DNA of 64,000 nucleotides from assembly GCF_027912835.1 (NCBI RefSeq), contig NZ_CP115768.1, positions 2,596,501-2,660,500 on the forward strand. Reading direction: 5' to 3'. Positions 1 to 64,000 of this stretch are shown here, one piece after another; positions within the stretch are counted from its first letter, which is position 1, and every line of letters starts with the position of its first letter. The notes below the pieces were generated by a model. That model searched no databases. It saw only the letters and a program-made list of their open reading frames with translations, and was not told the origin of the DNA. The stretch is from Paracoccus sediminicola (GTDB taxonomy: Bacteria; Pseudomonadota; Alphaproteobacteria; Rhodobacterales; Rhodobacteraceae). The position numbers and the translations under genes were made by a program.

Positions 1-3000
1 CCGAGCGTGCTTTCGCCCTCACTATCGACCGAGCCGCGCGCGGTGACCGAGTTCGTCACATCGAGATTCAGGTTGATCTGGGTCTTGCCCTGATCGTCCA
101 GCTCGACATCGGTATAGACGTTGCGGCTGAGATATTTGCCCGCGCGCACGGCGACGCTGCCATCCTCGTCCATGGTCAGATCAAGGTCGTCCAGCCCGGT
201 CGCGTCGCGGATATTCCCGACCACGCCGATCCCGCCCCGACCGGCCAGAACGGCAATCGCATTGGCCAGCTGCGCCGCCTGAAGCGGGCTGATCTCGTCC
301 AGACCCTGCCCAAAGAGCAGATAGGACAGGACCTCTTCCTCCGGCAACTCGGGATCGGATTCGAAGGTAATGTCGGGTTCGCGCACCTCGCCGTCGATGA
401 TGATGCGGATCGTGATGTCGTTTTCCTGATGCGTCGCTACCAGCCGGATCACCGGGATCAGGCTGCCCTGCAACTCTACCAGTCCCTCGGTCAGATCGAA
501 CCGCTTGCCCAGAAGATCGACGCGGCCCCGGATCAGGGAGAGATATCCGATCGGAACCGGGTTGCGGGCGTCCCCGGTCAGGCGCATATCGCCGCCAAGC
601 TCGGCATCGACGCCGCGACCGCGCACGAAAATCTGGTTCGGCGCGTTGATGGTCAGATCGAAGCGCGCCGGGTTCGGCGGCGGCGTCGCCGCCGGTCCGC
701 CCAGCTCGGCCTGTTGCGCAGCCAGGCTGCCATATGGCTCCAGCCCGGCCTTGGCGCGAGTGGCGGCGGCCTGCCAGCTGTCATTCACATGCTGAATGTC
801 GGGAATGTCCTGCGCGCCGCCCAGACCGGTCGAGGGGATGCGGAACTCGGCCTCGAGGATGTTGATCGTCCCGCTCACCAGCGGGCCATCCGCCGCCACG
901 CCGGTCACCGAGACGGTGCCGTCGGCAGTCAATTCGTACAACGCGGGATCTCGGATCACGGCCTGATTCAGCCGGGCGGTCAGGTCCAGAACCGGCGCGC
1001 CGCTGCGCAGATCGACAGCGCCATCCACCGCAACAGACCCGCCAGCGCTCAAAGCGCCGTCCACGTCGAGATTAATGAGCCCCTGCGCCAGCTGCGCGGT
1101 CAGATTCAGGTCTTCCACCGTCAGCCCGATCGCCGGTTCGGCAAGCCGCCCATCATTCAGATTGACCTGCCCGGTCAGCGACTCGAGCCCCGGCGCACCC
1201 TGCATGCGAAGATCGAAATCGACCGGACCCTCGATGCTGCGCGTCCGAAGCAGCCCGTTCGCCGCCGCGGCGTTGCTGATCCCCGACATGCGCAGATCGG
1301 TCGCCTCACCGGCAAGCAGCCCCGAAAGCTGCGCCTGCGTGCCGCCCGGACCGCTGACTGCAATATCGAGCTGCGTTCCGCCATCGACCTGCTGCACCGT
1401 GCCCACTGCTTGCGCCGGGCCGTCGATCCCCGGCACCAATGGTGCCAGATCCGCCAGACGAGCGTCCAGGTTCAGGCCCTGCGCAGGATTGCCATCGGCA
1501 ATGATCTGGATTTGGCCGTTCCGCGCATCCAGGCGTTCAAGCGTGATGCCGCTTTCATCCTGCACCGCCACCAGCTCGGCCCGTGTCTGGCCGGAAAGCA
1601 GGCCGTCCACCCGCTCATTCCCGATGCCGAGTCCGTTTGCAGTGGCCTGGGCCGCGATCCGGCGCCCGCCATTCTGATCGGTGATCTGTGCCGTAGCGTT
1701 CACCGAGCCGCTATATCCGGGGCCGGCAAATCCGATGCTTGGGACCGAAAGATCGATATCGATATCGGTCTGATCCGGACCATAGACGCCTTCCGCGGTT
1801 GCGGTGAACTGGCCATTGCTGGCCCGCGCCGCCTCCAGCGCGATCACAGGCCCGTCGCGGCTTCCGCTTGCGGTGAACCGGGTCTGGCCGGCAAGCGCGG
1901 CATCTAGCTGAGCCACCCCAACGCCGATATTCGTCCCGGTTCCGGTGATCTCGAAGCTTTGCACCCCGCCCTGATCGACGAGCTGCGCATTCGCCTCGAC
2001 GGCGCCGCCGAATTGCGGGCCAAGGAAAGAAAGATCCCGGCTGATCGCCTCGGCCTGAAAACGGGTCTCGCCGCCGCCAATCACGCCGTCGCCCGACAGG
2101 GAGAGTTGCGGGTTTTCGGCATCCAACCGGCTGATCGTGATCCGGCCGCCATCCTGAACCGCCTGCGCGGCAAAGCGCGTCTCGCCAGCCAGCGCCGCAT
2201 CGGCCTGGGCGCTGCCGATGCTGAGATCCTGCGCCGTCCCGCTCACATCATAGCTGCGCCCCTGTGGCGTATCCTGAATCTGCGCCTCGGCATCGACCGC
2301 ACCGCCGAAACCGCCGCCGAGAAATGCCAGATCCCCCGCCTGCAATTCAGCGTCGAGATCGGTCTGGCCGTCGCCAAATGTCCCCGAGGCGCTGCCCGAA
2401 AGATTCGGATTGTCGATCTGCGCCGATTCAAGCGTGATCAGCCCCTCTTGCTGCGTGCCGGTCGCCCGGAACCGGGTCTCACCCGAAAGCGCCCGATCCG
2501 CCCCCGCCTGGCGGAGCGCCAGATCCGAGGCGATCCCGTCGACCGTAAAGCTGCGTGCGCCACTGCCATCGTCTTGAAGGCTGGCATCGGCCGACAGCGC
2601 GCCCGACATGCCAAGCCCGAGCGCCGACAGGTCAGTCATCTCGATCTCGGCATTGGCATCGGTGCCCGATGGGCCGATCATCCCTTCGGCATTGATCAGG
2701 GTCTGATCATTGCTCAGCCGTGCCTGCTCAATCGTATAGCTGCCGTCGCGCTCAACCGCCGAGACGTTGATATCGGTCGTCCCGGTCAGCGTTCCGGCAT
2801 TGCCCTGCTGACCGAGCGCAAGATCCTGCCCCTCCCCGGTCACGGTCAGGCGCCGGGCACCGTCGCCTGTATCGGCGAAGCTTGCATCCACATCGAGAGC
2901 GCCCTGCAAGCCAAGACCGAGCGACGCGAGATCGCTGACTGAGATATCCGCAGTCGCGTTGGTGCTGGCCTCGCCGATCTCGCCCTCAGCCGAGGCGGTG

Positions 3001-5990
3001 AGCTGTTCGTTGCGGACATCCGCCCGCTCGATCCGTATGGCCCCATCGCTGGCTTGCTCGGCAATGATGTCGATCACGGTCGTGCCGGTCAGAGCCGCAT
3101 CGGCCTGTTCCTGACCCAGCTTGATATTCTCGCCCGTGCCGTCGATCTCGATCCTTCGCGTCCCGGCAGCGTCAGTGTCGATCTCGGCGGTCGCGTCCAG
3201 CGTCCCGGACCAGCCCTGACCAAGCGCGGCGAGGCTGGCAATCTGGGCAGAAGCTTCGCCGTTCACCGCACCCTCGACAAGCTGGCCTGACGCGTTCGCA
3301 GAAAGCTGCTCGTTCGACACATCCAGCGATTGCAGCGTCAGCGCGCCGTCGGGCTGCTGCTGCGCACGCATCTCGATCCGCGTCTCCCCGCTCAGCGCGC
3401 CATCGACATTCTGCTGACCGAGCGACAGATCCTGTGCCAGCCCGTCGACACGGATATTCCGCAGACCGTTTGCCGCCTGATCCAGCACCGCATCTGCCGT
3501 AAACGATCCCTCCCAGCCGCGCCCCAAGGCCGCCAGCGCGGGGATCTGAAGCTGGGCCCGCATGTCGGTGCCATCCTCGGCGATCCGCCCGGAGGCAGTG
3601 GCATCAAGCTTATCGTTCTCGACGCTGAGATCGGAAATCTCGATGCCATCGGCGTTTTGCGTTGCGTTTACCGTGAATTCCGTATCGCCACGCAGCGCGG
3701 CATCCAGATCGGCCTGCCCGACCGAGAGATCCTGACCCGTGCCGGTCACGGTGATATCGCGGATCCCGGCCTCTGTCTCGATTTGCGCAGTCGCGTCAAG
3801 AACACCGGCGAAGCGGTCGCCCAGCGCGGCGAGATCGGAGAAATCGAGATCGAACCGCGCATCCACATCGCTGCCCGCAATGGTCCCGGTGCCGTCAAGG
3901 GTCAGCTGGCCATTCTGAAGCTGAAGCTCGGTCAGATCGAAGCTGCCTTCGCCGTTTTCGCGCAGCGCGGCGGTCAGATCGGTTTCGCCCGCGAAAGCGC
4001 CATCCAGCGCGTCAATCCCGGTGCGCAGTCCCGCTGCCTGCCCGGTCACGGCGAGCTGCCGGGCGCCCGTGGTTCCCGTCAGCCGGGCATTCGCGCTCAG
4101 CGCCCCTTCGAAGCTGGGATCGAGATCGGCCAGCGTCGGCACATCGAAATTCGCGGTCAGATCGACCATATCGTCGTTGATCGTGCCCGCTGCGTCCAGC
4201 GAGATGCGCTGCGCATTCACCGACAGATCCCGCAGTTCAGTGCCATCCTCGGTGCGCCCGGCCGAGACGGTGATCGTCGACTCGCCGGACAGAAGATTGT
4301 CGAGGCGCGGATCATCCACAGCCAGATCGGTGCCGGTGACGGTCCCGTCAATGTCGAAAGCGCCGGTCAGCGCCTGGAAATAGCCGGTCATATTAGCCTC
4401 GGCCCGGCCCGACAACGAGCGGCCGGCCAGTTCGGACAGGTTCGACAGATTGTCGTGCCGTGCCACGATGCCGGACGTGGACAGCACGATCCCGCTGGCG
4501 AGCCCGTCGACGGTCAGCGCACCGTCCAGGCCGTAATCCTTGCCGCTGATCTCCATCGAGCTCAGCCTCAGCACCTGCCCTGGCGTGAAATCGAAACCTG
4601 TCACGCCGCTGATCCGGTCGCCGACGACATTCTGAATGCGCTCGCTGACCAGCTCGATCCCGCTGGCATCGAAGCTCAGGGTGCCGTCGATCTGCTCCAG
4701 CGTGTCGCCCTCGGCGAGTGTCACCTGACCCTCGCCATCGAGGTCGAGGCGCGAGAGCCGGGTCGTGTCGCGATCGATCTCGGTCAGCCAACCGCTCAAC
4801 GCCCAGTCCGAACCCTCGGCGGCGTTATACCCCACGTCCAGATTGCCCGATAAAACAGTGATCGGCGGGTCGACGAAGGGTATTGTGACGGGCAGGGTCT
4901 TTGCGCCGGCCTCCTGACCGAAATCGACGTTGAGGTCCAGCATCTGCGGCGCATTCTGGTCATTTGTCGCCAGGCTGCCGCTGATCTTGAGCGCGTCTGT
5001 GTCGAAATCCAGCGCATCGACTTCCAGCCGCCCGCTATCGGCGCGCCAGCCGCTGGCGACGATCTGGGTGCTTTCCCCGAAGAACTCCCTGTTTTCGGGC
5101 GGCAGAAGCGTCGCCACGTCGCCACCCAGCGTCAGCTCGAAGCTGTTGCCGTTCGCGTCGCCGCGCTCTTCGGCGAGGAAGGTCAGATCGCCGGTGATCC
5201 GTTCCACTCCATCGGTCGCGAGCTGGATATCGGCCTGATAATCGCTCAGAGGGCCCTCGCCATTGATTTGCGCGGTGACGGCGGGGCGGCCTTCGAGATT
5301 GGCGATCCGGCTGAAGATCCCGTTAGGGTCCTCGTCAAGCGACAGGTCGATATTCAGCACCCGGCTGTCATTGTCGAAGCTGCCGTCAAAGGTGAACTCG
5401 CCCTTCTTGCCGTCAATGCGGCTGATGACGACATCGGCGACGCCTTCGCCACCCGCCAGCGACATCGACCCGCTCACCGTGATCTCTGCTTCCTCGCCGA
5501 GCAGCGGGCTGCCCAGGACGACGCGGCCGGCCTCGATCTGTTCGATGGCGATGCCCACGGGCAGTTCAGGCAACGAGAAGCTGCGGGCCTCGGCGCGGGC
5601 TTCTTCTTCTTCCTCACCCACCGGAGGGCGCGGGATCTCGATCAGATCGGCGGTCAGTTCGCCGACCTCGACCCGGCCTCGCAGAAGTGCAGAGCGGTTC
5701 CACTGGATTGCGCCGTCGCGCAGCGTCAGCCAGACGCCATCCGCATCTGCGATGGTGATGCTGTCGAAGGTTGCACGCGATGACAGCGCCCCGCGGAAAC
5801 CGTCGATCTCGACCGAGCGGCCTGCATTTGACAGGCGGCTTTGCAGAAACCGGGTGAGAAACCCCTCATCGTCGGATTCCTGTTCCGAGATTTCCGCGAC
5901 TGTCGCGTCTTCGTCAGGATCATCCTGCGCCAGAGCGCCGAGGGGCAGCATGACGACCAACGCCAGCCAGATGAGGATACGCTGGATCAT
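1..5990 (-). CDS. tamB: TamB, translocation and assembly module inner-membrane/periplasmic protein (3' end cut by window)
   Basis: TamB-family (DUF490/AsmA-like) protein that bridges inner and outer membranes and works with TamA in outer-membrane protein or lipid transport. The reading frame runs on the minus strand from ATG at 5990 to the window edge with no stop. It begins with a signal peptide/anchor (MIQRILIWLALVVMLPLGALA). The last part has the conserved DUF490 C-terminus: RFDLTINAPNQIFVRGRG, then a segment with EEVLSYLLFGQGL and ARGSVDSEGES. Judged by the family ending, only about ten residues are missing. At about 2000 residues it is much longer than E. coli TamB (1259). The extra length is about ten tandem units of roughly 100 residues between 1420 and 4450. 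Its ATG shares one base with the tamA stop (TGATG), so the two are likely co-translated. Confidence 0.93.
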   Translation of the reverse strand, partial: MIQRILIWLALVVMLPLGALAQDDPDEDATVAEISEQESDDEGFLTRFLQSRLSNAGRSVEIDGFRGALSSRATFDSITIADADGVWLTLRDGAIQWNRSALLRGRVEVGELTADLIEIPRPPVGEEEEEARAEARSFSLPELPVGIAIEQIEAGRVVLGSPLLGEEAEITVSGSMSLAGGEGVADVVISRIDGKKGEFTFDGSFDNDSRVLNIDLSLDEDPNGIFSRIANLEGRPAVTAQINGEGPLSDYQADIQLATDGVERITGDLTFLAEERGDANGNSFELTLGGDVATLLPPENREFFGESTQIVASGWRADSGRLEVDALDFDTDALKISGSLATNDQNAPQMLDLNVDFGQEAGAKTLPVTIPFVDPPITVLSGNLDVGYNAAEGSDWALSGWLTEIDRDTTRLSRLDLDGEGQVTLAEGDTLEQIDGTLSFDASGIELVSERIQNVVGDRISGVTGFDFTPGQVLRLSSMEISGKDYGLDGALTVDGLASGIVLSTSGIVARHDNLSNLSELAGRSLSGRAEANMTGYFQALTGAFDIDGTVTGTDLAVDDPRLDNLLSGESTITVSAGRTEDGTELRDLSVNAQRISLDAAGTINDDMVDLTANFDVPTLADLDPSFEGALSANARLTGTTGARQLAVTGQAAGLRTGIDALDGAFAGETDLTAALRENGEGSFDLTELQLQNGQLTLDGTGTIAGSDVDARFDLDFSDLAALGDRFAGVLDATAQIETEAGIRDITVTGTGQDLSVGQADLDAALRGDTEFTVNATQNADGIEISDLSVENDKLDATASGRIAEDGTDMRAQLQIPALAALGRGWEGSFTADAVLDQAANGLRNIRVDGLAQDLSLGQQNVDGALSGETRIEMRAQQQPDGALTLQSLDVSNEQLSANASGQLVEGAVNGEASAQIASLAALGQGWSGTLDATAEIDTDAAGTRRIEIDGTGENIKLGQEQADAALTGTTVIDIIAEQASDGAIRIERADVRNEQLTASAEGEIGEASTNATADISVSDLASLGLGLQGALDVDASFADTGDGARRLTVTGEGQDLALGQQGNAGTLTGTTDINVSAVERDGSYTIEQARLSNDQTLINAEGMIGPSGTDANAEIEMTDLSALGLGMSGALSADASLQDDGSGARSFTVDGIASDLALRQAGADRALSGETRFRATGTQQEGLITLESAQIDNPNLSGSASGTFGDGQTDLDAELQAGDLAFLGGGFGGAVDAEAQIQDTPQGRSYDVSGTAQDLSIGSAQADAALAGETRFAAQAVQDGGRITISRLDAENPQLSLSGDGVIGGGETRFQAEAISRDLSFLGPQFGGAVEANAQLVDQGGVQSFEITGTGTNIGVGVAQLDAALAGQTRFTASGSRDGPVIALEAARASNGQFTATAEGVYGPDQTDIDIDLSVPSIGFAGPGYSGSVNATAQITDQNGGRRIAAQATANGLGIGNERVDGLLSGQTRAELVAVQDESGITLERLDARNGQIQIIADGNPAQGLNLDARLADLAPLVPGIDGPAQAVGTVQQVDGGTQLDIAVSGPGGTQAQLSGLLAGEATDLRMSGISNAAAANGLLRTRSIEGPVDFDLRMQGAPGLESLTGQVNLNDGRLAEPAIGLTVEDLNLTAQLAQGLINLDVDGALSAGGSVAVDGAVDLRSGAPVLDLTARLNQAVIRDPALYELTADGTVSVTGVAADGPLVSGTINILEAEFRIPSTGLGGAQDIPDIQHVNDSWQAAATRAKAGLEPYGSLAAQQAELGGPAATPPPNPARFDLTINAPNQIFVRGRGVDAELGGDMRLTGDARNPVPIGYLSLIRGRVDLLGKRFDLTEGLVELQGSLIPVIRLVATHQENDITIRIIIDGEVREPDITFESDPELPEEEVLSYLLFGQGLDEISPLQAAQLANAIAVLAGRGGIGVVGNIRDATGLDDLDLTMDEDGSVAVRAGKYLSRNVYTDVELDDQGKTQINLNLDVTNSVTARGSVDSEGESTL
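1420..4450 (-). repeat. Ten tandem ~300-bp repeats inside tamB
   Basis: Within tamB a unit of about 100 codons recurs. It opens with a motif like LAALGxGWxG, followed by a beta-rich stretch ending in (D/E)GxxxDLxLGQ, then DAALSGETR. Unit starts on the plus-strand map fall near 4440, 4137, 3835, 3536, 3235, 2930, 2630, 2330, 2033 and 1738, with a degenerate unit at 1450, so the period is close to 300 bp. Units are diverged at DNA level, suggesting old duplication. They probably extend the beta-taco groove of TamB. Confidence 0.85.
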
Positions 5991-7903
5991 CAGAATGCCT
6001 GCCCCAGCCCGAGATAAAGCTGCACCTTGCTGTCATCCTCGTCCCCCTCGATCGGGGTAGCGACGTCAAAGCGGATCGGGCCGATGGGCGTGTTATATCG
6101 GACGCCGACCCCCGCCCCTGCATGCCATTTCGTCTCACCGTTCCAGGCGGCGTCGTTCCAGATCTGTCCGGCATCGACAAAGGCGACCGCGCCGATATTC
6201 TCGCGAAGCTGATAGCGGGTCTCGAAATTCAGGTTCACGATGCTTTGCCCGCCGACATAGGCTTCGTCATCCGTGCCGAGCAGCGGCACATCGAAGCCGA
6301 GCGATTCGTAGGGCTGCCCGCGAACGCTGCCGCCGCCACCCGAGAAGAACAGATAATCCGGCGGGATCTCCAGGATCTGTGGCCCCAGAACCGTGCCGAG
6401 CTTCGCGCGCCCCGCCAGGGTCAGCTTATTCTCAGCAAGGAAGCTGCGATAGATGCGCCCCTCACCCGACAGCTGCACGCCGGAACCGGTATCCTCGAGC
6501 CCCAGAAACGGTGCCACCTCCCCTTCGAGCCAGAACCCGTCCTTGGCGTTGTTCATGTCGTCGCGGCGGTCCCACGTCACACCGCTTGGCAGCGAGACAG
6601 TCTCGTAATCATAATAGCCCGAGCCGTAATTCACCTGCGACTTGGTATAGCGCAGCTCTGTCTCTGCGGTCAGCCGCTCGCTGCGGATATAATTGAACCC
6701 CAGCCCGATCTGGGCGCTTTTCTTGTAATATTCCGGCTCGTTCTCCTCGGAGAGCGACAGGTCGATAAACCCCGTCACATCGGGATGTAGCGTGGCCGGG
6801 CGGTCGATGCGGATGTCGAATTCGTAATCCTGCGCATCGGTATCGGACTTGATATCGCTCACCTCGGCACCGATGCGGAAACGCTCACCCCCGCCCAGCA
6901 GGTTGCGATGCAGCCAATAGGCCGAGATCATCGCGCCATCCGTGTTCGACAGCTCGAATGCAGCGCCGATCCGGCGCGGCTTCTGCTCGACCACCGTCAG
7001 GCCCACATCCATTGAATTGTCGGGGTTCAGCGTCTCGGCCTCGACCAGAGTGATGGCCGAGAACACGCCCGAGCGGCGCAGACGTTTGCGCACGGTTTCC
7101 AGCTTTTCGGGATCGAATTCTTCGCCCTCCGGATAGCCCGCGATCTTCAGCAACCGCCGGGTGCTGAGCCGTTGGTTACCGGTCGCCTGAAGCCGGCCGA
7201 ATGTCACGGGCGGGCCGGGGTTCAGATCGACATCCGATTCCAGCCGCGAGACGTTGTGATCGGCGATGATCTCCTGCCCGGCGACACGGGCTTTTGCGTG
7301 GCTGTTGTCACGCCAGTCGCTGATCGCGCTGGATGTTGCCCGTTTGATGATGCCGGTGCCCGCGGTTTCGCCCACGGCATATTCGTCGATGGGCGCGGTG
7401 CCGGGCACGAGCGGGTCGATATCGGCGCGCGCGAACTTGAAGCGCGGACCGGGATCGACTGTGACGACGACATTGCCGACATATTCCGGCGCATCCAGCG
7501 GCGCGATCTCTGCCGCCTCGACCCCGTCCAGCGTGATATTGATGATCGTCGAGAAATACCCCTCGTCGAACATCACCCCGAGAACCCGCGCATAATCACC
7601 CCGCGCGGCCGCCAGAATATCCTGCCCGGTTCCGCGGTTTTCCTCTAGCGCGCCCGTGATCAGCGATGCGCTGCGCAGCTGACCCTCCAGATCCTCATCG
7701 CCGTTCACGATCACGAAATCCAGCTCGACCGGGGGGCCGAGCACCTCGCCCTCGTCATTCGTCACCGGCTCTTCGCGGCCGTTGAACAGGCGCGAAATTC
7801 CGGCAAACGGGTTAGAGGACGACGCGGATTGTGCCGCGGCATCCACAGCCACGATGGCTGCGGCCACGATGCTGACGACGGCAACCGTTGCGGTCCGCTG
7901 CAT
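5990..7903 (-). CDS. tamA: TamA, BamA/Omp85-family outer-membrane assembly protein
   Basis: Outer-membrane barrel partner of TamB. The 637-residue protein starts with a cleavable signal peptide (MQRTATVAVVSIVAAAIVAV...AAAQ). It continues with POTRA-type repeats over about residues 50-330, including a typical segment with RLSTRRLLKIAGYPEGEEF. It ends in an Omp85 barrel with GGGGSVRGQPYESLG and a final phenylalanine (GLGQAF), the usual BAM recognition end. The start ATG has a GAGGGG ribosome-binding site six bases upstream. It is transcribed with tamB, whose start overlaps its stop by one base. The length fits alphaproteobacterial TamA. A generic Omp85 protein is the alternative, but the tamB neighbour makes TamA the better name. 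Confidence 0.93.
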   Translation of the reverse strand: MQRTATVAVVSIVAAAIVAVDAAAQSASSSNPFAGISRLFNGREEPVTNDEGEVLGPPVELDFVIVNGDEDLEGQLRSASLITGALEENRGTGQDILAAARGDYARVLGVMFDEGYFSTIINITLDGVEAAEIAPLDAPEYVGNVVVTVDPGPRFKFARADIDPLVPGTAPIDEYAVGETAGTGIIKRATSSAISDWRDNSHAKARVAGQEIIADHNVSRLESDVDLNPGPPVTFGRLQATGNQRLSTRRLLKIAGYPEGEEFDPEKLETVRKRLRRSGVFSAITLVEAETLNPDNSMDVGLTVVEQKPRRIGAAFELSNTDGAMISAYWLHRNLLGGGERFRIGAEVSDIKSDTDAQDYEFDIRIDRPATLHPDVTGFIDLSLSEENEPEYYKKSAQIGLGFNYIRSERLTAETELRYTKSQVNYGSGYYDYETVSLPSGVTWDRRDDMNNAKDGFWLEGEVAPFLGLEDTGSGVQLSGEGRIYRSFLAENKLTLAGRAKLGTVLGPQILEIPPDYLFFSGGGGSVRGQPYESLGFDVPLLGTDDEAYVGGQSIVNLNFETRYQLRENIGAVAFVDAGQIWNDAAWNGETKWHAGAGVGVRYNTPIGPIRFDVATPIEGDEDDSKVQLYLGLGQAF

Positions 7904-7985
7904 ACCTGCCCCTCTTGCCCAGTGCTACTTTTGTTGCAGCTTCCGGCCATGAAATCCAGAGATCACATGGGCCGGCAAGCAAATA

Positions 7986-8912
7986 TCACGTGATCGCGGC
8001 CAGACAGCCATGCAGTGCGGCCATATCGTCGCGGATCAGCAGCAGGGGCGTGTTTTCGGTGATGTGGCGCATATAGGGCTCGGCCAGAAACGCACTTTCA
8101 AGCTGTTCGCTGCGATGAGCAAAGCTGCGTGCCACCGAACCCGCCAGATACATCCCGTTCAGCGGCATGAACCGCAGCGCAAGCTCGCGCAGGACTAGGC
8201 CGAACAGCTCGGTGAAGATGCGATAGGTCTCCTCGGCCTGCGCGTCGCCCTGCATCGCCGCGGTCGAGATCGCTTCGGCGCGCGCCACCTTCACGCCATG
8301 CAGCGCGTGATGAAGCTGCGTCAGACCGCGCCCGGCGAAGGTTTCCTCGGTCGAAAAGAAGGCCGGCATCTCATCTGTCCCGACACGCTCTGCCAGACGA
8401 ATGGCGATGTTATGGGGCAGGCTCGTATGGCCTTCTTCGGCCTCCTGGCAGGTGATGGCCCCACCGGACAGATGGCGCACTCCGCAGACATTGAATCCGG
8501 TGCCGGCGCCCACCACGAGCGATTGCCCGTTCAGATCGCGATGCGCCGGTGCCGGTCGCAGCAGCGATACCCCGTCCTGGCCGAGCCGTGGCGTGGCATA
8601 GCCAAGCGCCATGAGATCGTTGATCAGCCTCACATGATCGGCATCGGTCAGCCGCGCCAGCCGATCCTCCGAGAAATCCCAGTCGCGATTGGTCAGCTCG
8701 GCCTTGCCACCCGAGACCGGGCCCGCCACCGCGACGCAGACCGCGGTCAGCCGCGGGTTGCCCTGCCCGGCGAGAAAGGTCTGCACGACACGGTCGAAGC
8801 TGTCGTAATCATCGCCGCGATACCGCGTCACGCTGTCACCGTCGATCACGCCGTTCCGCGCGATGGCCAGTCGTGCATTGGTCCCGCCGACATCAGCCAG
8901 AAGCATCGCCAT
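7986..8912 (-). CDS. glk: Glucokinase (Glk family)
   Basis: Cytosolic ATP-dependent glucokinase making glucose 6-phosphate. The 308-residue protein has the family phosphate-binding start LLADVGGTNARLA (residues 4-16), the AVAGPV segment near 61-66, the glucose-binding TNRDWDFS near 74-81, an IND motif with the likely catalytic Asp99, and a second Gly-rich nucleotide site GAGTGFNVCG. The start ATG has an AAGGGGGG ribosome-binding site. It reads away from ahcY and shares a 127-base divergent intergenic region with it. It belongs to the bacterial Glk family (PF02685), not the ROK family, since the ROK zinc-binding CGCGxxGC motif is absent. Confidence 0.9.
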   Translation of the reverse strand: MAMLLADVGGTNARLAIARNGVIDGDSVTRYRGDDYDSFDRVVQTFLAGQGNPRLTAVCVAVAGPVSGGKAELTNRDWDFSEDRLARLTDADHVRLINDLMALGYATPRLGQDGVSLLRPAPAHRDLNGQSLVVGAGTGFNVCGVRHLSGGAITCQEAEEGHTSLPHNIAIRLAERVGTDEMPAFFSTEETFAGRGLTQLHHALHGVKVARAEAISTAAMQGDAQAEETYRIFTELFGLVLRELALRFMPLNGMYLAGSVARSFAHRSEQLESAFLAEPYMRHITENTPLLLIRDDMAALHGCLAAIT

Positions 8913-8990
8913 GGTGAGCCCCCCTTATTCTGATCGAAACCTCCGATACGCGAGGCATCACGCGCGTGCAAGTTGCCGGGCTTCATTGAA

Positions 8991-9039
8991 TTTTTACGGG
9001 GCCGGTGCTATCGGCTTTTGAGCATAAAAGGGGCCTCCC
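8991..9039 (+). promoter_or_regulatory. Candidate SAM/SAH-type riboswitch in the ahcY-metK leader
   Basis: Just before ahcY the RNA can form an H-type pseudoknot. GTGCT (9005-9009) pairs with AGCAT (9021-9025). The loop segment CTTTT (9015-9019) pairs with AAAAG (9026-9030), which begins the ribosome-binding site AAAAGGGG ten bases before the ATG. Size, layout and the loop string CGGCTT resemble the SAM/SAH riboswitch known upstream of metK in Rhodobacterales, which hides the ribosome-binding site. The pairing is seen. The riboswitch identity is inferred. Confidence 0.45.
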
Positions 9040-10431
9040 ATGACAGACTATACGATCAAGGACATTTCTCTGGCCGATTATGGACGGAAAGAGCTTGATA
9101 TTGCCGAAACGGAAATGCCGGGCCTCATGGCGCTGCGCGACGAATATGGTGACAGCAAACCGCTGAAAGGCGCGCGGATCGCGGGCAGCCTTCATATGAC
9201 CGTGCAGACAGCGGTGCTGATCGAAACGCTGGTCGCGCTTGGCGCGGATGTGCGCTGGGCATCGTGCAACATCTATTCGACGCAGGATCACGCGGCGGCG
9301 GCTATCGCGAAATCGGGCGTGCCGGTTTTTGCGATCAAGGGCGAAACGCTTGAAGAATACTGGTCCTATACCGACCAGATCTTCCGCTTCGGCGAAGGCA
9401 CCGCCAACATGATCCTCGACGATGGCGGTGACGCCACGCTGTATATCCTGCTCGGCGCTCGCGTCGAAACGGGTGAGGACGAACTGATCTCGACCCCGAC
9501 CAGCGACGAGGAAGAGGCGCTGTTTGCCCAGATCCGCAAGCGGCTGGAGGAAAGCCCCGGCTGGTTCACTCAGCAGCGTGACGTGATCAAAGGCGTGTCC
9601 GAGGAAACCACCACGGGCGTGCATCGTCTCTATGATCTGCACAAGAAGGGTCTGTTGCCCTTCCCGGCGATCAACGTGAACGACTCTGTCACCAAGTCCA
9701 AATTCGACAATAAATACGGCTGCAAGGAATCGCTGGTGGACGGCATCCGCCGCGCCACCGATACGATGATGGCCGGCAAGGTCGCGGTGGTCTGTGGATA
9801 TGGCGATGTCGGCAAGGGCTCGGCGGCGTCGCTGGCCGGGGCAGGCGCGCGGGTGAAGGTGACCGAGGTCGATCCGATCTGCGCGCTTCAGGCCGCGATG
9901 GACGGTTTCGAGGTGGTGACGCTGGAAGAAGTCGTTGCCTCTGCCGATATCTTCGTGACCACGACGGGCAACAAGGACGTGATCCGGCTCGAGCATATGC
10001 GCGAGATGAAGAACATGGCCATCGTCGGCAATATCGGCCATTTCGACAATGAAATTCAGGTCGCGGCGCTGAAGAACCACAAATGGACCAACATCAAAGA
10101 CCAGGTGGACATGATCGAGATGCCCTCGGGCAACCGGATCATCCTGCTGAGCCAGGGCCGGCCGCTGAATCTCGGCAACGCCACGGGGCACCCGTCCTTC
10201 GTGATGTCGGCCAGCTTCACCAATCAGGTGCTCGCCCAGATCGAGCTGTGGACCAAGGGCGACGAATACCAGCCCGGCGTCTATATCCTGCCCAAGCATC
10301 TCGACGAAAAAGTCGCCATGCTGCACCTTGAAAAGGTCGGCGCCAAGCTGACCAGCCTTTCGGCCGAACAGGCCGACTATATCGGTGTGCCCAAGGACGG
10401 GCCTTTCAAATCGGATCATTATCGGTACTGA
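9040..10431 (+). CDS. ahcY: Adenosylhomocysteinase (S-adenosyl-L-homocysteine hydrolase)
   Basis: Splits S-adenosylhomocysteine into adenosine and homocysteine, removing the inhibitory by-product of methylation. The 463-residue protein has the expected length. It has the N-terminal [11 protein letters not shown] and the substrate region [15 protein letters not shown]. The NAD-binding motif [16 protein letters not shown] lies near residues 248-263, and the family tail ends KSDHYRY. It is the first gene of a two-gene unit with metK, one base apart, so the enzymes making SAM and clearing SAH are produced together. A pseudoknot-capable leader covering the ribosome-binding site suggests control by SAM or SAH. 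In Rhodobacter capsulatus ahcY lies near regA-hvrA. Here that cluster is about 39 kb away. Confidence 0.98.
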
Positions 10432-10432
10432 C

Positions 10433-11620
10433 ATGAGCGAGTATAATATTTTTACCTCGGAGTCCGTCTCTGAGGGCCATCCCGACAAGATCGCGGACCA
10501 GATCTCCGACGCGGTGCTGGACGCGATCATCTCTGAGGACCCGCGCGCCCGGGTCGCCTGCGAAACCATGGTGAAAACCGGCGTCGCGATCATCTCGGGC
10601 GAGATCACAACCTCGGCATGGGTCGATCTGGAAAGCATCGTCCGCGATGTCATCAACGATATCGGATATAACTCCTCCGATGTCGGCTTCGACGGCGCGA
10701 CCTGTTCCGTCATCAACATCATCGGCAAGCAGTCGCCCGAGATCAATCAGGGCGTCGACCGCGAAGCTCTGGAAGAGCAGGGGGCCGGCGATCAGGGGCT
10801 GATGTTCGGCTATGCCTCGGACGAAACCGACGTGCTGATGCCGGCGCCGATCACCTACGCGCATCGCCTGGTCGAACGCCAGTCAGAGGTGCGTCGCAAC
10901 GGGCAGCTCGACTGGCTGCGGCCCGACGCGAAATCTCAGGTCACCTTCCGCTATGACGATGCAGGGCAGGTGGCCGGTGTCGATGCGGTGGTGCTTTCGA
11001 CGCAGCACAATCCGGACATTTCGCTGGAAAACCTCCGCGAGGCTGTCATCGAAGAGATCATCAAGCCGGTTCTGCCTGCCGAATGGCTCTCGGGCGAGAC
11101 GAAATATTTCATCAACCCGACCGGCAAATTCGTCATCGGCGGCCCGGTCGGCGATTGCGGCCTGACCGGGCGCAAGATCATCGTCGACACCTATGGCGGC
11201 ATGGCCCGCCATGGCGGTGGCGCATTCTCGGGCAAGGACCCCTCGAAGGTCGACCGCTCCGCCGCTTATGCCGGTCGCTGGGTGGCTAAGAACATCGTCG
11301 CCGCGGAGCTTGCCAAGCGTTGCGAGATCCAGGTCAGCTATGCGATCGGCGTGGCTGAGCCGACCTCGATCTCGCTGAACTGCTTCGGCACGGAAACCGT
11401 CCCGATCGACAGGATCATCGCCGCGGTGCGTCAGGTCTTTGACCTGCGTCCCTTCGCCATCATCGGCGAGCTGGACCTGCTGCACCCGATCTATCGCGCC
11501 ACCTCGACCTATGGGCATTTCGGCAAGGCTCCGACCGATATCAGCTATGCCGGTAAGATTCATCGCGGCTTCACCTGGGAAGACACGGGCCGGGCCGAGG
11601 CATTGAAGGCCGCGATCTAG
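10433..11620 (+). CDS. metK: S-adenosylmethionine synthetase
   Basis: Makes S-adenosylmethionine from methionine and ATP. The chosen ATG at 10433 gives the usual N-terminus [20 protein letters not shown] and 395 residues, a standard length. Further signatures are [12 protein letters not shown] near residue 118 and the phosphate-binding [19 protein letters not shown] near residue 260. An in-frame upstream start exists at 10385, but it lies inside ahcY and adds residues unlike the family. Only one base separates the ahcY stop from this ATG, so translation is probably coupled. Transcription ends at the strong hairpin at 11703-11736. Confidence 0.98.
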
Positions 11621-11702
11621 GCCTTCTGCTGCGAGCAGGGCAGAGTGAGCCCGGAAACTGCCTAGGGGCCTTTATGGCCACCCCGCAGAGATACCGAAAT
11701 CA

Positions 11703-11736
11703 AAAGGCCCGGATACAGCGACATATCCGGGCCTTT
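11703..11736. terminator. Bidirectional intrinsic terminator between metK and clpP
   Basis: Perfect 13-bp stem AAAGGCCCGGATA / TATCCGGGCCTTT with an 8-base loop. A U-rich end follows on the plus strand, and TTTTG follows on the minus strand. It lies between the convergent ends of metK and the clpP-type gene and can serve both. Confidence 0.85.
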
Positions 11737-11756
11737 ATCATTGCGATCGATAGCGT

Positions 11757-12377
11757 TTACTTGAGTTCGTCCACCGAGTTGATGACCTTGCCCAACAAAC
11801 CGTATTCCAGGGCTTCCTCGGTATTCAGCCAGAAGTCGCGCTGTGTATCTTCCTCGATCCGCTCGACGCTCTGGCCGGTGGCCTCGGCAAAGATCTGGTT
11901 CAGCCGTTCACGCATCAGCCGGACCTGTTCGGCCTGGATCATCATGTCGCTCGAAGTGCCGCCGATCCCGCCCGAGGGCTGGTGCAGCAGAAAGCGCGTG
12001 TTCGGCAGGCAATAGCGATTCTCTTTCGCCGCGCCAACGAAGATCAGCGCCCCGGCCGAGGCAACCCAGCCGGAACCGATGCAACGCACCGTCGGCCGGA
12101 TGAACTTGATCATGTCATGGATCATGTCGCCCGATTCGACATGCCCGCCCGGCGACGAGATCAGCATGGTGATCGGGTCGTCGCTTTCCTCGGCCAGCGC
12201 CAGCAGATGCGCCACGGTGCGTTGCGCCAGCTTGTCGTTGATCTCGCCCGCGACGATCACATTGCGCGACTTGAAGTAAAGCTTGCCGATATTGCCGGGA
12301 TCCGGAAGGCCGAGCCCCTCCTGCTTTTCGTTATCTTCCTCACGCTCGTCTTCGTCGTCCAGCCTGTATTGGGGCAT
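11757..12377 (-). CDS. ClpP-family serine protease subunit (divergent, acidic N-terminus)
   Basis: A 206-residue ClpP-fold protease expected to form a barrel that degrades proteins fed by a Clp ATPase. A catalytic triad is visible: Ser107 in WVASAGA, His132 in LLHQPSGG and Asp181 in QRDFWL. Also present are the SSPGGHVESGDMI segment and a family-typical C-terminal half. It differs from standard ClpP in its acidic, probably disordered start (MPQYRLDDEDEREEDNEK) and in the serine motif (ASAGA instead of ASMGS). The start at 12377 is preferred over 12422 because AGAGGA precedes it. It lies downstream of grpE in a heat-shock setting, which suggests a stress protease. It may be a second ClpP; the main clpP-clpX locus is not in this window. 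Confidence 0.85.
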   Translation of the reverse strand: MPQYRLDDEDEREEDNEKQEGLGLPDPGNIGKLYFKSRNVIVAGEINDKLAQRTVAHLLALAEESDDPITMLISSPGGHVESGDMIHDMIKFIRPTVRCIGSGWVASAGALIFVGAAKENRYCLPNTRFLLHQPSGGIGGTSSDMMIQAEQVRLMRERLNQIFAEATGQSVERIEEDTQRDFWLNTEEALEYGLLGKVINSVDELK

Positions 12378-12418
12378 ATTGTCCTCTCGCTTCTGATTTC
12401 TGTGCGGCGCGGCGGGGC

Positions 12419-12970
12419 TCACGCGGCGGGGGTAGAGCTCACGCCGACCTTGGCCGGGCGCAGCAGCCGGTCATGCAGCATGAAACCAGGCTCCATCAAC
12501 TGAATGATTTCGCCCGCTTTCGTATTGGGCACCGGCGCCTCGAACATTGCCTCGTGAAGCTGCGGGTCGAACTTTGTGCCGTTCTCTGGACGCAGCACGG
12601 TGATGCCGTGCTTGCCGAAAACATTGCCAAGCTCTCGCAGCGTCAGCTCGACGCCTTCCAGCAGCGCAGCATTGGCACCACGCTGCTCATCGGGCACGGC
12701 ATCGAGAGCGCGGTGGAGATGGTCGTAGACCGGCAGCAGGTCGCGGGCGAGGCGGGTGCCACCGTATTTCTCGGCGTCCCGACGCTCTTTGTCGGCGCGC
12801 TTGCGGGCATTTTCCGCATCGGCAAGCGCGCGGACGAAACGGTCGCGCAGCTCGTCACGCTCGGCCTTCAGCTGCGTTACCTCGTCGTCCGGATCGGCCA
12901 ACGGGTCCATGAAATCCTCGTCGAGGGGGAAGTCCTCAGGCGGCTGCCCATCGGGGTTCTGATCGCTCAT
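12419..12970 (-). CDS. grpE: GrpE, nucleotide exchange factor of DnaK
   Basis: Co-chaperone that releases ADP from DnaK. The protein has an acidic N-terminus, a long charged coiled coil (about residues 30-75, with LKAERDELRDRFVRALADAE) and the C-terminal beta domain ending LLRPAKVGVSS. The start at 12970 (MSDQNPDG, 183 residues) is chosen over the ATG at 12979. That earlier ATG overlaps the hrcA stop and would sit directly on the ribosome-binding site AAAGGA, whereas 12970 has a normal 8-base spacing. It follows hrcA in the same direction, the standard hrcA-grpE arrangement under HrcA control. Confidence 0.96.
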   Translation of the reverse strand: MSDQNPDGQPPEDFPLDEDFMDPLADPDDEVTQLKAERDELRDRFVRALADAENARKRADKERRDAEKYGGTRLARDLLPVYDHLHRALDAVPDEQRGANAALLEGVELTLRELGNVFGKHGITVLRPENGTKFDPQLHEAMFEAPVPNTKAGEIIQLMEPGFMLHDRLLRPAKVGVSSTPAA

Positions 12971-12975
12971 GCTCT

Positions 12976-14031
12976 TCATCCTTTCGGGCCGGACAGCACC
13001 CGTCCGACCAACTGCGCAGTGTAATCGACGATTGGCACGATCCGCCCATAATTGAGCCGCGTCGGGCCGATCACGCCCACCGCGCCAATGATCTTTCGGT
13101 CGGAGTTCATATAGGGAGAAACCACCAGAGAGGAACCCGAAAGTGAAAAAAGCTTGTTTTCCGAGCCGATAAAGACGCGGACCCCATCGCCGCCTTCGGT
13201 GAGGTCGAGGAATTGGGCGATGTCGCGCTTGCGTTCGAGATCGTCAAACAGCTCGCGAATGCGGTCGAGATCGGCGGCTTCCTCGCCGATCAGGTTCGCG
13301 CGGCCCCGGACAATCAATCTTGCGTCGGAGGCGGCACTTTCCCATGTGGCCAGGCCCTGCTCGATGAGGGTGGCGGCGAGCGCGTCCACCTCGCGCCGGC
13401 GCGCCCTGATTTGACTGGAGATATGGCCGCGAAGCTCGGTCAGGGTACGACCCTCGGCGAGCGCGTTCAGGAAATTCCCGGCTTCGCGCATCGAGGAGGG
13501 CGTCTGGCCGGGTGGCGGCGTGAACAAACGGTTTTCGACATGGCCGTCGGAAAAGACCAGCACCACAAGCGCCCGGTCCGGCCCGAGGCTGACGAATTCG
13601 ATATGCCGGATCGGCGCCTCGTGTTTCGGGGTCAGCACCAGGCTGGCCCCATGTGTCATTGAAGACAGCGCGCCACCGACACGGTCGAGAAGCCCGGTCA
13701 CGTCACCGGCATCGCTCCCCATTGTCTCTTCGATCCGCGCGCGGTCCGTCGGCGCGACGGGGTCGACCTCCATCAGACCATCGACGAAGAGCCGCAACCC
13801 TTGCTGGGTCGGTCGGCGTCCGGCCGAGATATGCGGCGCATCCAGGAGGCCGAGATATTCCAGATCCTGCATGACATTGCGGATCGTCGCAGCGCTGACT
13901 TTCTCTGACATGTCGCGGGTCAGCGTGCGCGAGCCGACCGGCTCGCCGGTTGTCAGATAGGTTTCGACCACACGGCGGAACACCTCGCGCGAGCGGTCGT
14001 TGAGCTCATCAAGCAGGGGCCGGTTGGTCAT
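12976..14031 (-). CDS. hrcA: HrcA, heat-inducible transcription repressor
   Basis: Repressor of class I heat-shock genes that binds CIRCE elements and is assisted by GroE. The start at 14031 ([18 protein letters not shown]) gives 351 residues, the normal size. A longer reading from 14139 adds residues unlike the family and runs into the rph side. The N-terminal winged helix is seen as [20 protein letters not shown] followed by [10 protein letters not shown]. The rest matches the HrcA GAF-like and dimer domains. It overlaps the possible upstream grpE ATG by four bases (ATGA). It is divergent from rph. I did not see a clear CIRCE inverted repeat in the 62 bases between them. Confidence 0.96.
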
Positions 14032-14093
14032 GCGGGGTTGCGTCCGTCCTTGGCGGGCCTGTAATTGGACGCAGAAAGAGGAAAGGAAATCCG

Positions 14094-14804
14094 ATGCGTC
14101 CTTCGGGCCGAAACTTAAGCGAAATGCGGCCGATTTCAATCGAGACTGGCGTGATGGGTCATGCCGAGGGCTCCTGCCTCATCAAGGTCGGCGGGACCCA
14201 TGTGTTGTGCAGCGCTTCGATCGAGGAAAAGGCGCCTCCTTTTCTGCGGGGCTCGGGCCAGGGTTGGGTCACGGCGGAATACGGTATGCTGCCGCGGGCG
14301 ACCAATACGCGCAATCGGCGCGAGGCGGCCTCTGGCAAACAGGGCGGAAGAACCGTTGAAATTCAAAGGCTTATCGGAAGATCACTGCGCGCGGGCGTCG
14401 ATCGGCAGGCCTTAGGAGAGCGGCAGATCGTGGTGGATTGCGATGTGATTCAGGCAGATGGCGGCACGCGCTGCGCGTCGATCACCGGCGGCTGGGTCGC
14501 GCTTCGGCTCGCGGTGAACAAGCTGCTGGATGCGGGGATGGTGACCTCAGATCCGCTCCTTGATCACGTCGCCGCCGTCTCTTGCGGCATCTATGCGGGC
14601 CAACCGGTGCTGGATCTGGACTATGCCGAGGATAGCGAGGCGGGAACGGACGGTAATTTCGTGCTGACCGGAGCCGGTCAACTGATTGAGGTTCAGATGT
14701 CTGCGGAGGGCGCAACCTTCAGCCGCAACCAGATGAACAACCTGCTGGATCTGGCAGAGACTGGCGTCGCCGAGCTGACATCGGCACAGAAAGCAGCGAT
14801 CTGA
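14094..14804 (+). CDS. rph: Ribonuclease PH
   Basis: Phosphorolytic 3'-5' exoribonuclease that trims tRNA precursors. The 236-residue protein has the usual length and conserved blocks: [19 protein letters not shown] at the start, [25 protein letters not shown], the RxxRE-type [14 protein letters not shown] and the phosphate-binding [21 protein letters not shown] good ribosome-binding site (GGAAAGGA) precedes the ATG. It begins a four-gene overlapping run with rdgB, hemW and a ybaN-like gene, and its stop shares one base with the rdgB start. Confidence 0.98.
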
Positions 14805-15412
14805 TGCGGCGTTTCGAGGGCGAGAAGCTGTTGGTAGCTACGCATAATGCCGGCAAGCTCGCAGAGATGAAGTCGCTTCTTGCGCCCTATGGTGTTGAAG
14901 TTGTCGGCGCGAAGGAGCTTGATCTCGCCGAACCGGTCGAGACGGAAGACAATTTTGCCGGTAACGCAAGGATCAAGGCTCATGCCGCGGTCAAGGCGAC
15001 CGGTCTGCCGGCTCTTTCGGATGACAGCGGGATCAGCGTCGACGGGCTGGACGGCGCGCCTGGGGTCTATACCGCCGATTGGGCCGAGACCGGTCAGGGC
15101 CGCGATTTCGGTATGGCGATGGCGCGGACCTGGCGCGAGCTCGAGGCGCGCGACGCTCCCTACCCAAGGACCGCGCAGTTTCGGTGCACTTTGGTTCTGG
15201 CCTGGCCTGACGGGCATGAAGAGCTTTTCGAAGGTGTCCTTCCGGGACAGGTGGTCTGGCCACCAAAGGGTGCTGAGGGCCACGGCTACGATCCGATTTT
15301 TCAGCCGGATGGGCAGGACGTGACACTTGGCGAAATGAGCCCCCAGGACAAGAACCGCATCAGCCACCGCGCCAGGGCGGTGAAGAAGCTCATCGAGACC
15401 TGTTTTGCCTGA
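14804..15412 (+). CDS. rdgB: RdgB/HAM1 non-canonical purine NTP pyrophosphatase
   Basis: Hydrolyses dITP, XTP and related damaged purine nucleotides, keeping them out of DNA and RNA. The 202-residue protein carries the Ham1 signatures: LLVATHNAGKLAEMK near the N-terminus, ETEDNFAGNARIKA, the metal-binding ALSDDSGISVDGL, and later GHGYDPIF and NRISHRARA. It starts with ATG overlapping the rph stop (TGATG). The rph-rdgB-hemW order is common in alphaproteobacteria. Confidence 0.97.
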   Translation: MRRFEGEKLLVATHNAGKLAEMKSLLAPYGVEVVGAKELDLAEPVETEDNFAGNARIKAHAAVKATGLPALSDDSGISVDGLDGAPGVYTADWAETGQGRDFGMAMARTWRELEARDAPYPRTAQFRCTLVLAWPDGHEELFEGVLPGQVVWPPKGAEGHGYDPIFQPDGQDVTLGEMSPQDKNRISHRARAVKKLIETCFA

Positions 15413-15472
15413 CGGCATCCCACCTGCACTGCGGCGCTACGGCGAAGCAATTTGCCGTCTCTGTCTTACCCG

Positions 15473-16627
15473 ATGACCGAGGGCTGGCAAGCCGGGGGGT
15501 TCGGGCTTTACGTGCACTGGCCTTTCTGCGCGTCGAAATGTCCTTATTGCGACTTCAACAGCCACGTGGCCGGCGTCATCGATCACGCACGATGGGATCG
15601 GGCTTATCGCGCCGAAATCGCTCGCTTCGCATCGCTGACACCGGGCCGTGTTCTGAACAGCGTCTTCTTCGGCGGTGGCACACCGTCGCTCATGGCGCCT
15701 GAGACCGTGGCCGGGGTGATCGAGACTGCGCGCGCAAGCTGGAGCTTTGCCAATGATATCGAAATTTCGATGGAGGCAAATCCCGGCAGCGTCGATGCCG
15801 GGCGCTTCCGGGCCTATGCCGAAGCCGGGGTCAACCGGCTCTCGCTTGGGGTGCAGGCGATGAATAACGACGACCTGCGGCGGCTTGGGCGAATGCACAG
15901 CGTTGCAGAAGCGCGCCGAGCCTTCGATCTTGCGAAGGAAAATTTTAGGCGCGTCAGTTTTGATCTGATCTATGCGCGTCAGAGACAGACCCGCGAAGCG
16001 TGGCGCAGTGAACTTACAGAGGCGGTCTCGATGGCCGTCGATCACCTATCGCTTTACCAGCTGACCATCGAGGACGGGACGATCTTTGCTGCGAGACAGC
16101 GCTCGGGGCATTTGCGCGGCTTGCCAGACGACGACGTCGCCGCAGATATGTATCTGGAAACTAATGATTATCTCGCTTCCTTGGGGATGGAGGGATATGA
16201 AATCTCTAACCATGCACGGCCCGGAGCCGAATCGCGCCATAATCTGATTTACTGGCGCCAGGGCGACTGGGTTGGTATCGGTCCAGGGGCACATGGACGG
16301 CTGAGCAGCCAGACCGGACGCCATGCCAATATTGCGGAGCCGTTGCCGGGAAAGTGGTTGCGGTTGGTGGACGAGGCTGGCAATGGCGATATCGACGCAG
16401 AGACCCTCACACGCGACGACGTAGCGGCCGAGTATTTGTTGATGTCGATGCGGCTTGCGGAGGGTATGGATCTGGCGCGATACAAGGATAAGGGCGGCAG
16501 ACTTGATCATCCACGAGTGGACCAACTGATCGCCGATCATTTGCTGGAGATCGCGGATGGCCGCGCGCGGGTGACGCGGCAGGGTCGCCCGGTTCTGAAC
16601 TATGTTCTGCGGCAGATGGTCGGCTGA
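15473..16627 (+). CDS. hemW: HemW-like radical SAM protein (heme chaperone)
   Basis: Radical SAM protein of the HemW group, thought to carry heme to membrane targets; often annotated in error as coproporphyrinogen III oxidase. The 4Fe-4S motif is Cys19-x3-Cys23-x2-Cys26 in PFCASKCPYCDF. GGGTPSLM and the HemW-type HNLIYWRQGDWVGIGPGAHG also support this. I prefer ATG at 15473 (384 residues), which matches the family start. A TTG at 15452 would add seven residues. Neither has a strong ribosome-binding site. It lies 60 bases after rdgB and overlaps the next gene by one base. Confidence 0.92.
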   Translation: MTEGWQAGGFGLYVHWPFCASKCPYCDFNSHVAGVIDHARWDRAYRAEIARFASLTPGRVLNSVFFGGGTPSLMAPETVAGVIETARASWSFANDIEISMEANPGSVDAGRFRAYAEAGVNRLSLGVQAMNNDDLRRLGRMHSVAEARRAFDLAKENFRRVSFDLIYARQRQTREAWRSELTEAVSMAVDHLSLYQLTIEDGTIFAARQRSGHLRGLPDDDVAADMYLETNDYLASLGMEGYEISNHARPGAESRHNLIYWRQGDWVGIGPGAHGRLSSQTGRHANIAEPLPGKWLRLVDEAGNGDIDAETLTRDDVAAEYLLMSMRLAEGMDLARYKDKGGRLDHPRVDQLIADHLLEIADGRARVTRQGRPVLNYVLRQMVG

Positions 16628-16980
16628 TGAGGTTAGTCTATCTAGCCATCGGGTGGGTTGCGGTCAGCTGCGCCGTCGTCGGTGCGTTCCTGCCAATTCT
16701 TCCGACCGTGCCTTTTCTTCTCGTCGCGCTGTGGGCGTTCAGCCGATCGTCCGAGAAGCTACGCCAGCGGCTGCTCTCTGATCCGGTGTTTGGTCCCGAT
16801 ATCCGGAGGTGGCAGGAACGGGGGGCGATACGCCGTTCGGCCAAGGTCATGGCGGTCGCAGCCATGACAGGCAGCGTGGTGATCGCCTATTTTCTGGATG
16901 TGCCGCATCTTTTCCTGATTGCACAGGCAACGATACTTGGCCTCGTAGCGATCTATATCGTTACACGGGCCGAGGCTTAG
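16627..16980 (+). CDS. YbaN/DUF454-family small membrane protein
   Basis: A 117-residue inner-membrane protein of the DUF454 (YbaN) family, function unknown. It shows an N-terminal membrane segment with the family motif GAFLPILPTVPFLLVALWAF, a cytosolic loop with WQERGAIRRSAKVMA, and two further hydrophobic segments to the end. The start shares one base with the hemW stop. Its stop overlaps the end of convergent parB by three bases, leaving no room for a terminator. Confidence 0.85.
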   Translation: MRLVYLAIGWVAVSCAVVGAFLPILPTVPFLLVALWAFSRSSEKLRQRLLSDPVFGPDIRRWQERGAIRRSAKVMAVAAMTGSVVIAYFLDVPHLFLIAQATILGLVAIYIVTRAEA

Positions 16981-17855
16981 GCGCTTCCCGCAAGGATCTG
17001 GCAAAGCCGGTCGAGCTGTTCCAGATCGCGATACGTGATCTCCATTTTGCCGCCATCGGTGCCGGCATGTTTGATCCGGACACGCATATTGAGCGTTGCG
17101 GTCAGGTCACCCTCCAAGGCTCGCGTGTCGGCATCTTTCTCGTCAACTTGCCGAGGACGCGATAGCTTGGGCGACCTCTCTCGCATCATCGCTTCAACTT
17201 CACGAACGGAAAGGTCTTTGTCGATGATCTTTCGGGCAAGTGCGGTGGGATTTTCGGCTGTAATCAATGCGCGCGCGTGACCAGCGCTGAGCTTTTCTTC
17301 CCGCACCCAGTCCTGAACCTGGTCAGGCAGGTTCAGAAGACGAAGGAAATTTGCAATATGGCTTCGGCTTTTTCCGAGAGCTTCGGCGAGCTTTTCCTGA
17401 GTATGCCCGAAGCGCGTCATGAGCTGACGATAGGATGCGGCCTCGTCTATTGCGTTGAGGTCGGCGCGCTGAATATTCTCGATGATGGCAACTTCCAGCA
17501 TTTCGGCGTCGCTGAAGTCACGCACCAGGACCGGAAGCTCGTGCAGCTGCGCAAGCTGCGCAGCGCGCCAGCGACGCTCGCCGGCAACGATCTGATAGAT
17601 GTTTTCGTCGTCTGGATGGCGGCGGACGATAAGCGGTTGGATCACACCTCGGTGGCGGATCGAGTCGGCGAGCTCGCTCAGGGCCGCCTCGTCGAATATG
17701 CGGCGAGGCTGGTCGGGGTTTGGTGTGATTTGCTCAATCGGCACGGCGGATGCGTTGCCGCGCGGTTGCGACGTGGCGTTACCCTCGTCAGTCTGGAGGT
17801 CCGCCATAAGCGCCGAAAGCCCCCGGCCAAGGCTGCTGCGTTTGTTCTGGCTCAT
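16977..17855 (-). CDS. parB: ParB chromosome-partitioning protein
   Basis: CTP-dependent DNA clamp that binds parS and spreads to organise origin segregation. The 292-residue protein has the ParB/sulfiredoxin-like domain with the Arg patch GERRWRAAQLA. It also has the helix-turn-helix KLAEALGKSRSHIANFLRLL and a C-terminal dimer segment. Its ATG overlaps the parA stop (17852-17855), so the two form one unit. Two parS palindromes lie 1.3 and 3.2 kb upstream in rsmG and mnmG. Confidence 0.97.
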   Translation of the reverse strand: MSQNKRSSLGRGLSALMADLQTDEGNATSQPRGNASAVPIEQITPNPDQPRRIFDEAALSELADSIRHRGVIQPLIVRRHPDDENIYQIVAGERRWRAAQLAQLHELPVLVRDFSDAEMLEVAIIENIQRADLNAIDEAASYRQLMTRFGHTQEKLAEALGKSRSHIANFLRLLNLPDQVQDWVREEKLSAGHARALITAENPTALARKIIDKDLSVREVEAMMRERSPKLSRPRQVDEKDADTRALEGDLTATLNMRVRIKHAGTDGGKMEITYRDLEQLDRLCQILAGSA

Positions 17856-18631
17856 ACTTGCATCTCCATCTGCCGGCTGAGGAATTCTTGGGTAAGCGCC
17901 TTATAGGCACGGCTGCCCGATGACGCAGGGTCATAGATGGTGACCGGAAGCCCGTGGGAGGGAGCCTCCGAGATACGGACATTTCGTGGTATGATGGTGC
18001 TATAGACCAGTTCGCCCAGCGTCGCCCTCGCGTCAGCCTCGACCTGTTGAGACAGATTATTCCTGCCATCATACATCGTGAGAATCACCCCATCCAAGCG
18101 GAGGTCGGGATTTGCGCCCTGCCGAACCTCCCGGACAGTCATCAAAAGCTGCGACAAACCTTCGAGCGCATAAAATTCGGCCTGTAGCGGGACGAGAACC
18201 GATGTAGCGGCGACCAGCGCGTTGATCGTCAGAAGACCGAGCGCGGGTGGGCAGTCGATGAGGATGTAATCGAAGTCCTCATTATCCGCCAAAACGGTTT
18301 TAAGCAGGCGAATGCGGTCTGGCTTCGACGCGAAATCAATATCGCCGGAGCTGAGATCCGGTGTCGACGGAACCAGAAAAAGCCGTTCGATAACGGTTTC
18401 GACCACTGTTTCGGCGAGCCGGTGCTGTCCTGACAGCAGATCATAAGACGTCGCAGCCCGGCCTTTCACCGGGCAGCCAACCCCCGTCGAGGCATTTCCC
18501 TGCGGATCCAAGTCTATGATCAGGGTGCGATTGCCCTTCGCAGCAAGCTCGGAACCCAAATTGACCGCTGTGGTGGTTTTTCCGACACCACCCTTCTGGT
18601 TGGCGACGGCGATCACGACGGTATCAGTCAT
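17852..18631 (-). CDS. parA: ParA chromosome-partitioning ATPase
   Basis: ParA/Soj-type ATPase that moves ParB-parS complexes. The 259-residue protein has the deviant Walker A motif ANQKGGVGKTTTAVNLG with Lys13 and Lys18, followed by LIIDLDPQGNASTG and the Walker B region YILIDCPPALGLLT. There is no N-terminal helix-turn-helix, as expected for a chromosomal ParA. It overlaps rsmG upstream by eight bases and parB downstream by four, forming the classic rsmG-parA-parB unit. Confidence 0.97.
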   Translation of the reverse strand: MTDTVVIAVANQKGGVGKTTTAVNLGSELAAKGNRTLIIDLDPQGNASTGVGCPVKGRAATSYDLLSGQHRLAETVVETVIERLFLVPSTPDLSSGDIDFASKPDRIRLLKTVLADNEDFDYILIDCPPALGLLTINALVAATSVLVPLQAEFYALEGLSQLLMTVREVRQGANPDLRLDGVILTMYDGRNNLSQQVEADARATLGELVYSTIIPRNVRISEAPSHGLPVTIYDPASSGSRAYKALTQEFLSRQMEMQV

Positions 18632-19217
18632 TTTGCTCGATATTCCTCAGTTGAATGACAGCAGAGGCGGCGTCAGTCACACTTTGGTAGGTTTCTATGT
18701 CGAAGCGCCAAGAGCGTCTAGCCTCTTCGACTTCACGTTTCCAATTTCGGCCTTTGAGCAGCCATGTCGCACCGTCGCGCGACATTAGCCGATGGACATG
18801 GGGAAGCAGAGCTTTCAATGGGGCTAGGGCTCTGGCGCTCACGAATTGATGATCGCCAGTCGGCAATGATTCAATCCTTTTGGCGGTAATCGCGAGATTG
18901 GGTAGGGACAGTTCTCGCGCAACGGTTCTTAGGAACGCGGCCTTTCGCGTGTCGCTTTCGACGAGTTCGAATTCAACGTTCGTTCCGGCGGCCATGATGG
19001 CAATCACAACACCTGGCAAACCGCCTCCGCTGCCAAGATCCAGCCAGCGCCCGTCTGTCGGTGTGGCCAGCGTGTAAAGTTGCGCAGAGTCGCTGATATG
19101 CCGATGATGAATCGAATTGATCGTGCTAGGAGCAACCAGATTTATGGTCCGGTTCCACTTGATGAGCAGATCTGTATAAGCATCAAGCCGGCGCTTTGTT
19201 TCACGTGAAACACTCAA
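18624..19217 (-). CDS. rsmG: RsmG, 16S rRNA (guanine527-N7)-methyltransferase
   Basis: Methylates G527 of 16S rRNA. The SAM-binding motif WLDLGSGGGLPGVVIAI and the LVESDTRKAAFLR segment identify it. I choose the TTG at 19217, giving 197 residues starting (M)SVSRETKRRLDAY, the family N-terminus. A longer ATG reading from 19295 would lie inside mnmG. The TTG is two bases after the mnmG stop. The bases coding for Val-Ser-Arg-Glu-Thr form a perfect parS site, explaining why this N-terminus is conserved near origins. Confidence 0.94.
   Translation of the reverse strand: MSVSRETKRRLDAYTDLLIKWNRTINLVAPSTINSIHHRHISDSAQLYTLATPTDGRWLDLGSGGGLPGVVIAIMAAGTNVEFELVESDTRKAAFLRTVARELSLPNLAITAKRIESLPTGDHQFVSARALAPLKALLPHVHRLMSRDGATWLLKGRNWKREVEEARRSWRFDIETYQSVTDAASAVIQLRNIEQND
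19197..19212. other. parS site 1, at the 5' end of rsmG
   Basis: TGTTTCACGTGAAACA, a perfect 16-bp palindrome identical to the ParB-binding consensus. It lies in the first codons of rsmG, just after the mnmG stop. Confidence 0.93.
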
Positions 19218-19219
19218 TG

Positions 19220-21058
19220 TCAGCCTGCACGGCGAGAGCGACGGGTGAGCGCCAAAAGCAGCGACAAGGCGGCAGGCGTCATCCCTTCGATACACGACGC
19301 TTCGGCGATCGAACTCGGTCGATACTTTGCCAGCTTACCTTTGATCTCGTTCGAAAGGCCAGGGATGGTGCTGTAGTCAAACTGTGCTGGCAGCTCGACG
19401 GCTCGGTCTTTCGCCAGACTTTCCGCCTCGCGTTGCTGACGCTCCTCATATTGAGCGTAGATAGCGTCAATTTTAAGTTGAATTTCGATCGCCTCAGGCC
19501 AATGCGGAAGCTCGCTGTCAATTTCGCGCAGTTTATTCAGGCACGCGTCGCCCGACAGCAACTGAAATGCCGATCGGCGCTGGCCGTCGCGGCCAGACTT
19601 TATCTCATGTTCCGCAAGGTTCTTCGGGGAATATAGACGCGCGCATAAATCTTCCCGTGCCGCGGACAACATTGCAGCCTTCTCACTGAACCTGGCCTCA
19701 CGTGCCCGACCCACGCACCCAAGTTGAATACCCAATGGTGTCAGTCGCTGATCGGCGTTATCTGCACGCAGCGACAGGCGAAACTCCGCCCGAGATGTGA
19801 ACATCCGGTAAGGCTCAGAAACGCCGCGGCTCGTAAGATCATCGATCATCACCCCGATGTAGGAGCTTGCTCGGGTAAAGTGCACCGGCATGTCCGAAGC
19901 CGCATTCAACCCTGCGACCAGACCCTGCGCCGCAGCCTCTTCATAACCTGTCGTTCCATTAATCTGACCTGCGAGATAGAGCCCTGGCATCTCTTTTAGC
20001 TGCAGCGACTGATCCAGATTTCGTGGATCAACATAATCATACTCCACGGCGTAACCCGGCTGAACAATCTCTGCGCGCTCCAAGCCGACGATCGTCCGGA
20101 CATAATCTTGTTGCACATCCTCGGGGAGCGATGTCGAGATGCCGTTCGGATATACGAGGTCGCTCTCTAGCCCTTCAGGCTCAAGAAAGATCTGATGAGA
20201 GTCCTTGTCACCGAAACGGTGGATTTTATCTTCAATGGAAGGGCAATATCGCGGACCTGCGCCTTCAATCCGACCACCATACATAGCCGATCTATGGAGA
20301 TTCTCTCTGATGATATGATGCGTCTTTTCGTTGGTGTGAGTAACCCCACATTCGATCTGGCGCAGTTGCTTTCCTGAGGTCGCGAAAGAAAGAAAAACCG
20401 GACTCTCGTCCGCTGGCTGCTTATCCAATACTGCCCAGTTGATGGAGGCACTCTTCAAGCGGGGCGGAGTGCCCGTCTTCAAGCGGCCCAGTTTCAGGCC
20501 CAATTCGGCTATCCGGTCGGACAGCCTCGCTGAAGACTGATCGCCCCAGCGGCCTGCCATAACCGTCCTCTCACCAATATGGATCAGACCTTTGAGAAAG
20601 GTGCCGGTCGTGAGGACGACCTTTTGAGCACGGATCTGCTCATCACCCATCTTCACACCAGCGACTCGGCCTCCCTCCACCACAAGGTCGGTAACCATGC
20701 CCAATATCACGCGGATATTAGGTTCGGCAGCTACCGCGTTGCGGGCGGCACGCCGGTAAGCATCGCGATCAGCTTGCGTCCTCGGCCCTTGGACAGCAGG
20801 CCCCTTTCTCCGGTTTAGAAGCCGATATTGAATTCCGGCTGCATCAGCCAACCGGCCCATGAGGCCATCCAAGGCGTCTATTTCGCGAACAAGGTGCCCT
20901 TTGCCCAGACCACCAATTGCCGGATTACAGGACATCGTTCCGATATCGCGCTCCGACATCGTCACCAGCGCGACCCGCCGTCCAAGACGCGCAGCAGCAG
21001 CAGCAGCCTCTGTGCCAGCGTGGCCTCCGCCAACGACGATGACATCGAATTGTTTCAC
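19220..21058 (-). CDS. mnmG: MnmG (GidA), tRNA uridine-34 carboxymethylaminomethylation enzyme
   Basis: FAD protein that with MnmE modifies the wobble uridine of several tRNAs. The 612-residue protein has the FAD motif [52 protein letters not shown] and the C-terminal MnmG domain ending [14 protein letters not shown]. The start is a GTG at 21058, giving [11 protein letters not shown]. That GTG sits inside a parS palindrome (21051-21066), so the start codon doubles as ParB-binding DNA. It lies 12 bases after mnmE and two bases before rsmG. Confidence 0.98.
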
Positions 21059-21066
21059 GTGAAACG
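21051..21066. other. parS site 2, containing the GTG start codon of mnmG
   Basis: TGTTTCACGTGAAACG, matching the 16-bp parS consensus at 15 positions. The mnmG start GTG is read from its minus strand. Confidence 0.9.
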
Positions 21067-21070
21067 GCCT

Positions 21071-22330
21071 CTACTTTCCAATACAAAATCTGCTGAAGAC
21101 CCGGTCAAGATAATCCTCGACATCGATTCTGCCAATCAATCTCTGGAGGTGGTGGCTAGCTGCCCTTAAATGCTCCGAAACGATCTCTACCTCATGGCCC
21201 GAGACATGCGCCAACTCCCGCGCCGCATCGCTCAGGGCGTCCGCCTGCCGAGCGTGGCTCGCCAGTCCCGTTTCCGAAACACGTTCCCGCAGCTCTTCAA
21301 AAATCTCTGAGAGTAGAGTGTCGATGCCTTCCCCCGTCACGCTCGATACGGCCCCATCGCGACCGGTAAGATCACCCTTGGTGTGGATCTCAAGGTCGCC
21401 GGGGCACTTATGATCAAGCATATCTTCTGGGATCTCACCCACAAACACCCGCAGATCAGCGTTCAGGGCGCGGTCTCGCGACCGATCAATACCGATGCCC
21501 TCCACAAGATCGCTGGTCTCACGTATCCCGGCAGTGTCCAGAAACGTCACCGGCAACCCTCTCAGGTCAGCGCGAAACTCGACGATATCCCGCGTCGTTC
21601 CAGCCTGGTCAGTAACTATGGCGATATCCCGACGTGCAATCGCATTTAACAACGATGACTTGCCCGCGTTAGGTGCGCCGACCAAGGCAACCTCAAAGCC
21701 TTGCCGCAACCGTTCAGTCGCCGGATAGCTGGCCAGCTGCGCTTCGACCGATCGCCGAACCCGCTCGATCCTCCGATCTACATCTGCCGCGACATCATCG
21801 GGGATTTCCTCGTCGGCGAAATCGATTGCCGCCGTCAGCATCGCCCCTGCCTCTACCAAGTCGTCGCGCCAGCCTTCCACAAGACGGCCAAGCGCGCCCC
21901 CGCTTACTTGAACGGCGAGTTTACGCTGCGCCTCGGTTTCTGCAGCAAGCAGATCAGACAGGCCCTCCACCTCCGCAAGATCCATGTTTCCAGACTGAAA
22001 CGCCCGCAGCGTGAACTCGCCCGGCTCTGCCCGCCTTGCACCTCTCGACAGGATAGCACGCTCGAGTCGTTTCACCACGACGGGCGCACCGTGCAGGTGA
22101 AATTCGACCACGGCCTCGCCCGTAAAGCTCGCCCCTTCGTTAAAGCGCATCACCAGGCCCTGATCGATACGATCATTGCCGTCCGAGATCTGCCTGAGAT
22201 ACCCATGTCGGGCATCGCCCAAAGGACCCGTCAGCTCCTCTGCAATCCGCTGCGCTTCAGGCCCGCTGACCCGAATGATCGACACGCCGCCGCGGCCGGG
22301 CGGGGTCGCTTCTGCGAAAATGGTGTCCAA
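21071..22330 (-). CDS. mnmE: MnmE (TrmE), tRNA modification GTPase
   Basis: GTPase partner of MnmG. The 419-residue protein has the tetrahydrofolate-binding N-terminal domain (TIFAEATPPGRGGVSIIRVSG). A G domain is inserted after about residue 215, with Walker A GAPNAGKSSLLNA, G2 TTRDIVE and G3 DTAGIRE. The obligatory C-terminal FCIGK carries the catalytic Cys. It is somewhat shorter than E. coli MnmE (454). It sits seven bases after rho and just before mnmG in the same direction. Confidence 0.97.
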   Translation of the reverse strand: MDTIFAEATPPGRGGVSIIRVSGPEAQRIAEELTGPLGDARHGYLRQISDGNDRIDQGLVMRFNEGASFTGEAVVEFHLHGAPVVVKRLERAILSRGARRAEPGEFTLRAFQSGNMDLAEVEGLSDLLAAETEAQRKLAVQVSGGALGRLVEGWRDDLVEAGAMLTAAIDFADEEIPDDVAADVDRRIERVRRSVEAQLASYPATERLRQGFEVALVGAPNAGKSSLLNAIARRDIAIVTDQAGTTRDIVEFRADLRGLPVTFLDTAGIRETSDLVEGIGIDRSRDRALNADLRVFVGEIPEDMLDHKCPGDLEIHTKGDLTGRDGAVSSVTGEGIDTLLSEIFEELRERVSETGLASHARQADALSDAARELAHVSGHEVEIVSEHLRAASHHLQRLIGRIDVEDYLDRVFSRFCIGK

Positions 22331-22336
22331 GAAATC

Positions 22337-23608
22337 TCACGCGTTCATCGAGTCGAAAAATTCGGAGTTGTTTTTCGTCTGCTTCAGCTTCGAAATCAGG
22401 AACTCGATCGCGTCCGTCGTTCCCATCGGGTTCAGGATACGCCGCAACAGATAGGTCTTCTGAAGATCCTTCGAATCGACAAGCAGCTCTTCCTTACGCG
22501 TGCCGGACTTCAGAATATCCATCGCCGGGAACACACGCTTATCGGCGACCTTGCGGTCGAGCACGATTTCGCTGTTACCAGTGCCTTTGAACTCTTCAAA
22601 GATCACTTCATCCATCCGAGATCCCGTATCGATCAGCGCGGTTGCGATAATCGTAAGCGAGCCACCCTCCTCGATATTTCGCGCGGCACCAAAGAACCGC
22701 TTCGGGCGCTGCAGCGCGTTCGCATCCACACCGCCTGTCAGAACCTTCCCCGAAGAAGGAACCACGGTATTGAACGCACGTCCCAGCCGCGTGATCGAGT
22801 CCAGCAGGATCACCACATCTCGCTTATGCTCGACCAGGCGCTTCGCCTTCTCGATTACCATCTCCGACACGGCCACATGTCGGCTTGCCGGTTCATCGAA
22901 GGTCGAACTGACCACCTCGCCACGCACCGAGCGCTGCATATCGGTCACTTCCTCCGGCCGCTCGTCGATCAGCAGCACGATCAGATAGCACTCGGGATGG
23001 TTCTTCTCGATCGAATGGGCGATGTTTTGCAGCAGCACCGTCTTACCCGTGCGCGGAGGCGCCACGATCAACGAACGCTGCCCCTTCCCGATCGGAGCCA
23101 CCAGGTCTATGATCCGCGCAGAGCGGTCCTTGATGGTCGGGTCCTCGATTTCCATCTTTAGCCGCTCATCCGGATAAAGTGGCGTCAGGTTGTCAAAGGC
23201 CACCTTGTGCCGGGCCCGCTCCGGGTCCTCGAAATTGATGCGTTCGACCTTGGTCAAGGCAAAATAACGCTCATTCTCTCCGGGCGCGCGAATGACACCC
23301 TCGACCGAGTCGCCTGTGCGCAGCGCGTGCTGCCGGATCATGTCGGGGCTGACATAGATATCGTCGGGGCCGGGCAGATAATTTGCCTCGGTCGAGCGCA
23401 AAAAGCCGAACCCGTCCTGAACGACCTCCAGCACACCGTCGCCACCGATATCGTAGCCATCCTCCGCATGCTCCTTGAGGATCGAGAACATCATCTCGCC
23501 CTTGCGCATGGTCGAGGCGTTCTCGATCTCCCATTCCTCGGCCATCGCCAGCAAATCCTTCGGGCTTTTCGCCTTCAGATCGGACAGATTCAACCGCTCT
23601 TCGCTCAT
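22337..23608 (-). CDS. rho: Transcription termination factor Rho
   Basis: Hexameric RNA helicase ending transcription. The 423-residue protein has the N-terminal RNA-binding fold with GFGFLRS and [12 protein letters not shown], the Walker [14 protein letters not shown], the Walker [14 protein letters not shown], and the C-terminal [10 protein letters not shown]. The length is typical. It leads a minus-strand run rho-mnmE-mnmG-rsmG-parA-parB, a conserved order beside alphaproteobacterial origins. The ATG follows a 166-base gap that contains a plausible promoter. Confidence 0.98.
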
Positions 23609-23774
23609 CGCATCACCGCATATCGCACCCGCACGGGCATCGATTTCTATTGTTCAAAGGAAAATATCCGCACCGGACGGGCAGACCGTTGCGCGGCCCT
23701 TAAAGCAGCGCGTGATTCGAGTCAACGTGTCAGGCGCACGGACTCATCTCGGATCAACAGATGGAAGCCATCTC
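23609..23774 (-). promoter_or_regulatory. Leader and candidate promoter of rho
   Basis: This gap holds no convincing gene. On the minus strand TTGACT (23725-23720) is followed after 15 bases by TTTAAG (23704-23699), an acceptable but weak sigma-70 pair for this group. The roughly 90-base leader could allow Rho self-control, which is known in other bacteria and only inferred here. Confidence 0.35.
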
Positions 23775-24221
23775 TTAAAACTTCAAGATCACAGAACATA
23801 CGATGATCACCATCAACAGGGTCGGAACCTCGTTCATCATCCGATAACGCCGACCATCCAGCCCGGCCCCATCACGCAGAGCGACACGCTGGCGTCCCAG
23901 CCAGTGGTGAAACCAGGTCATCATCAGGACGGAAACACCTTTCAGCCAAGGCCAAACCATCGTCCAGTCAACGATACCCGGCGTGAGCACCAACAGCATT
24001 CCGCAGATCCATGCGACAATCATCGCGGGACGCATGATCAGCCGCAGCAGCTTATCCTCCATAATCATGAAGGACGCCGCCGGCTCGTCTGAGTTTCCAC
24101 CTCTCTCGGCATGATAGACAAACAGCCGAGGCAGATAGAAAAGGCCTGCCATCCAAGCAATCACGGCCATGATATGCAGTGATTTTATCCATGGATAGAT
24201 CGAAGAGAGAAGATCAGACAT
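23775..24221 (-). CDS. hemJ: HemJ-type protoporphyrinogen IX oxidase
   Basis: Inner-membrane heme enzyme oxidising protoporphyrinogen IX (UPF0093/HemJ). The 148-residue protein has four membrane segments, the conserved His in IKSLHIMAVIAWMAGLFYLPR, the YHAE motif, and MTWFHHWLGRQR with the RYRMMNEVPTLLM end typical of HemJ. It is the first gene on the left of the oriC-like region and reads away from it. In related genomes hemE is often also found here. No hemE is present in this interval. Confidence 0.92.
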   Translation of the reverse strand: MSDLLSSIYPWIKSLHIMAVIAWMAGLFYLPRLFVYHAERGGNSDEPAASFMIMEDKLLRLIMRPAMIVAWICGMLLVLTPGIVDWTMVWPWLKGVSVLMMTWFHHWLGRQRVALRDGAGLDGRRYRMMNEVPTLLMVIIVCSVILKF

Positions 24222-24591
24222 GGACCTCTCTTATAAATAAAATATGAGATAAGAAAGATGATGATGTTTGTAGGCCATGTGTATGATGGGATAGAGCGCC
24301 CGACCCCGTGTTATCCACAGAAGCCAGTAAAGAATAACGACAATTATATTATTATAACAGTTAGTTAGACAGATAAGACCCTCTTTTCCACACACTGTGG
24401 AAAGCGACGACAGTTTTGTCCAACTGTGGATGAAAGCCTGTCGTTCGCGCTCGGTTCTCATCGCATATCCCCAGAGCGATCCGCCCCCGCTTCCATCCCC
24501 GCGCTTATCCACAATTTCATCCAAGGCCAGCACTCTGACGAGGTAGGATTTTCGCTTTCACCGGTGGGAGAGTAACGCTATCCAAGATCCC
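24222..24591. other. oriC: Probable chromosomal replication origin (oriC)
   Basis: A 370-base gap between divergent hemJ and aroE with no credible gene and clearly lower GC than its surroundings. It has five matches to the DnaA box TTATCCACA: exact at 24311-24319 and 24505-24513, TTTTCCACA at 24384-24392, and inverted CTTTCCACA (24396-24404) and TCATCCACA (24425-24433). An AT-rich block lies beside them. Flanking genes (hemJ/rho and aroE-coaE-dnaQ) and nearby parABS are the usual surroundings of oriC in this class. Confidence 0.85.
24328..24379. other. Candidate DNA-unwinding element within oriC
   Basis: From 24331 to 24370, 31 of 40 bases are A or T, including a run of alternating T and A near 24343-24357. 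It lies between the first DnaA box and the cluster at 24384-24433, where duplex opening would be expected. A second AT-rich patch is at 24230-24270. Confidence 0.5.
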
Positions 24592-25452
24592 ATGACCTTG
24601 CAAAACCAAGAAGAACCGGGTTCGAGACCGGACCATGCGCCAATTGCCGGAGTCATTGGTTGGCCGATCGCCCATTCCCGTTCGCCGCTTCTGCATGGTC
24701 ACTGGCTGAAACGCTACGAATTGCCGGGCGCCTATATAGCTCTTCCGGTGCATCCCGAAGATCTCGGTGCGGTGCTGGGCATTTTGCCTCGCATGGGATT
24801 TGTCGGCGTCAATCTTACGATTCCCCATAAGGAAGCGGCGCTGAAGCTGGCCGATATTGTCACGGATCGCGCGGCGCTGATTGGCGCGGCTAACACCCTG
24901 ATCTTTCGCCAGGATGGAAAAATTCATGCTGATAATACAGATGGTTACGGATTCATCGCCAATCTGATGCAATATGCGCCAGACTGGCGCGCCGATCAGG
25001 GGCCGGCCGCGGTAATCGGTGCGGGCGGCGCGGCGCGTGCTGTGGTCGCATCGCTGCTTGAAAGCGGTGTGCCCGAACTCCGGATCAGCAACCGCACCCG
25101 CTTGCGCGCCGATCAGATCAAGTCTGAATTCGGTGCCAAGGTCGTGGTCTATGACTGGGCGCAGGCCGGAAACATGCTGGAAGGGTCGCGCACGGTTGTG
25201 AATGCAACGTCGATGGGGATGGCGGGGAAAAGCCCGCTGAAGCTGCCGCTCGAAGCGCTTTCCGCGGGGACGCTTGCAACAGATCTCGTCTATACGCCGC
25301 TGATGACAGATTTCCTGAAACAGGCTGAACGGCGCGGATGCGAGATCGTGGACGGCCTCGGCATGCTGCTGCACCAGGCGGCACCGGGTTTTGAGCGCTG
25401 GTTTGGCATAAGGCCAGAAGTAGATGATGCGCTGCGCGAGGCTGTGCTGTGA
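24592..25452 (+). CDS. aroE: Shikimate dehydrogenase
   Basis: NADPH-dependent enzyme of aromatic amino-acid synthesis (3-dehydroshikimate to shikimate). The 286-residue protein has the substrate loop [15 protein letters not shown], the catalytic Lys in [18 protein letters not shown], the nucleotide motif GAGGAARAV with NRTR following, and VNATSMGM. It is the first gene to the right of oriC. It overlaps coaE by four bases, forming aroE-coaE-dnaQ. Confidence 0.97.
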
Positions 25453-26048
25453 CGTTTCGTCTTGGCCTGACGGGGTCCATCGGCATGGGCAAGTCCACGA
25501 CAGCGCGCATGTTCGCCGAGCGTGGCTATCCGGTCTGGGATGCCGACGCCGCCGTCCATCGCCTTTATACCAGCTGCGGCGCTGCCATGTCGCAGGTTTC
25601 TGCCGCGTTTCCGGGTGTCATCAGGGACGGTGTTGTGGATCGCGCGCTTCTGAAAGAAGCTCTGGCAGAGGATGACGCTGCGCTTGAAAAGCTCGAAGCC
25701 ATCGTCCACCCGCTTGTCGCAAGGGACCGTGCAGAGTTCATTTCGCAGGCCGCACAAGGCGGCGCGGCCCTCGTCGTGCTGGATATTCCGCTGCTCTTCG
25801 AAACCGGGGCGGAAGCTGGAATGGATGGGGTCGCCGTCGTTTCGACCGACGCCGCCACCCAGCGGAAGCGTGTGCTGGCCCGTCCGGGAATGACCGAAGA
25901 AACGCTGTCGATGATCCTGTCTCGCCAGCTTCCCGACGACGAAAAACGTGCCCGCGCGGATTGGGTCATTCCCACCGACGATCTGTCTTCAGCGCATGCG
26001 GCGGTCGACGAAATCTGCCGCGAAATTGAGGAGCGGAAAGATGCGTGA
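25449..26048 (+). CDS. coaE: Dephospho-CoA kinase
   Basis: Last step of coenzyme A synthesis. The 199-residue protein has the P-loop [17 protein letters not shown] (residues 6-22), [10 protein letters not shown], and the conserved [11 protein letters not shown] segment with the following [16 protein letters not shown]. The start is a GTG that overlaps the aroE stop. It overlaps dnaQ by eight bases. Confidence 0.97.
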
Positions 26049-26763
26049 AATCGTCATGGACACCGAGACCACCGGGCTCGACCCGGACAAGGGCGACAAG
26101 CTGGTTGAGATCGGTGCGGTCGAGCTGATCAACCATCTGCCCACCGACAATACCTTCCACGAATATATCAACCCGCAGCGCGATGTTCCGGCCGAGGCGG
26201 TCGCCGTCCACGGCCTCACGCAGGAATTTCTCAGCGGCAAGCCGCTGTTTGAACAGGTCGCCGACAAATTTCTCGACTTTATCGGCCCTGACGCGAAGCT
26301 GGTCATCCACAACGCCAGTTTCGACATGAAATTTCTCAATGCCGAGCTGGCTGCTCTGGGTCGTCCGAAACTGCCCTGGTCGCGCGCGATCGATACGCTG
26401 GCCATTGCGCGCGAAAAATTTCCCGGTGCTCAGAACTCGCTCGATGCGCTATGCCGCCGCTTCAATATCGACAACTCGGCGCGGAGCTTGCACGGCGCTC
26501 TGATCGACAGCCAGATCCTGGCCGAGGTCTATCTCGAACTGATCGGCGGTCGCCAACCCGACCTTGTGTTAAGCGCGCCGTCTGAGCAGCATGATCAAAA
26601 CGGCCCAACCGAACGGCATCAATCGCGCAGCGACGCGCGTCAGCGCCCCGCAGCACTCGCTTCACGGCTGAGCGATGCAGAACGTGCCGCCCATGAGGAA
26701 TTCGTCGCGAAGATCGGTGAAAACGCCTTGTGGCATCGCTACGTCAGCCCCTCAGCCGGTTGA
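26041..26763 (+). CDS. dnaQ: DNA polymerase III epsilon subunit (proofreading 3'-5' exonuclease)
   Basis: Proofreading exonuclease of the replicase. The ATG at 26041 gives 240 residues beginning [15 protein letters not shown], which contains ExoI. ExoII is [11 protein letters not shown] and Exo[20 protein letters not shown], so all metal ligands are present. A C-terminal tail for binding the alpha subunit follows. The start lies inside the end of coaE. In many alphaproteobacteria secB follows directly. Here a YihY-type gene follows and secB is about 24 kb away. Confidence 0.97.
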
Positions 26764-26812
26764 TCTTCCCGAACAGAGCGCCGACACTGACCCAGTTGAA
26801 CGGGCGGGGCAC

Positions 26813-27712
26813 ATGATCGGGCCATTGCGGGACATCTGGCAGTTCATCGCAGCTCTCGGAGAGCGGATGGACAAGATCCATATGGGTCTGATCGCGGCAG
26901 GCGTGGCCTTCTATGCGATGTTTGCCGTGTTTCCAGGCCTCGCGGCGATCATCGCGCTGTGGGGGCTCTGGTATGATCCCAACATCATTCAGCAATATGT
27001 CCATGTCGGAGAAGAATTTATCCCGCCAGAGGCGATGGATATCCTTCAGGCACAGGTGGATTCGCTGACCGAAGGCGGGCGCACGCAGCTTGGCTGGACG
27101 ACCTTTCTGTCCTTCATGATCGCCACCATCGCCGCGCGGGCCGGGGTTAACGCGCTTGTGCGCGGCCTGAACGCCGCCTATGGGGTGCGCGCCCATTCGA
27201 CCATCGTCGGCTTTGTGCTGGCCTATGTGCTGACGCTGGCGATTGTGGGCGTCGTGCTGATGGGGCTGGTGACCATTGTGGTCGTGCCGATCATCCTCAA
27301 TCTTTTCGCGCTTGGTCCGCTGCGCGGCTGGCTGATTACCGGGCTACCATGGGCCGGGATGCTGCTGATCGTGATGATCGGGATCGGGATCCTCTACCGT
27401 TACGGCCCGAATGTGCGCCGCCCGCGCACGCCGATTTTCACCTGGGGCTCCATCGTGGCGACCATTGCCTGGGGCCTCGCCTCGCTGGCGTTCTCAGCCT
27501 ATCTGGGCAGCTTCAACAGCTATAACCGGATCTACGGCTCCATCGGGGCGGTGGTGGCGCTGCTGATGTGGTTCTATCTGGCGGCTTTCTCGGTGATGCT
27601 CGGCGCGATCTTCAATGTCGAGCTGCGCCGCCGCCGCCGCGTCGCCGCTGCGCGCGAGGCACGACAATCCCTGCGTGACGAGGCAGAACAGGCTCAGAGC
27701 GGGTCTGTCTGA
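26813..27712 (+). CDS. YihY/BrkB-family inner-membrane protein
   Basis: A 299-residue polytopic membrane protein of the YihY (UPF0761) family. Some members were once misnamed ribonuclease BN; function is uncertain. It shows GLIAAGVAFYAMFAVFPGLAA near the start, about six hydrophobic segments, the family stretch GSIVATIAWGLASLAFSAYL, and YGSIGAVVALLMWFYLAAF before a basic C-terminal tail. The ATG at 26813 fits the family. A longer reading from 26675 would overlap dnaQ. Its end overlaps the convergent methyltransferase gene by 19 bases. Confidence 0.88.
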   Translation: MIGPLRDIWQFIAALGERMDKIHMGLIAAGVAFYAMFAVFPGLAAIIALWGLWYDPNIIQQYVHVGEEFIPPEAMDILQAQVDSLTEGGRTQLGWTTFLSFMIATIAARAGVNALVRGLNAAYGVRAHSTIVGFVLAYVLTLAIVGVVLMGLVTIVVVPIILNLFALGPLRGWLITGLPWAGMLLIVMIGIGILYRYGPNVRRPRTPIFTWGSIVATIAWGLASLAFSAYLGSFNSYNRIYGSIGAVVALLMWFYLAAFSVMLGAIFNVELRRRRRVAAAREARQSLRDEAEQAQSGSV

Positions 27713-28794
27713 TAGAGCCGGATCTTCAGTGAACCATGCGCCACGATGGGGCCGGGTGGCTTGAAGGGCAGTCCAGTGGTCTTTGCCAGCCCCGGCTGCG
27801 ACGTCACGATCCCCACGCGCCAGCCGCGGAAACGTGACATCAGCACCTCGCCCATCTGCGCATGCAGCCCGAAAAGCGGGCCTTTATTGCCAATTCGTGT
27901 GCCATAGGGAGGGTTGATGATGACCAGCCCCGGCGGCCCTTCGGGCGGTTTCAGATCGGCGAAGGCGCCCTGTCGGAAATCGCAGAACGCCGAGACCTGC
28001 GCACGCTCGGCATTCTCGCGGCTCATCCGCACGGCTCCGGCATCGCGGTCGTTGCCGCTGAAAAGAAACTTCGGAGCTCGCACGGCGGTGCTTTTCATCC
28101 TGACCCAAATATCCGGATCGAAGCTGGCAAAACGCTCGAACGCAAAATTCCGGTCCCGGCCGGGCAACAGCCCCGCTGCGATCTCTGCGGCTTCGATCAC
28201 GAATGTCCCCGAGCCGCACATCGGGTCAAGGACCGGCTCGCGCCCCTGATAACCGCATTCGCGCAGAAATGCCGCGGCCATGGTCTCGCGCATCGGGGCT
28301 TTCGCCACGGCCTCCTTGTGGCCGCGCTTGTGCAGGCTCTCGCCAGAGGAATCGAGACTGACAACGGCGAGGTCGTCCTCGATCCGCAGCTTTACCACAA
28401 CGTCGGCATCGGGCGAGATATTCGCGCCAAGCTCTTCGCGCAGCGCGCGCTCGATCCGCTGAGCTGCGGCGCCGGCGTGGTAGATACGCGACTTGCGGCA
28501 GCTTGCCTCGACCCGAAGCGGGACAGAGGGGTCAAGCCAGTCGGCCCAGGGCAGCTTCCGGGACCGCTTGTCGAGCTGCGCCAGATGCATCGCCCGGAAC
28601 GAGGCGACCCGCACCAGAACCCGCGTCGCACAGCGCAGCGTCAGATTGGCACGCCAGACCTCGGTCCAGTCGCCTTGCGTTTCGACCCCGCCCGGCACGA
28701 TCTTCGGATCGGCAAAGCCCGCATCACGCGCCTCATCGGCCAGCGGCTGCTCCAACCCCGGCGTCGCGACAAGGAAAATCCCCAGATCGCTCAG
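27694..28794 (-). CDS. THUMP-domain class I RNA methyltransferase (RlmL N-terminal-like)
   Basis: SAM-dependent guanine-N2 type RNA methyltransferase, probably acting on 23S rRNA. It has an N-terminal ferredoxin-like/THUMP region, then the catalytic domain with DPMCGSGTFVIEAAEIA and the NPPYGTRIG motif. The start is uncertain. The family-typical opening FLVATPGLEQPLADEA is in frame, but no ATG, GTG or TTG lies before it. A CTG at 28794 overlaps the stop of the upstream phyR gene in a CTGA arrangement and would give LSDLGIFLVATPG. The first ordinary start codon is TTG at 28755, which would remove part of the conserved opening. The product is about 353-366 residues, shorter than two-domain E. 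coli RlmKL. Confidence 0.82.
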   Translation of the reverse strand: MSDLGIFLVATPGLEQPLADEARDAGFADPKIVPGGVETQGDWTEVWRANLTLRCATRVLVRVASFRAMHLAQLDKRSRKLPWADWLDPSVPLRVEASCRKSRIYHAGAAAQRIERALREELGANISPDADVVVKLRIEDDLAVVSLDSSGESLHKRGHKEAVAKAPMRETMAAAFLRECGYQGREPVLDPMCGSGTFVIEAAEIAAGLLPGRDRNFAFERFASFDPDIWVRMKSTAVRAPKFLFSGNDRDAGAVRMSRENAERAQVSAFCDFRQGAFADLKPPEGPPGLVIINPPYGTRIGNKGPLFGLHAQMGEVLMSRFRGWRVGIVTSQPGLAKTTGLPFKPPGPIVAHGSLKIRLYQTDPL

Positions 28795-29594
28795 CTTGCC
28801 GCCAGCCCTTCGGTCGACGAGAAGAACATGGCCTGGCTTAGCGCCGAGCTGACCTGATCCTCGGTATAGGGTTTCGAAATCAGGAAGGCCGGTTCCGGCC
28901 GGTCGCCGGTCAGCAGCCGTTCGGGGAAGGCGGTGACAAAGATCACCGGCACGTCGCCCAGCGATTGCAGCAGTTCGTTCACCGCGTCGATGCCCGACGA
29001 TCCGTCGGCCAGCTGAATATCGGCGAGAATCAGGTCGGGACGTTTTTCGTCGGCCAGCTGGATCGCGGCGGAGTGGGTGCGTGCGATGCCCGTCACCTCA
29101 TGGCCCATCGCCTGAACGATGCCCTTGAGATCCATCGCGATGATGGTCTCATCCTCGATGATCATCACCTTGCCGCGGACCGACTGGCTCATCTCGTCCA
29201 TGGCGATGCGCACAAGATCCTCGGCCTCACCGGCGTCGATCTGCATCACCTGTCCGATCTCGTCATAGCGGAGCCCCTCGATCGAGCTCAGCAGCAGGGC
29301 CTCGCGCGAATTGGGCGTCAGTTTCGACATCAGCGACTGCGCCCGCGCCCCCCGCGCGCCCCCATCCGCGTCGGCGACCGGCTGACCGCTGGAATCCCAG
29401 ATGGCGTGAAACGCCCGGAACAATCCGACCCGCGTGTCGAGCCCGTCCATCACGCTCCGGTCGGTCAGGATGACCTCCAGCGCGGCGGCAGCATATTTGT
29501 CGCCGACGGTCTGGCTACCCGTAAGCGCGCGGGCGTAGCGCCGCAAAAAGGGCAGCTCGCGCCCGATAGACTTGGCAAGATCGGCAGAAGACAT
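28791..29594 (-). CDS. phyR: PhyR, anti-anti-sigma response regulator of the general stress response
   Basis: When phosphorylated, PhyR binds NepR and frees the sigma factor EcfG. The 267-residue protein has a sigma-like N-terminal half (about residues 1-135, with RELPFLRRYARALTGS and KLTPNSREALLLSSIEGLRYDEI). A receiver domain (141-262) follows, with acidic pair Glu147-Asp148, phospho-acceptor Asp192 in ILADIQLADGSSG, the PhyR-type VIFVTAFPERLL, and Lys in LISKPYTE. The start at 29594 has GAGGT five bases upstream. It is divergent from nepR-ecfG, with which it shares 93 bases. Confidence 0.96.
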   Translation of the reverse strand: MSSADLAKSIGRELPFLRRYARALTGSQTVGDKYAAAALEVILTDRSVMDGLDTRVGLFRAFHAIWDSSGQPVADADGGARGARAQSLMSKLTPNSREALLLSSIEGLRYDEIGQVMQIDAGEAEDLVRIAMDEMSQSVRGKVMIIEDETIIAMDLKGIVQAMGHEVTGIARTHSAAIQLADEKRPDLILADIQLADGSSGIDAVNELLQSLGDVPVIFVTAFPERLLTGDRPEPAFLISKPYTEDQVSSALSQAMFFSSTEGLAAS

Positions 29595-29623
29595 GTAAAC
29601 CTCGATCGTCGCGGCCCTCAAAT

Positions 29624-29648
29624 GGAACCTAGGTGTCATCTATCGGTT
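29624..29648 (+). promoter_or_regulatory. Candidate EcfG-dependent promoter for nepR-ecfG
   Basis: GGAAC (29624-29628), 16 bases, then GGTT (29645-29648), against the EcfG consensus GGAAC-N16/17-CGTT. It lies 39 bases before the nepR ATG, as expected for autoregulation by EcfG. Confidence 0.6.
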
Positions 29649-29687
29649 GAGCGGCGTGCGCACAAGATTGGCGGGATTAACAAAATT

Positions 29688-29834
29688 ATGACGAGTAAGC
29701 GCGACGAGCGAAAAAAAGCTGCTCTCGACAAGCAGATCGACGAAAATCTGAAACGCGTCTACCAGCAGGACAGTGAGCAGGACATACCCGACGAATTGCT
29801 CGCCTTGCTTGAAAAACTCCGCGAGCAGGAGTGA
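29688..29834 (+). CDS. nepR: NepR, anti-sigma factor of EcfG
   Basis: Small anti-sigma factor that holds EcfG inactive until PhyR~P displaces it. ATG at 29688 gives 48 residues, very short even for NepR. The family core is clear: ALDKQIDENLKRVYQ followed by IPDELLALLEKL. Its stop overlaps the GTG start of ecfG (GTGA), so the two proteins are made in step. It is divergent from phyR and follows a candidate EcfG promoter. Confidence 0.93.
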   Translation: MTSKRDERKKAALDKQIDENLKRVYQQDSEQDIPDELLALLEKLREQE

Positions 29835-30430
29835 GAGACTTGGCTGATAAATCGAAGGTCGCGCAGGATCAGAAGTCCGGCGCCAACCCCCGCGACGAAC
29901 TTGTCGATCATCTTCCCGCGCTGCGCGCGTTTGCGCTGTCTCTGACCCGCGAAGGTGCCTCGGCGGATGATCTTGTGCAGGACACCATCGTCAAGGCCTG
30001 GACGAATATGGATAAATTCCAGCCCGGCACCAATCTCCGGGCGTGGCTGTTCACCATTCTGCGCAACACTTTCTATTCCGCCCGTCGCAAGACCAAGCGC
30101 GAAGTGTCTGACGCAGACGGTATTCATGCCGCGAGGCTGGCCACGCGCCCCGAACATGACGGGCGTCTCGCCCTGTCGGACTTCCGCGATGCCTTCGCCC
30201 ATCTGCCCGATGAGCAGCGCGAGGCGCTGATCCTGGTCGGAGCTTCCGGGTTTTCCTATGAAGAAGCCGCTGAAATGACCGGCGTTGCGGTCGGCACGGT
30301 GAAATCCCGCGCCAATCGTGGCCGCCGCAAGCTGGCCGAGCTGCTTCATCTCGAAGAGGGCGAAGAGCTGGAAATGACCGACCGAACCACATTGGCGGCG
30401 ATGGCGTCGAACTCGCCCGTGATGCGCTGA
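29831..30430 (+). CDS. ecfG: EcfG-family RNA polymerase sigma factor
   Basis: Extracytoplasmic-function sigma factor directing the general stress response. The 199-residue protein has region 2 (LTREGASADDLVQDTIVKAW and LRAWLFTILRN) and region 4 (LPDEQREALILVGASGFSYE, then the helix-turn-helix AEMTGVAVGTVKSRANRGRR). The start is GTG at 29831, overlapping the nepR stop. A second in-frame start (TTG, nine bases on) is possible. Partner genes phyR, nepR and a HisKA_2 kinase are all adjacent. Confidence 0.95.
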   Translation: MRDLADKSKVAQDQKSGANPRDELVDHLPALRAFALSLTREGASADDLVQDTIVKAWTNMDKFQPGTNLRAWLFTILRNTFYSARRKTKREVSDADGIHAARLATRPEHDGRLALSDFRDAFAHLPDEQREALILVGASGFSYEEAAEMTGVAVGTVKSRANRGRRKLAELLHLEEGEELEMTDRTTLAAMASNSPVMR

Positions 30431-30436
30431 GGCACG

Positions 30437-32218
30437 ATGCTGCGGGGCCTGCTCGAGACACTCCAGTTCACGAAGGGTCTCGGATTCCGTCTCGCGGCGC
30501 TGCTTTCGGTGGCGATCCTGCCGATCGGGCTGATGTCGCTGATCCAGACGATGTATCTGTCGGGCGAAGCGGAACGCTCGGCAGAGACCGCCATTGTCGG
30601 GCGCACCGGCGCAGCCGCTGCGGGTGAGCGGGCGCTGCTTCAGAGCGCGCTTGGAACAGCGGATGCGCTTGGCCCTGCGGTGCTGCGCGGCATCGACGAT
30701 GCGGCGGCCTGTTCCAACATGCTCAAGAGCTTCGTCGAACGGGGCGCGACCTATGTTTATGCCGGCTTCACCCGGCTGGACGGCACATCGGAGTGCAATT
30801 CCGGCGAGATCGTCGCGGACATGAACGGCTTCACCGCCTATGAGCATTTTCTCGCGAGCCCGACCACCGTTGTGGTCCCGATGCGGCGCGGCGCGGTCAG
30901 TCAGCAGGCGGTGGTTGTGGTCGCGCAGCCCCTTTATCGCGAACGCGAGCTGTTGGGCTATGTCTCGGTCTCGCTGTCTCAGGAACTGCTGCAATCGACG
31001 CATGGGTCGATCTATGGCGGGAAGGGCGCGCGCACCATCACCTTCAATGCCGAGGGCGACATACTGTCCGCCGATGAGGGTGTCGTCGAAGATATCAGCG
31101 GCGCCTTGCCCCGGAATGAGACACTCCGCAGCCTGATATCACGGGCGGAGACCACCTTTACGGACATCACGGCCTCGGGTGAGCAGCGCGTCTTTGCCGT
31201 CGTCTCGGTGGTTCCCGGCCTTGTCTATGCGCTGGGCAGTTTCAGCCCGATGGAGGCAGGGGTGCAGGGCTACCGCGTCACCAAGCTGACCGCGGTGCTG
31301 TTTGCCGTAGCGCTTTGGGCGGTGTCGCTTGGCGTCGCCTATTACGCGGTGTATCGTCTTGTTCTGCGCCATATCCGCGAGTTGCGCGGCCAGATGCGCC
31401 GCTTTGCCGTGGGCGACCGCGCCGCGCCGCCCCGCATCATGGAAGACGCCCCGACCGAGATCGCCGATGTGTCGCGCACCTTTCATAACATGGTGCGAAT
31501 TCTCAATCGCGACGAGGCGGCGCTCGAAGCGGCTATCGACGAGAAGACCGTCCTGCTGAAAGAGGTGCATCACAGGGTGAAGAACAATCTTCAGCTTATC
31601 GCCTCGATCATCTCGATGCAGGGGCGGCTGATCGAGGATGACGATGCAAAGCGCACGCTGCGGTCCGTGCAGGATCGTGTGGCGTCTCTGGCTTCGATCT
31701 ACAAGAATCTCTATCAGGCGGAACATCTGGAATCGGTCGATGCTGATCGGCTCATTTCCGAGGTTATCAATCAGATGACCAGCGCTTCGATGGGCCCCGG
31801 AAAGAGGCTGAAGGTCGACACCAAGCTGGAGCCTCTGATCCTTCAGCCTGATCAGGCAGTGCCGCTGACGCTGCTGACCAACGAGGCTTTCACCAACGCG
31901 ATGAAATATGCAGGCATCCCGCCGGGCCACGATGAGGCATGGGCGCGGGTCAGCCTGGTGCGCGTGGATGGCGATCATGCCGAGCTGAAAGTGACCAATT
32001 CGATCGGCGAGAAGGACCTCAACATCGAAAGCACGGGCCTCGGCGGCCAACTGATCGAGGCGTTCGCCCTGCAACTCGATGGTGAGGCGGTGATCGAGAC
32101 GTCGGAAACCGAATTCACGCTGTCCCTCGTATTCCGCATCGAGGAAATCCGCCCGCTGCCGATCGAGGACCGGAATGTCGTGCTGACCTCGGCAGCGCGG
32201 GAAGGGTCGCGTCACTAG
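30437..32218 (+). CDS. Membrane sensor histidine kinase (HisKA_2/HWE type), likely PhyR kinase
   Basis: A 593-residue sensor kinase six bases after ecfG, so very probably the phosphodonor for PhyR. It has a first membrane helix (about residues 17-40), a periplasmic sensing domain of about 240 residues with two cysteines (AACSNM and TSECNSG), a second helix (283-308) and a HAMP-like segment. The HisKA_2 box KEVHHRVKNNLQLIASI has its phospho-acceptor His near residues 377-378, and an ATPase domain with TNEAFTNAMKYA follows. The periplasmic signal is unknown. The name PhyK would be by analogy. Confidence 0.9.
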   Translation: MLRGLLETLQFTKGLGFRLAALLSVAILPIGLMSLIQTMYLSGEAERSAETAIVGRTGAAAAGERALLQSALGTADALGPAVLRGIDDAAACSNMLKSFVERGATYVYAGFTRLDGTSECNSGEIVADMNGFTAYEHFLASPTTVVVPMRRGAVSQQAVVVVAQPLYRERELLGYVSVSLSQELLQSTHGSIYGGKGARTITFNAEGDILSADEGVVEDISGALPRNETLRSLISRAETTFTDITASGEQRVFAVVSVVPGLVYALGSFSPMEAGVQGYRVTKLTAVLFAVALWAVSLGVAYYAVYRLVLRHIRELRGQMRRFAVGDRAAPPRIMEDAPTEIADVSRTFHNMVRILNRDEAALEAAIDEKTVLLKEVHHRVKNNLQLIASIISMQGRLIEDDDAKRTLRSVQDRVASLASIYKNLYQAEHLESVDADRLISEVINQMTSASMGPGKRLKVDTKLEPLILQPDQAVPLTLLTNEAFTNAMKYAGIPPGHDEAWARVSLVRVDGDHAELKVTNSIGEKDLNIESTGLGGQLIEAFALQLDGEAVIETSETEFTLSLVFRIEEIRPLPIEDRNVVLTSAAREGSRH

Positions 32219-32283
32219 ATGCGCGGGCTTTCCATCCCGCGCCGGCGGCGATAGCGTCGCGCGCGAAGATTAAAGGAGACCGG

Positions 32284-33342
32284 ATGAAACGCGAAACACT
32301 CGGCCGCAGCGATCTGGAGGTCAGCGCCTTCTCGCTCGGCACAATGACCTTCGGCAACCAGACCGCCGAGGATGATGCCCACGCGCAGATCGAGGCGGCC
32401 CTGGAGGCCGGCATCACCTTCCTGGATTGCGCCGAGATGTATCCGGTCAACCCGGTCCGCGCCGAGACAGCAGGACGCTCCGAAGAATATATCGGAAGCT
32501 GGCTTGCCGGCAGCGGGCGGCGGCACGAGGTCGAGATCGCCACGAAGGCGTCAGGCGAAGGAAGCGCTGTCCGCGATGGCGAGGGTTTTTCCGGCAAGAA
32601 TCTGTCCCGCATCGTCGAGGGCTCGCTCAAGCGGCTGCAAACCGATGTGATCGACCTTTATCAGCTGCATTGGCCGGCACGCGGCAGCTATAGCTTTCGA
32701 CAGAATTGGCGCTACGATCCTTCGGGTCAGAGCCGCGCGAGCAATCTCGATCATTTCGAGGATGTGTTGCGCGCGATGGAGGATCTTGTGCGTGCCGGAA
32801 AGATCCGCCAGTTCGGCCTGTCCAACGAGACCGCCTGGGGCACAATCCGCTGGATCGATATGGCCGAGCGGCTCGGAGCGCCGCGGGTGGTATCGGTGCA
32901 GAACGAATATTCGCTGCTGCAACGGCTATACGATACCGATATGGCCGAGGTTGCGGTCAATGAAGATGTCACACTTCTGTCTTACTCTCCGCTCGCTGCG
33001 GGGCTGCTGACCGGGAAATATCAGGATGACGCGGTGCCCGAGGGCAGCCGGGTTGCGGTCGATCTGGCGCATGGCGGCGGCGGCATTCTGGGCGGACGCA
33101 AGACAGAACGCGCGCATGGCGCTGTCGCGGCCTATCTGAAGCTGGCCGAAGAGCATGGCATCGACCCGGTGCATATGGCGCTTGCGTGGCAGCGCACCCG
33201 GCCTTTCCCGGTGATCCCGATCCTCGGTGCGACGTCGATCGATCAGTTGAAGCATCAGCTCACAGGGCTTGAGACGACGCTCAGTGACGAGCTGAAAACA
33301 GCGATAGATGACGTGCACCGCGCATGGCCGATGCCCTATTGA
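32284..33342 (+). CDS. Aldo/keto reductase (Tas-like)
   Basis: NADP(H)-dependent oxidoreductase of the aldo/keto reductase superfamily, substrate unknown. The 352-residue protein resembles E. coli Tas: SLGTMTFGNQTAEDDAHAQI, the catalytic Asp-Tyr pair in LDCAEMYPVNP, DVIDLYQLHWP with the substrate His, SVQNEYSLLQR, YSPLAAGLLTGKY, and the C-terminal ATSIDQLKHQL. AAAGGAG lies six bases before the ATG. Its end overlaps the start of the tsaE-amgK gene by 19 bases, opening a run of overlapping genes through addA. Confidence 0.92.
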   Translation: MKRETLGRSDLEVSAFSLGTMTFGNQTAEDDAHAQIEAALEAGITFLDCAEMYPVNPVRAETAGRSEEYIGSWLAGSGRRHEVEIATKASGEGSAVRDGEGFSGKNLSRIVEGSLKRLQTDVIDLYQLHWPARGSYSFRQNWRYDPSGQSRASNLDHFEDVLRAMEDLVRAGKIRQFGLSNETAWGTIRWIDMAERLGAPRVVSVQNEYSLLQRLYDTDMAEVAVNEDVTLLSYSPLAAGLLTGKYQDDAVPEGSRVAVDLAHGGGGILGGRKTERAHGAVAAYLKLAEEHGIDPVHMALAWQRTRPFPVIPILGATSIDQLKHQLTGLETTLSDELKTAIDDVHRAWPMPY

Positions 33343-34754
33343 CGCTGACCGGCGGCGTCGCTTTGAGCGACGCGCTCGCCCGCGCCGTCGCGACAGAGCT
33401 TCGCGCAGGCGATACGCTGCTGCTCGATGGTCCGGTGGGTGCGGGCAAATCGCATTTTGCGCGGGGTCTTATCCGCGCCCGGCTGCGCAACTCCCATGAA
33501 GATGTGCCAAGCCCGACCTTCACACTGGTGCAAAGCTACGATGCCGATCCGCCGATCTGGCACGCAGATCTGTATCGGCTCGGCGACCCGCAAGAGATCG
33601 ACGAGCTTGGCCTGACCGATGCCGCTGACGATTCCATCCTGCTGGTCGAATGGCCGGATCGGGCCGGAGACTGGCCGGACACATTGCGGCTGAGCTTTGC
33701 GCATCTTGACGACCCCGATCAACGCCAGGTCACGCTTCACGGCGACACCGCGCGATGGCATCGGGTTCGGCGCGCTGCTGAGCGGGCCGCCTTCGTCAAC
33801 GATGCAGGCTGGGCGGATGCGGATGTCGCGTTTCTGGCTGGGGATGCCTCGGCACGGCGCTATTTCCGCTTGAACCGTGATGGCGGCTCTGCGGTGCTGA
33901 TGGACACCGATGCGGCGACGCTGACGCCCTATCTCGCGATGACCGCATGGCTCGCGGAACGTGGATTTACGGTGCCGCGCGTCTATGCGGCGGATCGTCC
34001 AGCCGGTCTGGCCCTGATCGAGGATTTTGGAGACGCGCAGGTGGCACGGATCATCGATGCCGAGCCGGCGCGCATCGCTCCGCTTTACGAGCGGATCGCA
34101 GAGATGCTGGCCCGGCTTGCGTCTTATCCGCCCGCGCCGGGGATCATGGCTCTGGATGGTCCGCGCATGGCCGAGCAGGTCGGCATTTTTGCGCAGCATT
34201 ACCCCCCAGCGATCGGTGCGGATGCCGATGCCCGTGCTGCCGCGGCGCAGATCGCACCGACCATCGCCGCGCTTCACGCAGAGCTTTGCGCTGGCGCTGC
34301 ACCTGTCACCAGCCTGCGCGATTTTCACGCCGAGAACATCATTCTGACGCCGGATGACCGGCTTGGCCTTCTGGATTTTCAGGACGCGGTGGCGACGCAT
34401 CCGGCCTATGATCTGGTTTCGGCCCTGCATGACGCGCGCCGCGCCATCCCGCGCGATGTCGAAGATTCTGCAATCGCCCGGTTCCTCGCCGTGTCGGGCA
34501 TGGCGCGCGAAACATTCGACCCGGCCTTTGCGCTTTTGGGCGCACAGCGTAATCTGCGCATCATGGGAATTTTCACGCGCCTTTGCATTCGCGACGCAAA
34601 ACCGCGCTATCTGGATTTCATGCCGCATTGCTGGTCGCTGATCCAGCGCGAGATCGGTCACCCGGCGCTGGCACCGCTCGCCCGGCTGGTGGCACGGATC
34701 CCTGCACCGACACAGAAAAATATCGAAAGGATCCGCGCGCAATGCCCCCGCTGA
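33324..34754 (+). CDS. TsaE-AmgK fusion: tRNA t6A ATPase joined to sugar (N-acetylmuramate) kinase
   Basis: Two proteins in one 476-residue chain. Residues 1-150 are TsaE, the ATPase of the t6A37 tRNA-modification complex: P-loop DGPVGAGKSHFARGL (Lys42), SPTFTLVQSY and LLVEWPDRAGDWPD. Residues 155-476 are an APH-type kinase with RYFRL, LALIEDFGD, the catalytic DFHAEN near residue 333 and the metal-binding LLDFQDA. This half matches AmgK, the anomeric N-acetylmuramate/N-acetylglucosamine kinase of cell-wall recycling. The next gene is MurU-like, which supports the AmgK assignment. The fusion is probably normal for this order. The start overlaps the aldo/keto reductase end. Confidence 0.9.
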   Translation: MADALLTLTGGVALSDALARAVATELRAGDTLLLDGPVGAGKSHFARGLIRARLRNSHEDVPSPTFTLVQSYDADPPIWHADLYRLGDPQEIDELGLTDAADDSILLVEWPDRAGDWPDTLRLSFAHLDDPDQRQVTLHGDTARWHRVRRAAERAAFVNDAGWADADVAFLAGDASARRYFRLNRDGGSAVLMDTDAATLTPYLAMTAWLAERGFTVPRVYAADRPAGLALIEDFGDAQVARIIDAEPARIAPLYERIAEMLARLASYPPAPGIMALDGPRMAEQVGIFAQHYPPAIGADADARAAAAQIAPTIAALHAELCAGAAPVTSLRDFHAENIILTPDDRLGLLDFQDAVATHPAYDLVSALHDARRAIPRDVEDSAIARFLAVSGMARETFDPAFALLGAQRNLRIMGIFTRLCIRDAKPRYLDFMPHCWSLIQREIGHPALAPLARLVARIPAPTQKNIERIRAQCPR

Positions 34755-35422
34755 TGATCTTCGCCGCCGGCAAGGGCACCCGCATGGCCCCGCTGACCGA
34801 TACACGTCCCAAGCCGCTGATCGAGGTGGCCGGGCGCAGCCTGCTGGATCGCAGCCTCGATATGGCGCGAGAGGCGGGAATTGGCCGGATCGTGGTGAAC
34901 ACGCATTACCTCGGCGATCAGATCCGCGATCACCTGGCGGGCAGCGACGTGGCGATCTCGGACGAATCCGAGGCGTTGCTGGAAACCGGCGGCGGGCTGC
35001 GCAAGGCGCTGCCGTTGCTGGGAGAGGATGCGGTCATGACGTTGAACCCGGATGTGATCTGGACCGGGTCCAATCCGCTAAGGGCGCTGAATGCAGCCTG
35101 GGAGCCAGAGCGCATGGATGCGCTGCTGATGCTGTTTCCGCATGATCGCGCGCGGGGTCGCGTGGGTCCGGGAGATTTCAGCCGAGATGCAGAGGGTCGG
35201 ATCAGCCGAGCGGGCGACATGATCTATGCCGGTTGCCAGATCTGCAAGACCGGGCGGCTGTCCGAGGTCGGGGACGACGCTTTCTCGTTGAACCGCCTGT
35301 GGGATCTGATCATCGCCGAGGGTCGCGCCTTTGGTGTCGTCCATAATGGCGAATGGTGCGATCTTGGACGGCCCGAGACGATCCCTCTTGCCGAGACGAT
35401 GCTGGCCGAAAATGTGGAATGA
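34742..35422 (+). CDS. murU: MurU-like nucleotidyltransferase (N-acetylmuramate 1-phosphate uridylyltransferase)
   Basis: Sugar-1-phosphate nucleotidyltransferase that with AmgK turns recycled N-acetylmuramic acid into UDP-MurNAc, bypassing the fosfomycin-sensitive route. ATG at 34742 gives 226 residues with the nucleotide loop MIFAAGKGTRMAPLTDTRPK, GRIVVNTHYLG, ETGGGLRKALPLL, the metal-binding LNPDVIW, and the C-terminal GEWCDLGRPE. It overlaps the kinase gene by 13 bases and addB by 11 bases. A generic NDP-sugar pyrophosphorylase is the alternative. Confidence 0.88.
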   Translation: MPPLMIFAAGKGTRMAPLTDTRPKPLIEVAGRSLLDRSLDMAREAGIGRIVVNTHYLGDQIRDHLAGSDVAISDESEALLETGGGLRKALPLLGEDAVMTLNPDVIWTGSNPLRALNAAWEPERMDALLMLFPHDRARGRVGPGDFSRDAEGRISRAGDMIYAGCQICKTGRLSEVGDDAFSLNRLWDLIIAEGRAFGVVHNGEWCDLGRPETIPLAETMLAENVE

Positions 35423-38360
35423 CTGGGAGGGCGGTGTCTATGCCCTGCCGCCGGGCGCTGATTTCTGTCGCGACGTGGTTCGGGGGCTAATCGCGCGCAC
35501 CGCAGGAAAACCGCCAGAGGCACTTGCCGCCGTCACCGTCTATGTCAACGCCGCCCGCACCATGACCTCGCTTCGGACGGCCTTTGACGAATATGCTGCC
35601 GACCATGGTCCGCTTCTGCTGCCGAAATTCCGACTTCTGGCCAATCTTGATACGGATCTGCCGGACGGGCCGGTGGCGCCGCTGGCGCGTGTGTTGGAGC
35701 TTGGGAACCTCGTCTCACGGCTGATCGAGCGAGAGCCTGCGCTTGGCGCTGGCCAGTCCGTGCCGGAGCTGTCGCAATCGCTCGCTGACCTGATGGGCGA
35801 GATGCAGTTCGAAGGCTGCGGGGTCGATAGCCTGAGCCGGATCGATACGCGGGATCATGCTGCACATTGGCAACGCTCTCTCGCATTCCTGAAAATTGCC
35901 GCGGAGTTCTATCTCGGGGGTCCGCCGGTCGATCGGCCGGCCCGGCAGCGTCATGCGGCCGACACCTACACGCGGCAGTGGGCGGAGGGGCCGGATTGTC
36001 TTGATGCGCCCATCCTGGCGGTGGGTTCGACCGGTTCGCACGGGGCGACGCGATGCTTTCTGAAAGCGCTTGCGACGCAGCGGCTCGGGACGATCGTGCT
36101 GCCGGGCTATGACTTCGTGCAGCCGGAAGCGATCTGGCGGATGCTGGACGGTCCTTCGGACGATCACCCGCAGGCCCGTCTGGCCGCGTTGCGAGCGGGT
36201 GGTGTCAGGCCATGGGTGAAAACAGAGATCCCGGACCGCAACCGGCTGATCTCACTGGCGTTGCGTCCGGCGCCGGTCACTGACCAGTGGATAGCCGAGG
36301 GTCCTGAACTGCCCGATCTCTCGGGGCCGACGGCAGGGCTGACGCTGATCGAGGCGGATCAGCCGCAGGAAGAGGCTGACGCCATCGCCGCGCTCATCCG
36401 CCACGCGGTGGGCGAGTCCCGACCCATCCGGCTTTTCGCGGCGGATCGCGGTCTGGTGCGGCGGGTGGCGGCGTCACTCGACCGCTGGGGGCTCGTGATC
36501 GAAGACAGCGCCGGAGAGCCGCTGCATCTGACAGCGCAGGGGCTGTTCCTGCGGCATGTGGCAGCTTTGTTCGGACGCAAGCTGAGCGTCGATGCATTGC
36601 TTACCCTTCTGAAACACCCGATCACAGCGACCGGCTCGACCCATGGGGAATTTCTTCGCCAGACCCGCGACCTCGAACTGGAGTTGCGGAGGAACGGTCC
36701 CGCCTTCCCTGACCCCGCCTTTCTCCGGGAGTGGGCCACGAAGCACGATGAGCACCGCAAGATCTGGGCGCAGTGGCTTGCAGACACACTCGATCTTGTG
36801 GTCGCTGTTGAACAGGACGAGTCGCCGCGCCCGGTGTCGTCTCGCCTTGCACAACATCTGCAGCTTGCCGAGCTGCTCGCGGCGGGGCCGGGCGGAACGG
36901 CACAGGCGTCACGGCTTTGGGACGAGCCGGCAGGACGGCTGGCCGATGCGGCGTTGGCGCAGCTTGCCGAACATGCCGACCGGGCGCAGCCGATGAGCGC
37001 GTATGATTACGCCGATCTGGTGGACCGCCATCTTTCCGCACATGCGGTTCGCGGCCGCGATCAGGGCCATCCGCTGATCCGCGCCTTCGGACCCCGCGAT
37101 GCCCGGACCGAGGCAAACCGCGGAGATGGGGCCATCGTGATCCTCGCCGGGCTGAACGAGGGCGGTTGGCCGCAGGCCCTGCCGCCCGATCCGTGGCTGT
37201 CACGTGCCATGCGCAAAGAGGCGGGGCTGACCCTGCCAGAGCGGCAGATCGGTCTGTCGGCGCATGACTTCCAGCAGGCTGTTGCCGCGCCCGAGGTGGT
37301 GATGACCCGCGCGCGTCGAGATGCGGATGCCGAGACCATTCCGTCACGCTGGCTGAACCGCCTGACAAATCTCATGGCCGGTCTCCCCGAGCGCGCGGGA
37401 CCGCAGGCGCTGGGTGCGATGCGCAAGCGTGGCGCGGCGTGGCTGGATCTTGCGCGGCAGCTGAACCAGCCGCGCTATCAGCTTGATCCCGCGCCGCGGC
37501 CGGCGCCGATTCCGCCCGCGCCTGCCTTCGACAATATCTCGGTCACCCAGGTCCGCACGCTGATCCGTGATCCCTACGCGATCTATGCCAGCAAGGTCCT
37601 CGGCCTGCGTCCTCTCGATCCGCTGCGGCCCGAACCGGGTGCAGCGCTGCGCGGTCAGGTGCTGCACAAGGTCGCCGAGCGGCTTCTGCAACCGCCGCCC
37701 GACCCGGAAACCCCGATCTCCGAGCTCAGCGCGCGCTTTCGCAAAGTCGCCGCCGAGGTGCTGGCCTCGGAAGTGCCCTGGCCGGCGGCGCGCGCCTTCT
37801 GGCAGACCCGGATGGACCGTATCTCCGACCAGATCGCAACCGATGAGCTTCATCGTCTGTCGCGCGGCAGGCCGGTGGTTGTCGAGAGCAGAGGACGGAT
37901 CGATCTTCCCGGTCTCGGCGCGAGTCTGAACGCTAAGCCGGACCGCATCGACCTGCTGGACGATGATATGGTCGCGCATGTCTATGACTATAAATCAGGC
38001 AAACCGCCGAACGACAACGAGATGGCCCATTTCGACAAGCAGCTGATGCTGGAAGCGGCAATGGTGGTGAAGGGTGCGTTCCCGACGCTCGGCGCGGTGG
38101 CGGTGGAAGGGGTCAGCTATATCCAGCTTGGCGGAGACGGCGAAACGCTTCATCGGAAATTCTCTCCCGATATGGTTGATGAGACCTGGGCCAAGTTATT
38201 GATCCTGATGCAGCGCTACCTGCGCGGCGATCAGGGCTTCACGGCACGGCGCGCCTTGCAGAAAGCCGGTGATGTCAGCGATTACGACCATCTTTCGCGC
38301 TATGGGGAATGGGGAGCGCGCGACGCGCCGATGCGGATGAGGGTCGGCGGCGATGACTGA
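35412..38360 (+). CDS. addB: AddB, helicase/nuclease subunit of AddAB
   Basis: Subunit of the AddAB double-strand-break resection complex, which replaces RecBCD here. ATG at 35412 gives 982 residues starting MWNDWEGGVYALPPGADF. A longer reading inside murU is rejected. The C-terminal RecB-type nuclease is visible in NAKPDRIDLLDDD and HVYDYKSGKPPN. The helicase half is degenerate, with no good Walker A motif, as in alphaproteobacterial AddB. It overlaps murU before it and addA after it by 8 bases. Confidence 0.95.
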   Translation: MWNDWEGGVYALPPGADFCRDVVRGLIARTAGKPPEALAAVTVYVNAARTMTSLRTAFDEYAADHGPLLLPKFRLLANLDTDLPDGPVAPLARVLELGNLVSRLIEREPALGAGQSVPELSQSLADLMGEMQFEGCGVDSLSRIDTRDHAAHWQRSLAFLKIAAEFYLGGPPVDRPARQRHAADTYTRQWAEGPDCLDAPILAVGSTGSHGATRCFLKALATQRLGTIVLPGYDFVQPEAIWRMLDGPSDDHPQARLAALRAGGVRPWVKTEIPDRNRLISLALRPAPVTDQWIAEGPELPDLSGPTAGLTLIEADQPQEEADAIAALIRHAVGESRPIRLFAADRGLVRRVAASLDRWGLVIEDSAGEPLHLTAQGLFLRHVAALFGRKLSVDALLTLLKHPITATGSTHGEFLRQTRDLELELRRNGPAFPDPAFLREWATKHDEHRKIWAQWLADTLDLVVAVEQDESPRPVSSRLAQHLQLAELLAAGPGGTAQASRLWDEPAGRLADAALAQLAEHADRAQPMSAYDYADLVDRHLSAHAVRGRDQGHPLIRAFGPRDARTEANRGDGAIVILAGLNEGGWPQALPPDPWLSRAMRKEAGLTLPERQIGLSAHDFQQAVAAPEVVMTRARRDADAETIPSRWLNRLTNLMAGLPERAGPQALGAMRKRGAAWLDLARQLNQPRYQLDPAPRPAPIPPAPAFDNISVTQVRTLIRDPYAIYASKVLGLRPLDPLRPEPGAALRGQVLHKVAERLLQPPPDPETPISELSARFRKVAAEVLASEVPWPAARAFWQTRMDRISDQIATDELHRLSRGRPVVVESRGRIDLPGLGASLNAKPDRIDLLDDDMVAHVYDYKSGKPPNDNEMAHFDKQLMLEAAMVVKGAFPTLGAVAVEGVSYIQLGGDGETLHRKFSPDMVDETWAKLLILMQRYLRGDQGFTARRALQKAGDVSDYDHLSRYGEWGARDAPMRMRVGGDD

Positions 38361-41300
38361 ACACGGTCCCGATGACGCCACGAGACAGCAACTTATCGCC
38401 GCCGATCCCCGGCACTCCGTCTGGCTGACCGCGAATGCGGGCTCGGGCAAGACGCGGGTGCTGACCGACCGCGTTGCGCGTCTGCTGCTGAACGGCGTCG
38501 CGCCGGAGCGGGTGCTGTGCCTGACCTACACCAAAGCCGCCGCGACCGAGATGCAGAACCGCCTTCTAAAGCGGCTCGGCGATTGGGCGATGCTGCCGGA
38601 CGAAAAGCTGGGCGTGGCGCTGCGGGATCTGGGCGTGGCCGACGCGCCCGATCTGCCCGCGGCGCGCCGGCTTTTTGCGCAGGCGATCGAGACGCCCGGT
38701 GGGCTGAAGGTGCAGACGATTCACAGCTTTTGTGCGGCGCTGCTGCGGCGCTTCCCGCTTGAAGCCGGGGTGCCGCACGGCTTCACCGAGCTGGATGACC
38801 GCTCGGCCAGCTTGCTGCGTGCCGAGGTGCTGGAAGAAATGGCGGCTGGCCAGGTGCCGGAGATTGCCGACATCACAGCCATAGATTCCGGCGACAGGGT
38901 CGATGTCCTGCTGGCCCAGCTCACGCGGGGCTTTGATATCCCAGATGGGGAAGAGGCGTTGCGCGCGGCAGTGGGTCTGCCTGCCCCGCTTGCCGAGGCG
39001 GATCTTATCGCTGATGTATTTCAGGGCGATGAGGCCGCCTGGATCGCTGAGCTGATCCCGCTTCTGGCGGCGGGCGGAAAAACCGACGCAAATCTCGCAG
39101 CGGATCTTGATAGTGTGGATTGGTCTGCGCCCGGCGTCGCGGATCTTGCGTTGCTGGAAAGCGCGCTGCTTTTTGGCTCAGGCGCCGCCCAGCCTTTCGG
39201 GCCGAAGATCGGCAAGCTGCCGACGCAGAAGCTGAGCAAGGGCTCTTGCGCGCCCTTCATCGACAAGTTCAACGATCTGATGCAGCGCGTGGCCGAAGCG
39301 CGCAAGAAACGCGTGGCGCTCGATTTCACGCGGCGCAGCGCGGCGCTGCTGCGGTTCGGGCGCGAATTTTCGCGGCGCTACGAGCGGCGCAAGAATGCAG
39401 CGGGCTGGCTGGATTTCGACGATCTCATCACCCGCACCGCAGGGCTTCTGTCGGACCCGGCGCTGGCTCAATGGGTGCTGTTCCGGCTGGATGGCGGGAT
39501 CGACCATATTCTTGTGGACGAGGCGCAGGATACATCCCCCGAGCAATGGACCGTCGTCGAGCGCCTCACGGCCGAATTCACCGCGGGCGAGTCCGAGCGG
39601 CTGAGGACGCTATTCGTCGTCGGCGATCCGAAACAGTCGATCTATTCCTTCCAGGGTGCCGATATTCAGGTGTTCGAAGCCCGCCGCGACCAGTTCGAAC
39701 GGGATTTTGACGCGGTGGATCGCCCGATGGCCATGCTGGACCTGCAATTTTCGTTCCGGTCCTCGCCGGCGATACTGGGCGCCGTCGACGCAGTATTCGC
39801 GGATGATGGTGGCATCGCGCTGGGACAGGAGAGCGCGCATCGGGCGTTCCATTCGGGCCGCCCCGGCCGTGTCGATCTGTGGCCGGTGCCCGAGACGCCG
39901 GAAAGACCAGAGGACGCGCCCTGGGAAGACCCTGTCGATCAGCTTGCACCCGACGCAGCTTCGACTCGCGTCGCCGCCGAGATCGCTCGGCAGGTGGCAC
40001 TGATGCTGGATCCCGTATCCGGCGCATCGATCGAGACACGCGAATCCGTTCGCCGGGTGCAGCCGGGCGATATCCTGATCCTGGTTCAGGGCCGGAAATC
40101 ACCGCTTTTCGGCGAGATCATCCGCGCGCTGAAAGCGGCAGAGCTGCCGGTGGCCGGTGCGGACCGGCTGAGACTCGCCGCCGAGCTAGCGGTCAAGGAT
40201 ATCCGCGCCATGCTGAACTTCCTTGCAACGCCCGAGGACGACCTGTCACTCGCCGGTCTGCTGCGCTCGCCGCTGATCGGGCTGGATGAGGATGCCTTGT
40301 ATCGGCTCGCGCATGGTCGCAAGCGGGGCGAATATCTGTGGACGCGGCTGCGTGCGTCGGATCATGGCGCGGCGCTGGCGCTGTTGTCCGATATGATGGA
40401 CCGATCCGAACTGCGCCCCTTCGATCTGATCTCTCGGCTTCTCAACCGGCATGGCGGGCGCGAGCGGTTACTGGCGCGGCTCGGGCCAGAGGCCGAGGAC
40501 GGGATCGACGAATTGCTGACCCAGGCGCTTGCCTATGAGCGGACAGAGGTGCCGTCGCTGACCGGATTTCTCGTGTGGCTCTCAGCAGATGACGTCGAGG
40601 TGCGCCGCCAGCCCGGCTCAGGCGCGGATCTGATCCGGGTGATGACGGTGCATGGCTCGAAAGGCCTGGAAAGCCCGATCGTGATCCTGCCTGACACGAA
40701 GAAGACGCGCGCCAAGCCCCCTGCGCAGGTGCTGCGTCGGCCGGATGCGGTGCCGATGTTGTCAGGCCGCAAGGACGAGCGACCGCAGCCGGTTCAGACG
40801 ATGATCGACGACGCGACCGAACGCGAGGAGCGTGAACGCAAACGGCTGCTTTACGTGGCGATGACGCGGGCCGAAAGTTGGCTGATCGTGGCGACCGACG
40901 GGGATCCCGGAAGCGGCGAGGAAAGCTGGTATGCGATGATCGAACAGGGGCTTGGCCGCAGCGACCTTCCGGAAGAGGGTTTCGAAACCGCGCTCGGCAT
41001 GGCCCGGCGCTTCAGTTTCGGAGAATGGCCTGAGGCGCAGGAACGGATCGCCGCAGAGCCTGCGCCGCGCGCCGAAGCGCCATGGCTTTGGACCCTGCCC
41101 GATCCGGTGCCGCGCCCCAGGGCGCCCCGTGCCGCGTCGGATCTGGGCGGGGCCAAGGCTCTGCCCGGGCCGGATGGCGACGATCCGGAGGCGGCGATGC
41201 TGTTCGGCACGCGGCTTCATCTGTTGCTGGAACATCTGCCCGGCTTGCCTCGGGAAGAATGGCAGGATCGCGCCCGCGCGTTGCTGAGCGCCTCGGAAGG

Positions 41301-41730
41301 CGGGCTGCCGGATCGCGGCATGTTCGACCGTCTCATGGCAGAGTTCATATCCGTGCAGGACGCGCCCCCTCTGGCCGGGCTGTTCGCGCTGCCCGAGGCG
41401 GCGACGGTTCTGACTGAGGTCGAGTTGACCCTGACGCTTGCAGGGCCGGGCGTGGTGCGCGGCGTCGTGGACCGGATCATGGTCACCCCTGATCTGGTGC
41501 GAGTGATCGACTATAAATCCAACGCCACCGTGCCGCCAACGCCCGAGGCCGTGCCGGACGGGATCATGCGTCAGATGGCTGTCTATCGGGCCGCGGCGCG
41601 GGCGCTCTGGCCGGAACGCGAGGTTGCCAGCGGTGTGTTGTGGACTGCGTCCCGCTCGCTGATGTGGCTGCCCGATGCGCTGCTCGATGCGGCAAGCGCG
41701 GCCCTTGACCCTGCCTCGCAACGTTCCTAG
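38353..41730 (+). CDS. addA: AddA, UvrD-type helicase and nuclease of AddAB
   Basis: Motor and nuclease subunit of AddAB. The 1125-residue protein begins with the Q-motif region and Walker A TANAGSGKTRVLTDRVARL (about residues 26-44). It continues with CLTYTKAAATEMQNR, Walker B HILVDEAQDTSPEQW, VGDPKQSIYSFQGADI, the motif V/VI region VMTVHGSKGLESPIVILPD and RLLYVAMTRAESWL. It ends with a RecB-type nuclease (VRGVVDRIMV, VIDYKSNA). It overlaps addB by eight bases. Thioredoxin follows 58 bases after its stop. Confidence 0.97.
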   Translation: MTEHGPDDATRQQLIAADPRHSVWLTANAGSGKTRVLTDRVARLLLNGVAPERVLCLTYTKAAATEMQNRLLKRLGDWAMLPDEKLGVALRDLGVADAPDLPAARRLFAQAIETPGGLKVQTIHSFCAALLRRFPLEAGVPHGFTELDDRSASLLRAEVLEEMAAGQVPEIADITAIDSGDRVDVLLAQLTRGFDIPDGEEALRAAVGLPAPLAEADLIADVFQGDEAAWIAELIPLLAAGGKTDANLAADLDSVDWSAPGVADLALLESALLFGSGAAQPFGPKIGKLPTQKLSKGSCAPFIDKFNDLMQRVAEARKKRVALDFTRRSAALLRFGREFSRRYERRKNAAGWLDFDDLITRTAGLLSDPALAQWVLFRLDGGIDHILVDEAQDTSPEQWTVVERLTAEFTAGESERLRTLFVVGDPKQSIYSFQGADIQVFEARRDQFERDFDAVDRPMAMLDLQFSFRSSPAILGAVDAVFADDGGIALGQESAHRAFHSGRPGRVDLWPVPETPERPEDAPWEDPVDQLAPDAASTRVAAEIARQVALMLDPVSGASIETRESVRRVQPGDILILVQGRKSPLFGEIIRALKAAELPVAGADRLRLAAELAVKDIRAMLNFLATPEDDLSLAGLLRSPLIGLDEDALYRLAHGRKRGEYLWTRLRASDHGAALALLSDMMDRSELRPFDLISRLLNRHGGRERLLARLGPEAEDGIDELLTQALAYERTEVPSLTGFLVWLSADDVEVRRQPGSGADLIRVMTVHGSKGLESPIVILPDTKKTRAKPPAQVLRRPDAVPMLSGRKDERPQPVQTMIDDATEREERERKRLLYVAMTRAESWLIVATDGDPGSGEESWYAMIEQGLGRSDLPEEGFETALGMARRFSFGEWPEAQERIAAEPAPRAEAPWLWTLPDPVPRPRAPRAASDLGGAKALPGPDGDDPEAAMLFGTRLHLLLEHLPGLPREEWQDRARALLSASEGGLPDRGMFDRLMAEFISVQDAPPLAGLFALPEAATVLTEVELTLTLAGPGVVRGVVDRIMVTPDLVRVIDYKSNATVPPTPEAVPDGIMRQMAVYRAAARALWPEREVASGVLWTASRSLMWLPDALLDAASAALDPASQRS

Positions 41731-41788
41731 CTGTTGAGTTAACCTTATTCCCGCCGGCATGTCCGGCCGCCATTCAGGAGAAACTGCC

Positions 41789-42109
41789 ATGGCCACCCAA
41801 CCTGTCACCGACGCCGAATTCGACGCCGAAGTCGTGAAATCCGACACTCCGGTGATCGTCGATTTCTGGGCCGAATGGTGCGGACCGTGCAAGCAGATCG
41901 GCCCGGCGCTGGAAGAGCTTTCGGACGAATATGGCGACAAGATCAAGATCGTGAAGGTGAATGTGGACGAAAACCCCGAGAGCCCGGCCTCGATGGGTGT
42001 TCGCGGCATTCCGGCGCTGTTCATGTTCAAGGACGGCAAGGTCGTGTCGAACAAGATCGGCGCGGCCCCGAAAGCGGCGCTGAAGGCCTGGATCGACGAG
42101 AACGTCTGA
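41789..42109 (+). CDS. trxA: Thioredoxin
   Basis: Small disulfide reductase. The ATG at 41789 has AGGAGAA upstream and gives 106 residues starting [15 protein letters not shown], the usual size. The active site is WAEWCGPCK with Cys31 and Cys34. The cis-proline lies in [13 protein letters not shown]. An in-frame earlier start at 41759 would add ten unrelated residues. It may have its own promoter after addA. A hairpin with a T-run at 42137-42169 ends it. Confidence 0.98.
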
Positions 42110-42136
42110 TCCTCCGGGGCGGATGATCCAAAGGGG

Positions 42137-42169
42137 GGGCGGCGGTCAGATAGGCCAGCCGCCCTTTTT
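42137..42169 (+). terminator. Intrinsic terminator after trxA
   Basis: GGGCGGC (42137-42143) pairs with GCCGCCC (42158-42164), followed by TTTTT. The right half lies inside the last codons of the convergent unknown gene that ends at 42146. Confidence 0.55.
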
Positions 42170-43033
42170 CAATGCCGCGAGAATGCGCAGATCGGCATCC
42201 GGCGCCATGGCGTCGATGGCCTGTTCCTTCAGGAACCACCACAGATATTTCGCATAATGCGCCTTGTAGTCCGGCGCGCGTTCCAACGCTTTTTCAACGC
42301 CCAGTTCAGAGACATTCAGCGCGATGTGGTGGAAATCGATCTGCGCGAAAAGCACCACGGGACGGGCCAGCAGATAGGCATCAAAGGCGACGGCGCTGTT
42401 CTGCGTGGCGACGAATTCGGCGCCAGCCAGCAAGGCTCGGCTGTCGCCGCCGATGCTGAGATTGGGATAGACAGCGGTCAGTGTGTGCAGCGCGTCAAGC
42501 TCGGTTTGGGTATAGTCTCCGTTCGGGTGCAGCGTAGCGATGCAGCGTCGTCCGGTGGCGGCGACGGCATTGACCATCTCGACGGGGCTCATGGTCTGAA
42601 ACGAGCGCGTTTCGGTCAGCTGGCGTTGCAGCGGGATCAGCACATGGGTCGGCTCGGTCGGGGCGAGATCCGGCATGACGCGCCGGCGCAGCTCGTGGAT
42701 CAGTTTGCGCGCCGCATCCTGGTCGATGGTGTCGGGATCGAAACGTGCCGAGGCGACCGGCCACCGCCAGCGCTGAGGTTCACGCTCGATATGCCAGTAG
42801 GGATAGATATAGGTGCGGCGAAAAATCTTGGCGCGCCGATGCGACGGACCAGCCATGTGATGCAGCGCGTAGACATAGCGTTCCGGCGGCGCATCGCTTT
42901 CCGGGGCAAGCTCTGTCTGCCAGCCGCGGCTTTCGGCGGCAGCCCGGACCCGGTTCATGAAGTTGAAATTGCCCGAGCGGGCGTGATCCAGCATCGCCGG
43001 ATCCAGATGAATTCGCAGCATTCTTTCGGCCAT
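42146..43033 (-). CDS. Uncharacterised protein, possibly capsule-synthesis or glycosyltransferase-like
   Basis: A 295-residue soluble protein without recognisable signal peptide. The segment [20 protein letters not shown], followed by [15 protein letters not shown], resembles the part of capsule-polysaccharide synthesis and GT-B proteins that recognises a nucleotide-sugar or 'beacon' position. The N-terminal part ([39 protein letters not shown]) gives no clear match. It stands alone between convergent trxA and divergent hslV, with no sugar genes around. I do not assign a reaction. A conserved hypothetical of the Rhodobacterales is the safest description. Confidence 0.8.
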
Positions 43034-43122
43034 TCCGCAGGTTAGAACGGGCCGCGCGCCCGGGCAATGGCTTGCGGGCCGGGATGGGCTTGCCTATCTG
43101 GACAGGAACGAAGGAGAGATTG

Positions 43123-43680
43123 ATGGCGGATGAAAGTTTTCCGGGCTGGCACGGCACCACCATCCTCGCGGTCAAGCGCGGCGGCAAGGTCGTCGTGGCC
43201 GGCGACGGTCAGGTCAGCGTAGGCCAGACGGTGATGAAGGGTTCGGCGCGCAAGGTGCGGCGGCTGTCCCCGGGCGGGCAGGATGTCGTGGTGGGCTTCG
43301 CAGGATCGACCGCTGATGCATTCACTCTTCTGGAGCGGCTGGAAAAAAAGCTCGAGGCCTCTCCCGGTCAGCTTCAACGCGCCTGCGTCGAGCTTGCCAA
43401 GGACTGGCGCACCGACAAGTTCCTCCGCAATCTGGAGGCGATGCTGATCGTGACCGATGGCGCTCAGCTTTATGTCGTCACCGGCGCGGGTGACGTGCTG
43501 GAGCCCGAGCATGACATCGCGGCCATCGGTTCGGGCGGAAACTTCGCGCTCGCCGCAGCGCGGGGATTGCTGGAAACCGATCTGGACGCCGAAGCGGTGG
43601 CCCGAAAGGCGATGGCGATTGCCGCCGATATCTGCGTCTACACCAATGGAAATCTGACCGTCGAAACGCTTGGGGCCTGA
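43123..43680 (+). CDS. hslV: HslV (ClpQ), peptidase subunit of the HslUV protease
   Basis: Proteasome-like threonine peptidase. ATG at 43123 has AAGGAGAG before it and gives 185 residues. An 11-residue propeptide ([11 protein letters not shown]) precedes the catalytic Thr12 in [20 protein letters not shown]. This alphaproteobacterial form has a longer propeptide than E. coli HslV. The [15 protein letters not shown] and [15 protein letters not shown] segments fit the family. hslU follows 58 bases later. Confidence 0.97.
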
Positions 43681-43684
43681 AATC

Positions 43685-43716
43685 GGGGGCGCTGCCCCCG
43701 CACCCCCGGGATATTT
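43685..43716. repeat. GC-rich palindromic intergenic element between hslV and hslU
   Basis: Hairpin GGGGGC-GCT-GCCCCC (43685-43699), then CACCCCCGGGATATTT. I recall similar strings as frequent REP-like intergenic elements in Rhodobacteraceae genomes. Only this copy is seen here. The absence of a T-run makes it a poor terminator. It could shape the mRNA or the HslV:HslU ratio. Confidence 0.45.
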
Positions 43717-43738
43717 CGATCAAGGTGAAAGAGCGAAC

Positions 43739-45037
43739 ATGACTGAACTCACCCCCCGCGAAATCGTGTCCGAGCTGGATCGTTTCATCATCGGCCAGAA
43801 GGACGCCAAGCGCGCCGTGGCCGTGGCGCTGCGCAATCGCTGGCGGCGCAAGCAGCTTTCGGACGACCTGCGCGACGAGGTCTATCCGAAGAACATCCTG
43901 ATGATCGGCCCGACCGGCGTCGGCAAGACCGAGATCAGCCGAAGGCTGGCAAAGCTGGCGCATGCGCCCTTCATCAAGGTCGAGGCGACCAAATTCACCG
44001 AGGTGGGCTATGTCGGGCGCGACGTCGAACAGATCATCCGCGATCTGACCGACGCAGCGATGATCGACACCCGTGAGCGGATGCGAGAGGATGTGAAATC
44101 TCGCGCGCATCAGGCCGCCGAGGATCGCGTGATCGAGGTGCTGGCCGGTGAGGGCGCGCGCGAACAGACCCGAAACATGTTCCGCGACAAGCTGAAGCGC
44201 GGCGAGCTGGATGACACGGTGATCGAGATCGAGATCACTGACAATTCCAATCCGCTCGGCGGGATGGAGATCCCCGGACAAGGCGGCATGGGGATGATGG
44301 ATCTGTCCGGGCTGATGAAAGCCTTCGGCGGGCGCCGGGTGACGCGCAAGGTCTCGGTCGCGGAAAGCTATGAGCTGCTGATCGCGGAAGAGGCCGACAA
44401 GTTGCTGGATGACGAGGCCGTAAAGGCTGCGGCGCTGGAATCGGTGCAGGAGAACGGCATCGTCTTCATCGACGAGATCGACAAGGTCTCGGCCCGCACC
44501 GATGCGCGCGGCAGCGATGTAAGCCGCGAGGGTGTGCAGCGCGATCTTCTGCCACTGATCGAAGGCACCACGGTGTCGACAAAATACGGGCCGGTGAAGA
44601 CGGATCATATTCTGTTCATTGCCTCGGGCGCGTTCCATGTCTCGAAACCGTCGGATCTGCTGCCCGAATTGCAGGGGCGTCTGCCGATCCGGGTCGAGCT
44701 GCGCGCGCTGACCGAAGAGGATTTCGTGAGGATTCTTACCGAAACCGACAATGCGCTGACCCGGCAATATACCGCGCTGATGGGCACGGAAGGCGTCGAG
44801 GTCGAGTTCGCCGAGGACGGCATCGCGGCCCTCGCGCGGATTGCCGCCGAGGTAAATGGCAGTGTCGAGAATATCGGCGCACGTCGGCTTTACACCGTAG
44901 TGGAGCGGGTCTTCGAGGAGCTTTCCTTTACCGCGCCGGACCGCAATGGCGAGACGGTGCGGGTCGATGCCGGTTTCGTTGAACAGCATCTGGGCGACCT
45001 GGCGCGTTCGGCGGATCTGTCGCGCTATGTGCTGTAG
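43739..45037 (+). CDS. hslU: HslU (ClpY), ATPase subunit of the HslUV protease
   Basis: AAA+ unfoldase feeding HslV. ATG at 43739 gives 432 residues beginning [20 protein letters not shown], a normal length. Walker A is [16 protein letters not shown], Walker B is [12 protein letters not shown], the pore loop lies in the GYVGRDVEQ segment, an I-domain is inserted, and the C-terminus ends SRYVL, which docks in HslV. It follows hslV; a GC-rich palindrome lies between them. Confidence 0.98.
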
Positions 45038-45104
45038 CGGCGGGGAACCTGTGCCGCCTGCCTATCGTTGAGTCGCTGAAGTCCCATTCGTCAGTGGAGC
45101 AATT

Positions 45105-45296
45105 ATGCAGTTCAACATGTTCAGTGGCCTGATCGGCCTCATCATCTTTGCGCTCGATGTCTGGGCCATCGCTCAGATCATTAATTCGGGCGCAGAGAAA
45201 TCCAGCAAGATCATCTGGGTCATCATCGTGGCGGTGCTGCCGGTGGTGGGCCTGATCGCCTGGTATATTGCGGGTCCGAAATCGAACCTTCGATAA
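45105..45296 (+). CDS. Small PLDc_N-type membrane protein
   Basis: A 63-residue protein with two membrane helices. The sequence ALDVWAIAQIINSG and the turn KSSKIIWVIIVAVLPVVGLI followed by WYIAGPK match the phospholipase-D N-terminal (PLDc_N) family of tiny membrane proteins. No catalytic HKD motif is present. The function is unknown. GGAG lies seven bases before the ATG. It stands 67 bases after hslU, either a distal operon member or a separate gene. Confidence 0.82.
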   Translation: MQFNMFSGLIGLIIFALDVWAIAQIINSGAEKSSKIIWVIIVAVLPVVGLIAWYIAGPKSNLR

Positions 45297-45299
45297 ACC

Positions 45300-45322
45300 G
45301 CGCCGAGGCGGCGCAACGTTTT
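45300..45322 (+). terminator. Weak terminator-like hairpin after the PLDc_N gene
   Basis: GCGCC (45300-45304) and GGCGC (45310-45314), followed shortly by TTTT at 45319-45322. A short stem, so only a tentative call, between convergent genes. Confidence 0.3.
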
Positions 45323-45343
45323 GGAAAATCACGTTCCGGCCCG

Positions 45344-46909
45344 TCAGCCTCGCAGGCTTTCGGGCCGGTCGTCTTTCAGCAGGGTGGGTCGCTCTTCGAC
45401 CAGGGCATTTTTCGTAGGGGCAGCACTCGTCTGCGAAAACCGCAACATGCGTTTGCCGCCGGGCAGCGCGCGCACTGTCCAGGCCAGCACGCCGCTGCGG
45501 TCCGGGCCGAATAACACCCCATGACCTTCCCCGGAGCAGTCCTCTCGGTGAAGCTCTTCCTCGAGCCGTTCAAGTCCGGGGGCCTCGTCCCAGTCGCCGC
45601 GCCAGATGCGCAGCGCCTCGTTGATGCGCTCGGGAGGATCGCCCCATAGCTTCTGATATGACTGATTCGTCGTCACGACCTGCCCGACCGCGTTGAACAC
45701 GATCAGCGCTTCGTCCAGTCCGTCGAGCACCTGTGCCCCGAATGTCAGCTCGGCTCGGAATTTGCGGGCGAGCGTGATTTCGGAGGTGATGTCCTCAAAC
45801 AGAAAGGCCACCGCGCCGCCCGGATGCGGGCGGCCGGTAACACGATAGGTACGCCCGCCCGGCAGAGACCAGGTTTCGACATGATGTCCGGCCGATGCGG
45901 CCGATTCCAGCGTCGTGATCTGCTTGCGCCAGGATCGGTAGTCGCGCGGCTCCGGGACCATGCGCAGCTCACGTAGCTGGTCGAGCACACTGAACAGCGA
46001 GGGCCGGCTGGAGAGAAATGCTGCGGACAGGCCGGTGAGGTCGATCAGCGCGGGATTGAACAGCTGCAACTGCCTTTCGCGGTCAAAGATCGCCAGCCCG
46101 ATCGGCAGGTCAGCAAAGGTCTTTGTCAGGGTTTGCAGGATCTCGCGAAGGCTTTGTTCGGCCCGGACGGTTGCATCGGCGGGCAGCGCATAGACGGTGC
46201 TGCCATGATCATCCTCTTGCTCATGACAGTCGAACCAATAGGCGATCCCGGCGGCATCCACCCGCGCGCGCCGGGCGCCGTCGCTGGCGGTGCTGTTTGG
46301 GTCGATCTCGATGAAATCGGGGAGCGGCCAGGACGTTTCGTCATTCATTCGCCGCTCTGCCGCCGCCAGGTAGCGCGCATTGGCCCAGATCACCTGACCG
46401 TCCTTGTCGCGCCTGGCGATCATCGCCGGGGCATGGTTCAGCATCCCGCGGAGAAGCGAAAGCTCCTCCTCCATCGCCTGTTGAGAGAGGGAATCGACTA
46501 CGATACCCGCCGCCTCTGCATCGGGTCGCACCAGGGTCAGCCGTAACGCTCCGTCCGCTGCGGGTTCCGCCAGCAGACGCAGACGAGCCGAGCCGGTCCC
46601 GGATTTGCCCAGAAGCTCGATCCCGGTACCGTGATCGTCCAGCCCGTCCAGCCCGTCGAAATGCCGGGTCAGCCATGATTTCAGCCCGGTTAGGTCTCCG
46701 CTGGGACATGTATCCATGATCGCTTGCGCAGGTGCGGTGGCGTCGATCAGCCTGTTCTGCCGAAACAGGAAAATACACGGCGCAACCAGCTCTGACGTGA
46801 GAAGCGCAGGCCTCTCCGGCCGGTCGAACCAGCGAATCGCCAGCAACGCCAGCAGAACCGATAGTGCCCCGCCGGCAAGCGCCGCGACGATCATTGTCAG
46901 TCCTTGCAT
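45344..46909 (-). CDS. Membrane-anchored PAS-domain protein lacking a kinase domain
   Basis: A 521-residue protein with one N-terminal membrane helix (about residues 5-25) and several PAS-like domains. One covers about 150-245 (LNHAPAMIARRDKDGQVIWANARYL), the next 265-370 (FADLPIGLAIFDRERQLQLF, GAVAFLFEDIT) and the last 385-480 (LDGLDEALIVFNAVGQVVTTN). The spacing resembles a hybrid sensor kinase, but no His-box or ATPase domain follows. The C-terminus ends after a degenerate segment. It is read in the same direction as regB, 65 bases downstream, so it may serve redox sensing as an accessory input. No obvious heme or flavin-binding residue was identified. Confidence 0.82.
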   Translation of the reverse strand: MQGLTMIVAALAGGALSVLLALLAIRWFDRPERPALLTSELVAPCIFLFRQNRLIDATAPAQAIMDTCPSGDLTGLKSWLTRHFDGLDGLDDHGTGIELLGKSGTGSARLRLLAEPAADGALRLTLVRPDAEAAGIVVDSLSQQAMEEELSLLRGMLNHAPAMIARRDKDGQVIWANARYLAAAERRMNDETSWPLPDFIEIDPNSTASDGARRARVDAAGIAYWFDCHEQEDDHGSTVYALPADATVRAEQSLREILQTLTKTFADLPIGLAIFDRERQLQLFNPALIDLTGLSAAFLSSRPSLFSVLDQLRELRMVPEPRDYRSWRKQITTLESAASAGHHVETWSLPGGRTYRVTGRPHPGGAVAFLFEDITSEITLARKFRAELTFGAQVLDGLDEALIVFNAVGQVVTTNQSYQKLWGDPPERINEALRIWRGDWDEAPGLERLEEELHREDCSGEGHGVLFGPDRSGVLAWTVRALPGGKRMLRFSQTSAAPTKNALVEERPTLLKDDRPESLRG

Positions 46910-46974
46910 ATTCCATACGCTTCAATGACTTCCCGCACAGGTCACACGGCAAGCCTTAACATTCAGTAAACATA

Positions 46975-48312
46975 TCACGAAATCGGCGGGTTCTCACGCA
47001 AGGCAGCGCGGTCATCGGCGGCGATCCGGTCGAGCGGCCAAGACACTGTGACTTCAGCCCCTTGGGCGCTGCGATTGCGGAAATACAACGTCGCGCCGCT
47101 GCTTTCCAAAAGAGAGCGGGCAATAAACAGCCCCAGCCCCATCCCCTCATAGCTGCCACGCCGGTCGCTGCGCCGGCTGACGGGAAAGGGTTCGGACAGG
47201 CGGGTCAGCACCGCCTGCGAAAACCCTCGTCCATCATCGCGGACATGGATCATAAGGGTCGCGTCGGTCCAGCTTGCCTCTATCTCGACCTTGGTTTCAG
47301 CGAAATCCACCGCATTCTGAATGATGTTGCGCAAGCCGTGAATGATGCCGGGATCACGCATCACCGTCGGAGGAACGCCGTCGGGCGGCAGTGTGATACG
47401 CAGCGGCGTCCCGCGATCGGCATGGGGCTGCGCGGCCTCTTCCAGCACGGTTGGCAGCGGCGCGGCATGAATCTTGAGATCATCCTTCCCGGCCCGTCCC
47501 ATCGAGCGCAGGATGTCGCGACAGCGATCGGCGGATTGGGCCAGCGTCGCCGCGTCTTCGGCCAGATCGCTTCGGTCGGGCAATGCGCTGCTGAGTTCGT
47601 CATTCAGCTCGGCTGCGATCAGCTTAATGGTGGCGAGCGGCGTGCCCATCTCATGTGCGGCAGCTGCGATAATGCCGCCGAGATGCTGCAGTTTCTGTTC
47701 CCGCGCCAGAGCCATCTGGCTGGCGAACAGCGCATCGGAGGTCGTCGCCAACTCGCCCGCGACCCGGCGTGCATAGGCCGCGAAGAATACCACGCCGATC
47801 AGGATCGCCGAGAGATGGGCAAGCTGAAGCACCGGTGGCATCGAAAGATCCAGTCGCGGATGTTGCAGGGGCATCGCCAAAAGCGCGGCGAGCGAGATCA
47901 TCACCACCGTCGCGGCACCGACCAGAACCGTCTCGCGGTCCTGCAGCGCTGTGGCCGCGATGGTGACCGGCGCCAGAACCAGAAGCGCAAATGGGTTCGA
48001 GAGCCCGCCGGTCAGCCCGATCAGCATAGAGATCTGGATCAGATCGAAGACCAGCTGCCCCGTGGCGCCGCGATGGGTGACCCGCGCAGTCGTCGCGGTC
48101 ATCCACAGATTCAGCGCCGCACCGATCCCGATCACCACGAGCACCGGCGCGAGATCGAAGCGAATTCCCATCAGCCAAGCCAGCGAAACCGCGATGATCT
48201 GGCCGCCGAGCGCGACCCATCGGATCAGGATCAGCGTCCGGCGCCGGATCGGCTCGGCCCGCGGTGGAAGCTGCGCGGACAGTGCCACGGCAGAAAGAGA
48301 GCCAAGCGACAT
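46975..48312 (-). CDS. regB: RegB/PrrB/ActS redox sensor histidine kinase
   Basis: Global redox sensor that phosphorylates RegA. I choose ATG at 48312, giving 445 residues; an alternative ATG is at 48372. It has six membrane segments with the ubiquinone-binding motif GGLSNPFALLVL. The His-box AAAAHEMGTPLATIKLIAAE has phospho-acceptor His220. Cys264 in DRCRDILRSM is at the place of the redox-active Cys265 of Rhodobacter capsulatus RegB. The ATPase domain has NIIQNAVDFA and GMGLGLFIARSLL. It is divergent from senC-regA, as in Rhodobacter. Confidence 0.96.
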   Translation of the reverse strand: MSLGSLSAVALSAQLPPRAEPIRRRTLILIRWVALGGQIIAVSLAWLMGIRFDLAPVLVVIGIGAALNLWMTATTARVTHRGATGQLVFDLIQISMLIGLTGGLSNPFALLVLAPVTIAATALQDRETVLVGAATVVMISLAALLAMPLQHPRLDLSMPPVLQLAHLSAILIGVVFFAAYARRVAGELATTSDALFASQMALAREQKLQHLGGIIAAAAHEMGTPLATIKLIAAELNDELSSALPDRSDLAEDAATLAQSADRCRDILRSMGRAGKDDLKIHAAPLPTVLEEAAQPHADRGTPLRITLPPDGVPPTVMRDPGIIHGLRNIIQNAVDFAETKVEIEASWTDATLMIHVRDDGRGFSQAVLTRLSEPFPVSRRSDRRGSYEGMGLGLFIARSLLESSGATLYFRNRSAQGAEVTVSWPLDRIAADDRAALRENPPIS

Positions 48313-48404
48313 GTCGGGTTCCGTGCTGCGATGTTTCGCCCCGTTGATATCGGCGTCTCTATGCGCGATCAATGCGGCGAACCAACGCGCGCAGGTAACT
48401 CGAT

Positions 48405-49040
48405 ATGAATGACAAGCGATTGCTGCTTTTGGGAACGTCGTCGGCTGCTGCTCTTTTGGTTGGTGGCTGGCTTTGGATGAGCCAGACCGGGGCGGGAGCT
48501 AATGGCGATGTTTTCGCCAATTGCCGGACAAGTGCGGTGGCTGGCGGGTCCGATGCCATCGGCGGCAGTTTCGAGCTTACCAGCGAAACCGGTGCGCGGG
48601 TGACGGATAAGGATATTATCACGAAGCCCTCGCTCATGTATTTCGGCTTTAGTTTCTGTCCTGATATTTGTCCTTTGGACAATTCGCGAAATAGCGAGGC
48701 GCTCGATCTTCTCGATGATAGGGGCATTAACGCTCAGGCGCTTTTTGTCACCGTCGATCCTGGACGCGACACGCCCGAGGTGATGGATCGCTATACCGAC
48801 AATATGCATGAGAACATGATCGGCCTGACCGGCTCAGAGGAGGATATCGCCGCCGCGGCGAAAGCCTGGCGGGTCGCCTATGAGGTCCAGGATGACGGGA
48901 CCGAGGATTACTCGGTCGGCCATACCACCATGACCTATCTGGTGTTGCCGGAATACGGTACCGTGGAGTTCTTCAATCGTGATGTGACGCCCGAGGAAAT
49001 GGCCGACACCGTGGCCTGCTTCGCAAACGCAACGTCATAA
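48405..49040 (+). CDS. senC: SenC/PrrC, SCO-family copper chaperone
   Basis: Membrane-anchored periplasmic SCO protein helping copper insertion into cytochrome oxidase and linked to RegBA signalling. The 211-residue protein has an N-terminal anchor (about residues 7-26). Copper ligands are Cys85 and Cys89 in GFSFCPDICP and His173 in VGHTTMTYLV. An extra Cys40 is present. VTVDPGRDTPEVMDRY is the standard SCO segment. It is divergent from regB and 66 bases before regA. Confidence 0.95.
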   Translation: MNDKRLLLLGTSSAAALLVGGWLWMSQTGAGANGDVFANCRTSAVAGGSDAIGGSFELTSETGARVTDKDIITKPSLMYFGFSFCPDICPLDNSRNSEALDLLDDRGINAQALFVTVDPGRDTPEVMDRYTDNMHENMIGLTGSEEDIAAAAKAWRVAYEVQDDGTEDYSVGHTTMTYLVLPEYGTVEFFNRDVTPEEMADTVACFANATS

Positions 49041-49106
49041 ATTCTCGCCCCGGTTGTCGCTCTGAACCGACTGGACATTGGCCCGTAATTATGGCCGTCT
49101 CGGAAT

Positions 49107-49661
49107 ATGGCCGAAGATAACGCAGCAGAGCTTGGACCTGACCCGTCTCTCCTCCTGGTGGATGACGACGAAATTTTCGTGAACCGATTGTCCCGCGCGA
49201 TGGAGCGGCGCGGGTTTCAGCCGCGCGTGACCCTGTCCGTTGCAGAGGCGCTCGTTGCGCTGCGGTCTGCGCCTGCGGCCTATGCGGTGGTCGATCTGCG
49301 GCTGGAAGATGGCAGCGGACTCGACGTGGTCGAGGCGCTGCGAGATGCGCGGCCCGATGCGCGGATCATCGTGCTCACCGGCTATGGCGCGATTGCCACC
49401 GCGGTGGCCGCGGTGAAGATGGGCGCGACAGATTATCTGGCAAAACCGGCTGACGCGAATGATATTGTTTCGGCGCTTCTGCAATCTGGTGAGACCTTAC
49501 CACCTCCGCCGGAAAATCCGATGTCGGCGGATCGCGTGAAATGGGAACATATTCAACGCGTTTACGAACAATGTGACCGAAATGTCAGTGAAACGGCGCG
49601 CAGATTGCATATGCATCGCCGCACGCTTCAGCGCATTCTGGCAAAAAGAAGCCCAAGATAG
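49107..49661 (+). CDS. regA: RegA/PrrA/ActR redox response regulator
   Basis: Two-domain regulator of photosynthesis, respiration, and carbon and nitrogen fixation genes in this group. The 184-residue protein has a receiver with acidic residues Asp19-Asp20-Asp21, phospho-acceptor Asp63 in VVDLRLEDGSG, Thr in IIVLTGYG, Lys in DYLAKPAD, a Pro-rich linker (TLPPPPENP), and the near-invariant Fis-type helix-turn-helix NVSETARRLHMHRRTLQRIL. The order senC-regA-hvrA is that of Rhodobacter. Confidence 0.97.
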   Translation: MAEDNAAELGPDPSLLLVDDDEIFVNRLSRAMERRGFQPRVTLSVAEALVALRSAPAAYAVVDLRLEDGSGLDVVEALRDARPDARIIVLTGYGAIATAVAAVKMGATDYLAKPADANDIVSALLQSGETLPPPPENPMSADRVKWEHIQRVYEQCDRNVSETARRLHMHRRTLQRILAKRSPR

Positions 49662-49680
49662 AAAATCAGGTAAATCCGAA

Positions 49681-49708
49681 TTGACTTTGTTGTGATTGTC
49701 GATTTATT
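49681..49708 (+). promoter_or_regulatory. Candidate sigma-70 promoter for hvrA
   Basis: TTGACT (49681-49686), a 16-base spacer and TTTATT (49703-49708), in an AT-rich 80-base gap. It lies 34 bases before the hvrA ATG and suggests separate expression from regA. Confidence 0.45.
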
Positions 49709-49741
49709 TTCTCCTACTTCCAATTACCAGTGGAGTCGCCG

Positions 49742-50050
49742 ATGCTCGATCTTGAAAATCTCTCCTTGAAAGAACTCCGCGATTTGCGGACCCAGGTCGA
49801 TCGCTCTATTGCGAGCTTCGAGGAGCGCAAGCGAAGGGAGGCTATGGCAGCCGTCGAGGAAGCCGCGCGTGAGCACGGTTTTTCCCTGAATGAGCTGACC
49901 GGCGGCAAGGCTCGTCGCGGCGCCAGAGTGGCGGCGAAATACGCCAATCCCGAAGATCCCTCGCAGACCTGGACCGGTCGCGGCCGCCGTCCGCGTTGGG
50001 TGCAGGACGCATTGGGCTCGGGTAAATCTCTGGAAGATCTTGCTATTTGA
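49742..50050 (+). CDS. hvrA: HvrA-like H-NS-family regulator
   Basis: H-NS-type DNA-binding protein. In Rhodobacter capsulatus HvrA adjusts photosystem and nitrogen genes at low light. ATG at 49742 gives 102 residues: an N-terminal coiled coil (LSLKELRDLRTQVDRSIASF) and the C-terminal H-NS DNA-binding core KYANPEDPSQTWTGRGRRP followed by RWVQDAL. An in-frame GTG at 49730 sits in the ribosome-binding site and is rejected. It follows regA. In R. capsulatus ahcY is next; here the gene is followed by a terminator. Confidence 0.93.
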   Translation: MLDLENLSLKELRDLRTQVDRSIASFEERKRREAMAAVEEAAREHGFSLNELTGGKARRGARVAAKYANPEDPSQTWTGRGRRPRWVQDALGSGKSLEDLAI

Positions 50051-50056
50051 GTGAAA

Positions 50057-50076
50057 GGCCCGCAATTATGCGGGCC
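50057..50076. terminator. Terminator hairpin between hvrA and the HD-domain gene
   Basis: GGCCCGCA / TGCGGGCC (50057-50076) with a four-base ATTA loop, flanked by AAA and CCTTC. It lies between convergent genes and can serve both. Confidence 0.6.
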
Positions 50077-50096
50077 CTTCAAATGAAAGTTTTCAA

Positions 50097-50693
50097 TCAG
50101 ATCTTTTCAATTAGGCTCTGAAACCTGTCGAGATAGTCGCGGCGCGCCTCGGCAGGAGGTCTCAGTTTTATTACCAGACCATCGCAATGTTCCGGTTTCG
50201 GAACTTTGAAGATGCTGCGTGCCTCTTTCTCCGAAAACCCGGCTATTTCCAAAGCTTCGAGCCATGCAGAAACCTCATCGGCCTGTTTGATCTGGCGCTT
50301 GATCTTCGCTGGGATCTTCGCTGGCAGACCGAATCGGCGATGCACCGCCTCTGCGATGCGGGCATCCATGTCCCCGTATTCCTGCCCGAGCGCGCCCTTC
50401 ACCGGCGAAATCATATCGCCGAGGACATATTCCGGCGCATCGTGCAAAAGCGCCGCAAGCTGCCATTCGGGAGTGGTATCGGGGTTGATGCGGCGGAACG
50501 CCTCCTCAACCAGCAATGAATGCTCCGCCACCGAATAGGGCCAGTCGCCGCGGGTCTGTCCGTTCCAGCGGGCGACGAAGGCCAGACCATGCGCGATGTC
50601 TTCGATTTCGATATCGAACGGCGTCGGATCAAGAAGATCGAGCCTGCGCCCCGACAGCATCCGCTGCCAGGCGCGCTTGGTACGACGGGCCAC
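50097..50693 (-). CDS. HD-domain hydrolase (YfbR/5'-deoxynucleotidase-like)
   Basis: A 198-residue metal-dependent HD phosphohydrolase. Metal ligands are visible in YSVAEHSLLVEEAFRR and ALLHDAPEYVLGDM, the YfbR-type HD pattern, with a final Asp in KQADEVSAWLEA. YfbR removes phosphate from deoxynucleoside monophosphates, but substrate cannot be told here. It sits six bases after secB in the same direction. Confidence 0.88.
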   Translation of the reverse strand: MARRTKRAWQRMLSGRRLDLLDPTPFDIEIEDIAHGLAFVARWNGQTRGDWPYSVAEHSLLVEEAFRRINPDTTPEWQLAALLHDAPEYVLGDMISPVKGALGQEYGDMDARIAEAVHRRFGLPAKIPAKIKRQIKQADEVSAWLEALEIAGFSEKEARSIFKVPKPEHCDGLVIKLRPPAEARRDYLDRFQSLIEKI

Positions 50694-50699
50694 GCCGTG

Positions 50700-51221
50700 T
50701 CAGGAGACAGGCGCGTCGGCAGGGCGCTCGGCCTGGGCCCGGCGGGCGATTTCGCGACGATACAGCGCGACGAAATCGACCGGGTCGAGATTGACCGGCG
50801 GGAAGCCCCCGTCGCGCGTGGTGTCGCTGATGATGCGGCGCACGAAGGGGAACAGCATCCGCGGGCATTCGATCATCAGGAACGGATGAAGCTGTTCTTC
50901 CGGCACACCCTCGATATGGAACACCCCGCCGTAATCCAGCTCACACAGGAAAAGGCTGCTGCCATCGCCGCTATTCTTGGATTCGACCTTGAACTTGCTG
51001 ATGACCTCATACTGGTTCTCGGTGCCGCGCTTGCGGGCATCGAGGCTGACCTGAACAGAGATCTCGGGCTTCACATCGGCCCCGTTCAGCCCTTTCTGCG
51101 CCACGATGTTCTCGAAGGAGAGATCGCGGGTGAACTGGGCGAGGATCTGCATGCGCGGCTGCTGCGGATTGGCGGCGGGCTGCGTTGCGTCACCGTTTTC
51201 TTTCGGGGTTTCGTCGGTCAT
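50700..51221 (-). CDS. secB: SecB, protein-export chaperone
   Basis: Holds preproteins unfolded for SecA. The 173-residue protein has a disordered start rich in Gln, Pro and Asn. The SecB fold follows, with QFTRDLSFEN, KPEISVQVSLDARK, ELDYGGVFHIEGVPEEQLHP, LMIECPRMLFPFVRRIISD and GGFPPVNLDPVDFVALY. Length and sequence are typical of alphaproteobacteria. It is usually next to dnaQ near the origin. Here it is about 24 kb from dnaQ but still beside fxsA and the Tim44-like gene. Confidence 0.97.
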   Translation of the reverse strand: MTDETPKENGDATQPAANPQQPRMQILAQFTRDLSFENIVAQKGLNGADVKPEISVQVSLDARKRGTENQYEVISKFKVESKNSGDGSSLFLCELDYGGVFHIEGVPEEQLHPFLMIECPRMLFPFVRRIISDTTRDGGFPPVNLDPVDFVALYRREIARRAQAERPADAPVS

Positions 51222-51300
51222 GTCTGGTCCTTTCCGGATTGGCTTGGCGGGTTTCTAGCATCCGCCGCCACCCGCCTCAACGGCGCGTCGGACGGAACCT

Positions 51301-51843
51301 TCAGTCCCGACGGGTCCAGCCGGAGGGTTTGCGCGGACCCTCGCGGCGCGGAGGCTCTTGCGGCTGCTCGAAATCGTCGCGCACGGTATGGGGATCGTCC
51401 TGCACAACATAATCGGCGTCGATCGGATCATCCTGCCGGCCGGCCCAGCCATGCCGCGGCTGCCGCGAGCTGTCGAAGCCGAAGCCGCTGCTGGTGACCT
51501 TCACCCGCTTGCCCGCGGCCCGCATGATCCAGTCACGCACGCCAGGCACAAGCAGCAGCAGGCCGACAATATCGGTAAAGAACCCAGGCGTGAGCAGCAG
51601 CGCGCCGGCAAAGAGGATCATCGCCCCATGCGCAAGCGGCCTCATCGGATCGCTGAGCGTGCGGAACGACCCCTGAAGATCCTCAAGCGCCCGCCGCCCC
51701 TGGCTGCGGATCAGCACCGTCCCCACCACTGCGGACAGCAGGACCAGTCCGATTGTCGGCCAAAGACCGATCAGCCCGCCAATCTGGATGAACAGGGCGA
51801 TTTCGATGATCGGGATAAGAATGAACAGGATCAGAAGCGGCAT
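51301..51843 (-). CDS. FxsA-family membrane protein
   Basis: A 180-residue inner-membrane protein. The start at 51843 has GAGGAG upstream and gives MPLLILFILIPIIEIALF. An upstream reading from 51933 lacks that site. Hydrophobic segments cover the first 30, about 33-55 and 80-115 residues, with the FxsA motif GALLLTPGFFTDIVGLLLLVPG. An acidic/Arg-rich tail follows. Escherichia coli FxsA excludes phage T7 products when overproduced; the normal role is unknown. It is divergent from the Tim44-like gene and follows the usual secB-fxsA order. Confidence 0.9.
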   Translation of the reverse strand: MPLLILFILIPIIEIALFIQIGGLIGLWPTIGLVLLSAVVGTVLIRSQGRRALEDLQGSFRTLSDPMRPLAHGAMILFAGALLLTPGFFTDIVGLLLLVPGVRDWIMRAAGKRVKVTSSGFGFDSSRQPRHGWAGRQDDPIDADYVVQDDPHTVRDDFEQPQEPPRREGPRKPSGWTRRD

Positions 51844-51949
51844 GGGTCTCCTCGGCGCGGGCGGAAACTGGACTTGCCTCCGCTGCGTCCCTACATAGGT
51901 GCGGATGGCGGAAAAACAAACTGCCCGATGCAAAGGCGAAGGATGGACG

Positions 51950-52606
51950 ATGTCGAACCCGATGATCCAACTGATCGTTCTGGCCGCGATTGCGGTGTTC
52001 CTGATTTTGCGCCTGCGTGGCGTTCTGGGAACCCGCGACGGGTTTGAACAGCCGCGGGTCGAACAGCGCCAGCCAGAGCAGCCTTATGACCTGCCCGATG
52101 ACGATGTGGCCATCCCGGACGACGACATCTCGGATCATGTCGATCCTGAAAGCCCGGCCTATGTCGCGCTTGTGGCGATGAAGCAGGTCGAGCCGTCGTT
52201 TTCACTGACCGAGTTTCTTTCTGGCGCGAAACAGGCCTATGAGATGATCCTCGTCGCCTTCGAACGCGGCGATCTGAGCGAGGTGCGTCCGTTCCTGTCC
52301 GACGATGTGGCCGCGGCCTTCCAGTCGGCGATCGAGGCGCGGGACCGGTCGGGCCAGACCGTCGATGTGCAATTCCTCGGCACGCGTGAGACCGGGCTCT
52401 CTGCGGCCGAGTTCGATACCACGACCAGCGTGGCCGAGCTTTCGGTGCGCTTTCTGGGCGAGATGATCGTCGCCACCCGCGATGCCCAGGGCAATGTGGT
52501 CGAGGGCGACCCGAAGTCGCCGCGGAAGCAGCGTGACACCTGGACCTTCGAGCGTGAGATGGGTGCGGACGATCCGAACTGGCGGCTCGTCGCAACCGGG
52601 GCCTGA
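51950..52606 (+). CDS. Tim44/TimA-like import-domain protein
   Basis: A 218-residue protein with an N-terminal membrane anchor (about residues 5-21, IQLIVLAAIAVFLILRL), a linker rich in Asp, Gln and Pro, and a C-terminal Tim44-like domain (about 75-218, FLSGAKQAYEMILVAFERGD, VRPFLSDDVAAAF). Alphaproteobacterial relatives (TimA) are the likely source of mitochondrial Tim44, and their role at the inner membrane is little known. ATG at 51950 is chosen; GAAGGATGG precedes it. It overlaps the Smr gene by one base. Confidence 0.9.
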   Translation: MSNPMIQLIVLAAIAVFLILRLRGVLGTRDGFEQPRVEQRQPEQPYDLPDDDVAIPDDDISDHVDPESPAYVALVAMKQVEPSFSLTEFLSGAKQAYEMILVAFERGDLSEVRPFLSDDVAAAFQSAIEARDRSGQTVDVQFLGTRETGLSAAEFDTTTSVAELSVRFLGEMIVATRDAQGNVVEGDPKSPRKQRDTWTFEREMGADDPNWRLVATGA

Positions 52607-53202
52607 TGGCCCGCCGACGCGGTCTTACGCCTGAGGATCGCGAGTTATGGGCGCGAGTGGCCCGCAGCGCGACCCCGTTGGAGGGAAGGACGCATTCACC
52701 CGCTTCAGATCAGCCGGCGCAGACGCGCAAGGCTGTGCCGGTCGTGCCGCGCTCACCGTCGGACTTTCTGCCCGCGAATGGCACCCGGCTGGGCGGCAAT
52801 GGCGCGCCTCGCGGTCACGATCTGGCGCCGAGCCCGGCCGACGCTCTGGATGCGCAGCCGCTGCGCATGGACCGGAAACTTCACAAACAACTCAGCCGCG
52901 GCAAGTTGCGTCCTGAGGCCAAGCTGGATCTGCACGGCATGACACTGGCCGAGGCCGGGCCGGAGCTGAGCCGTTTCATCCTGTCCTGCCACGGCAATGG
53001 GCTGCGGCTCGTGCTGGTCATCACGGGCAAGGGCAGCCGCGCCGAACACGAGGGACCGCTGCCGACGCGACCCGGCGCGCTGCGCCATCAGGTGCCGCAC
53101 TGGCTGCATCGCCCGCCTTTGGCCGGGGTCGTGCAGCAGGTGACGCCGGCCCATTTCCGGCATGGCGGGGGTGGCGCCTACTATGTCTATCTGCGCCGTT
53201 GA
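52606..53202 (+). CDS. Smr-domain protein (MutS2 C-terminal-like)
   Basis: A 198-residue protein with a disordered N-terminal half and a C-terminal Smr domain (about residues 100-198). Signatures are LDLHGMTLAEAGPEL, a loop with VLVITGKGS, and YYVYLRR at the end. Smr domains nick or cut nucleic acid; the substrate here is unknown. The start shares one base with the Tim44-like gene. Many relatives have a mltA gene between these two, absent here. Its end overlaps the convergent TfoX-like gene by 16 bases. Confidence 0.9.
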   Translation: MARRRGLTPEDRELWARVARSATPLEGRTHSPASDQPAQTRKAVPVVPRSPSDFLPANGTRLGGNGAPRGHDLAPSPADALDAQPLRMDRKLHKQLSRGKLRPEAKLDLHGMTLAEAGPELSRFILSCHGNGLRLVLVITGKGSRAEHEGPLPTRPGALRHQVPHWLHRPPLAGVVQQVTPAHFRHGGGGAYYVYLRR

Positions 53203-53534
53203 ACCTTGGGCGGCAGCGCATCTGCAAACCCCACACCGCGTGCGATCCAGTGGGACAGCGCGGCTTCGTCATCGACAAGCTCGGGCAGCAGTGTCACGAA
53301 GGCATTCGCGATGCGCCCACCGCCTATCTCCATCTGCTCAACCCCCGGCTTTTTCAGCGCCTCTGCCGCCGCGTCCTTGCCGAGACGGATCATGGCGCGT
53401 TCGCCGATGACGCCGCAGCTCATGCGGCCGTCGCGCATGAAGCAAAGACCCCCCATCATCTTCACTTCGTCCGCGCCACCCAAAGCGGCGATGATGCCGC
53501 GCATCCGGTCAGCGAGATGTTCGTCATAGGCCAT
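53187..53534 (-). CDS. TfoX N-terminal-domain protein
   Basis: A 115-residue protein consisting of a TfoX/Sxy N-terminal domain: the usual KMMGGLCFMRDGRMSCGVIG motif, then an alpha/beta core, and a short end. Full-length TfoX controls competence in gammaproteobacteria, but these one-domain proteins have no established role. The start at 53534 (MAYDEHLADRMRGI) fits the family. A reading from 53627 adds unrelated residues. Confidence 0.85.
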   Translation of the reverse strand: MAYDEHLADRMRGIIAALGGADEVKMMGGLCFMRDGRMSCGVIGERAMIRLGKDAAAEALKKPGVEQMEIGGGRIANAFVTLLPELVDDEAALSHWIARGVGFADALPPKVQRRR

Positions 53535-53556
53535 GCCACTATCCGATCCCGAGGGG

Positions 53557-54702
53557 TTAGCTTGCCAGCCGGATCGCCTCATCCGCGCCGCGCATATGAT
53601 CGATCCGCTGGGCATGGCCGGCCTCATGCACGATCTCGACCAGCCAGGAAGCGATCAGCTCGGGGCAGGTCACGCCGATATGCAGTGCGGGAGAAACGCG
53701 ACCCTCAAGCAGTGCCTCTGCGGCGAGGGACAGCATCAGCGATTTCAGCCGGAAGCGGGTAAAGCCCTTGCGTCCACCGGCGCTGTCCAGAACCCATTCC
53801 TTGTGCCAGCGGGTCCTGCCATCGCGTTCCGCGCGGAGGCTGACGGAAAGCACCACGCGGTCGGCCTCGTCTGCGGCGAAGGGGTGTTCGGCCCACAGCA
53901 TCTCGGCCTGACGCGACAGCGCTACGGGGTCCTTTCCCGTGCTGCGAATGGCAGCGAAAACCCTGGACCAGCCCTCGCCCCAGCCTTTCAGCCGGATTGC
54001 CCCGCGCCGCGCGGTGCCGATCTGCCAGCCGGGATCGAAATCATAGGCTCTCAGATAGGGCGCGACGTCGTAATGCGGGTAAACCTCGTGCCGCTCTGGC
54101 GTGGGGAGGTTCAGATCGAAGCTTCGGATGACCTCGAATGGAAAATCGGCACGCTCTGTTCTGCCGTTCTCAATCCACGACACCGGTGTCGCCAGCGCGT
54201 TCAGAAGCGGCAGCGGCGATATGTTGAACTTGTGACGAAAATTATCCGGATATTTCGGCATCCCGCCGCCGTAACAGTTGAAATGCAGCACATCCCCTTG
54301 CTCGGCGGAGGCTCGATAATCATTCACCAGATCGCGCGCCATGAGATGATCGATGCCCGGCACCATACCGACTTCGGCCAGCACCGACAGCCCGGCCGCT
54401 TCGGCCCCGGCCATGATTTCGCGCAGCGCGGGTGAAACATGCCAGCCTGCCGCAAGATGCGCGCCGCGGCTCATCGCGATGCGCGCCACATCGAGATCGG
54501 TCGGGCGCGGCGCGACGATGATGTCGCCCTGTGCCACGGCCTCGCTGAGCGCGCTGGTATCGTGAAGATGTTGAATCTCCGGCGCGATGCCCTTCAGCCC
54601 CGTGTCCTCGTCGGTCCAGACCGACAGATCGCAGCTTGCTCGGGACAGCCGCTGCAGACCGAAAAGCGCATCCTGCCCGGCATGGACCCAATGTATCGTC
54701 AT
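53557..54702 (-). CDS. Saccharopine dehydrogenase-like protein (LYS9-type, glutamate-forming)
   Basis: A 381-residue NAD(P)-dependent enzyme of the saccharopine dehydrogenase family. It has an N-terminal nucleotide fold and the LYS9-like segment EVGMVPGIDHLMARDLV. Next come NCYGGGMPKYPDNFRHKF and SWIENGRTERADFP, and the C-terminal ITCPELIASWLVEIVHEAGH-like region. It probably cleaves saccharopine to glutamate and the aminoadipate semialdehyde. It overlaps the following lysine-side gene (54699-54702). The pair would together form the two-step degradation of lysine that is fused in eukaryotes. Direction of the flux is inferred. Confidence 0.83.
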   Translation of the reverse strand: MTIHWVHAGQDALFGLQRLSRASCDLSVWTDEDTGLKGIAPEIQHLHDTSALSEAVAQGDIIVAPRPTDLDVARIAMSRGAHLAAGWHVSPALREIMAGAEAAGLSVLAEVGMVPGIDHLMARDLVNDYRASAEQGDVLHFNCYGGGMPKYPDNFRHKFNISPLPLLNALATPVSWIENGRTERADFPFEVIRSFDLNLPTPERHEVYPHYDVAPYLRAYDFDPGWQIGTARRGAIRLKGWGEGWSRVFAAIRSTGKDPVALSRQAEMLWAEHPFAADEADRVVLSVSLRAERDGRTRWHKEWVLDSAGGRKGFTRFRLKSLMLSLAAEALLEGRVSPALHIGVTCPELIASWLVEIVHEAGHAQRIDHMRGADEAIRLAS

Positions 54703-55763
54703 TCTGCCGCCCTTACAGCGCTAAACTCGTCGAACACCGCCCCGGAGCGGCCCCATGCGCCCTGCTCTGGCCGATCCAGCTCGCGCAGCAGCGGCAGAAT
54801 CTGAGCGGCGAAATCCTCGGAGGATTCGCGTGGCAGGACCGAGGGCAGATTATCGATCGCCATCACGTCGAGCGGCGGCTCCTCGGCAATGCGGATCACC
54901 GGCGCATCCCATCTTGTGCTGCGGTTATAGACGCGGATCGGGTTGAACTCGCTTGTCGGATCGCAGGCCACGTCGCCGATGACCCGCAACAGGCGCATCG
55001 GTCTCGTGGCGTTTTCGGGGACCAGAACCGGACAGCCCTCGCGGGCGAGGATGGCGTTGATGAGGATCTGATGTTCCAGAATCTCGGGGAAGGGGCCGCC
55101 ATGCGCGGTTTCCTCGACATCCCAGGCGGTGACATGGCAGCCCATCTCTGTCAGCAGCTCCTGCGCGCCGCGCCCCACCCGGCCCTTCGCCCCGACGATA
55201 ATCGCCGCCGGCCGCGGCTCGGTGAGGGAATCCAGCTCGGCGCGCAGTTCGGCCGCCAGGGCGGCACGATCCGCATAGGCATGGACCGGGGCACAGATCG
55301 TGCCGTGCTTCTGCGCCGACCAGGCCCGCAAAGACAGGGCGGCACCGACATAGCCCGCCCAGAAACCGAATGCGGCGAGGCGGCGACCGTCTTCATCCGT
55401 CAGATACTCCAGATCGTAAAGCCGCCCGCCGCCATCGCGGAAACGGTCGATCAGCGCCGCAGCACCGTCCTGCCCCTTATAGGCGTGGCCGAACATGACA
55501 TGGCGATGCCGCAGCGGCGCGCCGTCATCGGGCAGCTCCTTCAGCCCCAAGATGATCGCCTCAGCCGGCGCATCTGTCCAACTGCCCGGCGCAACGATCT
55601 CTGCCCCGGCATCCCGATAGGCGTCGGTCGGGATTGCCCGGTTGTCGCTGCTCTCGACCGTGACCGCGAAGCCCTGCCCGATCAGGTCGCGCACCCCGTC
55701 GGGCGTGATCCCCACGCGATTCTCGTTCGCACGGGTTTCGGCGCGGACCCAGAGATGCGTCAT
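54699..55763 (-). CDS. Saccharopine dehydrogenase (LYS1-type, lysine-forming or lysine-2-oxoglutarate reductase)
   Basis: A 354-residue enzyme of the alanine-dehydrogenase/LYS1 type joining lysine and 2-oxoglutarate. It has the LYS1 start LWVRAETRANENRVGITPDG, a conserved HVMFGHAYKGQDG, an NAD-binding VGAKGRVGRGAQELL, and DVACDPTSEFNPIRVYN near the end. It overlaps the LYS9-like gene by four bases and shares one base with the GFA gene upstream (TGATG). Together with the LYS9-like gene it gives a split saccharopine pathway, uncommon in bacteria. Confidence 0.85.
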   Translation of the reverse strand: MTHLWVRAETRANENRVGITPDGVRDLIGQGFAVTVESSDNRAIPTDAYRDAGAEIVAPGSWTDAPAEAIILGLKELPDDGAPLRHRHVMFGHAYKGQDGAAALIDRFRDGGGRLYDLEYLTDEDGRRLAAFGFWAGYVGAALSLRAWSAQKHGTICAPVHAYADRAALAAELRAELDSLTEPRPAAIIVGAKGRVGRGAQELLTEMGCHVTAWDVEETAHGGPFPEILEHQILINAILAREGCPVLVPENATRPMRLLRVIGDVACDPTSEFNPIRVYNRSTRWDAPVIRIAEEPPLDVMAIDNLPSVLPRESSEDFAAQILPLLRELDRPEQGAWGRSGAVFDEFSAVRAAE

Positions 55764-56152
55764 CAGTTTTCCTCCTGCGGTAGGTCGTCGGCGATATCAT
55801 AGTAATCGCCCTTATGCGCCGTGAAGATATGCCCGCCCAGCTGCATGCCGGTCGGCGCGTCGATACAGCCCATCGAGATGGAGATATGCAGCGCCCCGTC
55901 CCGTTTCCAGAACAGCGAGCTGCCGCATGTGCCGCAAAACCCGCGCTGCGCATCCTCGGAGGAGTGATACCAGCGCAGATGCTTGCGCCCGCGGATCTTG
56001 AGATCGGTGCCGCCCACAGCCGCCCAGGCATGACCGGCCCATCGTCGGCATTGGCCGCAATGGCACAGGCTCGGCGTGTCGAATTGTGTCGCTCGGAAGC
56101 GGATGGCACCGCACAGGCACCCCCCTGCGATGTCAGCTTTCTCGGAAGACAT
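55763..56152 (-). CDS. GFA-family zinc protein
   Basis: A 129-residue zinc-binding protein of the glutathione-dependent formaldehyde-activating (GFA/CENP-V) family. Zn ligands are in GGCLCGAIRFRA, CHCGQCRRWAG and FCGTCGSSLFWK. Most members are of unknown function; a role in formaldehyde metabolism is not implied. The start at 56152 (MSSEKADIAGG) has GGAGA about nine bases upstream; an ATG at 56230 lies deep inside the fRMsr gene. It overlaps the genes on both sides. Confidence 0.88.
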   Translation of the reverse strand: MSSEKADIAGGCLCGAIRFRATQFDTPSLCHCGQCRRWAGHAWAAVGGTDLKIRGRKHLRWYHSSEDAQRGFCGTCGSSLFWKRDGALHISISMGCIDAPTGMQLGGHIFTAHKGDYYDIADDLPQEEN

Positions 56153-56585
56153 GATGCAAGATCTCCTGCAGGGCCTCTGCGTCGGTTTCGGTAAAGGCAT
56201 TCGGCTGATTGCTGTCGATATCCAGCACACCGATCAGCCGGCCGTCCTTGCCGGTGACCGGAATGACCAGCTCGGACCGGGTGGATGAGGCGCAGGCGAT
56301 ATGGCCGGGAAACGCATCGACATCTGCCACAAGCTGAACCTCTCCGCTGCGCGCCGCCGCCCCGCAGACCCCGCGCGAGAACGGGATCACCAGGCAGCCA
56401 TGCCCGCCCTGATAGGGTCCGATCTTCAGCGTCTCGGGCGCGGTTACGCGGTAAAACCCGGTCCAGTCGAAGCGGTCATCCGCGTGATGCAGCTCGCAGG
56501 CCAGCGTGGCCATGAGCGCGACTTCGTCGGTCTCGCCCTCGGTCAGCGCGGTGATTCGCGCCGAGAGCGCGGCGTAATCCGGCAT
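56133..56585 (-). CDS. msrC: Free methionine-(R)-sulfoxide reductase (fRMsr, GAF domain)
   Basis: Reduces free methionine-R-sulfoxide. The 150-residue GAF-domain protein has the fRMsr cysteines Cys64 (GGHGC), Cys74 (GVCGAA) and Cys98 (PGHIACAS), the WTGFYRV and IGPYQG motifs, and LDIDSNQPNAF at the end. It overlaps the GFA gene by 20 bases and lies 21 bases after the Lrp gene, all on the minus strand. Confidence 0.92.
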   Translation of the reverse strand: MPDYAALSARITALTEGETDEVALMATLACELHHADDRFDWTGFYRVTAPETLKIGPYQGGHGCLVIPFSRGVCGAAARSGEVQLVADVDAFPGHIACASSTRSELVIPVTGKDGRLIGVLDIDSNQPNAFTETDAEALQEILHHVFRES

Positions 56586-56606
56586 GGTTCTGGCCTCCGC
56601 CTTCGT

Positions 56607-57086
56607 TCAGACTGGCAGGAAGGTGGTTGATTTCAGCTCTTCCATCGACAAGAGCGCCGTGACGTTGAAGATTTTCACCTCGGCAATGAGGGCCTGATAG
56701 AAAGCGTCATAGGCGCGCGCATCGGACACGCGCAATTTTACGATATAGTCGATCTCACCGGCAAGACGATGCGCCTCCAGAACCTCGGGCCGGGCCTGCA
56801 ATGCGGCGAGAAAGCGCTGCTGCCAGCCCGCCTCGTGCTCCGAGGTTCGGATCAGTACGAAGAAGCAGGTGCCCAGATCGACCGTATCAGGGTCGAGAAT
56901 CACGGTTTGCCGGGTGATGACCCCGGCATCCTTCAGCTTGCGGATTCGGTTCCAGACCGGGGTCTTGGACGAGCCCACCTTGCGGGCGATGTCATCCAGG
57001 GACTGGCTGGCATCGTCCTGAAGCTCGGTCAGGATTTTCCGGTCCAGAGCATCAAGGCGGAGTTTCTTTTCGCTATTGTCGCTCAT
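56607..57086 (-). CDS. Lrp/AsnC-family transcription regulator
   Basis: A 159-residue regulator with an N-terminal helix-turn-helix (LDALDRKILTELQDDASQSL, KVGSSKTPVWNRIRKL) and a C-terminal RAM ligand-binding domain (GEIDYIVKLRVSDARAYDAF). It reads away from the sulfite reductase genes, sharing a 118-base gap with an inverted repeat. Analogous gene order suggests control of sulfur or amino-acid metabolism; the ligand is unknown. Confidence 0.93.
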   Translation of the reverse strand: MSDNSEKKLRLDALDRKILTELQDDASQSLDDIARKVGSSKTPVWNRIRKLKDAGVITRQTVILDPDTVDLGTCFFVLIRTSEHEAGWQQRFLAALQARPEVLEAHRLAGEIDYIVKLRVSDARAYDAFYQALIAEVKIFNVTALLSMEELKSTTFLPV

Positions 57087-57123
57087 GGCGGGGCTTTGTC
57101 CTCTTGGGCGGCGATACCGGAAC

Positions 57124-57149
57124 AGTATTCCTTATTATCCGGGGATACT
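57124..57149. promoter_or_regulatory. Inverted repeat in the lrp / sulfite-reductase divergent region
   Basis: AGTATTCC (57124-57131) and GGGATACT (57142-57149) form an imperfect inverted repeat, with an inner TATCC-GG-GGATA (57136-57147). A TATTAT box follows at 57175-57180 on the plus strand. Placement between lrp and the sulfur genes suggests an operator; inferred. Confidence 0.4.
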
Positions 57150-57204
57150 AGCGGAAACGCAGAAAAATATCCCATATTATGCGCAGCAAACACGGAGATT
57201 CGCC

Positions 57205-57507
57205 ATGGCGCGCAAATTTGAGCCAGTCGTCATTTCGGCCAATGATCTTTTTGACGGCCGGGTGATCTATTTCACCGGCAAGGATGAATGGGTCCCGCAT
57301 CTCAAGCAAGCCGAGCTCATCACCGAGGAAGAGCGTGCGAAGCATCGGATGGCGCACGCCATGGCGCTGTCCGACCGGGCGGTGGGCGTCTTCCTCGCCC
57401 CGGCGCGTGCAGGCGTTGACGGCCCCGAGCCGGGCCACCCGCGTGAATCGTTCCGGGCGAACGGGCCTTCCAATTATTTCCACGGCAAGCAGGCAGAGGA
57501 CGCGTAA
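57205..57507 (+). CDS. DUF2849-family protein of the sulfite-reduction operon
   Basis: A 100-residue protein with KFEPVVISANDLFDGRVIYF, KDEWVPHLKQAELITEE and HPRESFRANGPSNYF, the pattern of DUF2849. These proteins regularly precede sulfite/nitrite reductase in alphaproteobacteria; role unknown. ATG at 57205 has CGGAGA upstream. Its stop is directly joined to the next gene's ATG (57507). Confidence 0.88.
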   Translation: MARKFEPVVISANDLFDGRVIYFTGKDEWVPHLKQAELITEEERAKHRMAHAMALSDRAVGVFLAPARAGVDGPEPGHPRESFRANGPSNYFHGKQAEDA

Positions 57508-59171
57508 TGTATCATCATTCCGAATTCGACCGGGCTTTCGTCGTCGACCGCGCGCAGCGATTCCGCGATCAGGTTCAGCGCCGCATCGACGGCTCGCTCA
57601 CCGAGGACGAGTTCCGCCCGTTGCGGCTGATGAACGGCGTCTATCTGCAGTTGCATGCCTATATGCTGCGGATCGCGATCCCCTATGGCTCGATCAACCC
57701 CGATCAGATGCGCCGCCTCGCCCATATCGCGCAGAAATGGGATAAGGGTTACGGACATTTCACCACCCGTCAGAACATTCAGTTCAACTGGCCGAAGCTG
57801 GTCGATATTCCCGATATGCTCGACAGCCTGGCCGAGGTGGGGATGCACGCGATCCAGACCTCCGGCAACACGATCCGCAACGTGACCGCCGACCATTTCT
57901 CGGGGGCCGCCGCGGATGAGATCGCCGATCCCCGCCCCTATGCCGAGCTGATCCGCCAGTGGTCCACCGACCATCCGGAGTTCCAGTTCCTGCCGCGCAA
58001 GTTCAAGATCGCCGTATCGGGCAGCCCGAATGACCGCGCGGTCGTGAAATCGCATGACATCGGGCTCCGCATGGTCAGCCGCGACGGCGCAACCGGATTC
58101 GAGGTGTCAGTCGGTGGCGGTCTGGGGCGGACGCCTCTGGTGGGCAAGGTCATCAACGAATTCGTGCCGGTGGTGGACCTGCTGCCCTATCTCGAAGCCA
58201 TCCTGTCAGCCTATAACTCGGTCGGCCGCCGCGACAACAAGTTCAAGGCGCGGCTCAAGATCGCCGTGCACGAGCTGGGTCTGGATCACATCCGCGAGCT
58301 GGTCGATGCGCGCTTTGCCGAGATCCGCCCGCTTTTTGACGGCTCGGACCAGCAGGTGCTGGCTGAAATACAACGGCAATTCGCCGCGCCTGACCTGCCG
58401 CAGGGCCGCAGCACCGCCGGGTATGACGCGGCGCGCGAGTCCGACCCGGTGTTCCGGTCCTGGGCCGACACCAATCTTCACGCGCATAAGCAGGACGATC
58501 ATGCCATCGTCACCGTCTCGCTGAAGAAGCACGGCGCCACACCAGGCGACGCGACCGCCGAGCAGATGCGCGTTCTGGCCGATCTGGCAGAGACCTATGG
58601 CCATGGCGATCTGCGCATCAGCCACGAACAGAACGTCATTCTGCCGCATATCCACAAGGATGATCTTCCCGCGATCCATGCCGCGCTGCGCGAGGCCGAT
58701 CTGGCGACCGCGAATATCGGCCTGGTCAGCGACATCATCGCCTGCCCCGGGCTGGATTATTGCGGGCTGGCCACGGCGCGTTCGATCCCAATCGCGCAGC
58801 AGATCGCCGTGCGCTTCAAGGAGCTGAATCTCGAACACGAGATTGGCGAGATGAAAATAAAGATCTCGGGCTGCATCAATGCCTGCGGTCATCACCATGT
58901 CGGCCATATCGGCATTCTCGGGCTCGACCGGGCAGGGGTCGAGAATTATCAGGTCACGCTCGGTGGCGACGGCACCGAGACGATGAGCGTCGGCGAACGC
59001 GCCGGTCCCGGCTTCTCGTATAAAGAGATCGTGCCGGCGATCGAACGTCTGGTGCTCGGCTATCTCGAGCTGCGCGAGGATGAGACCGAGACCTTCCTGC
59101 AAGCCTATCGTCGCCTCGGCCCCGAGCCCTTCAAGGAAGCGCTCTATCCCAAGGCCGCGGAGGCCGCGTAA
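57507..59171 (+). CDS. cysI: Sulfite reductase hemoprotein (siroheme, 4Fe-4S)
   Basis: Reduces sulfite to sulfide for cysteine synthesis. The 554-residue siroheme protein has two ferredoxin-like repeats, HFTTRQNIQFNWPKL and LRISHEQNVILPHIHK, and the cluster-binding cysteines in ACPGLDYCGLA and SGCINACGHHHVGHIG. It lies in one operon with DUF2849 and cysH-DUF934, each start overlapping the previous stop by one base. Assimilatory nitrite reductase is the alternative; the cysH neighbour favours sulfite. Confidence 0.93.
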   Translation: MYHHSEFDRAFVVDRAQRFRDQVQRRIDGSLTEDEFRPLRLMNGVYLQLHAYMLRIAIPYGSINPDQMRRLAHIAQKWDKGYGHFTTRQNIQFNWPKLVDIPDMLDSLAEVGMHAIQTSGNTIRNVTADHFSGAAADEIADPRPYAELIRQWSTDHPEFQFLPRKFKIAVSGSPNDRAVVKSHDIGLRMVSRDGATGFEVSVGGGLGRTPLVGKVINEFVPVVDLLPYLEAILSAYNSVGRRDNKFKARLKIAVHELGLDHIRELVDARFAEIRPLFDGSDQQVLAEIQRQFAAPDLPQGRSTAGYDAARESDPVFRSWADTNLHAHKQDDHAIVTVSLKKHGATPGDATAEQMRVLADLAETYGHGDLRISHEQNVILPHIHKDDLPAIHAALREADLATANIGLVSDIIACPGLDYCGLATARSIPIAQQIAVRFKELNLEHEIGEMKIKISGCINACGHHHVGHIGILGLDRAGVENYQVTLGGDGTETMSVGERAGPGFSYKEIVPAIERLVLGYLELREDETETFLQAYRRLGPEPFKEALYPKAAEAA

Positions 59172-60316
59172 TGGCGCAGGTCCAGACCATCCCGACGCGA
59201 CCGGCGCGGGTGGCGGCGCTGAACAAGCGTTATCGCCATCGCGCGGCAATTCAGGTGTTGCGGGACGCCTTGTCCGACCCCGAGCTGGGTCGGGTGGCGA
59301 TGGTGTCGTCGTTCGGGGCGGATTCGGTGGCGCTGCTGCACATGATCTCGCTGGTGGATCGCAACACGCCGGTGCTGTTCATTGATACGCAGATGCTGTT
59401 CCCCGAAACCCTCGCCTATCAGGCCGAGGTGGCGGCGGCGCTTGGGCTGACCGATTTGCGAACCATCCGGGCGACTCCCGCCGCCATAGCTGCGGCGGAC
59501 CCGGATGGCGATCTGAATCGGACCGACCCGGACGCCTGCTGCGATCTGCGCAAGACAGTGCCCCTGAACAGGGCGCTGAACGGGTTCGACAGCTGGATCA
59601 CCGGACGCAAGCGGTTCCAGGGGGCGTCCCGTGCCGAGATCGACTTTTTCGAGGAAGATCCGGCCGGGCCGCGGGTCAAGATCAATCCTCTGGCGCACTG
59701 GACGGCGCAGGACGTGGCGGACTATATCGCCAACAACAAACTCCCCCGGCATCCGCTGGTCTCTCAGGGCTACCCGTCGATCGGTTGCATGCCCTGCACC
59801 AGCCCGGTCGCCGAAGGTGAAGACCCCCGCTCGGGCCGCTGGCGGGGTCAGGACAAAACAGAATGTGGGATTCATTTCGTGAACGGTAAGCTGCAACGTA
59901 TCAAGCCAACCGAAGTCGAGTTCGTGCCGCGAGAGGGTCAGCCCGTGATCGTGCGCGACACCGGTTTCGCCGCCGAGGATTTCACCGGCGAGATTCTGGA
60001 TCTCGATCCCGATGCGCGCGTCGACGAGCTGGATGACAGCTTCCGTGACGCGCCGATGATTCGCATCGCCTTTCCGAGCTTTGCCGATGGTCGTGGTTTT
60101 ACCATCGCCCGTCGCCTGCGCGTGGCCGGGTATCGCGGTCGTCTGCGGGCAGCGGGTCATGTTATCGCGGACCAGTTTCCGATGGCGCGCCGTTCTGGCT
60201 TTGACGAGGTCGAGATCGACTATGATCTCGCCCGCCGCCAGCCGTGGGAGCAATGGGACGCTGCATCCGATGTCGCGCCGTCCTATCTGAAACGTCTTGG
60301 TCGCCGCGCCTCGTAA
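59171..60316 (+). CDS. cysH: CysH-DUF934 fusion: APS/PAPS reductase with C-terminal DUF934
   Basis: A single 381-residue chain. Residues 1-245 are an adenylylsulfate reductase: SFGADSVALLHMI, and the 4Fe-4S cysteines Cys123-Cys124 (DACCDLRK) and Cys206/Cys209 (IGCMPC), with Cys232 in TECGIH. The four-cysteine cluster suggests use of APS rather than PAPS. From about residue 258 the chain continues as a complete DUF934 protein (VRDTGFAAEDFTGEIL, MIRIAFPSFADGRGFTIA, FDEVEID). In relatives these are usually separate genes in the same operon. The frame is open through the linker. Confidence 0.9.
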   Translation: MAQVQTIPTRPARVAALNKRYRHRAAIQVLRDALSDPELGRVAMVSSFGADSVALLHMISLVDRNTPVLFIDTQMLFPETLAYQAEVAAALGLTDLRTIRATPAAIAAADPDGDLNRTDPDACCDLRKTVPLNRALNGFDSWITGRKRFQGASRAEIDFFEEDPAGPRVKINPLAHWTAQDVADYIANNKLPRHPLVSQGYPSIGCMPCTSPVAEGEDPRSGRWRGQDKTECGIHFVNGKLQRIKPTEVEFVPREGQPVIVRDTGFAAEDFTGEILDLDPDARVDELDDSFRDAPMIRIAFPSFADGRGFTIARRLRVAGYRGRLRAAGHVIADQFPMARRSGFDEVEIDYDLARRQPWEQWDAASDVAPSYLKRLGRRAS

Positions 60317-60431
60317 GGCGCGGCCTCCGCCGGCCTGCGGGCTTCCAATGCCTGCCCTCCTCCGCGACGTCACCCTTGCCGAGCCGGGTGCCGCCCGCAA
60401 TGATGCGCAAAACCTGAACAGGAGTTGCCTC

Positions 60432-61400
60432 ATGTCGCTGCCGCCCATCCTGTCCGATCTGCGCATTCCGGTCGTCGGCTCGCCGATGTTCATCGTCTCG
60501 GGGCCGGAACTGGTCATCGCCCAGTGCAAGGCCGGGATCGTCGGCAGCTTCCCGGCGCTGAATGCGCGCGAGAAAGAGGGCGAGCCGATCCAGCTCGAAG
60601 CCTGGCTGACGCGCATCAACGAGGAACTCGACCGCCATAATCAGGCCAATCCCGACAGTCCGGCGGCGCCCTTCGCGGTGAACCAGATTGTGCATCGCTC
60701 GAATGCGCGTCTCGAGCGCGACATCGAGATCTGCGTGAAACACAAGGTGCCGCTCTGGATCACCTCGCTCGGGGCGCGGCCCGAGGTGAACGAGGCCGCC
60801 CATTCCGTCGGCGGCGTGGTGTTTCACGACATCATCAACAACACCTTCGCCCGCAAGGCCATCGAAAAGGGTGCGGACGGGCTGATCGCGGTCGCGGCGG
60901 GCGCGGGCGGTCATGCCGGGATGCAGTCGCCCTTTGCGCTGATCCACGAAATCCGGCAATGGTTCGATGGTCCGCTTGCGCTGTCAGGGGCGATCTCGAC
61001 CGGGCAGGCGGTGCTCGCGGCGCAGGCGATGGGCGCGGATCTCGGCTATATCGGCAGCCCGTTCATTGCCACCGAAGAGGCGAATGCCGTGCCCGACTAC
61101 AAGCAGATGATCGTCGATTCCGGGGCCGAGGATATCGTTTACTCGTCGCTGTTCACCGGGGTGCACGGCAATTACCTGAAGCCCTCGGTGCGCAATGCCG
61201 GGCTCGACCCGGATAATCTGGAACGCGCCGATGCCTCTTCGATGAATTTCAGCGACGGTCAGAGCAAGCCCAAGGCGTGGAGCGCGATTTGGGGTGCCGG
61301 GCAGGGTATCGGGACCATCGACAAGGTGCAGTCTGCGGCCAGCTATATCGACCAGCTCGCACGGGAATATGCTGATGCCAAGGCCGCGCTGACGGGTTGA
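60432..61400 (+). CDS. Nitronate monooxygenase-like FMN protein
   Basis: FMN enzyme oxidising nitronates (2-nitropropane dioxygenase family). ATG at 60432 with CAGGAG upstream gives 322 residues with PVVGSPMFIVSGPELV, NQIVHRSNARLERD, AAGAGGHAGMQSPFALI and the ALSGAISTGQAVLAAQAMGAD phosphate-binding region. A longer reading from 60297 is discarded. The 115-base gap before it shows no clear operator. Confidence 0.9.
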   Translation: MSLPPILSDLRIPVVGSPMFIVSGPELVIAQCKAGIVGSFPALNAREKEGEPIQLEAWLTRINEELDRHNQANPDSPAAPFAVNQIVHRSNARLERDIEICVKHKVPLWITSLGARPEVNEAAHSVGGVVFHDIINNTFARKAIEKGADGLIAVAAGAGGHAGMQSPFALIHEIRQWFDGPLALSGAISTGQAVLAAQAMGADLGYIGSPFIATEEANAVPDYKQMIVDSGAEDIVYSSLFTGVHGNYLKPSVRNAGLDPDNLERADASSMNFSDGQSKPKAWSAIWGAGQGIGTIDKVQSAASYIDQLAREYADAKAALTG

Positions 61401-61416
61401 GCCGGCGGCTTACGCA

Positions 61417-62166
61417 TCACGCGTCAAGCATCTCGACCGCCACGTCGCCCATCGCGGCGAGCGGGCCGTAAAAGATCAGCCCCGGCCATGTGCTCGGCCC
61501 GTCGCGGCGCAGCGTGGCGGCAAGACTTTCCACCGTGCCACGCCTCAGCCTCTGCCCGTCCTGGGTCACCGCTTCGGCGATCAGCGCCGGGGTGGTTGCG
61601 GGAAGGCCGTGGGCGATCAGCCCCTCGGCCAGCTCCGGGAAGCTGCGCTGCCCCATGAAAACGACCGTGACCGCATGAGGATCGGCCAGCGCCGCCCAAT
61701 TCAGCTCGGTCGGCAGCCGCCCCGTCACATCCGCGCCGGTCACATATTGCACCCGCCGCGCGGTCAGCCGCCGGGTCAGCGGCAGACCCGCCACCGCCGC
61801 CGCCGCATTGACCGAGGACACGCCCGGCACGATCTCGAACGCGATCCCTGCCCCGCGCACGGCGTGAAGTTCTTCCTCCAGGCGCCCGAACATGCCCGCA
61901 TCGCCGGATTTCAGCCGCACCACGCGCCGCCCGGCCCGCGCATGTTCAAGGATCAGCGCGTTCACCGCATCCTGCTTGGCGCTCGGCCGTCCGGCCCGCT
62001 TGCCGACCGGGATCAGCTCTGCCCGTTCGGCGAGCGCAAGGATCGGCCCGGATGACAGATCGTCGTACAGCACGACCTCCGCCCGCGCGAGCCGGTCGGC
62101 AGCGCGGCGGGTCAAAAGCTCGGGATCACCCGGCCCGGACGAGACGAAGGACACGAAACCAGCCAT
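61417..62166 (-). CDS. cobA: Uroporphyrinogen-III C-methyltransferase
   Basis: Makes precorrin-2, the precursor of siroheme and cobalamin. ATG at 62166 gives 249 residues: FVSSGPGDPELLTRRAADRL (SAM loop), VLYDDLSSG, GKRAGRPSAKQDAVN, VRLKSGDAGMFGRLEEE, IVPGVSSVNAAAAVAGLPLT. It is a stand-alone SUMT without the CysG dehydrogenase part. It may supply siroheme for the nearby sulfite reductase or feed cobalamin. An upstream start at 62391 is not credible since it runs through the marR gene. Confidence 0.9.
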   Translation of the reverse strand: MAGFVSFVSSGPGDPELLTRRAADRLARAEVVLYDDLSSGPILALAERAELIPVGKRAGRPSAKQDAVNALILEHARAGRRVVRLKSGDAGMFGRLEEELHAVRGAGIAFEIVPGVSSVNAAAAVAGLPLTRRLTARRVQYVTGADVTGRLPTELNWAALADPHAVTVVFMGQRSFPELAEGLIAHGLPATTPALIAEAVTQDGQRLRRGTVESLAATLRRDGPSTWPGLIFYGPLAAMGDVAVEMLDA

Positions 62167-62207
62167 CTGTCTTCCGTTGCGCGTTTCCGCCGCATTGGCA
62201 AGTGGTG

Positions 62208-62221
62208 GTTGCATATGCGAC
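62208..62221. promoter_or_regulatory. Candidate MarR operator between cobA and marR
   Basis: GTTGCATATGCGAC, a near-palindrome with the same half-sites as the site before the fumarylacetoacetase gene. It lies 36 bases before the marR ATG. Confidence 0.45.
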
Positions 62222-62256
62222 AGTTGCAGCGTGACGATCACAGCGCGAGTGACAGG

Positions 62257-62691
62257 ATGAGCGATTTCAGCCTCGACGGTTTTCTGCCTTATCTGCTGAA
62301 CAATGCAGCCGAATCGACCAGCCGGGCCTTTTCGGCGCATTACCGCAGGGATCACGGGATGACCCGCGCGCAATGGCGGATCATGGCCCATCTGGGCAGT
62401 TTCGGCGCTCTGACCGCGACCGAGATCTGCCGTCGCGGCTTTCTGGAAAAATCCAAGGTCTCTCGGGCTGTCGCGGCGTTGGAAGAGGCCGGACTGGTGC
62501 GCCGCGCGCCGTCGGACAGCGATCGCCGGGCCGAGCTTTTATCGCTGACGGCACGCGGCCGGGATGTTCATGCAGAGCTTTCGGCCTATGCGCAGGATTT
62601 CCAGTCCGGGCTGGTGCAGCGTCTCGGGCCGGAGCGCGCCGCGACACTTGCGCAGATCCTCGATGAGCTGATCGAGCGGCAGCCTGACTAG
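62257..62691 (+). CDS. MarR-family transcription regulator
   Basis: A 144-residue winged-helix regulator starting MSDFSLDGFLPYLLNNAAES. Recognition region is ALTATEICRRGFLEKSKVSR and the wing is RRAPSDSDRRAELLSLTARG. Start at 62257 is chosen; earlier ATGs at 62209/62215 would place the candidate operator in the coding region. Its neighbour, 55 bases after its stop, is the fumarylacetoacetase gene, so it may respond to an aromatic intermediate. The ligand is unknown. Confidence 0.9.
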   Translation: MSDFSLDGFLPYLLNNAAESTSRAFSAHYRRDHGMTRAQWRIMAHLGSFGALTATEICRRGFLEKSKVSRAVAALEEAGLVRRAPSDSDRRAELLSLTARGRDVHAELSAYAQDFQSGLVQRLGPERAATLAQILDELIERQPD

Positions 62692-62718
62692 GTCTTGAAC
62701 CGAATCCCCCGCTGTGTT

Positions 62719-62734
62719 AGTTGCGTTTGCAACT
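62719..62734. promoter_or_regulatory. Candidate MarR operator before the fumarylacetoacetase gene
   Basis: AGTTGCGTTTGCAACT, a perfect 6-bp inverted repeat around a 4-base centre, 12 bases before the start codon and next to the ribosome-binding site. It repeats the GTTGC-N4-GCAAC pattern seen before marR. Confidence 0.55.
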
Positions 62735-62746
62735 TATGGAGGGATT

Positions 62747-63955
62747 ATGGCAAATCCGACGAAAAGCTGGATCGAAAGCGCCAATGCGGCTGACAGCGAG
62801 TTTCCGATACAGAACCTGCCCTATGGCGTATTTTCCGTGGCCGGCGACCCGCCGCGCTGCGGTGTGGCCATCGGCGACCGTATCGTCGATCTGGCCGCCT
62901 GCGAGGCGCAGGGTCTGCTGGATGCAGGGGGCAGCTTCTCGGCGCCGCAGCTTAATGACTTCATGGCGCTCGGCCGCGAGAAATGGGACGAAATTCGCGC
63001 GAAACTGACGGAGCTTCTGGCCGAAGGCGGCAATACGGAAACCCCCACCGTTGCCATGTCCGATGCCAGGCTGCACCTGCCGATCCATGTGACTGAATAC
63101 ACTGATTTCTACGCCTCAAAGAACCACGCCTTCAATGTCGGCGTTCTGTTCCGGGGCCCGGAAAACGCCCTTCCCGCGCAATGGACCCACATGCCCATCG
63201 GGTATAATGGCCGCGCCTCGTCGGTGGTCGTCTCGGGCACCGATGTGATCCGCCCCATGGGCCAGCTCAAAGGCGAGGACGGGCCGGTCTGGTCGCCCTG
63301 CAAACGTCTGGATCTCGAGCTTGAGATCGGCGCCATCGTCGGCGCGAACTCGACGCTAGGCGAGCGGGTGAGCGTGGAAGAGGCCGAGGATATGATCTTC
63401 GGCTATGTGCTGCTGAATGACTGGTCGGCGCGAGATATTCAGGCCTGGGAGTATCAGCCGCTCGGCCCATTCCAGGCCAAGGCCTTCGCCACCACGATCA
63501 GCCCTTGGATCGTGACTCAGGCCGCGCTTGAACCCTTCCGCAGCGAGGGCGCCGAGCGCGATCACGAGCTTCTGCCCTATCTGAAGGAAAAGCGCCCCGG
63601 CCTTTATGACATCAACCTGTCCTGGTCGCTGAACGGTGAGGTGCTGTCGAACACGAATTACAATGTGATGTATTATTCTTCGGCGCAGCAACTGGCACAT
63701 CACACCGAATCGGGTTGTCCAATGCGTGTCGGCGATCTGCTGGGCACCGGCACCATCTCCGGCCCAGAGCGCGGCCAGACCGGCGCGCTGCTCGAGATGA
63801 CCGAGGGCGGGAAGAACCCGGTTTCGGTCGGCGACGGTCAGCGGACCTTTATCGAGGATGGCGACACGGTCGCGCTGCATGGCCATGCTCAGGGCGACGG
63901 CTACCGCATTGGCTTCGGTCCCTGCTCGGGCAAGATCTTGCCTGCAAAACAGTGA
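62747..63955 (+). CDS. fahA: Fumarylacetoacetase
   Basis: Last step of tyrosine/homogentisate breakdown: fumarylacetoacetate to fumarate and acetoacetate. ATG at 62747, with GGAGGG upstream, gives 402 residues. Characteristic features are FSVAGDPPRCGVAIGD, TEYTDFYASKNHAFNVG, LDLELEIGAIVG, VLLNDWSARDIQAWEYQPLG (catalytic and metal site), and NYNVMYYSSAQQLAHHTESG. Homogentisate dioxygenase or maleylacetoacetate isomerase would be expected next, beyond the window. The final 45 bases of the window show no feature. Confidence 0.93.
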   Translation: MANPTKSWIESANAADSEFPIQNLPYGVFSVAGDPPRCGVAIGDRIVDLAACEAQGLLDAGGSFSAPQLNDFMALGREKWDEIRAKLTELLAEGGNTETPTVAMSDARLHLPIHVTEYTDFYASKNHAFNVGVLFRGPENALPAQWTHMPIGYNGRASSVVVSGTDVIRPMGQLKGEDGPVWSPCKRLDLELEIGAIVGANSTLGERVSVEEAEDMIFGYVLLNDWSARDIQAWEYQPLGPFQAKAFATTISPWIVTQAALEPFRSEGAERDHELLPYLKEKRPGLYDINLSWSLNGEVLSNTNYNVMYYSSAQQLAHHTESGCPMRVGDLLGTGTISGPERGQTGALLEMTEGGKNPVSVGDGQRTFIEDGDTVALHGHAQGDGYRIGFGPCSGKILPAKQ

Positions 63956-64000
63956 CGCGCCGCGTTTGACACGGGCCGCCCTGCGCGGCACCGGACAGCA

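Follow-up and report, generated by a model that had tools for sequence, protein, structure and literature searches.

The origin of replication of Caulobacter crescentus, Cori, lies in the intergenic region between hemE and COG1806 and, as far as the available account describes it, combines DnaA boxes with an AT-rich part, an IHF site and five CtrA sites (PMC1914354). Chromosomal origins of Rhodobacteraceae have been predicted by Ori-Finder from DnaA boxes, the skew minimum, a local GC minimum and proximity to parAB; the accessible text of that study gives neither flanking genes nor anatomy, and mentions neither hemE nor parS (PMC6699656). A further report, in its available part, describes dnaA as not conserved near ori in Rhodospirillales and Sphingomonadales, unlike in three other alphaproteobacterial orders (PMC8116508). 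Two described sequence elements also bear on the present locus: the basal unwinding system of Bacillus subtilis, in which a DnaA box is followed by a spacer and DnaA-trios (PMC8287927, PMC6669920), and the alphaproteobacterial LexA motif, published as GTTC-N7-GTTC (PMC3323433).

Here we describe the gap between hemJ and aroE in a Paracoccus species, which we identify, with a probability of about 0.96, as oriC of the main chromosome. The window, that is the whole stretch of 64,000 nucleotides that was analysed, corresponds to positions 2596501-2660500 of the 3,175,232-base main-chromosome contig (C1). Like Cori and the Rickettsia ori, as far as the accessible descriptions of those origins go, the gap is an intergenic region of comparable length that contains DnaA boxes and an AT-rich part and is bordered on one flank by a haem gene; it also shows the same features by which the Ori-Finder origins of Rhodobacteraceae were recognized in the available text (PMC6699656). 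It differs from Cori in its flanks: hemE does not border the gap (the hemE-family match lies at C1:987,714), COG1806 (PF03618) has no match in this genome, and the sole maf match is at C1:508,624.

Table 1. Features of the hemJ-aroE gap and its neighbourhood (window coordinates)
Feature	Position	Strand	Remark
parB	16977..17855	-	TIGR00180, 1.1e-60
parA-like ATPase	17852..18631	-	score under cut-offs of specific models
rsmG (gidB)	18624..19295	-	
parS, exact	19197..19212		5.0 kb from gap
mnmG (gidA)	19220..21058	-	
parS, 1 mismatch	21051..21066		3.2 kb from gap
mnmE	21071..22330	-	
rho	22337..23608	-	
hemJ	23775..24221	-	3.6e-37; score 127.6, slightly under curated cut-off of 138
oriC (highly probable), intergenic hemJ-aroE	24222..24591		370 bp
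A-rich tract adjoining hemJ	24229..24256		A-rich in alignments; predicted unwinding side
DnaA-trio-like ladder	24257..24274	+	G at each third base in genus, then GG
Degenerate DnaA box TCATACACA	24278..24286	-	2 mismatches; beside trio-like ladder
DnaA box TTATCCACA	24311..24319	+	exact
Lowest 60-base G+C of window	24328..24387		25%
IHF-like site position	24355..24367	+	C 97%, A 97%, T 99% in 76 rows; window copy degenerate
DnaA box TTTTCCACA	24384..24392	+	1 mismatch
DnaA box CTTTCCACA	24396..24404	-	2 mismatches
DnaA box TCATCCACA	24425..24433	-	1 mismatch; among the genus's most conserved positions
GTTC-N7-GTTC direct repeat	24443..24457	+	kept at this place in Paracoccus
DnaA box	24505..24513	+	exact; region's most conserved 4-mers, up to 97% of 76 rows
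aroE	24592..25452	+	
coaE	25449..26048	+	
dnaQ	25948..26763	+	ORF; family match from residue 32, ~26041

The boundaries and content of the gap agree with the preliminary description, which had proposed a chromosomal origin in a gene-free, AT-rich interval of 370 bases with five DnaA boxes, two of them exact. The coordinates are exact, the hemJ ORF beginning at 24221 on the minus strand and aroE starting at 24592 on the plus strand; two ORFs of 100 and 285 aa that extend into the gap on the minus strand are taken as spurious. Five TCCACA/TGTGGA cores occur in the 370 bp, compared with 0.14 expected at the window's own density and with a mean of 0.18 and a maximum of 3 in 2000 mononucleotide shuffles. 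As 9-mers, two of the five are exact, two carry a single mismatch and one carries two, and elsewhere in the window no 370-base stretch holds more than one DnaA box at 0-1 mismatch. Exact TTATCCACA occurs 14 times in the genome and 11 times on C1, where the pair in the gap are the only copies less than 1 kb apart; two further contigs have an exact box close to their start, at C3:22-30 and C7:55-63. The AT-richness is likewise borne out (G+C 47.0% versus 62.5%), and by composition the gap appears to contain the AT-rich element of a bacterial oriC. No GANTC is present in the gap (about 0.6 expected from the 105 in the window), Rfam gives no match at 23500-25000, and promoter and terminator scans are at chance level, with a single sigma-70-like match in 24100-24700.

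On the chromosome scale, the gap lies at 2.621 Mb of the 3.175-Mb sequence. GC skew was sampled in 60 stretches plus the window (61 chunks, 30.5% of C1), and the best two-breakpoint fit places the origin at 2.62 Mb (support 2.62-2.63) and the terminus at 1.06 Mb (support 1.03-1.10), so that the chromosome-wide skew inflection falls where the preliminary description had predicted it. With the gap and its antipode held fixed, mean skew in the sampled chunks is +0.018 on one arm and -0.015 on the other (p = 3e-9), and the candidate sits at the GC-skew minimum of the replicon as sampled over 30.5% of C1. The window alone fails to resolve the origin, its cumulative minimum falling at 30208 and not at 24400; resolution is reached only with the larger sample. 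The octamer GGGCAGGG, which we take to be a KOPS-like motif in name and role, is polarized about the same point in the sampled chunks, with forward/reverse counts of 75/17 on the right arm and 19/64 on the left (p = 2e-15). Fitted by itself the octamer places the origin at 2.68-2.80 Mb, off by 60-180 kb, a displacement that may reflect the few octamers near the origin.

The opposite side of the chromosome carries a matching signal. In the chunks at 1,025-1,045 and 1,050-1,065 kb the last of 11 forward GGGCAGGG octamers is at 1,053,612 and the first of 7 reverse ones at 1,055,898, so that the switch at about 1.055 Mb lies 21 kb from the antipode of the candidate. Inside it, at 1,054,722, is an ATAA-N6-TTAT sequence, the only one listed for chunks starting at 0.9-1.2 Mb; a stricter dif-like pattern has no match in any sampled C1 chunk. 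This interval, with its sharp polarity switch and dif-like site, is the probable terminus, and the candidate thus lies opposite a terminus marked by the octamer switch and one dif-like site (loose pattern); on a circular C1, the two arms running from the candidate to the switch would measure 1.609 and 1.566 Mb. Two congener genomes with one or few contigs were sampled in the same terms, G007 with 17 of 20 chunks used and G013 with 20 of 20. Octamer polarity favours the hemJ gap in both (18/1 versus 0/9 in G007, 28/3 versus 10/19 in G013). GC skew favours it weakly in G007 (p = 0.036, with a broad range of supported positions in the 17 chunks) and gives no support in the 20 chunks of G013 (p = 0.48), where the gap falls outside the supported positions listed.

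The gene neighbourhood (Table 1) is the hemJ/rho-aroE-coaE-dnaQ setting originally recognized, with all genes from parB to hemJ on the minus strand and all from aroE to a brkB-like gene right of dnaQ on the plus strand. The outward turn of gene direction on both sides, also claimed from the start, holds for about 7 kb to the left and 3 kb to the right, where an rlmL-like gene on the minus strand comes next. Two parS sites had been placed 3-5 kb away and are found at 3.2 and 5.0 kb; no further parS occurs in the genome at 0-1 mismatch, and both sites lie left of the gap, within rsmG-mnmG-mnmE and near parAB. On the other side, 4-8 kb from the origin (window 28791-32218), is a general stress response cluster with PhyR (minus strand), NepR and an ECF-type sigma factor (plus strand) and a HWE/HisKA_2 histidine kinase.

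Conservation of the region was followed through hemJ. A HemJ search over 31 genomes of the genus, including this one, gave 30 hemJ loci, and at least two DnaA boxes (0-1 mismatch) lie upstream of hemJ in all 30 (this one and 29 others), an exact box being absent in seven. The gene aroE is divergent and adjacent in 26 of the 30, and is not found within 1.5 kb in the other four. Among named HemJ loci (the best 80 of 560), those nearest to the present one are from Paracoccus, in line with the assignment to this genus; 56 of the 80 are from Paracoccus and 24 from other genera, mostly Ruegeria. In 17 of these 56 Paracoccus loci (L099-L103, L105-L110, L112, L115, L116, L128, L129 and L167; only 2.6 kb is visible in L110) aroE, coaE and dnaQ are unmatched beside the origin. 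P. denitrificans, P. yeei and P. versutus are among them; at the P. denitrificans locus (L105) the aroE side is replaced by genes for a Rieske oxygenase and a reductase. The lack of a matched aroE side in the 17 loci marks a rearrangement with one end at oriC. In the 24 non-Paracoccus loci of this set (the best 80 of 560) the distance to aroE is about 1 kb, and maf (4989-5624) stands between the origin and aroE in Ruegeria L125, with the final DnaA box of the origin overlapping the maf ATG start codon. This arrangement matches what we take to be the Caulobacter gene order, maf-aroE-coaE-dnaQ. Given the distance of aroE in the 24 loci and the position of maf in L125, the origin in Paracoccus resembles that of the family with maf removed.

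The 30 genus loci and the 56 named Paracoccus loci (from the best 80 of 560) together gave 86 sequences, of which the 76 distinct ones, the window's row included, were aligned. The rows are not independent, since identical sequences were removed but near-identical ones kept. Mean pairwise identity is 47%, and the conserved blocks coincide with the DnaA boxes, the trio-like ladder, the IHF-like columns and the GTTC repeat; the boxes at 24384-24404, 24425 and 24505 form one conserved block group. The proposal of a chromosomal origin is thus supported by a GC-skew breakpoint opposite an octamer switch, a DnaA-box cluster, an adjacent parABS system with its parS pair, and conservation in the genus.

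The gap is 555 kb from dnaA (C1:582), a distance that may be unusual for the order and that would count against its being oriC if Rhodobacterales were among the three orders reported, in the available text, to keep dnaA near ori (PMC8116508). The origin might accordingly lie beside dnaA at the start of the deposited sequence, the gap being merely a DnaA-regulated promoter region. Deposited genomes are commonly opened at dnaA, and oriC frequently adjoins that gene; octamer polarity in the sampled chunks is also weakly significant with dnaA as origin (p = 0.001). We nevertheless consider this location very improbable, since the GC skew of the sampled chunks shows no difference between arms drawn from dnaA (p = 0.48), the exact DnaA box nearest to dnaA is 125 kb away, with none within 125 kb to its right and none in the last 425 kb of C1, and both parS sites are about 558-560 kb from it if C1 is circular. 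(Two 260-aa frames, at C1:1888727 and C3:87713, give weak DnaA-family matches of equal score and are perhaps, as a guess, copies of an IstB-like transposition helper.) The gap also divides two divergent operons and could be read mainly as a divergent promoter for hemJ-rho and aroE-coaE-dnaQ, with regulatory DnaA boxes. Against this stand the single sigma-70-like match at chance level and the chromosome-wide skew and parS evidence, and boxes and ladder persist where aroE is not adjacent: each of the 19 aligned Paracoccus rows of that kind retains 2-7 DnaA boxes (0-1 mismatch), and the ladder keeps five of its Gs in 14 rows, four in four and three in one. A promoter-only role is hence scarcely credible, and we regard the gap as a genuine, ordinary oriC with one conserved element of its own, the GTTC-N7-GTTC repeat.

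Starting from hemJ, the 76 rows show an A-rich tract, a ladder in which G recurs with a period of three bases, the dinucleotide GG and finally a reverse-oriented DnaA box. All five ladder Gs are present in 57 rows, four in 18 and three in one, and the strict ladder pattern occurs in 53 of the 76 rows compared with 2.6% of shuffles. The window species and seven other rows carry one extra base within the ladder (24269 in the window), and the box core TGTGG at 24278, degenerate in the window species, is intact in 51 of the 76 rows. Outside Paracoccus the strict period-3 ladder is found in 6 of 47 rows, and was therefore rejected as a feature general beyond the genus; 35 show a looser version whose end reads GTAGG or GTTGG. 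The ladder was read as trio-like on what we take to be the strand that the trios of B. subtilis occupy with respect to the box. In the direction leading away from the box it consists of a 4-bp spacer, 3'-GAT-5' and further G-led triplets, the inner ones mostly T-centred. It was compared with a basal unwinding element defined as a DnaA box, a spacer of up to 16 bp and at least three trios with a middle A. As far as the available accounts of the B. subtilis system go, the two are alike in having a DnaA box, a short G/C spacer and a period-3 ladder starting 3'-GAT-5'; they differ in that the inner triplets mostly have a middle T and not A, and in that the box by the ladder is degenerate here.

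Conserved C, A and T columns in the AT-rich middle have the spacing of what we take to be the IHF consensus. At 0-1 mismatch, counting the best match anywhere in a row, an IHF-like match is present in 36 of the 76 rows versus 17.7 in shuffles, and the match in the window itself is poor.

The remaining conserved element is the direct repeat GTTC-N7-GTTC. Scored as the best match anywhere in the stretch, with a few matches off the aligned place (e.g. L025/L094), the exact repeat with spacer 7 occurs in 16 of the 30 genus loci and in 32 of the 56 named Paracoccus loci (from the best 80 of 560), whereas other spacers tested gave 0-1. Counted in the aligned columns, 41 of the 76 rows have both halves intact, 65 the first and 48 the second, and the first GTTC ranks sixth in conservation among 272 overlapping four-base windows. 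A TGTGG-like core precedes the repeat in 60 of the 76 rows, and in every one the distance is 18 bp under a regular expression that allowed 14-22 bp. At this place the exact repeat is absent from all 49 non-Paracoccus loci (24 named, from the best 80 of 560, and 25 order-level, partly overlapping); Ruegeria L132 has a one-mismatch repeat at a similar distance from hemJ, and one of the 25 order-level loci of other genera has an exact copy at a different place. The case for the repeat rests on this conservation because the bare pattern is not rare, with 86 matches in the genome versus 49 for a reversed control, and 3 in the window. A search of the literature, mostly beyond subscription papers, returned in the text available no account of Paracoccus oriC anatomy and none of a GTTC repeat at an origin.

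The half-sites and spacing of the repeat are those of the published alphaproteobacterial LexA motif, as given in the available text (PMC3323433), raising the possibility that it is a LexA operator through which the SOS response acts directly on oriC. The same pattern precedes lexA in 30 of 30 and recA in 30 of 30 loci returned. It is set apart from those boxes by its place in the origin and by its spacer, which lacks the T at position 11 of the genus lexA/recA boxes: a T precedes the second GTTC in 61 of 64 lexA/recA boxes compared with 8 of 41 origin repeats (p = 2e-16). Of the 76 GTTC-N7-GTTC sites on C1, the window site comes 61st when they are ordered by LexA spacer score, and the frequent degradation of the second half-site and the commonness of the pattern weigh in the same direction. 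A LexA site of usual strength is therefore unlikely, weak LexA binding may occur, and direct SOS control of the origin through a LexA operator is doubtful. The repeat ends 134 bp upstream of aroE and might instead be an operator of aroE-coaE-dnaQ rather than part of the origin. This is less probable still, given the constant 18 bp to the DnaA box in all 60 rows matching the pattern used and the persistence of the repeat where aroE is not adjacent: all 19 such rows preserve the first half-site and 13 preserve both, compared with 46 and 28 of the 57 rows with adjacent aroE. That the first half-site is intact in every row without adjacent aroE indicates that the repeat belongs to the origin and not to aroE.

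Judged from these sequence comparisons, the most probable role of the repeat is to bind a dimeric regulator, which would modulate DnaA assembly. The full CtrA site TTAA-N7-TTAA is absent from the window and found in 5 of the 76 Paracoccus rows, compared with the five sites of Cori in its available description (PMC1914354). The TTAA-N7-TTAA and GTTC-N7-GTTC patterns share an 11-bp period. We tentatively suggest that the repeat could be a genus-level control site within the origin, at which a dimeric regulator held at fixed helical phase beside a DnaA box gates initiation in place of the CtrA sites of Caulobacter; possible regulators would be LexA itself, binding less tightly, or a response regulator of the OmpR type that shares the 11-bp geometry of CtrA.

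Combined with what is established about DnaA, IHF and basal unwinding, from which the DnaA and unwinding steps are drawn, the arrangement suggests how the origin may work. DnaA would assemble on the boxes from 24278 to 24513 while IHF (or HU) bends the AT-rich middle, and the DnaA oligomer would run from the box near hemJ onto the trio-like ladder and open the A-rich tract. Two helicases would then load and forks depart in both directions, after which ParB bound to the two parS sites would segregate the new origins. As a weaker step, a dimeric regulator on the repeat, 18 bp from a DnaA box, might modulate DnaA assembly.

These results place the origin of a Paracoccus chromosome more than 0.5 Mb from dnaA and indicate which of its parts the genus keeps, namely the box positions, the trio-like ladder, the IHF-like columns and the direct repeat. 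Should a regulator of the damage response or the cell cycle bind the repeat, this would tie that signal to the start of replication, in a group whose origins mostly lack full CtrA sites.
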